Shown one piece after another: positions 1-64,000 of a DNA stretch of 64,000 nt; positions within the stretch are counted from its first letter, which is position 1, and the number at the start of each line of letters is the position of its first letter. The DNA is from Coprinopsis marcescibilis (taxonomy: Eukaryota; Basidiomycota; Agaricomycetes; Agaricales; Psathyrellaceae): positions 161,339 through 225,338 of the forward strand of contig ML210179.1 in NCBI GenBank assembly GCA_004369085.1. The letters run 5' to 3'. The position numbers were made by a program, and so were the translations under genes. The notes under the pieces were generated by a model, which made no database searches, was not told the DNA's origin, and saw only the letters and a program-made list of their open reading frames with translations.

Positions 1-389
1 CATCAAGCCGTCGGCTTTGCGCTTGACTTGTCATGACAGCACGACCAACATGGGTCCCTGCCAGGCTGAAAGTCCCGCATTCAGACCTCACACGTATTGC
101 AGAGTGTATGGAACGGAGAAGTGGCGGTGTGCCAATGTTCCCTTGTGCTAGTTATCATGCAAACTCGGATAGAATGCTTCGATTTGCACAATGCAGTTTA
201 GCCAATGATGTCGAGCTATGTACCTTGGACTGAACATAGTCGCATAGTAACTGCTTGCCAATTTCTATCTGAACCTCCCTTGCATTAGTAATTGGACTGT
301 AGCTACTCTTTAGGGTCTGTAAGACTTTGATAGACACAGTGAAATTTTTAGCTTGCGATTTAAACCAGAAGACTCTATGCACCACATCT
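1..389. other. Intergenic, no gene seen
   Basis: No reading frame here has a recognisable domain, and no RNA gene was seen. The segment is the downstream flank of the minus-strand hydrolase gene that ends at 390, so part of it is probably that gene's 3' untranslated region. Confidence 0.5.
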
Positions 390-2385
390 TCAAAACTTTG
401 CCAGCCAAGCCCCGACCAGCCTGCACCACCTCTCTGGACGATCGACCATTGGTAAATGGCCCGCTCCATCAATAGTCTCATGCGCAATCCTCTCTCTCTT
501 TGCTTCATCCCGAACCGTATCTTGCCATAGTTCGCTCAATGCCTTCAACCCATCCCCAACCTTTCCATTTCCATCCAAACTCCCCGCCAACAACAACACT
601 CGGTCAAGAGAGCTTTCAAACAGAGCCGGGCGACCGGGAATATCGAGTTTTGCGGCATCTCCTTCAGACAGTGCTGGGGCCCCAACCAGAAGATCGAACC
701 CGCCCAAAGATCTGGCACCTTCGACGAACCCAGCCACATCTGTGCCTTCAATCCCTTTCTTGATAAAGGTGTGTTGTGCAGGTGTGAAATGACTGCCTGT
801 CGGGAACCACCGAGGGATAGTCACATCCGCGAGCCGTGGAAGGCCTAGTTTGCCAGCATATGCGAGGTCACTGGCGTCTGGCCCACCCAAGACCAGCCCC
901 ACCCTCTCCTTCCACGCTTCACGATTCCCAGGAGCCGTACGAGCAGAGGTATCGCACGCAATAACTGCCCTTGTTCGTCGAATAAGTGTGGGGGCCGAGG
1001 GAGAAGATTCAGAGTATGCAGCACCGAACGCCAAGGCACACGCCCCGCCTTGGGACACGCCGATGATGGCGTGGATTGGCGAGAGTCCAGTTATAGGTGC
1101 CGTAACTTCAATGGTGGGTGCCGCCTCGGTGTCAGAGTCAAGGATCTTCCTGATGCTGTCCGAAACCAACAAATTCTGAATGTCCCAGGCCAGCAGTGGG
1201 ATCGTTGTTTTGCGGGTGATATCCTGGTCTCCATACCCTACGCCATGTTGGGGACCGAACAGAGAGGTTGCGACATCAGAGGGTAAGGTAGAACGGCCAT
1301 GACCTCTCTGGTCGTGTAGGAGTATGTTGTACCGACGGCGAGTCGTTGGATCCAAAGGGTCGGTGGCGAAAGAGCCGTCGAGCAGGTAGGGAACAATCCA
1401 GCCCCACATTGAAGTGTTGGTTAGGAGCGAATTAGAAAGGACAATCCACGGCGCTGGCTCTGGATGTCGAAGCGTGATAGCGTAAATGTTGTGCCGAGTC
1501 GAATTCTCGTCCCCGGGGTACGATGGTAGAGACACATCATGCTATCCAAATCGAGATTACATTTGCGCCACAAGACAAGGAAATAATGGACTAACCTCAA
1601 CCCTTTCCAGGGGCCATGGTACATCGGCGTCCGCCAGTCCATCCACATCCGTAGCAAGGAGGAACCTCGAAACCAAATTGTACGTCGCCACCAACATCGA
1701 CGCTTCTGCATACAGGGCATTCGTCTCGTCCTCCACTCCACTTTCCAACCCACCCGATTCAACATGCTTCCGCAGTTCCGCCTTGAACCCAAGTCCCATC
1801 TCCAACGGAAAAGGCGATCTTGGCGAGTTGACCAACGTCAGAGCTTCCACAAAGCCGAGTCCAGCTTCCAATAGTGGGGAGAGTATGCCCTTTGTCGGCG
1901 GCAGAGGTGTGTCGATATCCCTGATGGCATACATCTGTCCAGTTGTCAACCCTTCCTTGCGTGCAATGGGCTCATGCTGAATCCATTCATATGCTGCGCG
2001 ATTGAGAGCAGCGATCCTCAGAATCTATGGGCAGATAAGAATTCGGAATGCACCCGAAACCAAGTGAACTGACCATTAACTCTCGGAGGTCACCCGGAAG
2101 CTTTCCTGCAGTCCGCAACGCACCCAGCAAGTCACTGTACCCCTTCGCTCCAGCCGAAAAGTGCAAAAGGTTGGCGTCGAGTGGGGTGATACCGCGCTCT
2201 CCTCGTCGCTTTCGGATATGGTCCGCCACGTGGTCTTCTCCTGGTGCTGGATATAGACCAGGCAGCAAGCGGGACTTCTGTGACATTCTCCTAATGAATA
2301 TGCTGCGTGTGCACGGTATCCTCCTGAAAAAGGGTTCACCGATTCGTCGTCTAGCAAGAAGCAAGGTGGAGACTTGAGGATTCAT
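390..2385 (-). CDS. Carboxymuconolactone decarboxylase-like / alpha-beta hydrolase fusion
   Basis: Three exons, complement(390..1541, 1596..2024, 2074..2385), give about 630 residues. Residues about 90-245 look like a carboxymuconolactone decarboxylase (CMD/AhpD-like) domain. The intron at 2025-2073 falls just before an ILRIAALN stretch, followed by YEWIQHE and later YNLVSRFL, all typical of fungal CMD proteins. From about residue 250 an alpha/beta hydrolase follows: HDQRGHG loop, nucleophile elbow GVSQGG (Ser about 410) and C-terminal DGAGHLP with the candidate catalytic His. By homology to PcaC and PcaD the two halves would act on successive lactones of the protocatechuate/beta-ketoadipate route, but fungal CMD proteins are functionally diverse, so the substrate is inference. 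The first Met (2385) gives a basic leader; Met34 (2286, MSQKSR) is an equally plausible start. The order CMD-hydrolase is the reverse of bacterial PcaL (hydrolase-CMD). Confidence 0.82.
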
Positions 2386-2389
2386 GAAT

Positions 2390-2995
2390 AGGGGGTTTCA
2401 CGGTAGGCCAACTTTTGGCCTACTTTTGATAAAACTTTTGATCCAACTTTGGTGAGAAGTTGGACAAAAGTTGGTGTACTACCGTGAACGACCATCGGTT
2501 GCCGCGGTAAAAGTTGGGTACCAAATGGGCGTGGAACAGGCTTATGTCATCGGCTCCGGTTTCTCGGCAGTGTGACGTGGCTCGTCTGAGTGTCGTCGAG
2601 TTTTGCACGAAAGTCAGGGTGGTTGGTGAGGTATTCGACAAGAAGATCAGTCCATTCGGTGTGCTTGTCCCATAAGATGTTTGGTGCCCTAGTCTTCTTG
2701 GGCTTTTCGGACGCGTCTTTCTTGCCAGATCTCAAACCTCGAGGCATGGTGAGGTTTGCAGTATCTAGCTTGGGCGGGCAGCAGCGATTCGCAAGCGGGA
2801 GGCCCTGGCAGCAAGCACAAAAAATTATTTCTCACGGGACTACAGGTGCGATACAAACATGGGACCAAACAACGGGCAGAAACGTTGGGAATCGGAAGTT
2901 GAGGAGGAAGTTGGACGCGAAATCGTGCTCCGGAGCACGATTTTTCATCCAACTTTTGAAGTTAGATCAAAAGTTGGCCTACCATGAAACCCCCT
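2390..2995. mobile_element. Non-autonomous DNA transposon with terminal inverted repeats
   Basis: The left end reads AGGGGGTTTCACGGTAGGCC and the right end is its near-perfect reverse complement (one mismatch in the first 20 bases). Both ends continue into copies of the subterminal motif CCAACTTTTG/CAAAAGTTGG, which recurs several times within 100 bases of each end. The element is flanked by AAT on both sides (2387-2389 and 2996-2998), consistent with a 3-bp target-site duplication. At 606 bp it is too short for a transposase. It carries a small Myb/SANT-like reading frame on the minus strand. Superfamily is not assigned; a 3-bp duplication would suit PIF/Harbinger-like elements. Confidence 0.75.
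2547..2747 (-). pseudogene. Myb/SANT-like DNA-binding protein fragment inside transposon
   Basis: A 66-codon frame begins with a basic, Lys-rich stretch and then shows W-D-K-H-T-E-W-T-D-L-L-V-E-Y-L-T-N-H-P-D-F-R. That is the tryptophan-spaced first half of a Myb/SANT-like fold often found in transposon-associated proteins of Agaricomycetes. The frame stops soon after the first helix pair, and no second or third helix continues it within the element. It is best read as the 5' remnant of an accessory protein captured or left in this deletion derivative. Confidence 0.45.
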
Positions 2996-3532
2996 AATGA
3001 CCGCCCCGTGACTGCTGGGTAAAGACCCGGATAAATTGCATCAGGGCCAGCTAAATCACGATAAAAGAAGCCATTTCCTGATAAAAAGTCCTTCCAAATG
3101 ACGGGCCTTCATGCTGTTTCCTAATCGTGGTCCCAAGTGGTTAGAGTTTGAATGCCAGGTCATGTTCGTGAGAGACAAACCGGGCCCAGCGTCCGTTGTG
3201 ATCGCACGAGCTCATCCCCCTGTGACCGCGGAAGCGGGATATAGGACAGGAAATTTGTATTTATATTCGTTGATTTTGTGGGTATTAAACAAAGCCTATG
3301 GGTACTGATTGTAGAAGGGGTATGGCAGACTCCAAGTGACCGACCAAACTTGAAATGAGAAACTCGAAAGCTTCAGATCAGAAACAAGTGAAAGGAATGA
3401 AGGATATAAATGAAGAATACATAATCCACTCTCCAAAACGTTCTTGTAGTAGATACCGAACACATATCAATACCAGCTCAAGAAAGAAAAAGAGGCACAA
3501 GAAAAGCCACAAAAACGCCGCAACCCTCACTC
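2996..3532. other. Intergenic between transposon remnant and OSBP gene
   Basis: No supported gene. The A-rich stretch about 3350-3530 lies directly downstream of the oxysterol-binding protein stop codon at 3533 and probably contains its 3' untranslated region. Confidence 0.4.
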
Positions 3533-6500
3533 CTACTCTTTCTTTTCATCCAAAATCTTCTTCAAAGTTTGCGGCTCCTCGATGAAAATGTTATCAACGT
3601 CCTTCCATTCCACATTACCCCCCTTCTCCCACACCTTCTCCCTCTCTGACCAGTATTCCAAAGACCCATCCCCAACCCTTACCGGGTTCCACACCCTCTC
3701 CCCCGTATCCCTCTCAGTCTCCGCCATAAACCACCTAGGCCGATGCGGTTCCATCCTCCCCTCCTCTCTCGCCTTCCTAATCTCCCTCTGCCTCTCTTCC
3801 TGCTCAACCTTGAGCTCATTCGCCAATTCATACAACCCAAGCTCAAACGCCCTCTGATCAACCCGCAACCTGCAATCCGTCGGGCACAAAAACGGCTTGA
3901 GCGTCTTCCTCGGACAGTCATTGAGCGTAATCGCAAACGGCGTGAGGTTGAACGGGCTCGGACTCGGCTTTTCCGAATTTCTCCAAAGCAGAATATGCTC
4001 GGGGGACGACGAGGGAGAGTTGGGCCCTGCAACGGCCAAATCCGGATCCAAGGCCTGGCTACCGCCAGCCCCAACCTTCTTCGCAATAAGCTGCGACGTC
4101 CACCTCCCCGCAATCGAATACACAACCTGCCCGCTGGCACTGATCACCTGGCCCGAAATCTCATACGCATCCTTGCCCCTCCAACCCCTCGGCTTGAACG
4201 TCAATATACACTGATCACCAGTCCGGTGATTCGTAACCTACAAAGACCGGAGAACATAAAATCAGGATCATCGCCATTCAAAAGCGCAGTAAAACACGTA
4301 CCACCATATCGCCGTAATGATCGATCGTCGGCGATCCCAAAATGAACCCGGAAATGTTCGTCGTGACCTTCTTCCAGCTGTAATGCTCGAGGACCTTGCC
4401 AGCGGCCACTTCAGACTCGACCTTGGGTTTGGGATAATTGGGTGCTAGTTCTTCAGGCAGAAGCAAATCCACATGCGCAATTCCCGTAGGCCTGACCTCG
4501 AACGACTTGCCCATAAACTTGTTCTGCGCATCGACTTCGCCGTAATAGTGCCAGAGCGGCGATTCGGCGTAGCAGGCTGACATGGGCGGGTGGTGGCTGA
4601 CTTGCTCGGACATGTATCGGTATTTGCGATCAAGACGAACATATTCAAAGGTTTCGCTCTACGGACAAGCGCAATCAGTTTACTGAACCGGAATCGGAAT
4701 CGGAAAACTGACCAGCATGGGGTTGAAAGGTTTGGCGATACGACCCAACGTCGACGAATAATTCGACATTGCAAAGGCTGCAACATAGGCAATTCGTTTC
4801 AGCGGATCCGTCTCCAGCGCTGCAATGTCCACTGCGCACCAAACGATAAACAGTCAGTACTTGCCGGAACGAAAATAAAAACGAAACCAATACTCACGGC
4901 ATTCTGTAAACTCCATATCCTCCGCCATCCTCTGCAACATACTCGTTGGCTCATTGAAATACACCGGGAAACTGATCTTGGTCAAATCCTTGCCAATGCT
5001 ACCCTTCAACACCGCCCACAGGCTCACACTCGGCCTATCGTCAGCCGTGATGGACAACTTCTCCCGCAGCTTGGTGTATCCAGCATATGGCTCGATGGCA
5101 GCTTTCGGCAGTGTAATTTTCGCAACGGACGGACTGGTCAGGCCTTCAGGCACAACGAGATTGGGAAGATTGTTCGCCTCGATCGCATCGAAAAATTCAT
5201 CCTCGTCGTCAGTGTCGTGGTCCGCCGGGCCAGCAGCCACCTTTTCGCCATCGGCGGGTGATTTGAGCGGGACGAGCGTTTCTGAAGTTTGGGTGCGCCG
5301 TGGAGTCTTAATCTCTCCAGGGAATCGAGGTGATGCTGCGGTAGCGGGTATAGGGGGAGGGGCGGCCGACGCGGTGGGGGTAGACTCGGCTTTTGCAGTA
5401 AGGGGCGGTTCCGAGACAGCACTAACGGGCGTTGGCAGATCATCGTGTACGGTAGGAGCCAAATTCAGAGCCAACGGCCTCTTCGGCGATGTAACCGCAT
5501 CCACAGGCGCAAACACCTGGCTCCCTCTCCTCCTACTCCTCGCCCTGAGTTCCTTCTCCAAAGTCTCTCCTTCCTGCACAACCACCGCCAAGCTTTCCTC
5601 CCAGAACGACTGGTTCTTCTTCTCCTTCTTGAGCTGTCGCTTCCAGTACTCATCCCTCTCTCTCGCCATCTGACCATACTCGGTCAGCATCTCCTGAGCC
5701 ACAGTCAGGGACTGTCTCAACGCCGCCTGCGTATCCTGAGTCTTCTGCTGGTCCGGTGACGAGGCGAAATAGTTATTGACGAGCTGTATTGCGATCTCGA
5801 GTTGTGCGCTGGTAGCGTTGCCCTGCAGCTCAAAGTTCTCGTGCGGTGGTGATGTTGACCTCTCTGAGGTAGATGACTCCGAATCGTCTTCATCGTTCTC
5901 CTCACGAAGGGGAGCGGGGGCAACGTTGGGTGCAGCGTCGCTGAGATCGAGGTTGGATCCAGTCCCAGAAATGGATACGTGACGCTTCCGCGAAAACGCC
6001 TTCTTCATAATCGGCGGAATGGCGCCCTGCGACTTCACACTCGGTGCGGACCGCACCCCACTCGAATCACTCTCGATGCTAGGCCGCCTCCTCTCATCCG
6101 CACTCGAGGCGCATTCGATACGTGTGAACTCTATTCCCTTGCCGATTGCCTGCGTCCAACGACTGGCCTCGACAGGGTGGTTGGCCTTGAGATACCATTT
6201 CTGTGCAGTGTGGCCCGAATGGTTGGATGTGGATATTTCAAAGCGGGTCCGTTCGGTAATCTTGAGTACAGCGTTCTTCATAGAAATTGATCCTCTGCTG
6301 GCCACTCCTTCCTCCTCTTGATTGCGATAGTCTGGAAAGTTAAATCAGATAGTGTCAAGCGAGGACAAATGGTCGACATACAGGATAGAATTCCATCCCT
6401 AAGCACGAACCAACGGGTGTTGTAGCCCTTGGCAACATTGGTATATTTGTTGAGGTAGCCCTTGAGACTCGGAGATTCCGTAAGAGGTACAGTACTTGGA

Positions 6501-7610
6501 ATCAGGGTCTTGTCGTGATTGGCGACTAGAAACATGTCAGAATGAGAAACTTGTGTAAACCTAAAATGCACTCACATTGTCGCAAGAACACTTTGACTCG
6601 ATCATCCTTCCCTGCCACCTCATGCGCCATCTTTCCCCGTCGATCTCGGATGAAGACGTCCGCGCCAGCCCGCACGGCAAGCTCTATCAGGCGTAGATCC
6701 TTTCGTTTCGCTGCTTCATGCAAGAGCGAAGAGCCGGTGTCGTTGTCCAGGTACGAGAGATCGACGGAATTGATCCGGGGCGATTCTAATAGTTTCAAGA
6801 GTGCTGGTGATGGCTGGTCGTTGTGCGAGGACATAATATAGCTGTGTAGAAGGGATCGGTAGGATGCATTCAAGAAAGACCTGGAATCTGTTGGACCGTT
6901 TAACTTTACTCCACAGGCCCTTTATTGATTGCCAGCTCACCATCTATCGCACGGATTGTCTCTTTGTTCCTCGCCACGTCCCTGCATGTCTTCCCGCTGC
7001 TGTCCCTGAGGCTATCATCGATAAGCTCCTGCTCGAGCAGCAGATTGACGATGTCTACTCGTCCCAGCGAGGCGGCCAGATGCAATGGCGTTGTTCCAGA
7101 TCCAGGTGGATGTACTCCGTTTGGAGAAACCGCACGATGCGCAAGCAATAGAGATACGGTTTCCACTACACAGAGCTCAGGCTTGCAACAAAATTAGAGT
7201 TCTAAAACACGTACCTGGTGCACACCTCACTGCGAGATGTAATGTAGCCGCTCCAGTATCAATGCCCCCGTCCATCGTCGTCGATTTCCGTCTGTCCTTG
7301 ACCAGCTCTGCAAGGAATGGGTGAATAGCAGCAGCATCCCCTGGAATACTAGTCAGTTACAACTTCTCTTAAGATCGGAAACCCCACAAACCACTTCGCA
7401 ATGCTGCTAGTAGCTTGACGTTGTACAATTGTTCTGTAACTAAGGAACTTGTCAGCAGTGAGCACAGGTCAAGAATACCAGCTTACTTTTCGAGCTCGAC
7501 TCTGAGGATGGCAAGCTCGCTGTGTCCGCCATGTCACTAGTACCCTGGGCGTTGCCGTCGATGGTAATGTCGATGTCAAGTCGGCGTCGAGACTCGACGA
7601 CGAGCTCCAT
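3533..7610 (-). CDS. Oxysterol-binding protein, ankyrin-PH-FFAT-ORD type (Osh1/Osh2-like)
   Basis: Multi-exon gene for a lipid-transfer protein of ER-membrane contacts. N to C the sequence shows ankyrin repeats (about 6530-7320, with [10 protein letters not shown] and [10 protein letters not shown] cores) and a PH domain (about 6080-6500, containing [19 protein letters not shown]). A low-complexity Ser/Pro linker with a short coiled coil follows. An exact FFAT core, EFFDAIE preceded by acidic residues, lies at 5178-5198 and would bind ER VAP/Scs2. The C-terminal sterol/PI4P-binding ORD carries the family signature EQVSHHPP near 4590-4610. The protein ends in a Lys/Glu-rich helix. This order is that of yeast Osh1/Osh2 and metazoan long ORPs. 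Start chosen at MELVVESR (7610); an in-frame upstream Met lies at 7685. Exon borders were followed by domain continuity only. The ligand (sterol or phosphatidylinositol 4-phosphate) is family knowledge, not visible here. Confidence 0.9.
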
Positions 7611-8025
7611 TCTCGGAAACCCCAAAAGTGATAAAGCGATCTGATGCCCGCGTGGCGCACGTGATGGCATCGCTATTTTTGGCACAGCATATTTATTGCG
7701 ACTGACTTTACTACTGCTAGTTGGACTTGAAGCTTGAGGGCTTGAGGTATGTGGGGCTGAATATTATTATAAACCCGGAAGCCTGGCTAGCGACAAGGCA
7801 ACTTTGTCCCCCTGCACGGCACCATCTGTAGGCTATGTAACCAGCGCAATGCAGTGTAAACTAAGGAAATACTTTGGGGAGTGCAAATTAGGGCCGAGGC
7901 AGTGTTTGCTGTTAACGTGGAACCCCAAACCCACCAAGCAAAACCGTTCTGTCCGTTGAGAAATTAAATTTGTGTTCTATCTCTCTTCTTCTCCCTCAGT
8001 CCTCTCGAAGGAGTTTTTTCGGACC
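7611..8025. promoter_or_regulatory. Divergent intergenic promoter region
   Basis: About 415 bases separate the start of the oxysterol-binding protein gene (-) from the start of the NLR gene (+), so both promoters must lie here or overlap. A pyrimidine-rich tract (about 7978-8000, CTCTCTTCTTCTCCCTC) sits just before the NLR ATG, as is common in fungal 5' leaders. No further element is resolved. Confidence 0.45.
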
Positions 8026-11000
8026 ATGGAGCGGGCTGAACATGGTCCAATATCGAAACAGGTATATCGTCTCTCTTCATTGCTGAGCATAGTCTTATAT
8101 AAGCTGGGGCGTGCGTTCTAGGGAAGCACTTCGACTGTTGGCTCGGCAGGAAACGTGGATATCAAAGGGGGATTATTTGAATCCATTGGTGGAAACAAGA
8201 CTGTCAACAACTACTTCGTCGGTCCCAAGGTCCCTTACACATGTACCGCGGACGGTATGTTTTGCAAGATCTGAATGGGAGCGATTGGCTTGATACTAGC
8301 ACTCCCCAGATATTCACCGCATGTCTGATTGGCTGACCCTTGTGAACTATCGCAAAATTCAAAAGGACAATCTCGCGAAGCGGACACCAAATACTGGGAA
8401 CTGGTTCCTCTCTCGTAACGATCTTAGGGAGTGGATATGTAGTGACGGGGGAACCCTTTGGGCAGTCGGAATACGTGGGTTCACCCAAGTTTTGAACGAG
8501 GTTACTAGAAATCTGACTCGCGTTTAGCGGGCGCAGGGAAAACAGTTCTAACGTAAGTCGATTAATCATGGAAAACAACTTGGACACGCTGATAATGGAT
8601 GTTTCGTGCAGCTCTGTTGTCGTCGATCACCTACAAAGGCTCAGGGGGGGTAACCGCACTGTTTGTGTGGTGTACGCGTATTGCAGATACACAGACTCGA
8701 TCGATGTTCGAGACATCCTCGCAGCTTTAATCAGGCAGCAGCTTGAACGGTATCCTGCAGTTGCTTACTTTGTTAAACCGTTCTTCGATCTTCATCAACG
8801 CGAGCGCACCACCCCGTCATTGGACGAACTCGTGGAGATGCTACATAAAATTGCAAGATCTCCGCTCTTTAGCAAAAGCTTCTATATCGTTGACGGCCTC
8901 GATGAGGCCCGCAATGACACCCAGTTTGACCTGTTGCGGTATTTGGCATCACTTCCGGTTAATCTCTTCATTACATCGCGTCCCCCACCCTCCTATTGCG
9001 ACATTGTTCGCAACGCGCGACTCATCACCATTGTGGCGCAGGACTCCGATATTGTACTTCTTGTCGCGCAGAAAATTGGCCGGATCTCGGGACTCCGGAA
9101 GCTGCTCGAGAACAAGGATCTCATGGCAGAGGTCGTATCCAAGGTTTTGAAGAAGTCTTGTGGCATGTAAGTCTGAGCGATATCCGAACCCATCTGCTTC
9201 AGTGCCTAATTATCGTCCTTTTTTAGGTTTCTAGCCGCATCGTTCCAGCTGGACATGCTCGGGGACTGCATGAATGTTAGAAGTCTACGGGAGGCTTTGG
9301 AGCGTCTCCCAGAAGGTGTCAATGCGATGTATGCAGCCACCATGATTCGCGTCGAGAGGCAACCCAATTCCAATCTAGCCAGACGAGTCCTTACATGGCT
9401 CGTCTATGCTTGTAGCTCGCTTTCAATGGAGCAACTGCGATATGCCGTCGCAATAAGCTCAGACACCTACCAATTTGACCCAGACCTTCTTGTCGAGGGG
9501 GAATCCCTTGTCTTTCTCTGTTGTGGCCTGATCACCCACGACCCGTCATCTGGATCAGTTCGCCTTGTTCGTACGTATATTTCGCCTTTGCCAATATGCG
9601 CTTCTCGAGGACTTAGTAACTTTATAATCACAGACTTCACCGCCAAGGACTATCTCAAACCATATCTCGAACGAGACGGGAATGACCCGCAGTTTCTAAT
9701 TGCTTCAACCTGTGCGGCTTGCTTGCTGCAGTACAGCCTCCACAACTATGACGGGGATTCTTCCGCAATCGAAGTAAATCTCGGCCCAAATACTCTCCTT
9801 GGACTCCTGCGCTATTCCAGATTGTATTGGCCACATCATGCTCGGCAATCCCAACTAATACCTCCCACGGTCCTCTCGTTCGTTCAGCAATGCCTCAGAC
9901 ATCCTTTCCAGCACGAAGAATATCATGACGAGCTCTTAAATGAAGTTCAAGTTGCCGCCGCTTATAACCTCCAGCAACTCCTGGTCGCTCCAGCCCCGAT
10001 TCAGAAAATCCGGAGTTTCATTAACTCAACTTCACTCAACATGGCAACACCCCTGATCCTGGCATCATTATTCGGCCACGTCGAGGTTGTCAGAGCCCTG
10101 CTCGCTGTCCTTGGTGTCGATATCAATCTTCAAGATGGCAAAGGAGCGACTGCGTTGATTCATTCGGCCCATCGCGGCCACACAGACGTAGTTCGCATCC
10201 TGTTGAAAACCCCCGGAATCAAAGTCAATCTCGTTGATTGGCAAGGAGAAACTGCCTTGCTGAAGGCAGTATCAAGTGGCAGAGTCCTCATCGCAAAGGA
10301 GCTGCTCAACATGAAGGAGACCAATGTTAACATAGCCAATTCTTCTGGTGGGACGGTTTTGACGAGAGCGTTAACCAATGGAGACGTCGAGGTCGCTCTC
10401 TTAATCCTGAAGAAGGGAGGGGCTGATGTCAACAGAGCGTCTCTTGGTTGGACTCCTCTCATGATCGCGGCAACACATGGGTTCCTTGATGTCGTCAGGT
10501 TCCTGCTCGCAGTCGACGGAATACAGGTCAACTCTATAAACTTCGACGGGGAAACCGCCCTAATGTGTGCTCTGTTCCGTGGCCACACCAGCGTGGCAAC
10601 GGAGTTGATGTCTTTCGAGGGCATTGATGTCAACGCTGCAACCCCACTTGGGGCAACGACACTAATGATCGCTCTGGCTTCGGGAAACATCTCGACTTCG
10701 AAGGCGATAATGCACATTGAGGGCATACAAATGAACGCTGTGGACTGGCAGTCGTGGACGGCGTTGATGATAGCCACGCGAGATGGATGTCTCGAGGCGG
10801 TCGAAGCTCTGTTGGCAGTGGAGGGAATCGAAGTCAATGCGGCGAGTCCAGTGGCTGGTACGGCTTTGACCATAGCAACATCCAACGGGCACACGAAAAT
10901 TGCCCTCGCATTACTCAAGGTTAAAGGAGTCGAGGTCAACACTAAAAACTCCCTCGGGTGGACCCTCCTCATGACATCGTTGCACAACGGCGATACCGAC

Positions 11001-11447
11001 ATTTCCAAAGCCCTCCTTTCCGTCGAAGGGATAGACGTTAATGCTGTAAACTCGATGGGAGGGACAGCGCTGATGATAGCGTCATCCAACGGCCAGACCG
11101 AGATGGTCACATCATTGCTGACGTTCGACGGAGTCGATGTCAATAAAATGAACTTATTTGGATGGACGGCCTTGATGAAGGCGTCGTCTAATGGTCATAG
11201 CTCGACAGTGGCACTCTTGATGGAGAACACGGATGTGGATGTCAACGTACTCAGTCCGCGGCAAGGGTCCGCGCTAATCCAAGGGTCCAGAGTGGGGAAC
11301 AGGGAGGTGGTGGAGATTTTGCTTCGGAGCAAAAGGATCATAGTCGACGCCGCGGATGGTCATGGGAGAACGGCTTTATCTTGGGCCGTTCAACAAGGCC
11401 ATCATGATATTGAAAAGGTTTTGAATGCGTGGGGTACAAGGATGTGA
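8026..11447 (+). CDS. NACHT-domain NLR with C-terminal ankyrin repeats
   Basis: Seven exons, join(8026..8061, 8122..8254, 8310..8474, 8528..8552, 8612..9166, 9227..9570, 9634..11447), give about 1023 residues. After a short Gly/Asn-rich N terminus comes WLTLVNYRKIQ, typical of basidiomycete NACHT NLRs. The Walker A loop GIPGAGKT (about 109-116) follows, and its GAGKT core lies on a 25-base micro-exon. Walker B is VDGLDEA (near 8890-8910). The post-NACHT region includes HFTAKDYL across the last intron. From about residue 555 there are 13-14 ankyrin repeats of 33-35 residues (10040-11440) with GHT/TALM/VDVN consensus, and nothing after them. Fungal NLRs of this form act in non-self recognition and programmed cell death; the ligand is unknown. 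The last intron (63 bases, no stop) could also be retained in frame. No large N-terminal effector domain is visible. Confidence 0.88.
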
Positions 11448-11950
11448 CTCTACTAATGCAAGCACATGTAGTAGAATTTCATACATACCGGTATCGATCC
11501 AGCGCTCATGGCAGTGGAGAGTCCTACAGAACATTCAGCGTTTCTGTATTGCTTGAGGGCATCTTAAACTATTGCGACGTTTTAATCCGGAAAATCCCCA
11601 ATGGGGGATGTTTCGAAGTTAACTTACAACTAGTCAGCGTTATGGTAACCATGATGCGCCGAGTATGATCTATGGGTCCGATCGGACTAGGGCGCTTAGA
11701 AATATCGGTTACAGCTTTTGGATCCACGGCAGAACGTCGGGAATGACAGCGTATGACACCTTTAAATTATCGTAACTAGTAACGGGCGGCTCGGGAGCAC
11801 AACTTGAAGCCAGGGCGACTTACGTGCTTATGGGTATACATAATGTTTGGGAATGCATCATGATTACGCACCTCCCACGCGCGACTGGGCTATAAGAGCA
11901 GATTCATGTTTTGATCCAGCTACATCCCTTCACCTATACTTCACTCTACC
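11448..11950 (+). promoter_or_regulatory. Intergenic with promoter of secreted zinc-finger gene
   Basis: No gene is seen. A TATAAG box at 11891-11896 lies 60 bases upstream of the ATG at 11951, followed by a CT-rich leader, matching the TATA position of the five paralogous genes at 51-63 kb. Confidence 0.5.
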
Positions 11951-12616
11951 ATGAAACTATCTACTACTATAAGCTCCATCTGTGTACTCCTCGTCTCTCT
12001 TCAGAATGTCCTCGCGACTAGCATCGAAGACCCCAGCGGGGGTCTCCAAGTGTCAGCTAGAGACTTTATGGACGTCGACGACATGGAAATAGACGCCAGA
12101 GATGTACGTCCTTATGAAAGTTACCGCTCTACAGACTCCAACTTATATGACTACTAAAGCTCGGGTTCGAATACGATGATACGCTCGCCAGTCGCGATGT
12201 CCTTGACAGCCTTAGTACACGGGAGCTGCTTGACGAGCTTTACATCCGGCGCGGAGGACGCATTGGAGGTAAGGCTGGCGTTAGCAGAATTGCGCCCGCT
12301 CGTCGTGGTGGTCGAACTCTGAGCCAACCGGCTCGGGAGATGAAACCTTGTCCAAAGTGCGGAAAGAGCTTCGGGCCTTCAATTGTAAGTCCCTCCTAGC
12401 CTTCCAGCCTCATACGAGCGCGTCCTGAATCCCTGAATCCTGACAATTCTACTCGTAGTACTCAACACATGTATTCGAGTGCAGTTCTTGGGTAAGTGAT
12501 CAATCCTTGCGCCATCACCCAATTATGGAATTGACCGGTTGGCCGTTTCATAGAAAGCAAGCGGGGGTGGCCGTATGGGATTGGGAGCTTTTGCAGGTCG
12601 CATGGGCGGCTTTTAG
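11951..12616 (+). CDS. Small secreted zinc-finger protein 1 (C2HC)
   Basis: Four exons, join(11951..12103, 12160..12384, 12459..12491, 12554..12616), give 157 residues. A signal peptide (MKLSTTISSICVLLVSLQ..LA) is followed by two Ala-Arg-Asp segments (VSARDFMD, IDARD), then the family helix STRELLDEL and a basic Gly/Arg stretch. A zinc-finger motif CPKC-x11-H-x3-C follows, then a Gly/Met-rich tail (SGGGRMGLGAFAG). The first intron (phase 0) follows ARD and the second cuts the finger 8 residues after its second Cys, exactly as in the 51-63 kb paralogues. Exon 4 is chosen because it keeps the frame and gives a Gly-rich tail like the 63.1 kb member; a stop soon after Cys is the alternative. Function unknown; see the family finding. 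Confidence 0.72.
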
Positions 12617-12886
12617 CGATCATCATCGGATTGCGTAAATGTGGTACAACCGTGGCTAACGCGCTCCTAGCACGCAGCTTGTTTCACTTCCCTACCACCA
12701 CGTAAACCATATTTCTCGACCGCGGCGATAGTTATTCTTGTCCTATGCATAATGGCATAATGATATTCCTGATACCTCGGAAAGATATATTTGAGCGGTC
12801 GAAGGGTCGGAAGGTCTACACCCAAACTCTAACATCTCAATCTCAGCTGGAGAATATAGTTGGTGAATAGTGTGTACTGCCGGAGA

Positions 12887-13333
12887 CTAAGTATTACTAG
12901 TACCATCAGGCCACTTAATTATCCTCCACTGGAACGCATCCGGCTCCACCACATTCCTCTTCGCAGCAGCGGCAGCGGCAGCAGCCCTACAATCGCCTCC
13001 CAATCCCCAAGGAGTTCTCCCCTCACACGCCTTCACAAACATTGGGAACTGCGCCTCCGCCGTTCGTCCATACCCAACAAACCTCTCCAATGTCTCCCGA
13101 TTGGCAGCATCAAAAAAGCTCAAAAAAGCACAGTATCTCCGATACGTAGAGTGCGTCGTGGACGCGCCGCCGAACACCGCTTTGAACTGGGGTTCGAGGT
13201 CGCGCCACCATTTCTTGCGGCCTAGGATCTTGAGACCTTGGACTACGTCGCATGTATAGAAATCTCTGGGCCATTTTGGATTGGAGGATGCGCCGGGATA
13301 GCTCTGATAGCACTCGTGTGCCTGTCGTCCAAG
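12887..13333 (-). CDS. Unrecognised WP..Y.CD family protein, C-terminal exon
   Basis: One open exon of 149 codons, bounded upstream by a good acceptor (CTTTTAG at 13334-13340), encodes a Trp/Cys-rich region. Visible features are KWPRDFYTCDVVQG, then KAVFGG, a TYRRYC segment, FVKACEG, and a poly-Ala run of eight near the end. The same ordered landmarks (WP..Y.CD.V.G, F..VFG or VIFG, TYR, FTKAC) occur in the protein at 27675-28352, so the two are paralogues. No known domain is recognised. The 5' exons were not found: upstream codons stay open only briefly, so the gene may be truncated. Confidence 0.5.
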   Translation of the reverse strand, partial: LGRQAHECYQSYPGASSNPKWPRDFYTCDVVQGLKILGRKKWWRDLEPQFKAVFGGASTTHSTYRRYCAFLSFFDAANRETLERFVGYGRTAEAQFPMFVKACEGRTPWGLGGDCRAAAAAAAAKRNVVEPDAFQWRIIKWPDGTSNT

Positions 13334-14658
13334 CTAAAAGGAGTTTTAGAGCAACGCCGAGTATCTTGAGCGCGTTGGGCCGCAGCGTTCTCTTTCATCG
13401 TCGCGGTATGTTACCAGTAGTTGTAACAAAGTGTTGCGGTTGACAGAGTGTAATATGTGCTTCTGTCGTGCTGTGGCGGGTCCTGGTATCTAGCTCTCAT
13501 ACCCATTTAGAGCGAGGTCAGCTTTAGTACCAGTGACTCAAGGTGGAACGGCCCAACCATCTCAGAGATGTGATGTGTCTAAGCAACGGACAAACCGACT
13601 TCACAATAAGAATCCCTTCATTCCAACTGCTGGCGGGGCTGCCCTGACATTGATGATAGGTTACTTGGCACAACAAATTGGAGCAGTGGATGGCTTGGTC
13701 AACGCAAACCTGCCTGGCACAATGGTGGTCAGTTCCTTCACATCCATGGCATGAGCCACATGATCGTCGGTTGAAACATTCGCAGTTTGTTCGATCCAGC
13801 TCAGAATACGTCTCATTCTGACATATACCCATACCTACACCTGCAATGTATCGTGTACATGATGCTGAGGTTGGATAACACATAGTCGATGGCCCCTGGT
13901 TCATAGCTTGAAAGTTGAGGAGAGACCTGGAGGCTGGAGGGGTGTGATGGAATCTGAGCATCAACGTCCAGACCCCGCCAATCAGTGCCATCAATCGTGT
14001 TCCCATATATGGGGCGTCGGGATTGGCCCGCCCGCCCTGACGGTCAGGTGCGTGCCAAGCGCAAAAATGCACACGTCACACTGCAGAGTAGATACGTTGA
14101 AGGTTAGCATTACTGAAGATTGAAACACCGGTACCGTGGACTTGAAATTTATACACACGACAGCGGCCTAGATCCTCAAGTATGCTTGAGCCTTGAGCAG
14201 GAGCCTAATGGTTTCAGCAAGGCTTTGGATCTAAAGTTGATTCCGCGATGTGTTCTTTCCGTGTAGAATATGAGCTTAATGGACTAGCACAGGATTGGTG
14301 TTATAAAAATACATATAGATATACATATAGTACCATTGTTCAAGTAGTAAGTAGCTGCAGGTGTCCATGCTTAACAGTCACATGGAAATAGGGGATAGAT
14401 GAGTAAACACAGCTGGCTAGGCAATGAAAAAGGCATTAGACAAGGCAGACATAATATGAGAGAGAAACAGAGGGGGGGATAGGCATTTGGTATGAAAAGC
14501 GAAACAAGACAATGAATAACAACATGCTACAGACTGGGAACGCGGACCTGCCACGTCCTTGCTCTTAGCGCCAATATCCAATGTTCACATGCGACTTGAT
14601 GATGATGATGCTAATCCATTTGGGGCCATGGTAACAAATAAAGCCTTGTTGCTGTGAA
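13334..14658. other. Intergenic, including LLNP-type 3' repeat
   Basis: No convincing gene. Two overlapping frames at 13524-14072 (one on each strand) have no recognisable motif and are left out. From about 14165 to 14640 the sequence resembles the 3' flanks of the other LLNP genes. It shares the block with GTACCATTGTTCAAG (14330-14346) and the GCTGCAGGTGTCCATGCTTAA block. It also shares CCTTGCTCTTAGCGCCA just after the coding end. Confidence 0.5.
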
Positions 14659-15354
14659 TCATTTGTTTTTCCCGAGGAGGTCTTCACTCATTTTGGTAGC
14701 CCTGGTTTCTCTCAAGCGGTGAAGCTCAGTAAAGAATGAAACACATTCCGGGTTTGCCTGGCTAATAATGTTATCAGCATGCTTATAGTTCGTGTCCTCT
14801 GCTGTCCCAACATAGTGTGGGTACTCCCTGCCACAGCCTCCACATGTGGGTCCTTTGAATCTATAACTATACTTGATATTTTCGTGTCTGATAAGGTATC
14901 CTCGAAGAATGTGTCTGTCTCTGAAGATATGTATACCAACATATTTCGACATGCGGGTAAGATCCATGTCCAAACAGGGGCACGAATACTCTTCCCCTTC
15001 ATTGTAATCAAGCACTTCCCATCAACACACCTTGTCATCTGAGTGCACACTTTGAATGTGTCTCTGCACCCCAGAATGACCGCCAGCAATTGGTATGTTG
15101 CATAATTCTCCAGTTTCTCTGTCGATCCAGCCGCAGAGAATTCATACATTGGTGGCAATGTCATTCTCATCTTCCTCTTGTTTGGCTGCTGCAAATAGAG
15201 TGTGTATCAGGGCTGGGGGTTGGTATATAGCTTCTGCCATAATGGACTGGCTTGTAGATGGAGCTTCTGTCAGACTGGGCAGGCTCGCTCGTTGTTGGAC
15301 ATCTTGATCGACTGGCTCCAAGTCCACAGGGTTGAGAAGAAGGCTGATATCCAT
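14659..15354 (-). pseudogene. LLNP zinc-finger family gene with two in-frame stops
   Basis: A continuous 232-codon frame starts MDISLLLNPVDLEP and ends at 14659. It is collinear with the intact relatives at 17.3, 21.6 and 35 kb. It keeps the first finger (CGWIDRETGELC, then HIQSVH) and the second finger (CGGCGREYPHYVG, then H and C), but is interrupted by TGA at 15142-15144 and again at about 15022-15024. At those points the relatives have Ile (first stop) and Leu/Val (second). No frameshift is needed otherwise, so decay looks recent. A pair of tiny introns removing both stops cannot be excluded from sequence alone, but no GT-AG pair of normal size fits. Confidence 0.75.
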
Positions 15355-16234
15355 TGTTGATGGCGGTATTTAGAGCTTGAGCATACAGTGATAATTGTTG
15401 TGGAATCAATTTCTATGCTTTAAGGTGGTTTCTTGAGCGGGGTATGGAAGAGAATGTAAGTTGATGGTTTTCATGGTCTGCAGAGATCCTATTTATACCG
15501 GTAGCCCTTGCATAGTACCTGTGCAGGCCACCAATGACAACCCTACATCCTCACATTTCAGGGCCGCACAAAGCAGCCCATTCAACAAGAGTGTTTGCAT
15601 CCACTGTGAAGGCATAAAGCACCATCACCATGCCAAAGGCTGGCGCGCGGGACCTACTATGCTTGGGCTGGGCCTTTGCAAGTGCAACAGACGCTTGCAC
15701 GCTTACGCCTTACTCACACTTGGCACTTCATGATCACCCCTTTAAGCACCCACTGACCTGATAATTTGATCAGTATATTACAATTCAACATGAACCAGGC
15801 AAGCACATCTGGCATGCATCACACAGCAGGATTGAGAAAAGTCTCCTTCGTCTTTCCCTCGCTTACTCCCGAGTCTCGACTGCTCTACAGCATTGCAAGA
15901 TGTCATCATAGTGTCCGTTTCTCTCCTACTCTTATCTGACACAGGTTCCCCATGACCGGGATCATAATTCGCAGTGCGTAGCTCCGCATCTACTGTCCGT
16001 ATCTGGTGTGTTCTAACTGCTTACGCCTATTGTGCTTCAACCCTCTGACTTGTTCAAGTGCTTAGCTCCTATTAATATTTCTCTCCCTCTCGATCGTCCT
16101 GACCCATCATTCACTGTTCAGAGTGATAAACCCTGGTGCGTACGATCCTGTATTGCTACAATCTGGCACTGGAAGCTTGCAGTGTTGCTATAAGTTGTAC
16201 ACCAGTGGTTGGCTTCTTCACATGTGTTTGATTC
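15355..16234. other. Intergenic upstream of LLNP pseudogene
   Basis: About 15355-15720 resembles the upstream region of the other LLNP genes (CACCAATGACA, CTTGGCACTT and nearby strings that also occur near 18280-18420). This suggests that the promoter was duplicated with the gene. The rest shows no gene. Confidence 0.4.
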
Positions 16235-16438
16235 TCTGTGTTTATAAGTCAACTCTACCTCGCCAGTCGATATTGGAATGCCATTCAGCAGATTCAAGCC
16301 GTCTGGAATTGGAAGGGAGTTGGGACAGTATGCCAACACGTACGTAGTTTTGTTCTTATTATTGCTGGGTGCTAACTTGGGTGACTTAAGATATACATAA
16401 CCCAAATCTGTCACGTCAACATTGGCCTCAAACTCTAA
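16235..16438 (+). pseudogene. Aldehyde dehydrogenase 3' end fragment
   Basis: This stretch reads as the last two exons of the aldehyde dehydrogenase at 36487-38866, in the opposite orientation. It has [22 protein letters not shown], an intron with the same borders (GTACGT to TTAAG), then a short last exon ending in the bases of the VNIGLKL tail. The last exon carries a premature TAA and two substitutions near the junction, and no upstream exons are present. It is the outer end of the left arm of the inverted duplication. Confidence 0.85.
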
Positions 16439-16829
16439 GGAAATGTCGGCACTGCAGTGTGAGGTAAAGCTTGAATAATAAATGAATGTGGCAGTTTTGG
16501 TTCTCTCAGTCGGACTTGGTTCTTTCGATGCTAAGGGGGTAATATTGTATGTATGGAGCTCTAATGTTTGTTCTCATTTAAACTGAAGCAACGTATCTGT
16601 TGTCCATGTTGTTGCCAAGGGTTAATTATGTATTACTTATTTCAGCCAACACTGTTGACCAGTAGGCATCTACGTGTAGATATCTGTTCTTTGTATTCAT
16701 TTCAATTGAAGGAAAGATCAGTTCTGATGTACCCTGTTTGTTGAGGCAGGTACAATGACAAGCAAAATGATAAGCCTGTATGGTGTATGTGAGGCTCAGT
16801 AGCACAGGTGTGAAACCAAAGATTACCAT

Positions 16830-17075
16830 CACTTTGAAGATTGAACATCTTAGGCGTGAGCCTGAGGATCTTACGCTGCTTAGAACTTGAGGTGGAACTT
16901 AATGGTTTCCGTTCTTTGATTGCGCAGCGACAAAAGGTTTCGTCACTAATATAAGCTTAAGGGACTAGCTGTGGTTATTGGGACCAATATTATGAATAGC
17001 TTATATGGATGCAAACATAGTACCATTGTTCAAGAAATAAGTTGCTGCAGATGTCCAAGCTTAAGAGTCACATGT
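16830..17075 (+). repeat. 3'-flank repeat of LLNP genes, copy 2
   Basis: The block carries, in order, GAACATCTTAGGCGTG, a TTTGATT..GCG..GAC segment, AAGCTTAAGGGACTAGC, GTACCATTGTTCAAG, GCTGCAGATGTCCA and CTTAAGAGTCACATG. The same order recurs at about 14165-14390, 20930-21140 (+), and reversed at 32530-32770 and 35995-36260. Four of the five copies lie just 3' of an LLNP gene. Confidence 0.75.
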
Positions 17076-17325
17076 AGATAATAAATAGAGAAGCAAAACT
17101 GTCTGCTAGACTATAAATACGGTGTCTAGACAAGTCAGAGATAAAATGAGAGAGAAACATAGGTTGAGCTCAATAGGAATATAGTACGATATGCGAATCA
17201 AGACAATAAGTAGCAACATACAAGAGACACTGGAAACGCAGACCTGCCACACCCTTGCTCTTATCGCCAAAGTCGAGCTGGTACTACCATTCACTGGGTG
17301 TGACAACCACGAACGCGGTATATAG

Positions 17326-18123
17326 TTATACACCTGCTCCTGACCTTGCGTTGTGGTTTTCAATTCCCCTCTTCACTCTCAAGCACCTCAGCTCGTTCCA
17401 AGCTGCAGTACATCCCAACCCCAGGTTGTCAACTTGAACAGTGTGCTTATAATACAGCGTCGAATCTCCCCCAACATAATGTGGGAACTCCATGCGACAA
17501 CCTCCACACATGAGGGTGTTAAATAGATATTCAACATTCTTGTTGCTGGCATAGTATCCTCTCAGAAGGTGCTTATTTCTGAAGACATGTCTGCCAGTGT
17601 GCCTGCCATGTTTGTTGTCCTTACAGGGTATCACATACTCATCCACATCGTCGCCATGATGCCACAGCACCCATAGACATTCCGTGTCGCATGAATGCAT
17701 CTCGTTGATGTGTTCTCGCACCCTGTCGGCTCCCCCCCTAATAGGCTCGTCACATACTGTGCCCATTTCTCTGACAAGCCAGCCGCAGAGAATGATTACA
17801 TTGGCAGCAAGTTCATTCTCATCAGCTTCATGCTGAGCAACTGCAGATAGAATTTCTTCCCGGCTGGGCAGGTTCTCTGGTTCGCAGTAACCAGTTCCAG
17901 TGACCGACTCTGGCACGGGCAGGATGACTCTGAACGGCTCTTGCACAGGGTCGAGAGGAGGGTCGATATCCATTGGTTCATCCTCATCTGCTTTGTGCTG
18001 CGCTGATGCACAGAGATCTTCTTCCAGGCTGGACGGGCTCTCTGCCTCGTAGTAGCTACTCCCAGTGAGCGGTTTCCCATCTTTGACCAGCTCCATGGGG
18101 TTGAGAAGAAGATTGATCTTCAT
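17326..18123 (-). CDS. LLNP zinc-finger family protein, left-arm copy
   Basis: Single-exon gene, 265 residues, starting MKINLLLNPMELV. An acidic linker holds two related segments, each with an AQH-[KE]-ADE core. It is followed by a C-x10-C-x13-H-x4-H finger (ILCGWLVREMGTVC ... HINEMH) and a C-x2-C..H..C finger (CGGCRMEFPHYVGG). The MxIxLLLNP start resembles short N-terminal motifs of fungal transcription factors, and with two fingers a nuclear DNA- or protein-binding role is plausible; this is inference. Compared with its right-arm twin (34972-35814) it ends about 15 residues early: stops interrupt the bases homologous to the TPEGWYRLNFGDN tail, so the C terminus is trimmed. It is transcribed divergently from the membrane-protein gene. 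Confidence 0.8.
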   Translation of the reverse strand: MKINLLLNPMELVKDGKPLTGSSYYEAESPSSLEEDLCASAQHKADEDEPMDIDPPLDPVQEPFRVILPVPESVTGTGYCEPENLPSREEILSAVAQHEADENELAANVIILCGWLVREMGTVCDEPIRGGADRVREHINEMHSCDTECLWVLWHHGDDVDEYVIPCKDNKHGRHTGRHVFRNKHLLRGYYASNKNVEYLFNTLMCGGCRMEFPHYVGGDSTLYYKHTVQVDNLGLGCTAAWNELRCLRVKRGIENHNARSGAGV

Positions 18124-18767
18124 TTTTGACGGTGGTGTATAGAGTTTGCAAGTACAGGTGAAGCTAATGAATTTTCTTGAAGGAGCTTTCTTGAGCTGGG
18201 GATGGAAAAGAATGGAAGGCGATAATCTTCCTGGTGTGCAGACAGCCTATTTATATGGCTGGCCACCTTCGCCCAGTGCTTGTACTGGCCATCACTGGAC
18301 CCTACAGTGCTCACCATGCTATGGCAGGGCTTGTGCGCGGGACTCAGGATGCTTGGACCAGGCCTTTGCGAGTTCAACGGACGCTTGCACGTTTACTCGC
18401 ACTTGGCACTTTATGATTACCTCTTTAAGCGCCTGCTGACGCAAGACGATCCTCGGCTCACGATTGGCTCACGAGTCGGTTAGTATGAGCTCACAACGCT
18501 CGTAGCTTGCAAAGCGGCCTCCGTGCCATAGTCTGGTGTATACTCGGAGCTTGACACACCTTCCGTTCTGCCTAGTGTAAGTCTTAAAAGCAACCAGGAT
18601 CGGGGACGCTATCTAATCTAATCTAACCCTACAGGCCGATCTAATCTCCCATCCTCACCTTTGGCCTGCCCTAAACCTCTGACTTGGCTGATCGCAACTG
18701 TGAGCCCCGTGGTAACTTGCTCCTAATCATTTGAACAGGGCTGTGAGATGGCGCCCACACATCTCTC
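18124..18767. promoter_or_regulatory. Shared divergent promoter, left arm
   Basis: About 640 bases lie between the LLNP gene (-) and the membrane-protein gene (+). The equivalent segment is conserved in inverted orientation at 34366-34971, including CCTATTTATA (TATTTATA 18247-18254) about 120 bases upstream of the LLNP ATG. The tandem ATCTAATCTAATCTAACC run near 18610-18630 recurs near 34530-34555. Confidence 0.55.
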
Positions 18768-19290
18768 TTCTCTTCAACATCGCCAGCAGCAATGTCAGAA
18801 CTGCAAGCATTCCTCGCGTTGGACCTGAAGCAGCTCGGAGCTCTGGGGATCCTTGCGCTGTACATGGGAATCAACGTCGCGTTGGCCTGGACTGTCATCC
18901 AAAGCATACGAACGGCTAACAAACAGCACGTATTCAAGAAGGACACTGCGAAGATCTATCTCTTTGGCTTGCTTTCCTTGGTATCGTTTGCCAGTACTTG
19001 GTATTGTACGTCTTCACCCCTGTTCAGCTTTGGCCGCTAGACTGATTGATTCGCTGTAGACATGTTGAGATTCCTACTTGTACGTGCAAATCTTTCGATA
19101 TGTACCCTCTATATGGCTCATTCAACCGCAACTAGTGGAGTTTCCACGACTATGAGGGCGACATCCCGCCAGCAAGCATACCTACGACAGTGATCCAGCG
19201 AATGAGCGACTGGTTGGTGAACAGCACCCTGTTTGAGCAGGCATGGGGCTATGTCTGCTTCGGCAGCATGAACTGGTGGTGGAGCGAGCA
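18768..19290. repeat. Assembly-duplicated segment (matches 19301-19823)
   Basis: These 523 bases reappear immediately after the 10-N gap with no difference that I can see. The segment holds the first exons of the membrane-protein gene. The right-arm twin has a single copy, so this is most likely two contig ends that overlap but were scaffolded end to end. Confidence 0.8.
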
Positions 19291-19300
19291 NNNNNNNNNN
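19291..19300. other. Assembly gap (10 N)
   Basis: Ten undetermined bases separate two identical copies of the 5' part of the membrane-protein gene. The length is a placeholder. Reading frames that run through the Ns are not real. Confidence 0.95.
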
Positions 19301-19324
19301 TTCTCTTCAACATCGCCAGCAGCA

Positions 19325-20679
19325 ATGTCAGAACTGCAAGCATTCCTCGCGTTGGACCTGAAGCAGCTCGGAGCTCTGGGGATCCTTGCGCTGTACATGG
19401 GAATCAACGTCGCGTTGGCCTGGACTGTCATCCAAAGCATACGAACGGCTAACAAACAGCACGTATTCAAGAAGGACACTGCGAAGATCTATCTCTTTGG
19501 CTTGCTTTCCTTGGTATCGTTTGCCAGTACTTGGTATTGTACGTCTTCACCCCTGTTCAGCTTTGGCCGCTAGACTGATTGATTCGCTGTAGACATGTTG
19601 AGATTCCTACTTGTACGTGCAAATCTTTCGATATGTACCCTCTATATGGCTCATTCAACCGCAACTAGTGGAGTTTCCACGACTATGAGGGCGACATCCC
19701 GCCAGCAAGCATACCTACGACAGTGATCCAGCGAATGAGCGACTGGTTGGTGAACAGCACCCTGTTTGAGCAGGCATGGGGCTATGTCTGCTTCGGCAGC
19801 ATGAACTGGTGGTGGAGCGAGCAGCTGTGTCACTCTGTCTGTTCACAGTGGGCGCCTGGACAGCGTTCCTCTATGACCAAGGTTCGTTTCGCCCTGTCTC
19901 AACTCACGCTCCCAGCGCCCTGACATCTGTGACCAGCCAACCGCTATCAAATCAAACGCGTCTGGGCATACATGCTCCTCGGCCAGCTCGTCGCAATATC
20001 AGTAGCCGGCAACCTCTTCTACGTCGCCATCCTCTGCTCCAAGCCCTCAAAGTCCACGCCCCCAAAGATCGAGAAACAAATAGGGACGACCGCCCCCGTC
20101 TCACCTCCTACAACATTCTCCCCACTGGCGTGGATCAGCATCCTGCTGGCGCTAGTCACAGTCGCACTCACGCCATACACCACCACCAAGACCTTCCTCC
20201 CCAACCTGCTCATAATGCACACGCTCATCGTGCTCCCCCTCCTCTTTTCCGGCGGGCGCTCCTCCAAATACGCGCTCTCGCCGCCCGTGTTCTACCTGCT
20301 CATCTTCCTCTTCACGATCGCCATCCGGTCCAAGACCATCCTCGCCGCACTCGCCTCGCTGCCACTCCCACATGCAGCAGGCAAAATCGCGGACCAGAGC
20401 CCGTACGCGCTCTTCGCGGCGGCGTGGGCGACGCTCAATGCGCACCCCGCGCAGTCGAGCATTGGGTGGGACGTGATCTGCGCGTCGGTGAGCTTTGTGG
20501 CGTGGATCGCGTGCGAAGAGCCGGAGAAGGTGCATGGAGGGGGGTATGTGGCGCGTTCGAGGTGGTTCACGGTGCCGTATCTGGTGCTTTCGACTCCGCT
20601 TGCGTCGGTAGGTGTAACTGCACCGTATGTGCTTCGGCCGCAGACCACCCAAGACAGGGAGGACGGAAAGAAGGAATGA
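19325..20679 (+). pseudogene. Multi-membrane protein gene, left-arm copy, with 8-base frameshift
   Basis: Four exons as in the intact paralogue at 44029-45363: 19325..19538, a 20-base micro-exon 19593..19612, 19669..19881 and 19937..20679. The product would have about eight hydrophobic segments, with landmarks MSELQAFLALD, SMNWWWSEQL, LCLFTVGAWTAFLY, KRVWAYMLLGQLVAIS and RWFTVPYLVLSTP. Exon 3 is 213 bases against 205 in the paralogue: eight extra bases after SEQL shift the frame and lead to a stop near 19923. The remainder of exon 3 and exon 4 stay open in the expected frame. Conserved fungal family of unknown function as far as I can tell. Either a pseudogene or expressed as a shorter protein; a 22-base GT-AG intron would not restore the frame. 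Confidence 0.7.
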
Positions 20680-21624
20680 GTGAATGAGCGAGGGAGTGGT
20701 GGTACGGACGGAGATATCTCGTGGGTGAAAATACGTGGTTGGACGTGGTAGTGGGATTGTGATGTTCTCTTGAACGTGTATGCGGGATTGTTTTGGTATT
20801 GCTTTCTGCGACTTGATGCGTCTTTTCAATCTACTCGAATCTGTCGTCCGTGCTGTTGGCGAGAAGTAACTATGGTCCTCAGCCGTTGGGTGTATGAGGC
20901 TCGGTAGCTTGGGAGTGAAAATTAAGACTAGCATCAGTTTGAGGAATGAACATCTTAGTCGTGTGCTTTCTAACTCAATGCTCTTACGAGGTAAAATGGT
21001 TTCGGTTCTTTGATTCCGCGACTGACAAAAGCTTTCGCCACTGAATTGCGCCTTACCTTACCTTCGTTCTTTTTTTTTGCAGAATATAAGCTGTGGTTAT
21101 TGGGATCCAATTATGATTCCGAAGAGCATAGATATAGATATACAAGAACCGCCTTGCTTCCCTACGGCATCCAGGAATTGAAGAAATATATTTCTTTGCT
21201 TACAACAGGCATCGGAAATTTCCGCGTGTACAATACCGTTGTAACTTGCTAGAAAGTACATGTTGGAAGAAGAAAATGTGGGAAAAGGCAAAGGTGAGCA
21301 TGCTAAACTGCGATATCAGCAGGTCCCAGATAGAGCGGTGTGACGGGAAGAGGGTTGTAATAATCCTTGACTCGCACACTGGCCCTTGCAGTGGACCAGA
21401 GCCAGTGCGAGAAGGCTCAGAAACCGTATCAAAGGAATGAATAAAGTGGTCCAAACGGAGAAAATAAAACAATCCAGTACAAACAGAGCTAGGCAGTATC
21501 GTTATAGATATGAAGGGATACGAGAAGCGAAACAAGACAATAAATAACCCACATACGAGAGACTGGGAACGTGGCGGATCTGCCGTCCTTGCTCTTAGCG
21601 CCATACCCCAGCATATACGACCAT
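20680..21624. other. Intergenic between membrane gene and LLNP gene 3
   Basis: No gene. It contains the 3'-flank repeat copy 3 (about 20930-21140), whose first half matches 32640-32880 in reverse. The 21540-21610 block matches the 3' flanks of the other LLNP genes (GAGACTGGGAACG, CCTTGCTCTTAGCGCCA). Confidence 0.55.
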
Positions 21625-22263
21625 TCACGTCTGACCCGACGACAACGACGGGAATGATCCCTTCATCGCATGGTAAAGCTGTGGATTAGTCAAAGCAAGG
21701 CCTTCAAACCCCCTGACTGCTCTCAGGCGCCTAAGCTCGGCAAGCTCAGCAAGAGCTGCAGCGCATCCCGGACCCGCCGGGCTTTTAGCAACGTGGATCT
21801 CATACACCTTTCCCGATCCCCCCACATACTCCGGGAACTCTCTACCACAGCCTCCACAGGCAAGCGTCCTGAATCTGTACCTCACATGCATGTTGTTAAT
21901 AGTCGAGTATCCGCGCAGGACGTGTCTCTTTCTGAAGATATGTGTGCCAGCGGTCGCCAGGGTGCGGACTCTGCGGTCCCTGCACGGCGCCGCGTACTCT
22001 TCCTCAACATCGTCGTCCAGCTCCCACTCGCATTCCCCGTTGTGTGGGTGCGTGCGGTCGATGTGGCGCTGGACCCCGACGCGTCCGCCCTTGATGGGCA
22101 TGTCGCACACCACCCCGGTTTCTCTGTCGATCCAGCCGCAGAGAATATACACGTGCGTGACGAGCTCGTGCTCGGCCGCTTCGTGCCGCGCTGCTGGAGA
22201 CATTGCGATTTCTTTCGGGTTGGGCAGAGGTTTCACGGGGTTGAGAAGAAGGTTGATATCCAT
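21625..22263 (-). CDS. LLNP zinc-finger family protein, short form
   Basis: Single exon, 212 residues from MDINLLLNPVKPL. It lacks the long acidic linker of the arm copies: only one AARHEAAEHEL segment precedes the fingers. Finger 1 is C-x10-C-x13-H-x4-H (CGWIDRETGVVC ... HIDRTH). Finger 2 is C-x2-C-x17-H-x9-C (CGGCGREFPEYVGG ... GC). An Arg-rich, leucine-spaced helix follows (LAELAELRRLRAVRG). Codon use is more GC-rich at third positions than in its relatives, which suggests an older divergence. A Met 40 codons upstream is also in frame, but the LLNP start is conserved in all copies, so it was chosen. Confidence 0.8.
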   Translation of the reverse strand: MDINLLLNPVKPLPNPKEIAMSPAARHEAAEHELVTHVYILCGWIDRETGVVCDMPIKGGRVGVQRHIDRTHPHNGECEWELDDDVEEEYAAPCRDRRVRTLATAGTHIFRKRHVLRGYSTINNMHVRYRFRTLACGGCGREFPEYVGGSGKVYEIHVAKSPAGPGCAAALAELAELRRLRAVRGFEGLALTNPQLYHAMKGSFPSLSSGQT

Positions 22264-23575
22264 TGTTGTTGCTGATGATGATATGTAGAGCTTGAAAGGT
22301 ACAGGGGTGGAGCTAATGTGTAGGTAATCGTAATCCTTGAAGTCGGTTTCAGTTATTGTTATTGAGCCGGGGATGGAAGACAATGGAAGGCAATGATATT
22401 CCCGGTGTGCAGAGAGCTTATTTATAGGGCCAACCCCCTTTGCCCAGTGCCTGTACTAGCCACCACCGAGAACTATTGCATCTGCACATTGCGAGGCAAC
22501 GGAAAGCAGCTGGGTACTTCCGCATTCGGTACTTAGGAGCGTTGGCACCCACCCTCACAATGGCAAGGACTCAGTACTGGCGCCCGGGACTCAATGCTTG
22601 GACCCGGCCTTGCGAATACAAGGGACGCGTTGTCGAAGCTTGCAGCTTGACCGCTTACGCGGACTTGGACTTGGACTTGGCATTATATGGATGAATGATC
22701 TGCCCCTTTCCTCCATGGTCAATTTCGCCGTTTGGGACGTCAATGCGAAGCAGTGTTAGAATAATGATACACGCAGGAGCTACTTATCTACGCAGAAGTG
22801 CGCTTGAATGCTTATTAATCGACGCACTAATCCTCCGGCGCTTCTTGGTCCTGTAGACATCGGCAGCTCGCTCAGCTCCGGTGGCGCTGCAACCCTGGGT
22901 GGGTGGGTGGTGGTCTGGTGGGACGGGGAGAAATCTCTTGGGGCATAATTATCTAGGACAACTTGGACCTTTGGTTGGCGGACCCGTGCGGTCTGGTTGG
23001 GAGTTTATGTGAGTGTACTGAAAACCTCAGCATCCCACACGTGGGCAGATTCGCACGGATGACAGTACTTGGTGGCATTGTGATATCCATTGAGCATATC
23101 TTTTTACCAGTGCTACTTTCTTGATGCGACGGCTGCAGATGCCAGCGCGCCACTCGCCAGAGTATGTGGGTAAGTGCATAGCCAAAATCCTGATGCTACG
23201 GACGTAACACAAACCCAGCAAACTCAAGTTTAAACACCCAAAAGCTCAAGCCCCCCGCTCCCGTTCGTACATACGCCGTACTTGGCACACCTCGTACATA
23301 GATTACACAGCATGCCCCTAATAACTAATATCTAGCATACAAATCTACACCCCCATAAATCACCGCAACCCCCGCCCCCCCATTTCCTATTTCCCAACTC
23401 TCACTCAGCCCTCCATTTCTCCCAACCACCTCACCAGCCCCGCCATTTCCCATTTTCCCATCTCCCAATGCATCTCCCCAACCCTACCCTAGAACAAAAA
23501 CGCCCATTGCACCAACCTAGAGCCTAAGAACAAAAACGCCCCATTGCCCCAACCACCTCAACAACCGAGAGGGCA
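22264..23575. other. Intergenic
   Basis: The first about 350 bases are the LLNP gene 3 promoter; TTATTTATAGGGC at 22417-22430 parallels the TATTTATA of other copies. After about 22700 there is no recognisable gene. 23330-23575 is strongly C-rich on the + strand with repeated CCCAACC and AACAAAAACGCCC strings, the likely 3' untranslated region of the transporter. Confidence 0.45.
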
Positions 23576-26207
23576 CTAGAACAAAACGCCCAAACAAAAC
23601 GCAACAACACCAGTCATGCTAAAGAACATGAGCGCGTACTGCGGGATCAGAAACGCTGAGAGGTGCATTTGGTCCTGCGCCGCCGCCGCCGCTGCTGCTG
23701 CCCGATCCGCGTCTGCGCTTGCACTTGCACTAGTATAATCGGGCTGTCGGTCGTCGGGTAGTCTTGGATCTTTCTCTGGCATACGCGGAGGGAGGTGCGA
23801 AGAGGATGGGGACGCAGATGATTGGGATGGAGAGGGCGAGGGCGAGGACGCACCCACCGCCGAATTCCCAGCATACACCTGCGTCAAATACACCTGCGTC
23901 GTCGCCGTCGGCAAACACGAGCAGAATCTATCCACACCAAAAAAGTTCAGCCAAGTTCAAAGCGCCCCAGACAACCAAACCAACGCATAAACCCCCCTCT
24001 CAAAGATTGATTTTCACCCAAAAACAAAAGAGAGGCAAACTCACATACAAACGAACCGCAACACCTTGTCCTCCCGCCGCACAAGCCCAGCGCGGACGAG
24101 CCCCTCCGTCACCAACACGCCCACCACGGGCATCAGCACCAGCCTCACCAGCGCCAGCGCGCATATGGCCCCGACAGGCAGCTGCCGCGAAAGTTCCGAT
24201 AGCCGCCGCCTGGCCTTTCTGGCCTTGGTTTGCCAGGTTTGGGTTTTGGTTGCGGAGTGGGGGTGAGTCGGCGTCTCAGGTTCAGACTCCCCCGCTCCTT
24301 CAATCCCTTTCGCGACGTCCGATGGTACCACTCTCTGCTTTTCAGATCCTACCTCATCCCCAACCCCATCCCAATCCCAATCCCCGTCCTCTTCCGCATG
24401 CGCACCCCGCCGCACAACACGCGCCCGCGGCAACTCCAACCTCGCCAAGGCACTCCCCAGACAAACAAGCCCAAGCGGCACAGACGCCGCACCAATGAAC
24501 GTCGCCGCATCCTGTACGAACGCAAGCGGCGGCTGCCCGTCCGGTGCGAGTGGCTGCCAGGGCTTGGGTGCGGTCTAAAGAATCCGGATTAACAAGAGGA
24601 GATTAGAAAAAAGGAATGGAAATAAAAAAGAGGGTGGAGGTGGATAAATGCATGCATATATGCGCCTTCGTGGGCTGTCTCACCACCCACCGCAGATTAT
24701 ACCACACCCCCAAACCGATCACAAAACCGCACTCACCTCATCACCCACATCCACAAAAACAAACAGCGCCTTGAGCTGCGGTACCAGACTGACCAACAAC
24801 GCCACGAAAATAGCGACTGACGGCGGGGAGAGCAAGCCCCGCATGAACTCGCGCACCTGCTCCAGCGTCCTCGCCGCGCGCGTCTGGGGCAGGCCTTCAA
24901 TTTCAATGCTTTTCGCTTCCTCAGAAGATGCAGTATGGGTTCGCTTGGATTTGGATTCGGATTTGTTGCGTAAGGACGAGGAAGAGGAAGAGGATGAAGA
25001 GGAGGGCAGACAACTCCGAACAGCCGACGTTATCTCACCCTCCTCGTCTATCCGACTCCCATGCACACCCGCCCCCAGCCCGCGCAAAGTCGAAGACGAC
25101 GCCGAAGCCTGCAGACGTAGCCTGCTAGTCCCAGCCGTCCCAAGTTCGAATCCACCCCGGCTGCGCAGATCGTCCAAGTCCAAAGTGGCAACGTCCATGT
25201 GCAGGTCGGTGTCGCCAGTGGATGGGCGCAGTTCCAACCGCGGAGGCCCGCTTTTCGCGTCGTCGGGGTGGAGGCTATGAGCATGAGCATGCGGATGCGC
25301 GCCTCCTTTTTCTTCGTCCCAGCGATCCGCTACGACGCTAACCCTCTTTCTCAGCCCCGCCAGCCCTAGCCCCAGGCCCTTCGCGCCCAGCCCATCCCCC
25401 GCCGCATCCGCATCCACACGCGCACCCCTGCGCACAACGCCCACAATCCTCATCCCCCACCTCCTCTTCCGCTCCCTCAACCGCGCCTTCACCTCCTCCA
25501 CACCCACATCCTCCCCCTCAAAATCTTGCCTCACCCAGCGATGGCCGCCCATGGGGAAGAGGCTGACGGTGAAGACGAGGATGAAGATTGAGATGTAGGC
25601 GACGCTGAGGTCTTGGTCGCGTGCGGGGTTGAAGGGTGCGCTGGCTGTTACGCTCATTATCACTGATGTTGCTGTGTGGTGGCGTTAGTTTGGGTGTATA
25701 GAGGGAAGGAGAGAGGGATACGCACGGATGTCGCCTACGTTTCCCCATCCGCCCGCTACGAGGATGCCGTTCCGGAAGCGATGGGGCACCCAGAAGAACT
25801 GCTTGATCGTCCATGCGCTAAGGATACCTATAATCTCATACAGCGACGCGACGAGCACCAGCGGGCCTGCCAACGCATAAGCGTCCGGGCGCGGGAATGA
25901 ATTACGTAGGGGAACGCACCGAATGCTTTGATGTTGTCCGCATTGAACGAGGGCACGATCTTGCTGAAGAGCAGACAGGGGATGGCGATGTAGAGTATGA
26001 GCTGCGATGTCCCGCGGGCAGCGGCCAGCGGGAATATCTCGGCTTTTGTGACTATGAACCCTGCTGCGACGCATATGATCCTGGATAGGGGTCGCATAAA
26101 ACTGGTCAGTAAAACAAGCGAGCAAGCGAGAGTGGTAGAGACGGGGAGACGTACAGACGTAGCAGAGGCCTGAATGATATCCAAATCAACGCTCCGACCG
26201 ACAGCAT
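23576..26207 (-). CDS. PIN-like auxin efflux carrier family transporter (Ecm3/YBR287W type)
   Basis: Six exons, complement(23576..23927, 24045..24574, 24737..25671, 25726..25866, 25920..26080, 26155..26207), give about 723 residues. The two hydrophobic halves of the membrane-transport (PF03547) fold flank a large soluble loop. The N half shows MLSVGALIWISFRPLL, IFPLAAARGTSQLILYIAIPCLLFSK, GGWGNVGDIPTS and VIMSVTASAPFN. The C half shows FIGAASVPLGLVCLGSALARL, FSCLPTATTQVY-like CSCLPTATTQVYLTQVY, and LSAFLIPQYALMFFSMT. The roughly 300-residue loop is rich in Ser, Arg and Asp, including a serine run at about 24970-25010. Yeast relatives sit in the ER; fungal substrate is unknown. The final exon has an extra Ser/Pro and Ala-rich insert (23660-23860) between the last two membrane segments. 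A (TTTC)n microsatellite (26214-26240) lies in the leader. Confidence 0.9.
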
Positions 26208-27406
26208 TGTCTCCTCTCTTTCTTTCTTTCTTTCTTTCCACGTGGGTAGGGGCGAGCTCGCTGGATAGGCGCAGGTGGTGCGCTGGTCGGTCGAGGAGTA
26301 TCGACTGCGATGGTCAACGCGGTCCGCCGTGCTGGTGGTGGTGGTACCAGTCAAAGCTTCACACACCCTGAGCAACTCGACCAACCGGAACAAGCTCCGA
26401 AAACGAGTCTATCAGCAGGCAAGCCGGCCTTGGGGCAAAAAAAAAAATCGGAAACAGTGGGGGGCAACTCGGGTTGACTCGATCGTCGTCAACGGTCAGG
26501 GTAGCGACCTCGCCACTTGACTCGACTTGCAGGATCTCCCCCTCCCCCCTCTATACTTACTTGGTAGTACACCATTTACCCACTTTGAGCCGACGTATGT
26601 AGGTGGCTTCGATTGTTCTACTCTAGTCGAGCTGATGTCATGTCCTCGTCGTTGCTTCTGCACCCTACCTGGTGGTGGTCCTGTAGATCCGCGGTTGATA
26701 TAGTGGTATGTATGTAAATGCAACAAGTTGTGCCTGGACGTTTGGATGGCAGGGCCAATGGAACTTTGCACTTGAAGGGCTTGGGAGGTGGGATTGGAAG
26801 CTCGGTCCGCCGGTTGCTGATGTGGTGTGCCTGGGTGGAAGGAAGGCAAGGAAGGAAAGAACTTGCGACGACGAGCGCCGTGATTGGCCGATGCGTTATT
26901 ACGATGCGCGCCAAGCGGAAATTAACATACAACATAGGGGCTGCGCTCGGCAAGGTGCGGCCCTGACGCCGCCGTGCAGAGTTCAAACGTTCAAACCACC
27001 ACCATTTCATGTCCCAGTCCATGCCGCATCCAAGCCATATGATATTACGAAAAGTGGAGCTATGTCGACTTTCACTACATGTATGGATGAGTAATATCGA
27101 CTAGTTCCTGACGTATTCCGAGATGCCTCGAGGTGTTTTTTTCGCTGGGGCTGCAGCCTGATAACTTCACTTATCACTTATCACTTACGAAAGTGCCGTT
27201 ACTAATGTCATGGGTGAACCTTGTTGGGGACTGGAAGCGTGTGGTTGCGCGCTCAGAACTTGGCTGCCCAAAGTCAGAAACTTCTTGTCAATTATAGGAA
27301 TAGCGAACGTTGAGCACGGGGCCTCTTTGGTTGATTAAACCTGACAACCTAGTATCATCTCAGGCTCCGAACAGAACAATTATATATCCTCGCGTCCATT
27401 ATCCAT
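26208..27406. other. Intergenic, transporter promoter side
   Basis: No supported gene. It holds a CTTT microsatellite close to the transporter start, and several short frames on both strands without motifs. The last about 150 bases contain ATTATATATCC (27379-27389), a possible TATA box. Confidence 0.4.
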
Positions 27407-27610
27407 TTATCCATGTCTACCTCTACTATAACTGAGACTCACAGACGCAGATTGGCCAAAGCCAAACTGAGCTCCTCCATCGCCCTCGCCTCCCCATTCC
27501 CGCGCAACGCGCACCGCGCCCGCAACCGGCTGCGTCGCGTCCCTCTTCCTCTTCAGCTGCTCCCTAATGCACAGGACGGGCAGGGGGTTCAGCAGGCGGT
27601 TGATGTCCAT
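27407..27610 (-). pseudogene. LLNP family N-terminal fragment
   Basis: The minus strand at 27610 starts MDINRLLNPLPVL, the characteristic LLNP start. It continues 67 codons with a basic patch (REQLKRKRD) but contains neither zinc finger before its stop. It is either a truncated LLNP gene or a related factor whose later exons were not recognised. Its start overlaps the upstream part of the plus-strand WP..Y.CD gene, so one of the two was probably cut when they were brought together. Confidence 0.45.
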
Positions 27611-27674
27611 CGCAGTTCAGTACTCAGTCTTAAAGCTTAAAGCTTACAGCAAGTTTCAAAAGAAGGCACTCGGG

Positions 27675-28352
27675 ATGCGCCCCTTGCCAGGCAGCGTCGG
27701 CTGCAGTGCATGGCCGCACGGCTGGTACCTCTGCGACCTCGTCGCCGGGATCGACCTCTACAACGAGCTCGCGCTGGTCGAGACGTCGTCGGTGGACAGG
27801 GACCTGTTCTACGTCATCTTCGGTATACCCAGGGATAGGGATGTCAACCCGAAGCAGCTGACCGTCGTCCAGACCTACCGCGAGATCCTCGCCCACCCCG
27901 ACAACCAGGCCGTCAAGAAGGAGCACGTGGATAAGGGACGCGTAGCTAGCGCGACTGTGAGTGCGTTCACAAAGGCGTGTGCGTACCGTTCGAAGGAGAT
28001 CATTGCGAGGAAGGCCGCCGTGAGGGCGAGCAAGGAGCTGCGTGAGCCTAGGCGTCCGCGGAATGTCAGTCGGGAAGAGTGGGAGCGCCAGAAGTATGTG
28101 AAGCTGATGCAAGCGTCTTATGAGAGGGCTGGCGGGTGTGAGTGTGCCGGTGTCGACACGAGTCCCGAGAACCTTCCAAACCTGTACCTCGATTTGAAGC
28201 GCCGCCATGATGAGGGTTGCCCAATGAGCGCCCAGGGCAAGAGGATTGACGGGTGTATGAAGCAAGCCCGTACTAGAGTAGTACTAAGGGCCGTAGAACC
28301 GAACGAAGATTCCCTGGGTCTACATAACCTGAGCCAGAACCGAGTACCATGA
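27675..28352 (+). CDS. Unrecognised WP..Y.CD family protein
   Basis: Open frame of 225 codons from a Met at 27675 (the frame is open to 27567). Conserved-looking landmarks are AWPHGWYLCDLVAG, FYVIFGIPRD, QTYREIL, AFTKACAYRSKEIIA, REEWERQKYVKLMQASYE, a Cys pair GGCECAGVDTS and a final CPMSAQGKRIDG. Basic residues dominate the middle. The first five landmarks align in order with the protein at 12887-13333. No known domain is recognised. The N terminus may be incomplete because an LLNP fragment overlaps it on the other strand. The compact, uninterrupted frame and GC-rich third positions support real coding. Confidence 0.6.
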   Translation: MRPLPGSVGCSAWPHGWYLCDLVAGIDLYNELALVETSSVDRDLFYVIFGIPRDRDVNPKQLTVVQTYREILAHPDNQAVKKEHVDKGRVASATVSAFTKACAYRSKEIIARKAAVRASKELREPRRPRNVSREEWERQKYVKLMQASYERAGGCECAGVDTSPENLPNLYLDLKRRHDEGCPMSAQGKRIDGCMKQARTRVVLRAVEPNEDSLGLHNLSQNRVP

Positions 28353-29587
28353 ATTTTCTGTCTCTCGTAGTCAACGTTCATCAGAAGTTTCGCTACTTAG
28401 TACTTGCCCACTAGCTCTGGCGAGCGGCGGCATATCAAGTAGCACCAATAGAAAGATACAAATATGTTCAATTTATGTCTAGAGTATGCCACTACCATAT
28501 CCAGTAAGACATAAACCACAGTGGTGTTTATCACGATTCTCACGCTATCGAAAGTTTTGAATTTCCCATATTGCAGTCCTGTACACACTACTACGCAGTT
28601 ATGAGCTACATATGTGACAATATCAAATTGCGCGGTGTGACAGGGATTATGACAAAAGGGCAAATATGACAAAGTGCTAATGCCAATATGATAAAAAAAC
28701 GGGAATGGTGGGGACTACCAATAAAAGTTAAGTGCACTTGTCTAAAAAGAGTGCACCTGTAGAATTAAAGTGCATATCGGTGCAAAAGAGTTGGTAAGAG
28801 AATAAAAGTGAAGTTGGCGCGCCCGCCGCCAAGTAAGCGCAAGTTGCCCTGCCTGCCATTTTGGGACATGTGCCACGTTGGCTAAGACCACCACCCCGCC
28901 GCCCAGCAATACTCATTACCGTCGCTACCGTCGCGTCAACAATTGGGAGGTCCCGCCCAAGGCATTCGGCACGGAAAATGAATATGTCGATCGGTGGGGC
29001 ACCATAAAAGGCTTTAACCTGCCTTTTCATCTTTTTTTCCCTCTCTCTCACAAACTCAAGCCACCGATAGGACGATGGCCCCAATCAACCTCGACTTGTT
29101 GGATGTGGTAAAGCTGGAAGGCTACCGTGAATTTGTATATACAAATGTCTCTCACTTTGCGCTTTCTGATTGTTTCTGCTCAGTTCTTTGCCAGCTGTTT
29201 GGCTGAAAGCCCGGACACCCGCTGTTTTCGCTCGGAGACCCCAAGGGGTGGGTTCAAGAGTCTGCCATGAGTGTCTGAGCTCATGAACCCCCTCTCCTTC
29301 ATTCCGTGACCCTGCTGCGGTTTCACCCTCAAATTGATCGGGGCTCCCTTGCCGCATTCATGACATTCGTTTTCAATTTGGAAGCATCGATTCCGTGATA
29401 TTCGAGTAAAAGATCTCGCAGTCCGGCTGAAAATCATGGCAAGGTCCGCTGACAATATTCAAATTACTTGAAGTTACCTTCAGGGCTCTGCGCACTATGT
29501 CTACGAATAGGCGAACAGCCTTTTGCCAGAGGGATGCCGCTGAAAAATGTGATAGGAATCTGAGCGTGGGCACAATGGAAGCTCCTA
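28353..29587. other. Intergenic
   Basis: No gene recognised. Several short frames on both strands overlap one another with no motif. Confidence 0.4.
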
Positions 29588-30009
29588 AGGTAGGGCGCAT
29601 TCACGATCCAGGAGGGGTCGTAATACCTCCGAAACCCCCTTGTCTGGCTTATACCATCGCAACGAGTCCACCATTCTTTCTGAGTCTGTGTTAGACAATA
29701 GTCCGACTGACTTCAAAGGTCTTGGTGCGGCCAAATTTTTGGATGAAGTATTTGTGGCTTGTATATCGAGCGATATCTTCGCTCAGTAGGATTTCGCTAA
29801 TATTTGCCATATTCTTCATTGATATGCTTATTCTGAAGCCTAGACAGATAAAGAACTAATTTCGGCCGCACCAAGTGGCGGGAAATAGGTCTAACTGATA
29901 AATAAATGCAGCTCTACGGCCATATATAACCTCAAGCCGATGGTATAAGCCAGACAATGAGTTTTCGGAGGTATCACAACCCTTCCTGGATCGTGAATGC
30001 GCCCTACCT
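29588..30009. mobile_element. MITE-like element with long inverted repeats and TA duplication
   Basis: The left end AGGTAGGGCGCATTCACGAT (from 29588) is mirrored at the right end (to 30009). The inverted match continues inward about 75 bases on each side (through TTCCTGGATC and the TATAAGCCAGACAA string) with a few mismatches. The 422-bp element is bordered by TA on both sides (29586-29587, 30010-30011), fitting a TA target duplication of Tc1/mariner-type elements. There is no coding capacity. It lies about 430 bases upstream of the peroxygenase ATG. Confidence 0.7.
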
Positions 30010-30322
30010 TACAGCAGCTTGTACATCAGGGTGAAACGTAATCGAGAGCAAATAATTGGTTTGTTGGTGGTTATTCAAAATAAATTGCGATGCAAACGTG
30101 ATTTTGGCACTTGGAAAGCGTTAGTGATGGCCGGGTGTGTTCTTGGGCGCTTGTACTACGCCTTTAAAATTAGAATCCCATCAGGCAATCACACAGCAGT
30201 GACGAAACTCCTGTTCTCAGGTCAGAAAGGGGCTCGGATCCGGAACTCCTTCGTGAAAAGGATGACCTCTTGTTTGCTGTCAAAATTGCCTAAGCAATAT
30301 ATGCATGTACCATTTTCTACCT

Positions 30323-30328
30323 ATATAA
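30323..30328 (+). promoter_or_regulatory. TATA box of peroxygenase gene
   Basis: TATAAA lies 121 bases upstream of the peroxygenase ATG, in the right position for a core promoter with a short leader. Confidence 0.55.
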
Positions 30329-30443
30329 ACCCTGAGGACTCGTCGATACTTCTTCAGCTAAAGCAAACAATCTCAGACTTCACTTCCATCTATCTTAAAT
30401 TTCCAGTACTCTCTACATCTCACTACCAGCTTCAAACTCAAAC

Positions 30444-31804
30444 ATGACAATCAAGAAGCTGTCTGTATTCCTCAGCACTCTTGTCTTGGTCTCGCAGGTC
30501 TCTGCATTCCCGCAGCATGGAACTCTTGCCGGACTCGATGCACGACAGGTTGAGCAGATCGTCCCGACCTTGAACGCCAGAGTTCCACCACCGCCTCCAG
30601 GACCCCCTGCGTTCACAGGTGCTAAGCTTGTCGACGATAGGGACCATCCATGGAGGCCTCTACGACAAGGTGACGTTCGAGGTCCCTGTCCTGGACTCAA
30701 CACTCTGGCATCGCATGGTGTGAGTGCTACCTCTTTCATTCTACGTGCAAGGCTGTCATTTGACCAGTTCACAGTACCTCCCCAGAAACGGTGTTGCTAC
30801 ACCAACTCAGATTATCAACGCTGTCCAGGAAGGTGCGCAGCCTGGTTTCCCTTCCCTTATCTGTCGGCATTTGTGACCAAGGCGTTTTGAAGGGTTCAAT
30901 ATGATCAATGGCGCAGCAAAGATTGCGACTTATGCTGCACTTATCCTCGAAGGCAACGTTGTTACCGATTTGCTCAGCATCGGCGGAAAGACATCTCGCA
31001 CTGGTCCTGACGCGCCTCCACCGGCATCTATTGGTGGCATAAGTCATCACGGAACTTTCGAAGGAGATGCTAGTATTACTCGAGGTACGTTCGAGTGTTG
31101 ATTTATCGAACATATTTCCGATTGTCTTGCGTAGGTGATGCCTTCTTCGGCGACAACCATAGCTTCAACCAGGTGCTGTTCGATCAGGTATGTCGTGCTA
31201 TTTTTGTACTCGCCTGATGCTCTGTTAATTCGATGTCCTTTAGTTTGTCGATTTCAGCAACCGCTTTGGTAACGGGTTCTACAACTACACCGTCGGAGGC
31301 GAGCTTCGCTTCCACCGCATCCAACAATCGATTGCGACCAACCCAGAGTTCAACATTCGGGGTTTCAGACACGTAACTGCGTATGGCGAAGCCGCTTTCA
31401 TTGCCAACATCTTTGTTGATGGCCGCAAGACCGGAGCTGAAGCTAACCAGCTCGACATGGATTCCGCGCGCAACTTCTTCAAGGATATGCGATATCCTCG
31501 AGGTTTCTTCAGGTCAAACAAGCCCACTGCAGGGGAAGGCGCTGATATCATTTTTGCGGCGCACCCAACTCAGCCTGGACACAATGTTGGAGGGGTTAAC
31601 AGCTTCGTGGTTGACACGAGCTTGGGTGGGTTGTTGGATCAGTGCCTGTTTTACACCCAGCTCGTGAATGTCACTGTAAAGGGATTGTACCCGAGCCCTA
31701 CCGGAATCTTGCGCAGGAACTTGAACATCAATCTCGGGTTCCTTTACGAAGCACTCAACCTCCCTCCTTCTTGCCCTCAGGTTTTCCCTTATGGCACCAA
31801 TTAG
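30444..31804 (+). CDS. Unspecific peroxygenase (aromatic peroxygenase, long type), secreted
   Basis: Five exons, join(30444..30719, 30775..30832, 30893..31084, 31135..31187, 31244..31804), give 379 residues. It has a signal peptide (MTIKKLSVFLSTLVLVSQVSA) and a propeptide. The heme-thiolate motif GPCPGLNTLASHGY follows, its Cys being the proximal heme ligand. The magnesium-site/acid-base region EGDASITR comes next, then AYGEAAFIANIFVDGR with the distal Glu region. The PCP-EGD order and the length place it with long fungal peroxygenases (Agrocybe type). These enzymes use hydrogen peroxide to oxygenate aromatic and aliphatic C-H bonds outside the cell. A TATA box lies at 30323. No cofactor or peroxide-generating partner is adjacent. 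Confidence 0.93.
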
Positions 31805-33010
31805 CGTGTCCTTGATAATTTAGACCTACATTTTATGTACTGATAGCTATTTCAGCGTTCACTCTTAGACTAGTTAACAATCTGAAAGGTTATTTTATGT
31901 TATCGTTACAAAGCTTCAGTTATGGGTTCCATCACCTCTCCAGGCTCTCCTGGAGGTCGGCAAAACAGCTCTCTGAGTCTACCTCGGCACATAGTATCGT
32001 GTGTACTCTCGAATTGGACCTGCACGATCATCGCTGACGCTCAATAGCTCGCGCGCTTGCGCTTGCATAGGAAAGTACGGCCAGTCCACCAGTGATTCCG
32101 ACGAAGACGGGCCTCTTGTCGTCTGCTACGTTATTCTTCCATCTTCGTTGCTTGGCAGAGTAGTGATTCATTAGCCGAAACATGGCAATAGTTTGCTTTC
32201 TCTCGGATTCTGCGAGTGCCACTTGCATTCCAACTATTTCAATGCCCTGCACTCTACATCATCCCGATGTTCGTTGAATAGAGTGCCACCTCTGAAGGCT
32301 GAAGCTTGATGTGTGTACATTGTTCTATTGGAGCTCTGAACAACGTAATGCACAGGTATCATTTGACTTCATTCTTCTAAGGTCTGTACTCTTTCGCTGA
32401 CATATGGTGTTAAACATTCCTGCGCTGCTCGCGCAGTTAACTGTCAAAATGATCCTGACTTCATCCCCCTAAATTGAGGAACATACGCTGTTAAAACTCT
32501 CTAGGGGGTGCTGTCTAACTCTTCAGCTTGAAGATCTGCAGCTACTTACCACTTGAACAATGGTACTATATTTATATCCACATAAGCTATCTATAATGCA
32601 AATCCTATACTAGTCCCTGAAGCTATGTTCTACACGGAAAGACAGTTAGGCGTAATTCAGTCAAGAAACTTGTCTTCGTCGCGGAATCAAAGAACCGAAA
32701 CCATTTTCGCTCGAGGGGTATTAAGCAGCGTAAGAGCATTGAGCTAGAAAGTACACGACTAAGATGTTCATTCTTCAAAGCGATACTAATCTTAATTTTC
32801 ACGCCTGAGCTACCGAGCCTCATACACCCAACGGCTGAGGACCCTAATTACTCCTCACCAACACGGACGAGAGATTCGAGTAGATTGAAAAGACGCATCA
32901 AGTCGCAGAAAGCAATACCAAAACAATGCCGCAAACACGTTCAAAAGAACGTCACAATCCCACTACCACATCCAACCACGAGATTTCTCCGTCCGTACCA
33001 CCACCCTCAT
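31805..33010. other. Intergenic and outer end of right arm
   Basis: 31805-32520 shows no gene. From about 32530 to 32880 the sequence is the reversed 3'-flank repeat and the downstream flank of the right-arm membrane gene, matching 20820-21060. Confidence 0.5.
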
Positions 33011-34365
33011 TCACTCATTCTTCCCGACCTCCCTGTCTTGCGTGGTCTGCGGCCGAAGCACATACGGTGCCGTCACACCCACCGACGCAAGCGGAGTCGA
33101 AAGCACCAGATACGGCACCGTAAACCACCTCGAGCGCGCCACATACCCCCCTCCATGCACCTTCTCCGGCTCTTCGCAAGCGATCCACGCCACAAAGCTC
33201 ACCGACGCGCAGATCACGTCCCACCCAATGCTCGACTGCGCGGGGTGCGCATTGAGCGTCGCCCACGCCGCCGCGAAGAGCGCGTACGGGCTCTGGTCCG
33301 CGATTTTGCCTGCTGAATGTGGGAGTGGCAGCGAGGCGAGTGCGGCCAGGATGGTCTTGGACCGGATGGCGATCGTGAAAAGGAAGATGAGCAGGTAGAA
33401 CACGGGCGGCGAGAGCGCGTATTTGGAGGAGCGCCCGCCGGGGAAGAGGAAGGGGAGGACGATGAGCGTGTGCATTATGAGCAAGTTGGGGAGGAAGGTC
33501 TTGGTGGTGGTGTATGGCGTGAGTGCGACTGTGACTAGAGCCAGCAGGATGCTGATCCACGCCAGTGGGGAGAATGTTGTAGGAGGTGAGACAGGGGCGG
33601 TCGTCCCTCTTTGTTTCTCGATCTTTGGCGGCGTGGATGTGGAGGGCTTGGAGCAGAGGATGGCGACGTAGAAGAGGTTGGCGGCTACGGATATTGCGAC
33701 GAGCTGGCCGAGGATCATGTACGCCCAGACGCGTTTGATTTGATAGCGGTTGCCTGGTCGCAGATGTCAGGGCGCTGGGCGCGTGAGTCGAGACAGGGCG
33801 AAACGAACCTTGGTCGTAGAGGAACGCTGTCCAGGCGCCCACTGTGAACAGACAGAGTGACACAGCTGCTCGCTCCACCACCAGTTCATGCTGCCGAAGC
33901 AGACATAGCCCCATGCCTGCTCAAACAGGGTGCTGTTCACCAACCAGTCGCTCATTCGCTGGATCACTGTCGTAGGTATGCTTGCTGGCGGGATGTCGCC
34001 CTCATAGTCGTGGAAACTCCACTAGTTGCGGTTGAATGAGCCATATAGAGGGCACATATCGAAAGATTTGCACCTACAAGGAGGAATCTCAACATGTCTA
34101 CAGCGAATCAATCAGTCTACCGGCCAAAGCTGAACAGGGGTGAAGACGTACAATACCAAGTACTGGCAAAAGATACCAAGGAAAGCAAGCCAAAGAGATA
34201 GATCTTCGCAGTGTCCTTCTTGAATACGTGCTGCTTGTTAGCCGTTCGTATGCTTTGGATGACAGTCCAGGCCAACGCGACGTTGATTCCCATGTACAGC
34301 GCAAGGATCCCCAGAGCTCCGAGCTGCTTCAGGTCCAACGCGAGGAATGCTTGCAGTTCTGACAT
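33011..34365 (-). pseudogene. Multi-membrane protein gene, right-arm copy, with the same 8-base frameshift
   Basis: Four exons, complement(33011..33753, 33809..34021, 34078..34097, 34152..34365), mirror the left-arm copy, including the 20-base micro-exon. Exon 3 is again 213 bases, with the same eight extra bases after SEQL. The frame therefore shifts exactly as on the left, while the following 235-codon segment (LLGQLVAISVA... to the stop) is open. Differences from the left copy are few and scattered. Keeping an open second half after a shared disruption argues either for very recent duplication or for use of that half as its own product. Function unknown. Confidence 0.7.
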
Positions 34366-34971
34366 TGCTGCTGGCGATGTTGAAGAGAAAAGAGTTGTGT
34401 GGGCGCCATCTCACAGCCCTGTTCAAATGATTAGGAGCAAGTTACCACGGGGCTCACAGTTGCGATCAGCAAAGTCAGAGGTTTAGGGCAGGCCAAAGGT
34501 GAATATGGGTGATTAGATCGGCCTGTAATAATGTTAGATTAGATTAGATAGCGTCCCCGATCCTGGTTGCTTTTAAGACTTACACTAGGCAGAACTGAAG
34601 GTGTGTCAAGCTCCGAGTATACATCAGACAATGTCACGGAGGCCGCTTTGCAAGTTACGAGCGTTGTGAGTTCATAATAGACTCGTGAGCCAATCGTGAG
34701 CGGAGGATCGTCTTGCATCAGCGGGCGCTTAAAGAGGTAATCATAAAGTGCCAAGTACGAGTAAGCTTGCAAGCATCCGTTGAACTCGCAAAGACCCGGT
34801 CCAAGCATCCTGAGTCCCGCGCGCCAGCCCTGCCATGTGGCCCTATAAATAGGCCGTCTGCACACCAGGAAGATTACCGCCTGCCGTTCTCTTCCATCCC
34901 CAGGTCAAGACTCCTTCAAGGATATCCATTACCTCCACCTGTACTTGCAAACCTATACACCACCGCCAACA
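34366..34971. promoter_or_regulatory. Shared divergent promoter, right arm
   Basis: This is the inverted equivalent of 18124-18767, between the membrane gene (-) and LLNP gene (+). It has CCCTATAAATAGG at 34841-34853, about 120 bases upstream of the LLNP ATG. Confidence 0.55.
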
Positions 34972-35814
34972 ATGAAGATCCATCTTCTTCTCAACCCCAT
35001 GGACCCGGTCAAAGATGGGAAACCGCTCACTGGGAGTAGCTACTACGAGGCAGAGAGCCCGGCCAGCCCGGAAGAAGATCTATGTGCATCAGCTCAGCAC
35101 AAAGCAGATGAGGATGAACCAATGGATATCGACCTTCCCCTTGACCCCGTGCCAGAGCCGTTCAGAGTCATCCTGCCCGCGCCAGACCCGGTCACTCCAA
35201 CTGGTTACTGTGAACCAGTGAACCTGCCCATCCCGGAAGAGATATTATCTGCGGCTGCTCAGCACGAAGCCGAGGAAAATGAGCTTGCCACCAATGTAAT
35301 CATTCTCTGCAGCTGGCTCAGCAGAGAAACTGGCTTAACATGTGATGAGTCAATCAGGGGGGGAGCCGAAGCGGTGCTAAATCACATTGTTGATATTCAT
35401 TCAGACGGCATGGAATGTCTATGGGAGCTGTGGAATCACGGCGACGATGTGGATGAGTATGGGATACCCTGTCTGGACAAGAAACAGTCCTACAACACTG
35501 GAAAACATGTCTTCAGAAAGAAACACGATCTGCGAGGATACCATGTCACCGACAAGAATGTCGAGTATCTATTTAAAACCCTCACGTGTGGAGGTTGTGG
35601 CAAGGAGTTCCCGCATTATATTGGGGGAGATTCGAAACCGTATTACAATCACGCTGTTACTGACAATCCGGGGACTGGATGTACTGCAGCTTGGACCGAG
35701 CTTAAGCGCTTGAGAAAAAGGAGGAAAATCGACAACGCCAACGCAAGGAAGGGAGCAACAGGTGTGTTTGTCACACCTGAAGGCTGGTATCGGCTGAACT
35801 TTGGCGATAATTAA
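34972..35814 (+). CDS. LLNP zinc-finger family protein, right-arm copy (full length)
   Basis: Single exon, 280 residues from MKIHLLLNPMDPV. The acidic N-terminal half holds two related segments with AQHKADEDEP and AQHEAEENEL cores. Finger 1 is ILCSWLSRETGLTC ... HIVDIH and finger 2 is CGGCGKEFPHYIGGD ... H ... GTGC. A basic helix (RLRKRRKID) and a C-terminal TPEGWYRLNFGDN tail, lost in the left-arm copy, follow. It is the most complete member and the best reference for the family. The long acidic region would suit an activator, but that is inference. The gene is divergent from the membrane-protein gene. Confidence 0.82.
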   Translation: MKIHLLLNPMDPVKDGKPLTGSSYYEAESPASPEEDLCASAQHKADEDEPMDIDLPLDPVPEPFRVILPAPDPVTPTGYCEPVNLPIPEEILSAAAQHEAEENELATNVIILCSWLSRETGLTCDESIRGGAEAVLNHIVDIHSDGMECLWELWNHGDDVDEYGIPCLDKKQSYNTGKHVFRKKHDLRGYHVTDKNVEYLFKTLTCGGCGKEFPHYIGGDSKPYYNHAVTDNPGTGCTAAWTELKRLRKRRKIDNANARKGATGVFVTPEGWYRLNFGDN

Positions 35815-35994
35815 GAGCAAGGGCGTGGCAGGCCCGCGTTCCCAGTCTCTCAGACTCTCTCGTATGTATGGTCTTGTTTCGCATCTCGTATCATATGCCT
35901 ATCTCTCTATCTCTCCCTATGTTTGTCTCTCCTCTGATGTCAGCCTTGTCCAGATACCGTTTTCATAGCCTAACCGATTTTTTTTACTCATTAC

Positions 35995-36260
35995 ATATGA
36001 CTCTTAAGCATGGACATCTGCAGCTACTTATTTCTTGAACAATGGTACTATATTTATATCCATATAAGCTATTCATAATATTGGTCCCAATAACCACAGC
36101 TAGTCCCTTAAGCTTACATTGTGCACAAAAGGAACATGAAGGTAAGGCGCAATTCACTGACAAAGCTTTCGTCGTCGCGCAAACAAAGAATCAAAACCAT
36201 TCAAGTTCCACCTGAAGGTCGAAGCAGCGTAAGTTCCTCGAGCTTCCGAAATCACACACC
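35995..36260 (-). repeat. 3'-flank repeat of LLNP genes, copy 5 (reversed)
   Basis: Same block order as 16830-17075 but reversed, including CTTGAACAATGGTAC (36034-36048) and GCTAGTCCCTTAAGCTT. It lies between the LLNP stop and the aldehyde dehydrogenase 3' end, the same arrangement as on the left arm. Confidence 0.75.
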
Positions 36261-36486
36261 AACAACACGGACAGCAGATACGTTGCTTCAGTTGAAATGA
36301 GAACGAACATTTGAGCTCCATACATACATTAATACCCCTTAGCATCGAAAGAACCAAGTCCAACTTAGAGAACCAATCAACATTCTCGAAGTGCCTGCGG
36401 GCGACTCTAACAGTTGATTGGAAAAGAACTATCACATTTATTTATTACTCAAGCTGTACCTCACACTGCACAGTACCGACATTTCC

Positions 36487-38866
36487 TTAGAGTTTGAGGC
36501 CAATGTTGACGTGCACAGATTTGGGTTGCGTATATCTTAAGTCACCCAAGTTTAGCACCCAGAAATAGTAAGAACAAGACCACGTACGTGTCAATGGCAT
36601 ACTGTCCCAACTCCCTTCCAATTCCGGACTGCTTGAATCCACCGAATGGCATTCCAATGTCGACCGACATGGTAGAATTGACCTATTAACACAGACAGGA
36701 AGTAAACACATGCGGAGAAGCGAACCAAGGGTGTACGACTTACAGCAACACTGCCAGCTTCCAATGCGTGTGCGACACGCAACCCACGTCCTATGTTCTC
36801 CGAGAAGACATACGCAGCGAGGCCATAGACAGTGTCGTTGGCCAGTTCAATCACCTCTACAGGGCATTGAGTAAGTTGAAATCAGCGTTCTTTAGAACCC
36901 AGGAACGAAGACTAACCTTGTTCAGTCTTGAACTTGAAGATCGATGCAACGGGACCGAAGATTTCCTCTCTGGCAATCTTCATATCCTTGGTGACGCCGG
37001 TGAAGATTGTTGGCTGGATGAAGAATCCCTTGTCCCCTGCTGGGACACCTCCGAGGTGGAGCTGGGCCCCACCTTCCTTGCCAGCATCGATATAGCTAAG
37101 AACACGCTATAAATCAAAGTCAATATTCAACCCCCGAGAGCAGAGCAACGTTAGAAAGGAAGAACAAACCTCGAATTGATTTTTAGAGACTTGCGGGCCA
37201 TGTCGAATACCCGCGCCAAACGGATCGCCGGTGGCAGCAATCAGCGATTTGGTAACAGCAGTGAACGACTCCAAGAACTTGTCGTAGATCCCTTCTTGCA
37301 CGAAAATTCGAGTTCCGGCTGTGCAGACTTGTCCCATGTTTCCACTAGGCAGTCGAGGCATGAGCAATGTTGAAGCAACGAGGCCAAGCTCAACAACTCA
37401 CTAGACACCCTCAGAAGCCCACTTGACGGCCTGCTCAACATCCGCATCATCGAAGACAATGGTCGGGCTCTTGCCTCCCAACTCCAGCGTCACCACCTTG
37501 AGGTTAGAGTCCGCAGCGGCCTTCAAGATCTTGCGTCCGGTAAGGGTGCTTCCGGTGAAAGCAACCTTGCTGATCTCAGGGTGTTCGGCGATTGCCTGGC
37601 CGACGGTGTGTCCGTACCCGTTGACGATGTTGACCACACCAGGAGGGAAGCCGGCTTCCACTACGAGGTCTGCGAAGCGCAGGGCGGTGAGAGGGGTGAT
37701 TTCAGAGGGTTTGAGAACGACCGTGTTTCCTGTTGCGAGAGCGGGAGCGACTTTCCAGCCGAGCATGCCCTATTTTTCATCCGGTTATTGTTGAAGGACG
37801 TAGGGAAGGAGAGGGAATACATACGATGGGGAAGTTCCAGGGGATTATTTGGCCCTATAGATGAAATCAAAGAATTATCGCCAGTTGTTAGCGAGGTTAA
37901 GTTATCACTGTAATCGTAGCTTACGCAAACGCCGAAAGGCTCGCGGCGAATGTATCCAAGTTTAAACTCCGAACCCTAACAGAAAGTGAAGGCGTAAGTA
38001 TTCCATCTTCCAGAGTATTTTGAAGACCTTTGCCCACCTCGACAGTCGATCCTTGGATCTTATCGGCCCAGCCGGCGTAGTACCGGAACACAGCGATCGC
38101 GCCACCAATATCCATCGCTTTAGACTTGGCAAAGACCTTTCCTGGAAATCAAAGTCAATACATCAACGCCAAACCCACTAAAAATCACGAGGTATATGGC
38201 AAAGATACCCACCGACATTGAGCGACTCCAACGCTGCCAGTTCCTCCGCATTCTTCTCGAGCAAATCCGCGAGCTTGTTGAGCAGCTTTGCTCGGACATA
38301 TCCTGGAGTTTTGGAACCCCACGACGTTTTGTATGCCTATGGTTGGTGTGATGATGGGAGGTGAAAATACAAGGCGCGATGAGATAAGAGCATGTTCAGT
38401 ACCGGGTTACGGCTATTAATAATAGCCACAAGGCTAAAGAGGACGTGTCACTCACCTTCTTCGCAGCGTTGACTGCTACATCGACGTCAGCCTTGGTTCC
38501 TCCGGAGACTTTGGTAATGAATTCGCCGGTTGCTAGTGCAAAACGTTTCGTTGAGTCCAATATCCAGATTGTAGCAACACAGGGTCGTGCGTACCAGGGT
38601 TTATCACTCTGAACAGCGAAATGATAGGTCAGGACGATCGAGAGGGAGATAAATATTGATAGGGGCTACGCACTCGATTTCTCCACCCTCAGCGGGAGCG
38701 ACCCATTCGTTATCGATAAACAATCTGATTATACGAGTGTGAAAGCATGGAAAAATCAGAGGGTTGATGTAAAATAGGCGTAAGCGGTTAGAACGCACCC
38801 GGTATGGACAGTAGCGGAACCCTTATAAGCGGGGGTGTCAAAGGTGTGAGTGTAAGTGGCGGCCAT
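36487..38866 (-). CDS. Aldehyde dehydrogenase (NAD-dependent, class 1/2-like)
   Basis: About a dozen short exons, starting [16 protein letters not shown] and ending in VHVNIGLKL at 36487, encode a protein of roughly 500 residues. Landmarks in order are [10 protein letters not shown], the INPGTG-type region, [40 protein letters not shown] and [11 protein letters not shown]. Then come [10 protein letters not shown] (catalytic Glu region), [12 protein letters not shown] (catalytic Cys), EEIFGPV and [18 protein letters not shown]. The exon holding the Cys loop joins across GTGAGT near 37397. The enzyme oxidises aldehydes to acids; cytosolic or mitochondrial location is not clear because the N terminus lacks an obvious presequence. 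A broken copy of its last two exons occurs at 16235-16438. Confidence 0.93.
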
Positions 38867-39612
38867 TTTGTGAGAGGTGTTTGGACGTAAGCTGGGGCCT
38901 GAGAGATGATAAAATGCGATTATGGTCGGGGGCGAGGGATACGAAAACAAAGGAGAAGGACGCCAGAGAACGCACAAGGCATATTGTTTAGTCAAGGGGA
39001 AGCCTCAGAAATTCTCAACAACGACACTCACTGGAATGGAAAGAAATGTTGCTCAAGACTTTCAGATGTGCTACGGTATTTATAATGAGTCGGCGAGGCA
39101 ATAAGGAGGACCCCAAAATGCGAACATTTGTAAGACAGCAAAATTCTGTGGCTGCCGGGCGGGACGCGCTAATTGAGTCCGACGCGTCGCGAATAGGCTT
39201 TGCTGCGGAAAAGCTTGAGAGATGGTGTTGACCAACAAGGAATATGACTTACGTATATTAGCTTACACACAAAGGGGCTACCTGTAGAATAGGTGTACTA
39301 GATAGCCAAATTGTAGCGTGAAGAAGAGGATTTCAATGAGTCCCAAAGATATCTTGCTTACAATTGGAGCCGTCGTTAATGATATCGCAGGCGCCGTCCG
39401 GCTCGTACATGCCCCCCTTAATAAGTAACGGCTCCACAAAATGAACAGAAGAAAAATGGATAACCCATCGTGACGCTTCATGACGTCCCTACTTTTCACG
39501 CACCAAAATTGTACCCTGGATCGTACTTGAGAAGATGGTACTGTACCCCCCATCATTGGCTGTTACTATCACAGTTTATTGAATTGAAGCCAGCGTTCCA
39601 TTGTTGACAATA
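38867..39612. other. Intergenic
   Basis: It holds the aldehyde dehydrogenase promoter and the 3' flank of the dienoyl-CoA isomerase gene. No other gene is seen. Confidence 0.4.
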
Positions 39613-41091
39613 TTACAGTTTCGCACCCTCGAGACGGGAATGCACCTTCAAAGGAGCAAACTTAGGTGCCTCCTTTGCAACCTTTGCACGCAGGTTCTCC
39701 GAAATATCCTGTATATCAATCAAACCCATCAGCTGTCTATGCCTACCATGCACTTGCGCAACGAAAGAGATCCAGAACGTGGCACTTTACTCACATTCGT
39801 CATCAAGGCGGCAGCATTCCACGCACCCGTGTAAGCCAAGTTCTCCGGGACACTACAGTTTTACATCCGTCAGCAATACATCTCTCCTAATTCCAACCCA
39901 AACCGAGCCGAGGGGCCAGAAAGGAGAAAAGGCAACTCACTTGTGATCCCTAGCATGCGTGATAAGATGTTTACTCCCACTAACAGCAACAGGACTCTTT
40001 CCCGCAATAAAAGTGGCCAACGCCAACGCCTCCTTGACAACCTCGTCCCGGCCACCCTCCACCACCTTGCTCAAAAGTCCAATCTCCTTGGCCTCAGTCG
40101 GCGAGAAATTGCGAGCGGTATATGCCAGTTCTCGGATGAGAGACTGGTTGCCAGTAATCTTGGGGAGGTATGCGAGACTCCCAATATCGGCCGCCAACCC
40201 AATGTCCACTTCCTACACAGAAAACAGTGTTATGACCGGGTACAGGGGGGAGGCAGTACTGTAACACGACGTACCTTGATAGTGAAAACCGCGTTACTGG
40301 CTGAATAGCGGATATCGCAAGCAGATATCATGTCTACGCCCAGCCCGATGACGTAGCCATGCACGGCGGCGATGACAGGGAAAGGGCAGCGCTCGACGCT
40401 ACCGATGGCTTGCTGGAACTCGAGGAGCTTCTTGCGCATGGCGAGGGAAGAGCGGGCACCATCTCTGGTGGTATCTGCGCCGTCACCGCCTAGCGAACCT
40501 GCGTCTTGCACTGTATATGGCGTTGCCCGTTGTCCGGATGGTATAGAGAGGATGTGAGTAGCATAGGAGGGAGGCGTCGGTCAATGTTGCGTTACAGGGC
40601 AACGGTATAGGTGGTAAAGTTTAGAGGTAAAGGAAAATATCAGATAAGGAGAGGGAAGTGAGCAGAGAATATGGGACGGACAGTCTAACCCAGCGGTGAA
40701 GTATTTGGGTAACACGGAAGACAGAACGGCAGCTCGCACATCATACCCATCCGCAACGAGGCTATCGAAGAGCTTTCCGTACGCCGTCCAGAACCTACGA
40801 AGGTACCTTATATTAGCACACGAAAGTAATTATGGGTCTCAGCAGCGGCGTTGTTGTCGTTGTCCAAGGGCTCTTGAAACCCCGTTCCTGCGACTGCAAC
40901 ACCGCTAGCAGCATTGGGGTATGAAGACGACACTCACTCGGTTGAGAAAGCATTCACAGGTGCCCTACAGCATCATTCATTAGCAACACAATTTGAAGCA
41001 AGACAAACAGCACACACCTCGCAAGCTCAATCAACAGCACATGCGGGAAAGGCTCCGAGACTTTCAACCACTTCGACGAGTATTTCGACAT
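39613..41091 (-). CDS. Delta(3,5)-delta(2,4)-dienoyl-CoA isomerase, peroxisomal
   Basis: Several exons from MSKYSSKWLKVSEPFPHV (41091) to a stop at 39613. The crotonase fold is recognised by CPFPVIAAVHGYVIGLGVDMISACDIRYS, then KEVDIGLAADIGSLAYLPK, ELAYTARNFSPTEA and SPVAVSGSKHLI. The two acidic residues in the GVDM and LAAD positions match the catalytic Asp pair of ECH1-type isomerases rather than the Glu pair of classic enoyl-CoA hydratases. The last exon (about 39613-39715) ends in EGAKL; AKL is an accepted variant of the PTS1 signal, so peroxisomal import is expected. Role: rearranging double bonds during beta-oxidation of unsaturated fatty acids. Confidence 0.88.
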
Positions 41092-41450
41092 TTCGCTCTT
41101 TTGTCGCTTTTGAGATATTGCTGAGGTTCAGTAAGAGGGCCGAACGAGAAATTAGTTTCGCTGGGGATGAACGTAAGGGAGCTACCGGCAAAGTAACAGG
41201 GAAAGAGTACATTGTGGTCGAGGTGTAACCGAACTCCGGTGGCCGCGGTACCATATGATTTTCGGTCAAACATAGGGGCTTCCCAAAACAAACCAATACC
41301 ATTCGACCTGGTCTACATAGATTCTCTTCCAAAAAAGCGATATAGGTATGTATGTTGTATCTATGTAGTGACATCTACTGCGCATAACCCGATCGCAACC
41401 GAAGATATCCAAGCGTGAGCCGTTTTAATTCCACAATATGACGGGAAGGA
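41092..41450. other. Intergenic
   Basis: Between the start of the isomerase gene and the Ssz1 stop, both on the minus strand. No gene is seen. Confidence 0.4.
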
Positions 41451-43733
41451 TTACAGAGCAGGAACATGCAACCTGGTAACCACACCATCCTGTCCGACCT
41501 CCTTCACCTCCACATCCAACTGGCCCTCAACGCCCACCACAAACTGAGCCTGGATGACTGTCGACCAAGCACCCTTGGCCTGGATACCCAGCTTGGACTC
41601 GAGGTCAGCAGCACCCAACAAAACCTCCTTGCTGACAATCTTGTGTTTGATTTCAGTATCTTCTGGCTCCTCATCGTCTTCTTCGTCCTCAGCATCACGC
41701 TCGATAGGTTCGCTCTTGATCTTCTCAACTCTAATCCCCTCCTTGATCTCCCACACCTCAAACGCAAACCGCTTGCTCTCCGCTGTCAACCCAATCTCCA
41801 ACTGCAAAACACGCCTGACGGGTAATGCAGTCTCCTTTTGGACGACAGGGACAAAGATACCACCAAGGTCGCTGTGCTCAGGGAGGTTGCTGGGGAAGAG
41901 TAATCCAATCGTACGCGTGGTAGCCTTGACCTTGTTGGCAGTCGTCTCGTGGGTGAGCGCATCTGCGATCTCCCTGCTCACCTCCCCTTGAGGCAACGCC
42001 TGGATGAGCGCAGCTTGCACGGCGGCACCCCTCGCAAGGATCGTAGTCGGATCACCAACACCACCACCCGTAACAGTTCCCCTCGCAAACGGTGTAGGCA
42101 CATCCTCGTTGAACCCTCCCGAAACAACAATCGCCTCGTCGAGCCCCGGAAGCGACGCTGTCCCACCAACATAAACAATCTCATCCACCTCATGCGCATC
42201 CACACCGGCATCACTCAGCAAGCTCACGACCGCATCCGCGATCGCGTTGTACACTGATCCAACAACCATATCGAAACGCATCCTGTTGATCGAGCCAGTG
42301 TAATCCAGCCCGTCCTTCAACGACTCGATACTGCAGGTCGCAGCACCAGGCGAAGCACTGATCGTCCTCTTCGTATGCTCGATCGCCAATCGCAGCTTGG
42401 CCTCGGCGCGACGATCCTGGAGCTCAGTGGATGGTGCAACAGCAAGCGGGGTCTTGGTTTTCTTGGCGAAATCGGCGGCGAAGAACTTGATGATCTGGTC
42501 GTCGATCTGGTCGGCACCGAGCCCAGGGTTGTTGCTGGATGCGATGACGTAGCTCAGGCCCTCGCGGACGCTGAGGAGAGAGAGGGAGGTGGAGGACGCG
42601 CCGACATCGACGATGAGCTGTGTCCGGTCGGGAAGAACATCGGTGCCCCATGCCTCAGTGGTCGTGGTCGCTGCGGCGGCACCGGCTTCATCTACGAGTT
42701 GCTTGACGGGGATGCCTGCCTCAACCGCAGCTTTTTCGAGTGCGACGCGCTGGACATCGTTAAACCGGGATGGGACGGTGATCACAGCGGTCTGGACCTT
42801 CTTTCCGAGGAAATCTTCAGCGGATTCGAGCAGTGATTTAAGGAAGATGACAGTGACGTCGTGGACGCTCAGGATGCGCTCGACGGCGATGGGTTCCGAG
42901 CGGGGAGTGGCGAGTTGGGAGGCGAGGGGAGTGTTAACACTGGATCCATGAGCACTGGTACGGATAGGGGATGGTGCCGGTTGCAAAACCTCGACCTTGT
43001 AAGCGGGCTCGTCAGGGATGTCCGGATGCTGGATTACAGGCGCAGAGATCGGTGAAGATGACTGGGTGATTTCAGAAAACCTAGAAAGATATATACAGTC
43101 AATTACGTATTCAGAAGCGAGAAATGTTGCACAAAGCATAGGAAACGGTTGAGTGACCTCTGAAGGTAACGAATACCATTCCAGTGTTTTGGAATCGCAA
43201 TTGAAAAGACAAGGATTTCATTGAAATCCAGAAGTTCTTTTTAGCAATATACTGCCCTTCCCCCAGAGATTTCTCCGCCCTTTGCAGAACAGGGAGGCAT
43301 GCGCCAAAGAATTATAAGGAACCTTGCTCACTTTTTGCCCAAGAGATCTCTGAACCCAGTAATGGTGTTTTTGGAGTTCTTGACGAGTTGGTATTTGGCA
43401 CCATTGCCAATATACTACCATATTACCATCAGCTCCAGCTCACCACTAATAACGACCGATAACTCACCAATTCCTCGCCCTGGAATGAGATGGCACAGGC
43501 TATCTGCCTCTCACCATCTTCGTTTGCAATAGATTCAGCAATTCCCTCCTACAGAGCTCCAGTTAGCTCCAAATCGCACAAAATAAAGATGATCTTCGCA
43601 CCTTTGTAACGACAGCAATTGAAGCATAACTGTTGCCGAAGTTTATGCCAACGACTGGTGCCAGTGTGTTCATTTGGATGGCAGAATCCTCTGAGGTGTT
43701 GGCATTGCCATTGGGCGCGGGTGACGGTGCCAT
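41451..43733 (-). CDS. SSZ1: Hsp70-like ribosome-associated complex subunit Ssz1
   Basis: Four or so exons: MAPSPAPNG.. to VVGINFGNSYASIAVV (43733 down), EGIAESIANEDGERQIACAISF (about 43545-43470), YIGNGAKYQLVKNS to LLGKK (about 43420-43330), and the long last exon (about 43080-41451). The Hsp70 ATPase fold is clear, but phosphate-1 reads GINFGN instead of GIDLGT. The C-terminal part is short and beta-rich and ends GQDGVVTRLHVPAL, as in Ssz1/Pdr13 rather than Ssa/Ssb. Ssz1 partners zuotin in the ribosome-associated complex and stimulates Ssb at the exit tunnel. An acidic insert (DAEDEEDDEEPEDTE) sits in the C-terminal domain. Single gene, no duplication seen. Confidence 0.93.
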
Positions 43734-44028
43734 TTTATCGATAATATTGGGGAGAATAAAGAGTAATTGAAAGCGCGAAAACGAGGCGCAGGTAGAAAAT
43801 CTTGATCAGTCACATGACTAGCAGTCACGGGGCTGATCTCCGGTTATTTCGGACGCAATGCCTTCGTTGCTTAAAGTCTGTTAGCATCAAAACCAGGAGA
43901 ATTGCACATTCAGTCAATTGATCATGATTACTGGCTTCCTAGGACTAAGGTAAGGCTAACTTAGTATCTAACCATTAACGTAAGTCCCAAACTCTATCCC
44001 GAACTGCCAGCAGGTCAGGACCAGGAGG
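43734..44028. promoter_or_regulatory. Divergent promoter of SSZ1 and membrane-protein paralogue
   Basis: A 295-base gap separates divergent starts. No TATA box is obvious on the membrane-gene side. Confidence 0.4.
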
Positions 44029-45363
44029 ATGTCAGAACTCCAAGGTTTCCTCTCTCTAGACGCAAAGCACCTGGGCGCTCTGGGCATCTTTGCGACCTAC
44101 TTGGGGGTCGACATTACCTTGGCCTTGACGGTTATTGGAAGCATACGAGATTCCGGCAAACGAAATGTCTCAAAGAAGGATATCTCCAAAATCTATCTGT
44201 TCAGCCTGCTCTCCCTGATATCATTCGCGAGTACCTGGCATTGTAAGTCCAATACAAAACATTTCCTTATATGAGCTGGCCAATAATTCATTCTTAGACA
44301 TGGGGAAATTTATGATGGTACGCACGTCGCATCTGTCGCATGTATGACCTACTCAACCTCAAGCAGCGGAGTTTCCGGATGTACGAAAGCAGCTTTCACG
44401 GAACAGACCCACATACGACCGTGGTAGAGCGAATGAGCAACTGGCTCGTAAACAGTACCCTCTTTGAGGAAGCGTGGGGTTATGTCTGCGTCGGTAGTAT
44501 GAACTGGTGGTGGAGCGAGCAGCTCTGTTTGTTCACAGTCGGTGCCTGGACAGCGTTCCTCTATGAACAAGGTGTGTAACAGATTCGTATTCCTGCATGA
44601 TTTATGTTTATGATATTATCTGTATGACCTTCAAGGTGCACGCTACAGAATCAAACGCGTGTGGGCGTATATGCTTCTCGGTCAGCTCTTCGCGGTATCC
44701 ATCGCTTCTAACCTCTTCTACGTCGCCATTCTCTGCTCCAAGCCCTCCTCGGCGTATCCAAAGAAGCCAGGCGAGACTAGCGCCTCTCATCCTACATCTC
44801 CGGCCCCCATCTCTTTCCCACCAGTGGCGTGGATCAGTATCTTGCTTGCGATGTTGACGGTCGCACTCACCCCATACACAAACACCAAAACCTTCCTCCC
44901 AAACCTCGTCGCAATGCACACCCTCATCGTAGTCCCCCTTCTCGTACCGGGATCTCGAGAGTCCAAGTATGCTCTAGCTCCTTCTACACTCTACCTTGTC
45001 ATATTCCTCCTCAGCCTCCCCATTCGATCTAAAACGATTCTCGCCGCACTCTCCTCCCTCCCAGCCACAGGCCAAAGCCCATATGCACTATTCGCGGCTG
45101 CGTGGAAGACGCTCTACGAGCACCCCGCCCAGACCAGTATCGGATGCGACATTATCTGCTCGTCGGTGGGATTCATCGTGTGGATTGCGTGTGAGGACCC
45201 GAAGAAGATATATGGAGGTGGGTATGAGGCTCATTCGAGATGGTTCACAGTACCGTATCTGCTGCTTTCTACGCCATTTGCGTCCGCAGGTGTGACGGCA
45301 CCATATGTCCTGCGGCCTCAAATCCCGGAAGATTTGGAGGGGAAGGAGGAGAAGCGAGAATGA
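44029..45363 (+). CDS. Multi-membrane protein, intact paralogue, unknown function
   Basis: Four exons, join(44029..44242, 44298..44317, 44367..44571, 44636..45363), give 388 residues. Exon 2 is only 20 bases (encoding YMGKFMM across the joins). Hydrophobic segments suggest about eight membrane passes; conserved landmarks are SMNWWWSEQLCLFTVGAWTAFLY, KRVWAYMLLGQLFAVS, SNLFYVAILC and WFTVPYLLLSTPFASAGVTAPYVL. The C terminus is acidic and Lys-rich. It is the only one of three copies in the window with an uninterrupted frame and serves as the reference for the copies at 19.3 and 33-34 kb. No characterised family is recognised. Confidence 0.82.
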
Positions 45364-46148
45364 GATTTTGGGTGTGCATGACGTGTATTGTATTTGTGCC
45401 CTCGTTTGAAGCCTCGGCTTGTGCTGCTAGTTACTATTGCTGACGTTCGTTCGTTAATCTTGTATTCGTTATTCATGGTCTTTCCCTTCCAAGTTCGCAC
45501 TTCCCGGTACTCCCATGTGCACGATTCCGACATCATTGAGCTCAGCCATGCACTCGGACTGGGGTAGAGAAAGAACAATCCGCTGGGGTCAACTGTCCAT
45601 ATCCAGATTAAACATCGCGACACACCCGTTGTGATGTTGCATTGTGGTTGTGAAACCGGATGCTGATGATCCGTTTGTATGTTAGTCCCGTGGAATCACT
45701 GCTATCAAGTCATTGTTGGTCATTCATCTCACGCGTACGTTTATAGTACATCCTTCACAGTTGGACGTGTGTAAGCCTGTAGATGGCCCTTCCGGTTGAC
45801 GGATCCGGCCAAACCTGGCGGGCGCTAAAGAAAGGTCCGAGGTTGTGATCGCATCGTCGCAGCGCACGTTAGGTATGTACCCTCTGGTGTATTGCAGCTC
45901 GTCCCCAGGTTCTCCTTAGGGCATACTGTTCGGCGCTCCGTTACATGCCACACATATCGCCAGCGCGGGATATGATGCAAAGCATGATTGGCATAACTTG
46001 ACGGTGTTCTCGGTGTCGTGTGGTAGCATTATATGGAATTGTGCAAACTGTTCTAGGCGAATAAAATAAATAGTAGTAGTCAAAATTAAAAGGGACAAGC
46101 TCCAAAATTGTCTAAGGGTGGATTCCGGAGTCGCCGATAGGCGCCTAC
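45364..46148. other. Intergenic between convergent genes
   Basis: 3' flanks of the membrane gene (+) and the isochorismatase-like gene (-). No gene is seen. Confidence 0.4.
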
Positions 46149-47011
46149 TCAGTTTCCGGAGGCAGCGGCAAAGCTACGGGTGAGCCAGGATAAGGACGGG
46201 AATGCACTAATTGAAGAGGTGAGCCTGATTCAGTCACAATGGTCGTACATTTTACGTACCCCTCGATGAGTGGCATCATGTCTTCAATGCTCGGAGTGCC
46301 CCTCCAGTCCCTAAGCAATTCACTGCCAATGGCAAAGTTGGACACAACCTGTACACCAGCAGCGCGCATACGATCATTGGCATCATCTGCAATGCGCTGG
46401 TTGAACGTTCCAGAGGCGTCGGCGTTTGCAAAGACGGTGAAGTTCGCTTCAACCAAGGACATCGCGACGAACGCAGTGCAGACCTGGAAAGGTAGAGCTC
46501 AGTACATGGGTTAAGAGTGAGCAGAAAAAATCCAGAGACGACCTACATCGGTGGTGATACCCGCGAGAAGAATTTGTTTCTTCCCGGTAGCGTAGACGGC
46601 GTCGCGGAACTCTTGGTTGTCCCAGGCGTTGATCTCACCCTGGCGCCTGATCACTGGCGCGTTGGGATGCATATCGAGAATCTCCTTGGGGACGGGACCA
46701 TTAGGGCCTAGCAAGTTCCAGTTAGATACCTTTGCTAAAGTGCATGGGGACTACTACTGACCGGTTTCGATGCTGGTAGTTATAACGGTCGGCAAACCAA
46801 AGACCTGCCCGAAGGTGGCGTGGGCGAAAATGTTGCTGCGGAATTCCTGGGGTTCCCAGTCCCGAACAATATGGAAAAGGCCAACTTGGTGGTCAACGAT
46901 GAGCAGAGCCACGTCACTCTTGTTCAAGCGAACATATTCGTAGCCGGAAACCAACGCGGCTTGAGCAATGGCGAGGCACAGTAGGAGAGCTTTGGTGACA
47001 GAGGAAGACAT
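46149..47011 (-). CDS. Secreted isochorismatase-like (YcaC-type) hydrolase
   Basis: Exons run from 47011 to 46762, 46707 to 46547 and 46483 onward. A signal peptide (MSSSVTKALLLCLAIAQAALVSG) precedes a cysteine-hydrolase fold. Landmarks are ALLIVDHQVGLF (catalytic Asp), ETGPNGPVPKEI, INAWDNQEFRDAV, TGKKQILLAGITTDVC (nucleophilic Cys at the exon 2-3 join) and ASGTFNQRI. The C terminus is uncertain: reading through gives a stop at 46145. A GTACGT..AATCAG intron at about 46260-46225 instead gives EGLTSSISAFPSL.. and a stop at 46149. YcaC-like enzymes have no firm substrate; true isochorismatases cleave isochorismate. Secretion by a plant-associated fungus would make salicylate-precursor degradation conceivable, but that is only a hypothesis. 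Confidence 0.87.
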
Positions 47012-49446
47012 GGAGGCTGAGTGGGACCTGTAGTAGTAGGAGTAGGAGAAAGAGAAGGTAAAAGAGTTGATGCTTACTTCAGGGCTTCAACCCAGCCTTT
47101 TATACCCCAAGTCTTCAAGCGGCGCCTAACAGAACCACTGGCCAGATCCGATGTTACGCAGTCTGTACGTAATTGAGCGTTTTTCAGCCTTCCGTCAATC
47201 GAGATATCTTACCAATTACACAATGTGCGCCCAAAGCTCTTCTCGAGGACTTGAAAGTGAGACGGGTCGAGGATATCGTATTATCCAGCAGACAGGTAGG
47301 AAGATCTACGGGAGACTGAGAGGTAGACTGTACATGGCGGTAACGAAGCTCAACTATTCACTGAACGAGAGCGTATCAGATTGACGTCATTATCCCGGGA
47401 CGATGGTAACACATCGGCTCTACCATTGTTTAGGAAGATGCACGCGCATGTCGCAAAAATCAGAAATGTACTAAGCTCTCTCCGGGTGCCAAGGATATGG
47501 TAGCGCTCTGCATGTTGCGGCCGTGATAACGGCATCTTCTGGACGGTTTGTAATTTGTCCCACAGCTCATTTGTGATGGTGGGTGGTTTCGGGGACATGT
47601 AACCTTTTGGAGACCTTATGAGCCGCTCCTGGATTATGAAAGAAGAAGATACAGATGGGCTGAGCATGGCAGAATACCATCACACAATAGTGATGACTTC
47701 CATCCTAAGTCAGTCCTTCATCATTATCTCTTAACCTTCACTCTTTTAATCACTAATATGCTATCTTACATTGTTCTTGCGTTTATTGTTGTGGTATACA
47801 ACGTGTGAAATACTCATCAGCATCACATCCCTTCAGGTTTTCACCCACCTCGAGCCGAGTACAGGGAGAGTTTCCGGCATTGGCGGTGTACACCACGGGC
47901 GCTTAATAACCAACGAGTCCGATCGGATCACTGACTGCATATGGTCACATCTCCAATGTAGTGACCAACGCTCTCTAAGCTTCTCCAGGGTTGTGCGAAA
48001 GATTTGTGATATATTGCAACATGCCGTACTTTCATCTTGATTAGATGACTTACATTCCTTTGCTGCATTGCATTAGCGCAAGACCAAATTTCAAATTCCA
48101 GACTCTTTTATTGCATAATGCACACTGGGGATGGTAGAGCTCTAGTTCGCCTCCAAGTCTGCGCAGGATCTTTTTTGCCTCTTGGATGTTATTCCCAGCT
48201 CGCATTGATTGCACAAATAAATGCAGTCGATCTCACATTACTTAGTGCCCTGTGAAGCCTTTAGCTTGTTGATGCGAGAATTAAGCCATCACTTCACTTC
48301 TTAAGCGTTGAAGGGAAGTTCGCGCCATCGTCACTGGGCTGGCCCGGGTACAAGATCGCCCAATGGCCGCGCGGGCGCTTCCAAGGCAATGTTGAATCTC
48401 CGCAACAAGATTCAAAAATGTTGCATCTTGAGGCTCATTTGATAGCCTCTTATACCCTCAAAAGCTGCAGTTAGCTCATATTATTGGCATACTTCTAAAA
48501 TGAAAGCATGTGAAATTGTGGTGAAAGAATCAAAGGCTGAACTTCGAAGAAAAGTTCAAAGTTTAAGTGACTTGGCACGTGGTGCTCTGCGTGACTGTCA
48601 CGCGTGACGGCCCATTCTTCCGAGCGACGAGGACGAGGGCCTTCACTTTCCGTTCCCTGCCATCTCTCCAGCAAACATTCACGGTTTCAAGTTCAATCAC
48701 GCACTGTAACTAATTCCAACACAACACCGGCGATCCAATGGACTTCGCAATTGGGAGCGGACTGCAGTGCGATGGGGTGTAGTTTGCACCTGTGGTGAGC
48801 CAGGGCTCCTTTCCGCGATGGCCGCGTAAAACACGGTCTCTGCAACATGCTGCAAAGCCCCAGGGACTACCTTGAATTGACTGAAGCCTTAACAAAGCTG
48901 AGCGCTGATGTGCGATGCCTTTCGACGAGTGCACGATTCAACTCCCGCGCCGAACCGCCGCGGTCCGGCAATCTCCTCAGAGGTCCCACGCTGAGCATAC
49001 TTTGAGTTTTGCTCTCAATGGCGATGTCTCCAAATTCCCACTTCGACGTGAACATCACGTCGCCAATTGCAAATTGGACTTTATGCGCATATGGCCCAAT
49101 TTCACAAGTAGAAACGGGGGAACAAGCTTCATAAACGGTTTCTTTAACAAGACACTGTCAAGGGGTTTTCGGTGTCCTTCCTTCGAATTCCTTTCCCGCT
49201 ACAGACCACAACGTTGTCTCATCAACAACGCATACACTTCATGCGTCGAATGACTAGCCCCGGGCGCCATAGAGCCGCAGGTTGAAAGTTTAAGGCCAGC
49301 TCTATGATTCAAAACTCAACTCAAAGGATTTTTAACGAGGTGAGGGGTTCAACATCAAGTGAGCTTGAAATTAAGGATTGGGCGTGGGATAGCTCAGCAC
49401 TTTCTTTTCTACGCACAGGACTCTTTCCTTGAGAGTCCTTATCTAC
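47012..49446. other. Gene-poor stretch
   Basis: No recognised coding sequence or repeat structure in about 2.4 kb. Short frames on both strands overlap at random. A promoter for the secreted hydrolase probably lies within the first 200 bases. Confidence 0.4.
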
Positions 49447-50226
49447 CTACGCTGACTTAGGACCGAATAGTCTCACAATTTCTGTTCCCTGGGGTTGGGT
49501 GGTAATCGCAGCTGACCTGCATGAGGAAAATACAATGATATTGATATCTCCCAATTCATGAGTCCTCTTTGCTCCCCTGTTCCTTATCTTCATAATAGTA
49601 CAACCCGTCTGGATGTGGTATTCGTCAGGAAAATACCACTCGAAAGCGTCCCCGTGTTCACCTTCGTTCCAAGGACCGGTGTCAATAATATCGATCCTCG
49701 ATGTACCGTACGAAACCAATTGGTTCTTCTCAACTGAGATGTTGTCCACCTTCCCTTAATTTGACAAGGGTCGCCATGTGCGATTTCCACCCTTGCATTT
49801 CGATCCGTATCAGCCAATCTGTGACCTACACAGCCAATCGTGAGAGTCTGCAGTCTTAGCCCGAATTTTCCGGACGAGTTGCATTCTGCCAAGGGCCGAC
49901 TCCTAGCGCTGACTGTTGATCTCCATGAGTCAGGAAACTCGGAAAGAACCTGTGCACTTCCTTCCTCTGTAGTAGGCAATGGTAGGTCAGTGAAGGTTTT
50001 CAGGCTTGTGGAATAGTCAATCGCGATAGCGCGTCCACATGTAAAGATATAAATAAAATACTTCACGTTGCCAATGTAGGCAAGCCGTTCTACACATCAG
50101 TGGCCGCCATGGGCCATCTGAGTCGGAAATCCGGAAGGCACAACTTACCTTACGACGCATTTCAAACCTGGGAGTGTCGAACGTTGACAGGCAAAGGAGA
50201 CTTTTGGCCAAGATGTACCTGTACAT
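49447..50226 (-). pseudogene. Possible relic of an unrecognised gene
   Basis: A coherent protein can be followed over three segments on the minus strand: KSLLCLSTFDTPRFEMR, a GTAAGG..TGTAG intron at about 50153-50093, RLAYIGNVKYFIYIFTCGRAI to VEIAHGDPCQIKG, and VDNISVEKNQLVSYGTSRIDIIDTGPW. Between the second and third segments a one-base shift is needed (near 49760), with no suitable intron. Length and splice signals suggest a real gene that has lost its frame; upstream exons and domain identity were not found. Confidence 0.4.
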
Positions 50227-51106
50227 GAAACATGGTGTAATGCAGCCGGTGAGACAACTTACAATGTGGTTCCGCGCCTAAAATTTCCATTTCCGAAAGC
50301 TAATCTATCCCGACCTTGTGGCTGTCGCGCTTTGCCTCAAACAAGGTCCATCACAAAAATCAAGCCTCTCTGTACGCTACGGTCTCTCCCCACTGGTAGC
50401 CAAGTTCTTTTGCGCGATTACCGCGTTTCTTTGGCGCCCCAAACTCTGGTTCGTGGGCGAGACGAACGGCTGGTTTTAGAAACCTGACGTGAAGTGGGAA
50501 TGAGCAGGAAAGGGCCCAATTTATCGCAAGCTACTTAGGTGTGGGATTGAAGCTGCGGTGGGGCCAACGTTCTCCGCCGTATGATGGCTACAAGTACGTT
50601 ACCATACGGCCCTTGCCACCCGTCGTATGTAATGGACTACCTTCAACTACCCTAGTCAATTACTCAGTGTTAAGCACCAAGACGGAAATCTGGAACAGAA
50701 CTCTGAGTCCGAGTGGAGATATATATGCAGACGCAGTTGGAACTTGGGAGGTGGCGGGGTCTCGGACGAATATCACGAAACTTTGATGATGATGAACCAT
50801 CACCGCATGAGCGTTCCGTGAAACCGAGAATCCACTTGATTGGAGACCTTCCGCGGCAAAGAGAATCGTGAAAGAATCGAAGACAATTCGATTTTTCTCC
50901 GATTTCTCTTGTATATCTCGATAGTCTCATGATTCTCTTGCCTAAACTTGACACCCTGTGTTATGACTGCGTACGCGTAAGACAGCCAGTCTTCTGGTGA
51001 ATCTCTGCGTCGCTAACGCCGGTTCCCATCAACGCTATCGCTGTGCATGGCAGCGCAGGCGAGCGAGCGCTCGGTGCGCGTTAGCGATTTGCCACAGGTG
51101 AAGTGA
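50227..51106. other. Gene-poor stretch
   Basis: No gene recognised; short frames only. Confidence 0.35.
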
Positions 51107-51264
51107 ATCCGAGACAGCGCAACATCAATGCATAACCTCCGAGCCGGTTTCTCCAACTTAGGAAAGCTGGTTCGCATGGTAAGGGATCCGAGACAGCGCA
51201 ACATCAATGCATAACCTCCGAGCCGGTTTCTCCAACTTAGGAAAGCTGGTTCGCATGGTAAGGG
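51107..51264 (+). repeat. Tandem duplication, 2 x 79 bp
   Basis: A 79-base unit starting ATCCGAGACAGCGCAACATC at 51107 is repeated without visible change from 51186, ending just upstream of the TATA box of the secreted zinc-finger gene 2. It duplicates a stretch of that gene's upstream region. Confidence 0.9.
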
Positions 51265-51276
51265 ATCCTTGTGGGC

Positions 51277-51283
51277 TATAAAA
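51277..51283 (+). promoter_or_regulatory. TATA box of secreted zinc-finger gene 2
   Basis: TATAAAA 105 bases upstream of the ATG, directly after the 79-bp tandem duplication. Confidence 0.6.
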
Positions 51284-51381
51284 GCTGGCCCAATGCATCA
51301 ACAGGAAGTCAGTATCCAGTTTTCCACTCCTTAACTACTACACCCCCTCTCATAATCAATCTCCCACTACACAGTGCAAAG

Positions 51382-51820
51382 ATGCGCCCCTTTCACACTG
51401 TCATCTCTCTTTTCCTGCTCTTCTTCCTGTCCTTCTTGGCTGGAAACGTCTCTGCTCATGGCGACCACGGCGTTGAGCTGAGTGCTCGTGATATTATGCG
51501 CAGCGATGCCTCGCTCTCTGCCCGATCCGTACGTCTTCACCCTCCATGCGCCTCGACGAGCTCGCTGAACTGATATTTTATTCCTGTAGTTGGGCTTTGA
51601 AATGGACGAGTTCCTCGAGACCCGCTCCGTCTTAGCCGACATCTCCACTCGCGAGCTCTACGATGAGATCAAGGCTCGCGCCAACGAGTGGCAATGCGTT
51701 CGCTGCAACAAGTGGTTCAGCCACGCGAACGTGAGTCTTCTCCACAAGACGGCTCAGGCGTTCCTTTAATAATCACCCTTTCTTCGTTAGCTTCTCCTCC
51801 ACCGCAAGAAGTGCAAATAG
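51382..51820 (+). CDS. Small secreted zinc-finger protein 2 (C2HC)
   Basis: Three exons, join(51382..51528, 51590..51730, 51791..51820), give 105 residues. A signal peptide (MRPFHTVISLFLLFFLSFLA..) is followed by two Ala-Arg segments (ELSARDIM, SLSARS), LGFEMDEFLETR, the family helix STRELYDEI, and a C-terminal finger CVRC-x11-H-x3-C that ends the protein one residue later. Both introns are phase 0: the first follows the second Ala-Arg, the second cuts the finger after eight residues. It shares all landmarks with the 12.0 and 57.8-63.1 kb genes. Secretion is expected from the N terminus; function unknown. Confidence 0.8.
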
Positions 51821-53033
51821 ATCATGCGCACCCTCAGCTGAGCGCATCAGGCCACGGCTCTGAACTCAAACATTTAGACTCGAGGTGGCTTGGCGCACGC
51901 GGTTATGATCCACCCTCGCTGCTTAGGATAGTTATGATGTGTATCTTCTACTTTATAATAGAATCGGTTAGTGTCCTGGTGACACAAACCATGTTTCAAA
52001 CGCACATGGGTGTCGACGGGTTCTTTTCCATGGCCACTGAGATCCACCAGAGCACCAACGAGGTTTGCAAACGCGCTCCAACCTCTTCAGTACCACATCC
52101 TTGTCTCTGAAGACCTTTTCTTCAGTTCTCCGAGAGCACTACAAAGTCACCGCGGACGTATCATAGCCTTTGACCTTTGTTCAAGGTATCTTCATCATCG
52201 CTCAGTCAAGTCTCTCAGCCATCAGTACAGCCAAATCCTGAAATGGGAATGTCGTCCTGTGTGTCTAAAATGGTGCTACAGTCGTCAAGCAAACATGCTA
52301 CAAACTTCGAGCTTGTTGTTGGCCAAGATGTATGACTGCATTTATTACAAGACTTGAAGTACCTCTGAGAAATTGAGTACTTCAAACATTTTTTATATTG
52401 GTAATCAGAGTTATGTTGATGGACTCGTATCTCTAGCTCCATCTCCAAGTATGGACTTCTTGAGCGTGTCTCGGTTAGGAGGCGTCAGGCCTCACGAGCT
52501 TGGAAAGCTGCTCTGCAGGCCCCATTACAATCGGGATTAAAGATCCCAGGAAGCGCATATCAGGACTGGTGGAGTTGAAGTCGGATTCTCTGATATCTAA
52601 AAACAAGGGTCCAGCTTTGTGAACTGATACTATGAAACGAGGAAGACGAAGGAGACCTTACTGTCGAACTTTCGGATTGCTAAAGCATCAAATTAGCGCC
52701 CAGAAAGATGCGAAAGTCATTTTGTCAAGGAAGCCATCGAAGTCCTATGCGCTCTTCCCGTAGACAGACTGATAATATATCTGTCTTGGCCCCATTCACT
52801 GTGTTCATGAGTGTCGACTTATACGACGCCTTCCACTTTTACCATATTGCCAAGCCTAACTCTGCACGTGAAAGTCACGCCACTCGTGTCACGTCGCACA
52901 ATGCCAAGCACTTCGCCCAGAAAAATACTGCTACTCGTAACTCGATCTTCTCCTCTTCGTTCTTGACCATTAGGTCGATATATCCCACTTATCGTGCATC
53001 TTGAAGATCAGCACACAGCCTGAACCTCATTGG
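51821..53033. other. Intergenic
   Basis: No gene recognised in about 1.2 kb; the last few hundred bases serve as the MRH4 upstream region. Confidence 0.4.
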
Positions 53034-55981
53034 ATGTCGTTACTATCGAATAGGCTAAGCCCCAAGCTCTTACGCCTCCAAACTTCCAGCCATGTCACAG
53101 TGACTCCGGAAGCCTTTTTTCATTCATCCGCCACGAACCCTTGGGAAAGCCGGTCAGGAGACCGAGAGGGACCTAGGTCCGCTGGGTTTAGGAACAGCTC
53201 TAGGGGTCGTGGCACCAGTAATTCTGGTGGGCGTGGTGGACGAGGAGGGCGAGCGCAGTACAGCAGTACGTTAACCAGTCCGTTTCTTTATGGTTTATCT
53301 CTCGCTCAACTCCGACTATAGGGGGTGATAGCTCTCGTGCATCCACAACATCGGCCCCAGTAAGTGGTCGAAGAAGACTTGTGGACCTGAAGTCGACCGG
53401 TGGTCGTATGGAAGTCGCGCGAGACCCGCAGAACGACAGTACGTTTGCCAGTTCATCTCTTTGTCCTTTTTGCTTATCGCATAACTCGCGCTACAGGAAG
53501 CGATAGGCCTCGTACACCAACGATACCTGCCCCAGTAACTGGACGAAGAAGATTTGAGGACCCGAAGTCGACCGGTGGTCGGCGGGAGGTTGCGCGCGAC
53601 CATCCACCCCACCAAGCAGAGGGTGAAGGAGCGCGTGCGCCACACAGGGAATATACGAGATCACCGGAAAGACAACCTCGTCGCGAGTCCCACTCTCGTG
53701 CTAATGGGCATCGTGTTCCAGATAGGCAGTCCCAATACGAGCCTTATTCTCGAGGTCAGGGACCGCGTCCTGGTCGAACTACCGACTCATCAACCGAGTT
53801 TGCCAGGCCCGGCATGTCAGCGGCACCTAAACATCCCAAACCTCATGCCCCGCTCAACTTTGGGTCGCCAATCACATCGCCCGAATTCGCACACCCACCG
53901 GCACTCGTTACGACTAGCTCGTCAAGCACGCCCATATCCAGCCCTCTACCGCCCACCTTCACTTCACCACCTCTTCTTCCTGGCCTTTTATCTTCAGTAG
54001 AAGACTTCTTGGGGCCCAAATCCAAACCGACACCTATCCAGGCACTAAGTTTGAAGTGGATTATGGATTACAGCAACCAAGACGAAGGGCGTCCATTTGA
54101 GTACGGCGAGTTTCTGCTAGCGAGCGAGACTGGATCTGGGAAGAGTTTCGCATACCTCTTGCCCGTCTTGCAAGGCGTAAAAGTATTAGAGATGAAGGAG
54201 AGGGAAGTGGCAGAACGGTTGGCGAGGGGAGAAGCGAGCGAAGAAGATCTGGCCAGCGTTAACAAGAAAACTTCGACTTCATCGGATTACCTGATGACCC
54301 CCCGCGCTATCATCCTCGTTCCCACCCACGAGCTGGCACGACAAATCTCGGCATTCGCCAAGTCCCTGCTACATACGACCAAACTTCGGGTGGTGTGTGC
54401 AAGCCAGACAAATGTGGACCTTAAATCGACTAAGCCTCGAACTGCTTCTGGTCGGAGGTTGGATGTGTCGTCGAGGGACATGGCAGCTTCCCTCGATACA
54501 TTTTCGGAGCTGGAATCTGGCGATTCCGGAGAGTCAGCCTCACCTCTATCGCATGACGTCGACGTCCTCGTCGGTACGCCGATGAAGATTATGGAGATGA
54601 TTCGTGGACGAGGCTGGGATCTTGCCAGCTCAGACTTTTCTACTGACGATGTCAAAGGGAAACTGAGGCGGGGAAGGGATGTCGGACGCATTCCAGCCTA
54701 TCCAAAGGGACCTGAAGCCGAACGGTGGGCCGATGTGGGCCAACACGGGCAGCAGCAACTCGGTCTGGGTAATATAGAGTGGGCAGTAATCGATGAAGCT
54801 GACGTTCTTCTCGGTGCGTCAAAAGTTTATTTGATTTGCTCGTGCCTGGTTAACAGATCTCTGTTCCTGTATTTCTAGATCCTGACTTCCAAGAAGTCAC
54901 TCGCCTGCTCCTGTCAGATGTCAGCAAAGCCAAAGGGCACATTATCCCAGTCGATAATTTCCCCACTGGCTCCCCTTCACCGCAGTCCGCCACCACCGAC
55001 TCCGGAAATCCAGTCGAATATCCCTTCAATTTCCTTCTCTCCACTGCCACCATTCCCTCTTCCCTCTCGAACTATCTGTCTTTATGCCACCCTAACCTCC
55101 TCAAACTTGCTTCTCCCAAACTACACAAGTTACCCGACACGCTGAAAGTGGACTACGTCAAATGGACCGGAGGAAACCGATTCAAGGATGTTGAGAGGCG
55201 TATTAGGGAGGTGTGGGCGCAGGATGCTGTGGAAGTCGATAGTCGTCGAAAGGCCGCCTACGGTCGACAAGAAACTGCGAAACCGGCCTTGTCCAAAGTT
55301 CTGATATTCTGCAACAAAAGCGCGAAGGTGCAAGAGATGAGTCGGTACCTAGAGGAGAATGGTATCTTGAACGTTGCCGTGACGAGCGGGCGGGAGGTCC
55401 AGAGGTTGGATGCCCCGACTGAGGATGGTACTCCTGGGTCGAACAAGTTACCTGCGAGGGGCAGGGGAAGCAACAAATATTTGGGAGGCTTTTTGAAGCC
55501 TATCAGACCTGCCAACTCGGGGTCCAAAATAGAAGCGACTGATGCAGCAGCTCTGACGACGAGACCGAAACTGAAGAACCCTCACATGCTCTCGGACCCA
55601 TCGACTACCCCGCACGTACTAATTACCACATCGCTCCTATCGCGTGGACTCGACTTTGATCCGGAGGTGAAGAACGTGTTCATTGTGGATGAGCCGAGGA
55701 GTATGGTTGACTTTTTGCATCGGGCTGGAAGGAGCGGCAGGATGGGTGGGATCCCTGTTGGCGGTGCTGCTTCATCCAGTGGCGCTCCAGCCGCTGCAGG
55801 CCCTGCGAGTGCTGGCGGTAGGGCACCGGGTCTAGTTGTCATCTTTGGACGTGGCGGACCGGGGAGCATTTCTGCGAATGTGGGGTTGAGTGGGGATAGG
55901 AAAGTGAGGTTGGTCGGTGGCGTTGGTGGCAGTCTGATTCGGAAGGGTGGAGGGAGGGAGAGGACCCTTGGGAGGGTGTAG
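53034..55981 (+). CDS. MRH4: Mitochondrial DEAD-box RNA helicase Mrh4
   Basis: Four exons, join(53034..53265, 53322..53438, 53497..54813, 54879..55981), give about 922 residues. The N terminus (MSLLSNRLSPKLLRLQ..) is basic, without acidic residues, fitting a mitochondrial presequence. RGG-like and Arg/Ser-rich segments follow. Helicase motifs: ASETGSGKS (I), PTHELARQI (Ia), VDVLVGTP, IDEADVLL (II), LSTATIP in place of SAT (III), LIFCNKS (IV), LLSRGLDFD (V) and HRAGRSGR (VI). DEAD with STATIP and long inserts is characteristic of Mrh4, which acts in assembly of the large mitochondrial ribosomal subunit. The C terminus has an Ala/Gly-rich insert after motif VI. Exon 2 and the start of exon 3 are tandem duplicates. 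Start chosen at the presequence Met rather than 33 bases upstream. Confidence 0.9.
53266..53610 (+). repeat. Tandem exon-intron duplication within MRH4
   Basis: Two about 173-base units, each an intron plus the following exon, are alike. Both introns begin GTACGTT and share CAGT and TCGC strings before the acceptor. Both exons encode TI/TT-x-AP-V-[ST]-G-RRR..D.KSTGGR.EVARD. The result is a doubled 39-residue linker segment in the protein. Confidence 0.8.
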
Positions 55982-57694
55982 GTGATGTCGGTTTCCTGTT
56001 CACGCGTTGCGTCCCGGCAGTCAGTGGAGGTTGGGGAAGAGCTTCCTGTGGATCTATCCAAATATAATACATCCCCCTGGTATGTATAATACGTAATTAA
56101 ATAATTCAACCCATACTCATTAGACCTGACAGCCTCCGAGCTTAGATAGAGGAAAATCACGAAGTGGATAGAGTACATGAATTTGCTTCACAGGTCTCCC
56201 TGCGCCTCATAGAGATGTGACTGAGTTTTACATTGCAACTCCCTGCCTACCTAGTACCCGGACGTTGCACGAATGGATGTCTAAGGTTCGGTTAGACCGG
56301 TTTTAGTGCTATATAGAGCCAACAAGCTGGGGCTGCCTTCAGAAGCCACCAAAATCAGTCTGGAGAGATGTAGTAGTGGTAGGCACGCTAAGGGTGTTCC
56401 AGACTTTGATGGATGAACCAAACAAACAGCGGAAGCCTGGGTGACAGTCTGTTCAGTCAGATCTCCGAGTATCCCTGCATGTTCTACAAGCCTAGGCAGG
56501 CTCATCAAATCTGTTAGCTTATATTACCGTAGGGAACGACAACAACCGCCGATGGTCACATCGCGACCCTGAAACAGCGGCCACCGGGATAACTCAATCT
56601 CGGCATTCACAAATTCGCACATTTTTGTACTCGCTCTTGATGGAAAACACATCCTGCTTTATTGTTCTATGCAGGCTAATACATCATATAGAACAGCTAA
56701 ACGGATGATGGACAGCACAGATTCTCAATGCGTCGACCATGATGCCGTTCGTTTGCCGTTGAGTATGGAACACCAATGGAGACAGATCTTGGTTTTGAGC
56801 GCCCTCGTCGAAAATTACACACACCCGAACAGCCCAAGTTGGGCGGCTGATACAGGCTGATACAGTTACATACCAAGTAGTGGCACACGTCGATGAGTAA
56901 TCTTAGGAGTCGTCTTGGCTGCACGCGCGCCCATCTACGTGCAGTACATTGATGTGTGGACTTGGACACCCGAACAACCCAAGGCGGGCGGCTCAAAGTG
57001 ATATCCGCCAAGAACCACCCCAGTGTTCCAACTTCCCGCCCCCGCCCGTTCGAGTTCATAGTCCAAGTTACTCTTTTAGTTTTGTTTGGGGGTGACTCTG
57101 CAAGGTACCATTGCCGATGTATGCAATTTGACGGGCCCCAGTCTCAGAACAGGGTACCTGCAGGTTGCTAAGGATAGAGCAACCCATGCGCTTACGGCGG
57201 ATTAAACGTTAGCTTGTAATTGAAATTGACCCCGGAACAAACCGTGATGTAAGAGAATCTGATGTGAATGCCGCACATGCAATGCGTTCACCGTTGTGCG
57301 AGGCTATGAAATTTCATGAACGTTGGCATCCAGAGCGGAATACTATTAGGCGCCCATGGCCCCTCAATGGTACAGAAATAAGGCCAGAGGTGGACTGGGG
57401 TATCATCCTATCATCCTCTATTACTATGATGATGCATCTGAGTATGGGCTGGAGAGTCAAGGAGCCAGAATGTCAGTGACGGGAGTACGATCCATTGTTC
57501 CGACGCTAGCCAATCTCTCTTGACAGATTGAGCGGCGCTGGCTCAACAAAGGACAATTCGGATCCTTCCAATTATAGCGGTACTGCAGCAGGCCTTCAAT
57601 CCTTTCGAACATATCTGTTCCTTATCAACCCGCCTCTTACGGGGATCTCGCAGTCTTACATAGCCGAAATATGAGCTACAGTGCACTCCCAGGG
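55982..57694. other. Intergenic
   Basis: No gene recognised in about 1.7 kb. Two related strings (CACCCGAACAGCCCAAG near 56823 and CACCCGAACAACCCAAG near 56968) hint at a small local repeat. Confidence 0.4.
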
Positions 57695-57700
57695 TATAAA
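57695..57700 (+). promoter_or_regulatory. TATA box of secreted zinc-finger gene 3
   Basis: TATAAA 78 bases upstream of the ATG, within GGTATAAAGGGCTACCA, a block almost repeated 89 bases upstream of the next paralogue (GAGTATAAAGAGCTACCA). Confidence 0.65.
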
Positions 57701-57772
57701 GGGCTACCATAGTGTGTCTCTAGGACATACTCACAATCAGCACTCATATTTCCCTCATTCAAGTCCCACACA

Positions 57773-58257
57773 ATGCGCTACAACTTTATCTTCGGATTCG
57801 TTCTCTTTTTATTCATGTCCGTCGGAAATGTACTGGCGCACTCGCGCGGTGCTGTCAACGCTGAGGTCGCCGCTAGAGGCCTTTTAAACGTCGTTGACAA
57901 GATGTCGGTTGGAGCTAGACAGGTCAGTGGACGCTTCCACGACCTCAGGCTGTCGTCATAACTCACGAATCCTCCTCGCAGTTCGACGATATAGAGGATT
58001 ACTTGGATCGCCGGGAGCTACTCGAAGATCTTACTACCCGCGAGCTGTACGAGGAGCTGAATCGCCGCGTCATCCTCTATCCGGGCGGGCCAAACTCGAC
58101 GAAGATGAGGTGCGACCTTTGCGGTAACATGATCCCAACAAAGGATATAGTTGTGAGTATTAGGTTTCCACTGTGTCAGACCCACTTACTTAATATAACG
58201 GATTATCAGACACACCGATGGCAAGCCCATGCAAGGCGCAGTGGTGGAGGCCAGTAG
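57773..58257 (+). CDS. Small secreted zinc-finger protein 3 (C2H2)
   Basis: Three exons, join(57773..57922, 57982..58152, 58210..58257), give 122 residues. A signal peptide (MRYNFIFGFVLFLFMSVGNVLA) is followed by AARGLL and GARQ segments and an FDDIEDYLDRRELLEDL stretch. Then come the family helix TTRELYEELNRR, whose final Arg-Arg could be a Kex2-type cleavage site, and the finger CDLC-x11-H-x4-H with a basic Gly-rich tail (ARRSGGGQ). Introns are phase 0, at the same places as in the other members. It is close to the genes at 59940 and 61869, clearly by tandem duplication. If cleaved at Arg-Arg, a peptide of about 45 residues carrying the finger would be released; this is inference. Confidence 0.83.
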
Positions 58258-59850
58258 ATTAATAGTATGGACTACCACCATCAACAGGGCCATCGAGCTG
58301 CGGGCGGGCTCCAGCATCCTCAGAGAACCCGCGTTACCTTTAACTAGCCTTATGATGTGCAAGTACCTGGTGTCAGCACTACATACGCATACATTCCTTC
58401 ACACAATGCATTCCTTTCGAAGTTTGCTCCGCATATTCATATTGGCTTAGGAATTCGATAATCGCCCACCTACTAACCCTTCCCTGTCACATTGAAAATC
58501 GAGGCACCACCAACTGCAACACGCGTGGCGTGGGCGATAGGCGCTGGGACCAGTAGTAAGCAATACATCAGTACCAGCACAAGTACGTATACAACCTCTC
58601 AGATCTCAGCGCTGGTCAAACTGAAACATTCACACAGCTGGAACATTCCGGATGCTTCATACCCGAGTTATACATGCCGGTCAGGGCCGTCAAGGTGCTT
58701 CGTCAGTCCAAAAGGACCGCGTCGATGTACGGCACATAGGTCTGGGTATCGTCACTGTGTATCAGATGCTCTCCAAATTGTTTCTTCTTAGTGACTCATA
58801 GTGGTCCACGCATGGTACGATGCGGTGGTGTAGAAGCTGATTCGGAGAGCCAGAGTTCCTGTCCGAGGTTTCATGGTTTGGTGGTTTCATGGTTGGTAGG
58901 TTAGCTTTTACCCCGGCGGTAACCTTGTGGGCGACCATGACTAACGGGCGGGACTGAAGATCAGTAACTCGTATGGTGATACACTATTTGGTACGTAAAG
59001 ACTACGCTTCTTAAACGGGAACTTTAGTTTCCGCCGGTTTCTCTACGCCAAAGCATCCTCAAGAAACAGTTGGAGACCTGACGACCCATAAACCAACCTA
59101 GGCCAGCTTTGCGGAGACCGAGTTTAGTTTTAAGAAGTTTCAAAGTATGGAAATTTGGCTCGCAGAGAACTCGAAACTAGTGGAAACCCGGAAACTGAAA
59201 CCACTTTACTGATGCTACTGGGCGCCCCAACAGTCTGTGAGAAAGACGCTACTAAGACACAAATTTATTAGCCCATGAGGAGTTGATCGTGATGTTGATC
59301 TGAAGACGGCTGAGGTAATATGTAAAGCTCCACACCTTTGAGGCAACTCGAGTAAAGGATCAGCGAGTAGGAGCTGCCGGGCCATGGGTCTGATCGTGAT
59401 GGTAGCGCCCCTACTACGAGCTTGCGTAACCTGAAGCGCTCATGGCTCCTTGAAGCGACGTCATAGGCCAGAAGGCAGCCTCGTTCCATTTGGTGAGTAG
59501 CATGAGTAGCTTGTACACAGAATTGACAGTGCTTATGGAATTGCTAGCATTTCTTGTACATGTAGAGGTTTTAGCGTCTCATCGAGAAATTATGACTGGC
59601 TGGGTCTGATGACTTTGGCAAATACAGCTCAAAATGCATTTGCTTAATCCGCTTTCGTATGCTGATTCAAAAACCGGCACGCCACGAAAGTGCAGAGATT
59701 GATGATGCGCCCGTGATTGCACATACTTCGGCGGTGACATGGAGATCTCGGTCAAAAACCCGTCAACACCTAGAGCACATCGCTCGTGCTCGTATGTTGA
59801 AAAACTGGCGGGGATCTGAACAAACAACGAAACACAGCATACGCCTGGAG
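58258..59850. other. Intergenic between tandem paralogues
   Basis: No further gene. The 3' flank holds GAGCTGCGGGCGGGCTCC (58296-58313), recurring in related form after the next two paralogues (about 60465 and 62430), so the 3' untranslated region was duplicated too. Confidence 0.5.
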
Positions 59851-59856
59851 TATAAA
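59851..59856 (+). promoter_or_regulatory. TATA box of secreted zinc-finger gene 4
   Basis: TATAAA 89 bases upstream of the ATG. Confidence 0.65.
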
Positions 59857-59939
59857 GAGCTACCAGGGTGTATACCGAGGACATATAAGCAGCCAACTTC
59901 TTTCACTCTCTCAAGTCAACTCCTTCCTTTATCAACACA

Positions 59940-60418
59940 ATGCGCTATAACTTTATCTTCGGATTTGTCCTCTTTCTCTTCTTCTCCGCCGGAAATGTAC
60001 TGGCGCACTCGCGTGGTGCTGGCAATGCTGAAATCGCCGCTAGAGGCCTCCTGAATGTCGTCGACAAAATGTCAGTTGGAGCCAGAGAGGTCAGTGGCCG
60101 CTTCCAAGAGCTGTCGTCATAACTTAGTGAATCTTCCTGCAGTTCGACGATATTGAGGACTATTTGACACGACGGGACCTGCTTGAGGATCTTACTACCC
60201 GCGAGCTGTACGAGGAGCTAAACCGCCGTGTCATCCTCATTCCGGGAGGCTCTAAGGCCACCCAGATGAGGTGCGACATTTGCAACAAAATGGTCCCAAC
60301 GAAGGATATCGTTGTAAGTACCTACATGCAGTACCTTGATATTAGTTGCTGAAACAGTGCTTTGTTTTAGACGCACCGCTGGAATGCTCACGCAAGGCGC
60401 AGTGGCGGAGGCCAGTAA
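59940..60418 (+). CDS. Small secreted zinc-finger protein 4 (C2H2)
   Basis: Three exons, join(59940..60089, 60143..60313, 60371..60418), give 122 residues, the closest paralogue of protein 3. It has the same signal peptide start (MRYNFIFGFVLFLF), AARGLLNVVDKMSVGARE, TTRELYEELNRR, a CDIC-x11-H-x4-H finger and an ARRSGGGQ tail. Exon lengths equal those of protein 3 exactly (150, 171, 48). Differences lie mainly between the helix and the finger (SKATQ against NSTK) and in finger residues (NKMVP against GNMIP), all of which keep the Cys and His ligands. That pattern fits selection on the finger. Confidence 0.84.
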
Positions 60419-61771
60419 GCTCCTGGTCAATATGACCAGAGCTACAAATAGACGAATAGTCATTCGAGTTGCGGGCGGGTCCTAAAATACTCCAAGTACT
60501 ATACATTTCAATTTGAATGCGCTACATAGGCCCATTCAAAAGTGACATCGAGCTATTTGCATGCTACACTCCTTTAATAAATGTACTCATCGACACGCAT
60601 AACGAGTCCTCTGTATACATTCAACGAAAGTCCGTCCAAGCTCATACAACGTTTTTGAGCGAAGGGCTCGTACAGCCAGTCGGTTAAGAACCTTGGTAAG
60701 CATTCATAGCATAGATAAGGTCGCTTATGAAGTCAGTACAAAAGGAGCTGTGGGCCTGGCTCATGATGTAAATATTTATGTTTGAGAGTGCGGTTTGCGT
60801 AGGAAGCCAACTATGAGACAGACTTCTGAAACTCGGAGGCTAAGGAGTAGTTAACCGTATCGCCTTGATTCCATGACGGAGAACGGGTTTCTATACATCA
60901 CTATCGCCGGGGACCCAGGGCGTTTCTTCCGTAAAGTTGGCCTGTAGTGAAAGTCATGTGCCGTTAATTCTGTGTCTGGCCTCGGTGTGGCCTGTGTTGT
61001 TCCCATCACTACCCTCTCGCGCACTGATGGGTCCACTCCTTGACTCACCAGCGGACTGCTAACAGCGGCTTAGCGCCCAGGTAGGGCCTGATGATCCATG
61101 CGTGAGCACAAGCCGCCGCATCAGATGGGCCAAATGCTCGCCATCGGGTACACGCAACCGAAACCCGAGTCCATCTTCGGGCTGAGCCGAACGCAATGCG
61201 ACCTTGGTTTCGGTAGGACACTGGTGCATGCTATATATGTATGAGTATATATAGGGTACAGGCCGAATCCCGTTTACATAGTCAAGGGCTTCCAATCCGC
61301 ACATGAGGTATCCACTATCCGATTCAGAACCCCAAAGCACGCATGCACATCATACTCCAAGTCCTTCATATGTTTCGACAACTGTAAAATATACTGATGC
61401 GCCAGTTCCAATCCAGTGATCCGATCATGATCGTGTGTAAGCGCTCAGCTGCGTGGATCCCAACGCCTGTCGCCTTCCCATCCATCAGTGCTTTGCTCAG
61501 CGACGCAATTGAAATCAACAATACTCGTGAGTCCGCATGCGTTGCTCGGAGTTTTTAGGACAATCCACCCGGCTTCAGGAATATCTGGTACATACAAACG
61601 CGTAAGCCGCCATTGTCACGGATTGGTCAAGGACTGAAATCGCGCTTTTGATCGTACGCAAGCCCCGACTTGGAGATCTCGGCCAAGGCTGCAGGGAAGG
61701 AAACCCGCCATGACGCACCAAGCTCACTACAACGCATAGATCGAACTGTGGGCAAGCAGGGAGGCTCGGAG
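60419..61771. other. Intergenic between tandem paralogues
   Basis: No additional gene seen. The conserved GAGTTGCGGGCGGGTCC block lies at about 60467-60483. Confidence 0.45.
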
Positions 61772-61777
61772 TATAAA
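61772..61777 (+). promoter_or_regulatory. TATA box of secreted zinc-finger gene 5
   Basis: TATAAA 97 bases upstream of the ATG, again inside a GGAGTATAAA context. Confidence 0.6.
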
Positions 61778-61868
61778 TATCCACCAGCGATTGGTATTGG
61801 AGAGCCAGCAAACTACCTTTCTCCTCCCTTTCACGAGCTAGTATCGCTCGAGGATCACGTACCACACA

Positions 61869-62323
61869 ATGCGCGCCAACTTCATATTTGGCTTCGTTCT
61901 CTTCCTCTTCCTCTCCTTCGGGAACGTACTGGCGCACTCCAACGCTGGCAACGGCAATGCTGACGTCGCTGCCAGAGACCTGTTAGAGGTCGACAATCTG
62001 TCATTCGAAGCCAGGGAGGTGAGTGTCAGGACCCCGCTACCTATTTATACGTCTATGTCTATAACGTTCCCTCTCAATCTGCACAGTTCAACGACTTTGA
62101 TAGCTCTCTTGAGCGCCGTGAAATGACGGAGCTCACGACTCGCGAGTTGTACGAAGAGCTGAACCGCCGCGTTGTTCTAATCGGTAGCAGGATGAGATGC
62201 CATCTTTGCGGGCGGATGATCCCGAACTGGGATATCATCGTGAGTGCAGTCTTGCACGCTCTTGAGTTCGTCACTCTAATATCGTTTCAGCGACACAGGT
62301 GGATGGTCCACGGAAGGCGCTAA
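61869..62323 (+). CDS. Small secreted zinc-finger protein 5 (C2H2)
   Basis: Three exons, join(61869..62018, 62087..62239, 62291..62323), give 111 residues. A signal peptide (MRANFIFGFVLFLFLSFGNVLA) is followed by AARDLLEVDNLSFEARE and SSLERREMTEL. Then come the helix TTRELYEELNRR and the finger CHLC-x11-H-x4-H, directly followed by GRR and stop, so the Gly-rich tail of proteins 3 and 4 is missing. Exon 1 length (150) equals that of the two paralogues upstream. A Trp replaces Lys in the finger loop (PNWDII against PTKDIV). Confidence 0.83.
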
Positions 62324-63017
62324 ACGCTCCTTACCAACATGGCTATCGCGTCGTGAGTACAAGTCCACTGCCTTTGGTATATTTAGCTTCAACATTGTAA
62401 AATTACAATAGGGAAGGTTGCAAAGCAACTGAGTTACGGGCGGGCCCCACATACTTAAACGTTTCCGACCTACTAGTCTCCACTTAGACGTGCTCTACAT
62501 ACACTCATTCGCATAATGCATATTAAATCCCTGTCATAATACACTCAATCCCATCACCGGAGAGTAAAGCAGAATAGCACAATATATTTCTCTTCTCACA
62601 TGTGACCAAAATTCGCCATATAGATTATTATCACTATCTTCAGCGGCGAACAGGCGAGCGCTGGACAAGGATTCTTAGAACAGCCATAGACCTCAAAAAC
62701 GAGACCTACAACTTACTTACGTCACACTTTACCCAACCCATAGCGTAAAGGTATCGGCAAAGTCAGGCGAGCGCCTTAATCCCTTGATTAGCATCTCCAA
62801 TGAGTCCAATCACACAAGGACCACGAGCTCGTAATCAAGGCGGTGCCCGCCGTTGCTAACAACGTATTTGAGAGTATTGGACAGTCACATCACCGCAAAT
62901 CCGGCGATAACATTGAAGCGTTCCGCTTCATACCAATTTTAAGCGCACGACAAAACCAATCGCCGGACCCTCAGAGCCCAGCATGCGTCCTACCGCATCT
63001 CATACATCGGGTTTCCC
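62324..63017. other. Intergenic
   Basis: No gene. The conserved GAGTTACGGGCGGGCCC block lies at about 62431-62447. Confidence 0.45.
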
Positions 63018-63024
63018 TATAAAA
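63018..63024 (+). promoter_or_regulatory. TATA box of secreted zinc-finger gene 6
   Basis: TATAAAA 104 bases upstream of the ATG. Confidence 0.6.
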
Positions 63025-63121
63025 GCGAGAGCAATTAGTCGAGATTCTTCACAACACAAACCAAGCCAATCCAGCTTCACCAAATCCACACACAACTCCC
63101 AAACGCATCGTTAAATTCGCC

Positions 63122-63584
63122 ATGCGCCAATTCAGCACCCTCATCTCTCTCTTCCCTCTCATTCTTGTGTCCTTGCTAGCAGAGCAGGCCTCTGCTCGCA
63201 ACCACTACGACCTTGACTTTGCAGCAAGGGATTTCGGCGACTACGACTGGGGTCTCGACGCCCGAGATGTGCTCCAGGACATCAGTACCCGCGAGCTCAT
63301 CGAGGAACTGCATGCTCGTGCCGATCCTGCACAAATGCCCTCCTGCCCCAAGTGTGGCCAGGTCTTCGCTTCCGTGGCATTGGTGAGTAGACTGGAGACC
63401 ATTCTCGCGAAAACGATGTGCTAACCCTGTCTCGCTCCCACAGCTCAAGCTGCACAAAGATTCTTGCGGAAAGAAGGGTGGACCAGGGGGTTCTGGAGGT
63501 AGCAGTGGAGGTTCTGGAGGAAAGAAGGGTGGACAAGGCGGAGGTTCTGGAGGAAAGCCTATCAAGATCAAGCAGATCAAGTGA
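63122..63584 (+). CDS. Small secreted zinc-finger protein 6 (C2HC, Gly-rich tail)
   Basis: Two exons, join(63122..63382, 63444..63584), give 133 residues. A signal peptide (MRQFSTLISLFPLILVSLLA..) is followed by AARDFGDYDWGLDARD, then directly the helix STRELIEEL and the finger CPKC-x12-H-x3-C. A long Gly/Ser/Lys tail follows, built from repeats of GGSGGKKGG, ending KIKQIK. The first family intron is absent: AR-D is joined to VLQD without interruption, and the 13-residue middle segment is missing. The finger intron is kept, in phase 0, nine residues after the second Cys. The basic Gly-rich tail could bind nucleic acid or cell wall polymers; this is not shown by sequence. Confidence 0.8.
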
Positions 63585-64000
63585 TGGACAGGGAGAGCAA
63601 GTGTCACCGTTCTCACCTTTCTACATAGCGCATCATGTATTTATTACTTTATTTCAATGCCGACAAGCACATTGCATTGGTCTTCTCTTCTTAGTATGCG
63701 CGGAAGGGTGTAGAGACTGGGACTTGGCTGCGACCAGCCAAGCCCATCTCTGTTCTCCTATCACAACACATCTCGCACCCAACAGCGCCAACACGGTGCA
63801 ATCATTTAGGCGCCTGATCACGTGATCACCGAAACTTCGAGATTCCCGCCCATTGCAAGCATCCCTATGCCCCTTCGAACCATATCTCCGCCCCAAAACA
63901 CCTCAACTCCACTCTTTCGATCATCGGGCACCATCTTTGGACTTCATCTCGCTTCCGAGCACCCAACAAAGCCCAGAATTGGCTTAGTGCGTGGGAAACC
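63585..64000. other. Intergenic at window end
   Basis: No gene is supported before the window ends. Confidence 0.35.

What the first reader, a model, noticed from the sequence alone, without database searches (positions are those of the whole stretch)
51382..63584. Six-member family of small secreted zinc-finger proteins, five of them clustered
Seen: genes at 11951, 51382, 57773, 59940, 61869 and 63122 each encode a signal peptide, Ala-Arg-punctuated acidic segments, a TREL[YLI][DE]E[LI] helix and one finger C-x2-C-x11/12-H-x3/4-[HC]. Each has a phase-0 intron 8-10 residues into the finger, and five share a first intron after Ala-Arg-[DSQE]. Known: classical C2H2 fingers are intracellular; a secreted single-finger family with a conserved pro-region is not one I recognise. 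Inference: secreted peptide precursors or effectors, processed at Ala-Arg or Arg-Arg, with a metal-stabilised C-terminal peptide. The last-position ligand varies (His in three, Cys in three) while all other ligands are fixed.
Basis: partly seen in the sequence, partly recalled or inferred. Interest (0 to 1): 0.88.

Follow-up and report, generated by a model that had tools for sequence, protein, structure and literature searches.

The report
Secreted zinc-finger peptide precursors in mushroom
A mushroom carries a cluster of related genes for small, apparently secreted proteins, each with a conserved front part that is probably cut off and a tiny zinc-finger tail; relatives occur in other mushrooms, one of them recorded as mycorrhiza-regulated, but what the tail acts on is unknown.

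Summary
Six genes encode small proteins with a signal-like N-terminus, an Ala-Arg-punctuated acidic leader, TRELxxE[LI]xxR, and one C-x2-C-x11/12-H-x3/4-[CH] finger split by a phase-0 intron. The genome is Coprinopsis marcescibilis. Outside the window I read five more intact genes, one 5'-truncated and two broken. dN/dS of 0.12-0.33 in seven pairs shows real coding exons. Fourth ligand and finger-intron position go together in 12 of 12 fingers.

The family is not private to this species: 23 foreign relatives were found, in Ephemerocybe angulata, C. cinerea, Laccaria bicolor ('ectomycorrhizas-regulated small secreted protein') and unnamed sources. A leader profile links 23 of 23, a finger profile 0 of 23 (the relatives were partly chosen by leader). 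One Ephemerocybe relative repeats an identical Cys-rich core three times between Arg-Arg and Lys-Arg sites, which supports Kex2-type processing.

Best reading: secreted pre-pro-proteins with a conserved leader and fast-changing zinc mini-protein cargo. Secretion, cleavage, zinc binding and target are inferred. Secreted single fingers are known in Magnaporthe, so this is a new variant of a known kind.

The parts
11951..12616 (+). Family member g11951, 4 exons (11951-12103, 12160-12384, 12459-12491, 12554-12616), 157 aa; C2HC finger CPKCGKSFGPSIYSTHVFEC plus Gly/Arg-rich tail encoded by a fourth exon
   Evidence: paralogue C245_a (dN/dS 0.28)
51382..51820 (+). Family member g51382, 3 exons (51382-51528, 51590-51730, 51791-51820), 105 aa; C2HC finger
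   Evidence: near copy on C219 (P0004, dN/dS 0.18)
57773..58257 (+). Family member g57773, 3 exons (57773-57922, 57982-58152, 58210-58257), 122 aa; C2H2 finger
   Evidence: identical to deposited P0001
59940..60418 (+). Family member g59940, 3 exons (59940-60089, 60143-60313, 60371-60418), 122 aa; C2H2 finger; tandem sister of g57773
   Evidence: dN/dS 0.13 against g57773; deposited model P0003 lacks the finger
61869..62323 (+). Family member g61869, 3 exons (61869-62018, 62087-62239, 62291-62323), 111 aa; C2H2 finger
   Evidence: deposited model P0002 loses the second half of the finger
63122..63584 (+). Family member g63122, 2 exons (63122-63382, 63444-63584), 133 aa; C2HC finger with x12 spacer, Gly/Lys-rich tail; lacks the first intron
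   Evidence: deposited model P0014 loses the finger
51186..52005 (.). Segment with g51382 that has an inverted, 83% identical copy on contig C219 (7365-6543)

Best explanation
These genes encode small secreted pre-pro-proteins. The N-terminal hydrophobic segment sends them into the secretory pathway. The acidic leader, built of repeated [Ala/Thr/Arg]-Arg-Glu-type units and ending in TRELxxE[LI]xxR(R), is a pro-region that is cut, most likely by a Kex2-type protease at the basic residues that close it. What is released is a C-terminal peptide (26-76 residues after the invariant Arg in the window's six) folded around one zinc ion as a strand-strand-helix mini-domain. That cargo changes fast between copies and species while the leader stays; copies arise by tandem and inverted duplication and some decay. 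The released peptide acts outside the producing hypha, on competitors, partners or the fungus's own tissue. Shown: genes, exons, purifying selection, conserved leader, constant metal-ligand spacing, finger-like fold in a model. Inferred: secretion, cleavage, zinc binding, extracellular role.
For: Signal-like N-terminus in 11 of the 12 fingered loci of this genome (C245_b is truncated) and at the start of 17 of 23 foreign relatives. Leader profile scores 23 of 23 foreign relatives above the best of 10,000 shuffled decoys, finger profile 0 of 23. KR/RR between the invariant Arg and the first Cys in 24 of 35 proteins by script, five more with the pair ending on that Arg. P0023: three identical 37-residue Cys-rich cores each after LERR, the first two followed by a further Arg (KR) and a leader-like spacer, the layout of KEX2-processed repeat proteins (PMC9769878, passages). 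The region after the leader has higher dN than the pro-region in all seven pairs except 59940/C219_15953, where the two are near equal (0.25 and 0.23), yet dN/dS stays below 1. Ligand spacing constant over 12 of 12 fingers. Strand-strand-helix finger at pLDDT 77-88 in two models.
Against: Six of 35 proteins, among them 51382 and 63122, have no KR/RR at the leader end. No Ala-Arg cleavage evidence. The leader result is favoured by how the relatives were found. Finger profiles do not link the species, so the cargoes may not be homologous. No expression, secretome or zinc data were seen. Pfam finger matches are all below curated cut-offs, and three of the six show no finger family at E <= 1.
Confidence: 0.6

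Rival explanations
1. Secreted effectors that enter cells of another organism, where the uncleaved or cleaved single finger binds DNA or a host protein, as for MoHTR1/2 or AVR-Pii.
For: A Laccaria relative is recorded as ectomycorrhizas-regulated small secreted protein (P0007). Secreted fingers with such roles exist in Magnaporthe (passages). Some basic residues flank the fingers.
Against: The producing species and most named relatives found are Coprinopsis and Ephemerocybe, which I know as saprotrophs (recalled). No uptake signal or host is known. Finger residues apart from the ligands are not conserved between species.
Confidence: 0.2
2. Secreted developmental or structural proteins of the fungus's own fruiting body or cell wall; the leader is not cleaved and the finger only stabilises the C-terminus.
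For: Fruiting-body secretomes are rich in small secreted proteins (PMC7105643, passages). Six of 35 lack a dibasic leader end. TATA boxes in six of six promoters fit strong regulated expression.
Against: Tandem cores between RR and KR in P0023; rapid turnover of copies and cargo.
Confidence: 0.13
3. Ubiquitin-binding (UBZ-like) fingers, secreted to bind ubiquitin in other cells.
Against: The acidic helix residue two after the first His, which I recall as needed for ubiquitin binding, is Asp in 1 of 12 fingers (63122). Scores are weak; the P0004 model ties with TRAF, CTCF and C2H2 fingers; C2H2 arrays score better than optineurin for 63122.
Confidence: 0.04
4. Not secreted: intracellular or membrane-anchored zinc-finger proteins.
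For: Zinc fingers are commonest inside cells (general knowledge); secretion was not measured.
Against: Signal-like start in 11 of 12 loci and 17 of 23 relatives, no second hydrophobic stretch and no ER-retention end seen by eye in the proteins; no relative with a known intracellular role was found.
Confidence: 0.03

Closest known systems
'Ectomycorrhizas-regulated small secreted protein' of Laccaria bicolor S238N-H82 (P0007)
   Same: Same leader (AREF..AREA..LTTRELVDELNERLARR) and a C-terminal four-ligand motif; four unnamed-source relatives appear to read into an intron 9 residues after the second Cys, the same place (inference)
   Different: Ligands C-x2-C-x12-C-x3-C; expression data behind the name not seen here
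KEX2-processed repeat proteins (KEPs) of Agaricomycetes (PMC9769878, passages)
   Same: Signal sequence, basic cleavage sites, peptide cargo; P0023 of Ephemerocybe has the repeat layout
   Different: The window genes carry a single, larger, metal-ligand cargo and no repeats
ZiF effectors of Magnaporthe oryzae, AVR-Pii type (PMC11213319, passages)
   Same: Small secreted proteins with one C2HC zinc finger
   Different: ZiF ligands are C-x2-C-x12-H-x1-C; here H-x3-C or H-x4-H; the TREL leader is not described there in the passages seen; Ascomycete plant pathogen
MoHTR1/MoHTR2 nuclear effectors of Magnaporthe oryzae (PMC7672089, passages)
   Same: Signal peptide and a single C2H2 finger
   Different: Shown to enter rice nuclei and bind DNA; nothing of the kind is known here
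UBZ fingers (pol eta, RAD18, WRNIP1, Sgf11-like fold)
   Same: Strand-strand-helix, C-x2-C-x11-H spacing; among nearest folds of one model
   Different: Weak scores; acidic helix residue (recalled) missing in 11 of 12; UBZ proteins are intracellular (recalled)

Membership tests
Fungal small secreted proteins (SSPs) | Under 300 aa with a signal peptide (abstract of PMC7105643) | tested here: met
   105-157 aa; signal part by eye and AlphaFold helix only, no SignalP
KEX2-processed repeat proteins | Signal sequence and repeated peptide cores flanked by KEX2 sites (passages) | tested here: not met
   Window genes have no repeated core. The relative P0023 has three
ZiF effectors (AVR-Pii) | Zinc ligands C-x2-C-x12-H-x1-C (from Cys51, Cys54, His67, Cys69) | tested here: not met
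   0 of 12 fingers have H-x1-C
Classical C2H2 fingers (PF00096) | Pfam curated cut-off 25.2 bits | tested here: not met
   Only 63122 of the six is listed, 16.0 bits
zf-C2HC_2 (PF13913) | Pfam curated cut-off 27 bits | tested here: not met
   11951: 19.8 bits as whole protein, 24.2 for the finger alone
UBZ ubiquitin-binding fingers | Pfam zf_UBZ or zf-WRNIP1_ubi match over cut-off | tested here: inconclusive
   zf_UBZ listed for 4 of 13 fingers (best E 0.015), WRNIP1 for 2 of 13 (best E 0.0019) at E <= 1; bits seen only for the 11951 finger (13 against 25.6)
UBZ ubiquitin-binding fingers | Asp two residues after the first His (recalled, not found in PMC8784325) | tested here: not met
   1 of 12 fingers (63122) (read)
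MoHTR-type nuclear effectors | Single C2H2 finger with basic flanks | tested here: inconclusive
   5 of 12 fingers are C2H2; basic flanks uneven
MoHTR-type nuclear effectors | Entry into host nuclei | not testable with these tools
   -
TREL-leader family defined here | Leader profile match with TR[ED][LI]xx....R core | tested here: met
   23 of 23 foreign relatives above the best of 10,000 decoys (relatives chosen by searches that used the leader)

The most novel reading that the evidence does not exclude
Agaricales possess a leader-and-cargo system: one conserved, repeat-built pro-region (xARE units ending in TRELxxELxxRR) that delivers many unrelated or very fast-evolving cargoes, among them single zinc mini-domains of several ligand types (C2HC, C2H2, C4, wider-spaced C2H2), tandem metal-peptide arrays and Cys-free basic peptides. 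In C. marcescibilis the finger is assembled from two exons, so exchange of the short exon that holds ligands three and four switches ligand type and specificity. A member of this saprotroph system was taken over as a mycorrhiza-regulated protein in Laccaria.
Probability: 0.35. Interest if true: 0.72.

Novelty: new variant of a known kind. Interest (0 to 1): 0.52.

Why it matters
Why saprotrophic mushrooms hold so many effector-like small secreted proteins, and whom they affect, is named an open question in PMC7105643 (passages seen). Here is a compact, duplicating family in such a fungus with a recognisable leader, so members can be found, expressed and cut, and a Laccaria member recorded as mycorrhiza-regulated offers a direct test of how such a peptide family enters symbiosis. 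It would also add a secreted, possibly Kex2-released metal mini-domain to the known fungal peptides. The corrected splicing matters in practice: four of the seven deposited models of this genome that were returned lose the finger.

Tried and rejected
Classical C2H2 transcription-factor origin: no window protein reaches the Pfam cut-off, so not claimed. ZiF and KEP membership: rejected for the window genes on ligand spacing and lack of repeats. UBZ: attractive by spacing and by the pol eta match, kept as a low rival because the helix Asp is missing in 11 of 12; I looked for the pol eta residue numbers in PMC8784325 and found none of four terms, so the Asp rule stays recalled. The AVR-Pii fold was not among the rows listed, which are capped lists and exclude nothing. 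Alleles instead of paralogues for 51382 and its C219 copy: judged unlikely because the copy is inverted at 83% DNA identity and both contigs carry further distinct copies. Contig adjacency C34-C219: the shared 44-mer occurs eight times in the genome and lies in a dispersed repeat, so it is only suggested. Cylindracin/PRI3: the passages seen describe no pro-region of this kind. Pleurotus Ssp1, multi-copy in Agaricales, could not be compared because its sequence was not at hand. Literature: ten searches; no title or abstract start listed there describes this leader family; papers outside the open library and supplements were not searched. The record name and CC1G_11020 gave no paper. A leader-bearing stretch at C34:24 kb (L039) has the TRDLLDELYTRR core but no finger that I could model. 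The homologue searches scored only the 7991-7997 candidates that shared most words, so the taxonomic range is a lower bound.

Full report
OBSERVATION. The six genes are there as described. I rebuilt them from the DNA: proteins of 157, 105, 122, 122, 111 and 133 residues, all introns GT..AG and phase 0. Each has a hydrophobic N-terminus, an Ala-Arg-punctuated acidic stretch, TREL[YLI][DE]E[LI] and one finger. Pfam gives sub-threshold finger matches for three of the six and none at E <= 1 for 57773, 59940 and 61869. Selection shows that the exons are real: dN/dS 0.089/0.69 for the tandem pair 57773/59940, 0.025/0.14 for 51382 and its copy, 0.229/0.836 for 57773/C219_15953, 0.243/0.729 for 59940/C219_15953, 0.366/1.304 for 11951/C245_a, 0.242/2.05 for 57773/61869 and 0.40/1.44 for 57773/C219_29948, that is 0.12-0.33 in all seven pairs computed, the last three with high dS.

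THE ORGANISM AND THE WHOLE FAMILY. The window is C34:161339-225338 of a 36.3 Mb, 448-contig genome, and its product P0001 is identical to a deposited protein of Coprinopsis marcescibilis from a contig of the same length. Exon searches of the genome led to further copies. I read three on C219, one at C34:116 kb, two on C245 (one without the signal-coding start) and two on C332, both broken by eye (one by an in-frame stop in the signal part, one by a frame shift at the TREL core). With the window's six this gives 14 loci, 12 with an intact finger, of which 11 also have the signal-like start. A further leader-like stretch lies at C34:24 kb. The search tool states that its counts are lower bounds.

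FINGER AND INTRON. In the 12 intact fingers the spacer is x11 (11 of 12) or x12 (63122). Seven end H-x3-C and five H-x4-H. In the seven H-x3-C fingers the intron cuts 8 or 9 residues after the second Cys, in the five H-x4-H fingers 10 residues after it (read). So the 'variable last ligand' marks two subfamilies with two kinds of last exon. That exon holds the third and fourth ligands, which would make exchange easy; exchange itself is not shown.

RELATIVES. Three profile searches gave 30 proteins, 7 from this genome and 23 others: 14 of Ephemerocybe angulata, two of Coprinopsis cinerea, one of Laccaria bicolor recorded as 'ectomycorrhizas-regulated small secreted protein' (one of the Ephemerocybe proteins, P0013, bears the same name), and six without organism name. 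Seventeen of the 23 begin with a signal-like stretch; P0026 has it after an N-terminal extension, P0015-P0018 start inside the leader, P0022 shows none. All 23 score above the best of 10,000 shuffled sequences with a leader profile from 11 C. marcescibilis proteins without their signal part (21.5-41.3 against 11.3 bits); with a finger profile none does (best 7.8 against 9.7). The relatives were found through alignments that contain the leader, so the first figure is favoured by selection; the contrast between leader and finger is the informative part. Their C-termini include C-x2-C-x12-C-x3-C (Laccaria), C-x4/5/6-C-x12/13-H-x3/4-H (Ephemerocybe), a C-x2-C-x12-H-x3-C finger in P0025, other Cys/His sets, and no Cys after the leader in P0011, P0030 and P0022 (the last perhaps partial).

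PROCESSING. Arg-Arg or Lys-Arg lies between the invariant Arg and the first Cys in 24 of 35 proteins by script; in two of these (P0011, P0030, without Cys) the pair is near the C-terminus. In five more the pair ends on the invariant Arg itself (57773, 59940, 61869, C219_15953, C245_a), read by eye from the same output. Six lack it: 51382, 63122, C219_7172, C219_29948, the truncated C245 copy and P0026. The strongest hint is P0023: three identical 37-residue Cys-rich cores, each after LERR; the first two are followed by a further Arg, giving Lys-Arg, and by a REFLEDF..LERR spacer that resembles the leader unit. That is the layout of KEX2-processed repeat proteins as described in PMC9769878 (passages). 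For Ala-Arg cleavage I have no such evidence.

PROMOTERS. A TATA[AT][AG] box lies 51-150 bases before the ATG in six of six window genes and in 9 of 14 loci (broken and truncated ones included), against 7.0% of random 100-base stretches of the window; P about 6e-8 for 9 of 14. The motif was noticed before it was tested. Such boxes suggest regulated, strong expression (general knowledge).

GENOMIC SETTING. The segment with 51382 has an inverted 83% identical copy on C219 (836 columns), with shorter, weaker matches over window 48964-50803. C219 begins with the last 44 bases of the window, but these lie in a dispersed repeat with eight exact copies of the 44-mer, so that the two contigs are neighbours is suggested, not proved.

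COMPARISON. Secreted single zinc fingers are known: ZiF effectors rely on the finger for stability (PMC11213319, passages), and MoHTR1/2 reach host nuclei (PMC7672089, passages). Ligand spacing and lineage differ here. What is new is the conserved leader with changing metal-peptide cargo, present in Coprinopsis and Ephemerocybe and in a Laccaria record named for mycorrhiza regulation. PMC4649063 (passages) states that ectomycorrhizal fungi share small secreted proteins with saprotrophs, which fits.

VERDICT. The committed reading is release of a zinc mini-protein by Kex2-type cleavage, acting outside the producing cell (confidence 0.6). Secretion, cleavage, zinc and target remain to be shown at the bench.

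Noticed in passing
window, TATA boxes 60-105 bases before the ATG of the six genes: A TATA[AT][AG] box in all six promoters (9 of 14 loci, background 7% per 100 bases).
   Followed up: partly
12554-12616 and C245 (L035): The C-terminal tail GGGRMGLGAFAGRMGG, with an exon of its own, is nearly unchanged between g11951 and C245_a although the rest after the leader is about half identical; in this branch the tail may be the constrained part.
   Followed up: no
63707-64000: Window end lies in a dispersed repeat with close copies (89-98% identity) on at least six other contigs; 44 bases are shared exactly with the start of C219.
   Followed up: partly
37401-37769 (-): Aldehyde dehydrogenase exon (PF00171) with two related stretches on C219 (L031), so other genes were duplicated between the same two contigs.
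   Followed up: no
9210-11447 (+): Long open frame (745 aa) made largely of ankyrin repeats just upstream of g11951.
   Followed up: no
L034 (C332): Two neighbouring family copies, both broken: birth and death of copies. Described only.
   Followed up: partly
P0023 (Ephemerocybe angulata): Relative with three identical Cys-rich cores between RR and KR sites: a natural test case for Kex2 processing.
   Followed up: partly
L039 (C34:24 kb): Leader-like core TRDLLDELYTRR without a finger that could be modelled.
   Followed up: no
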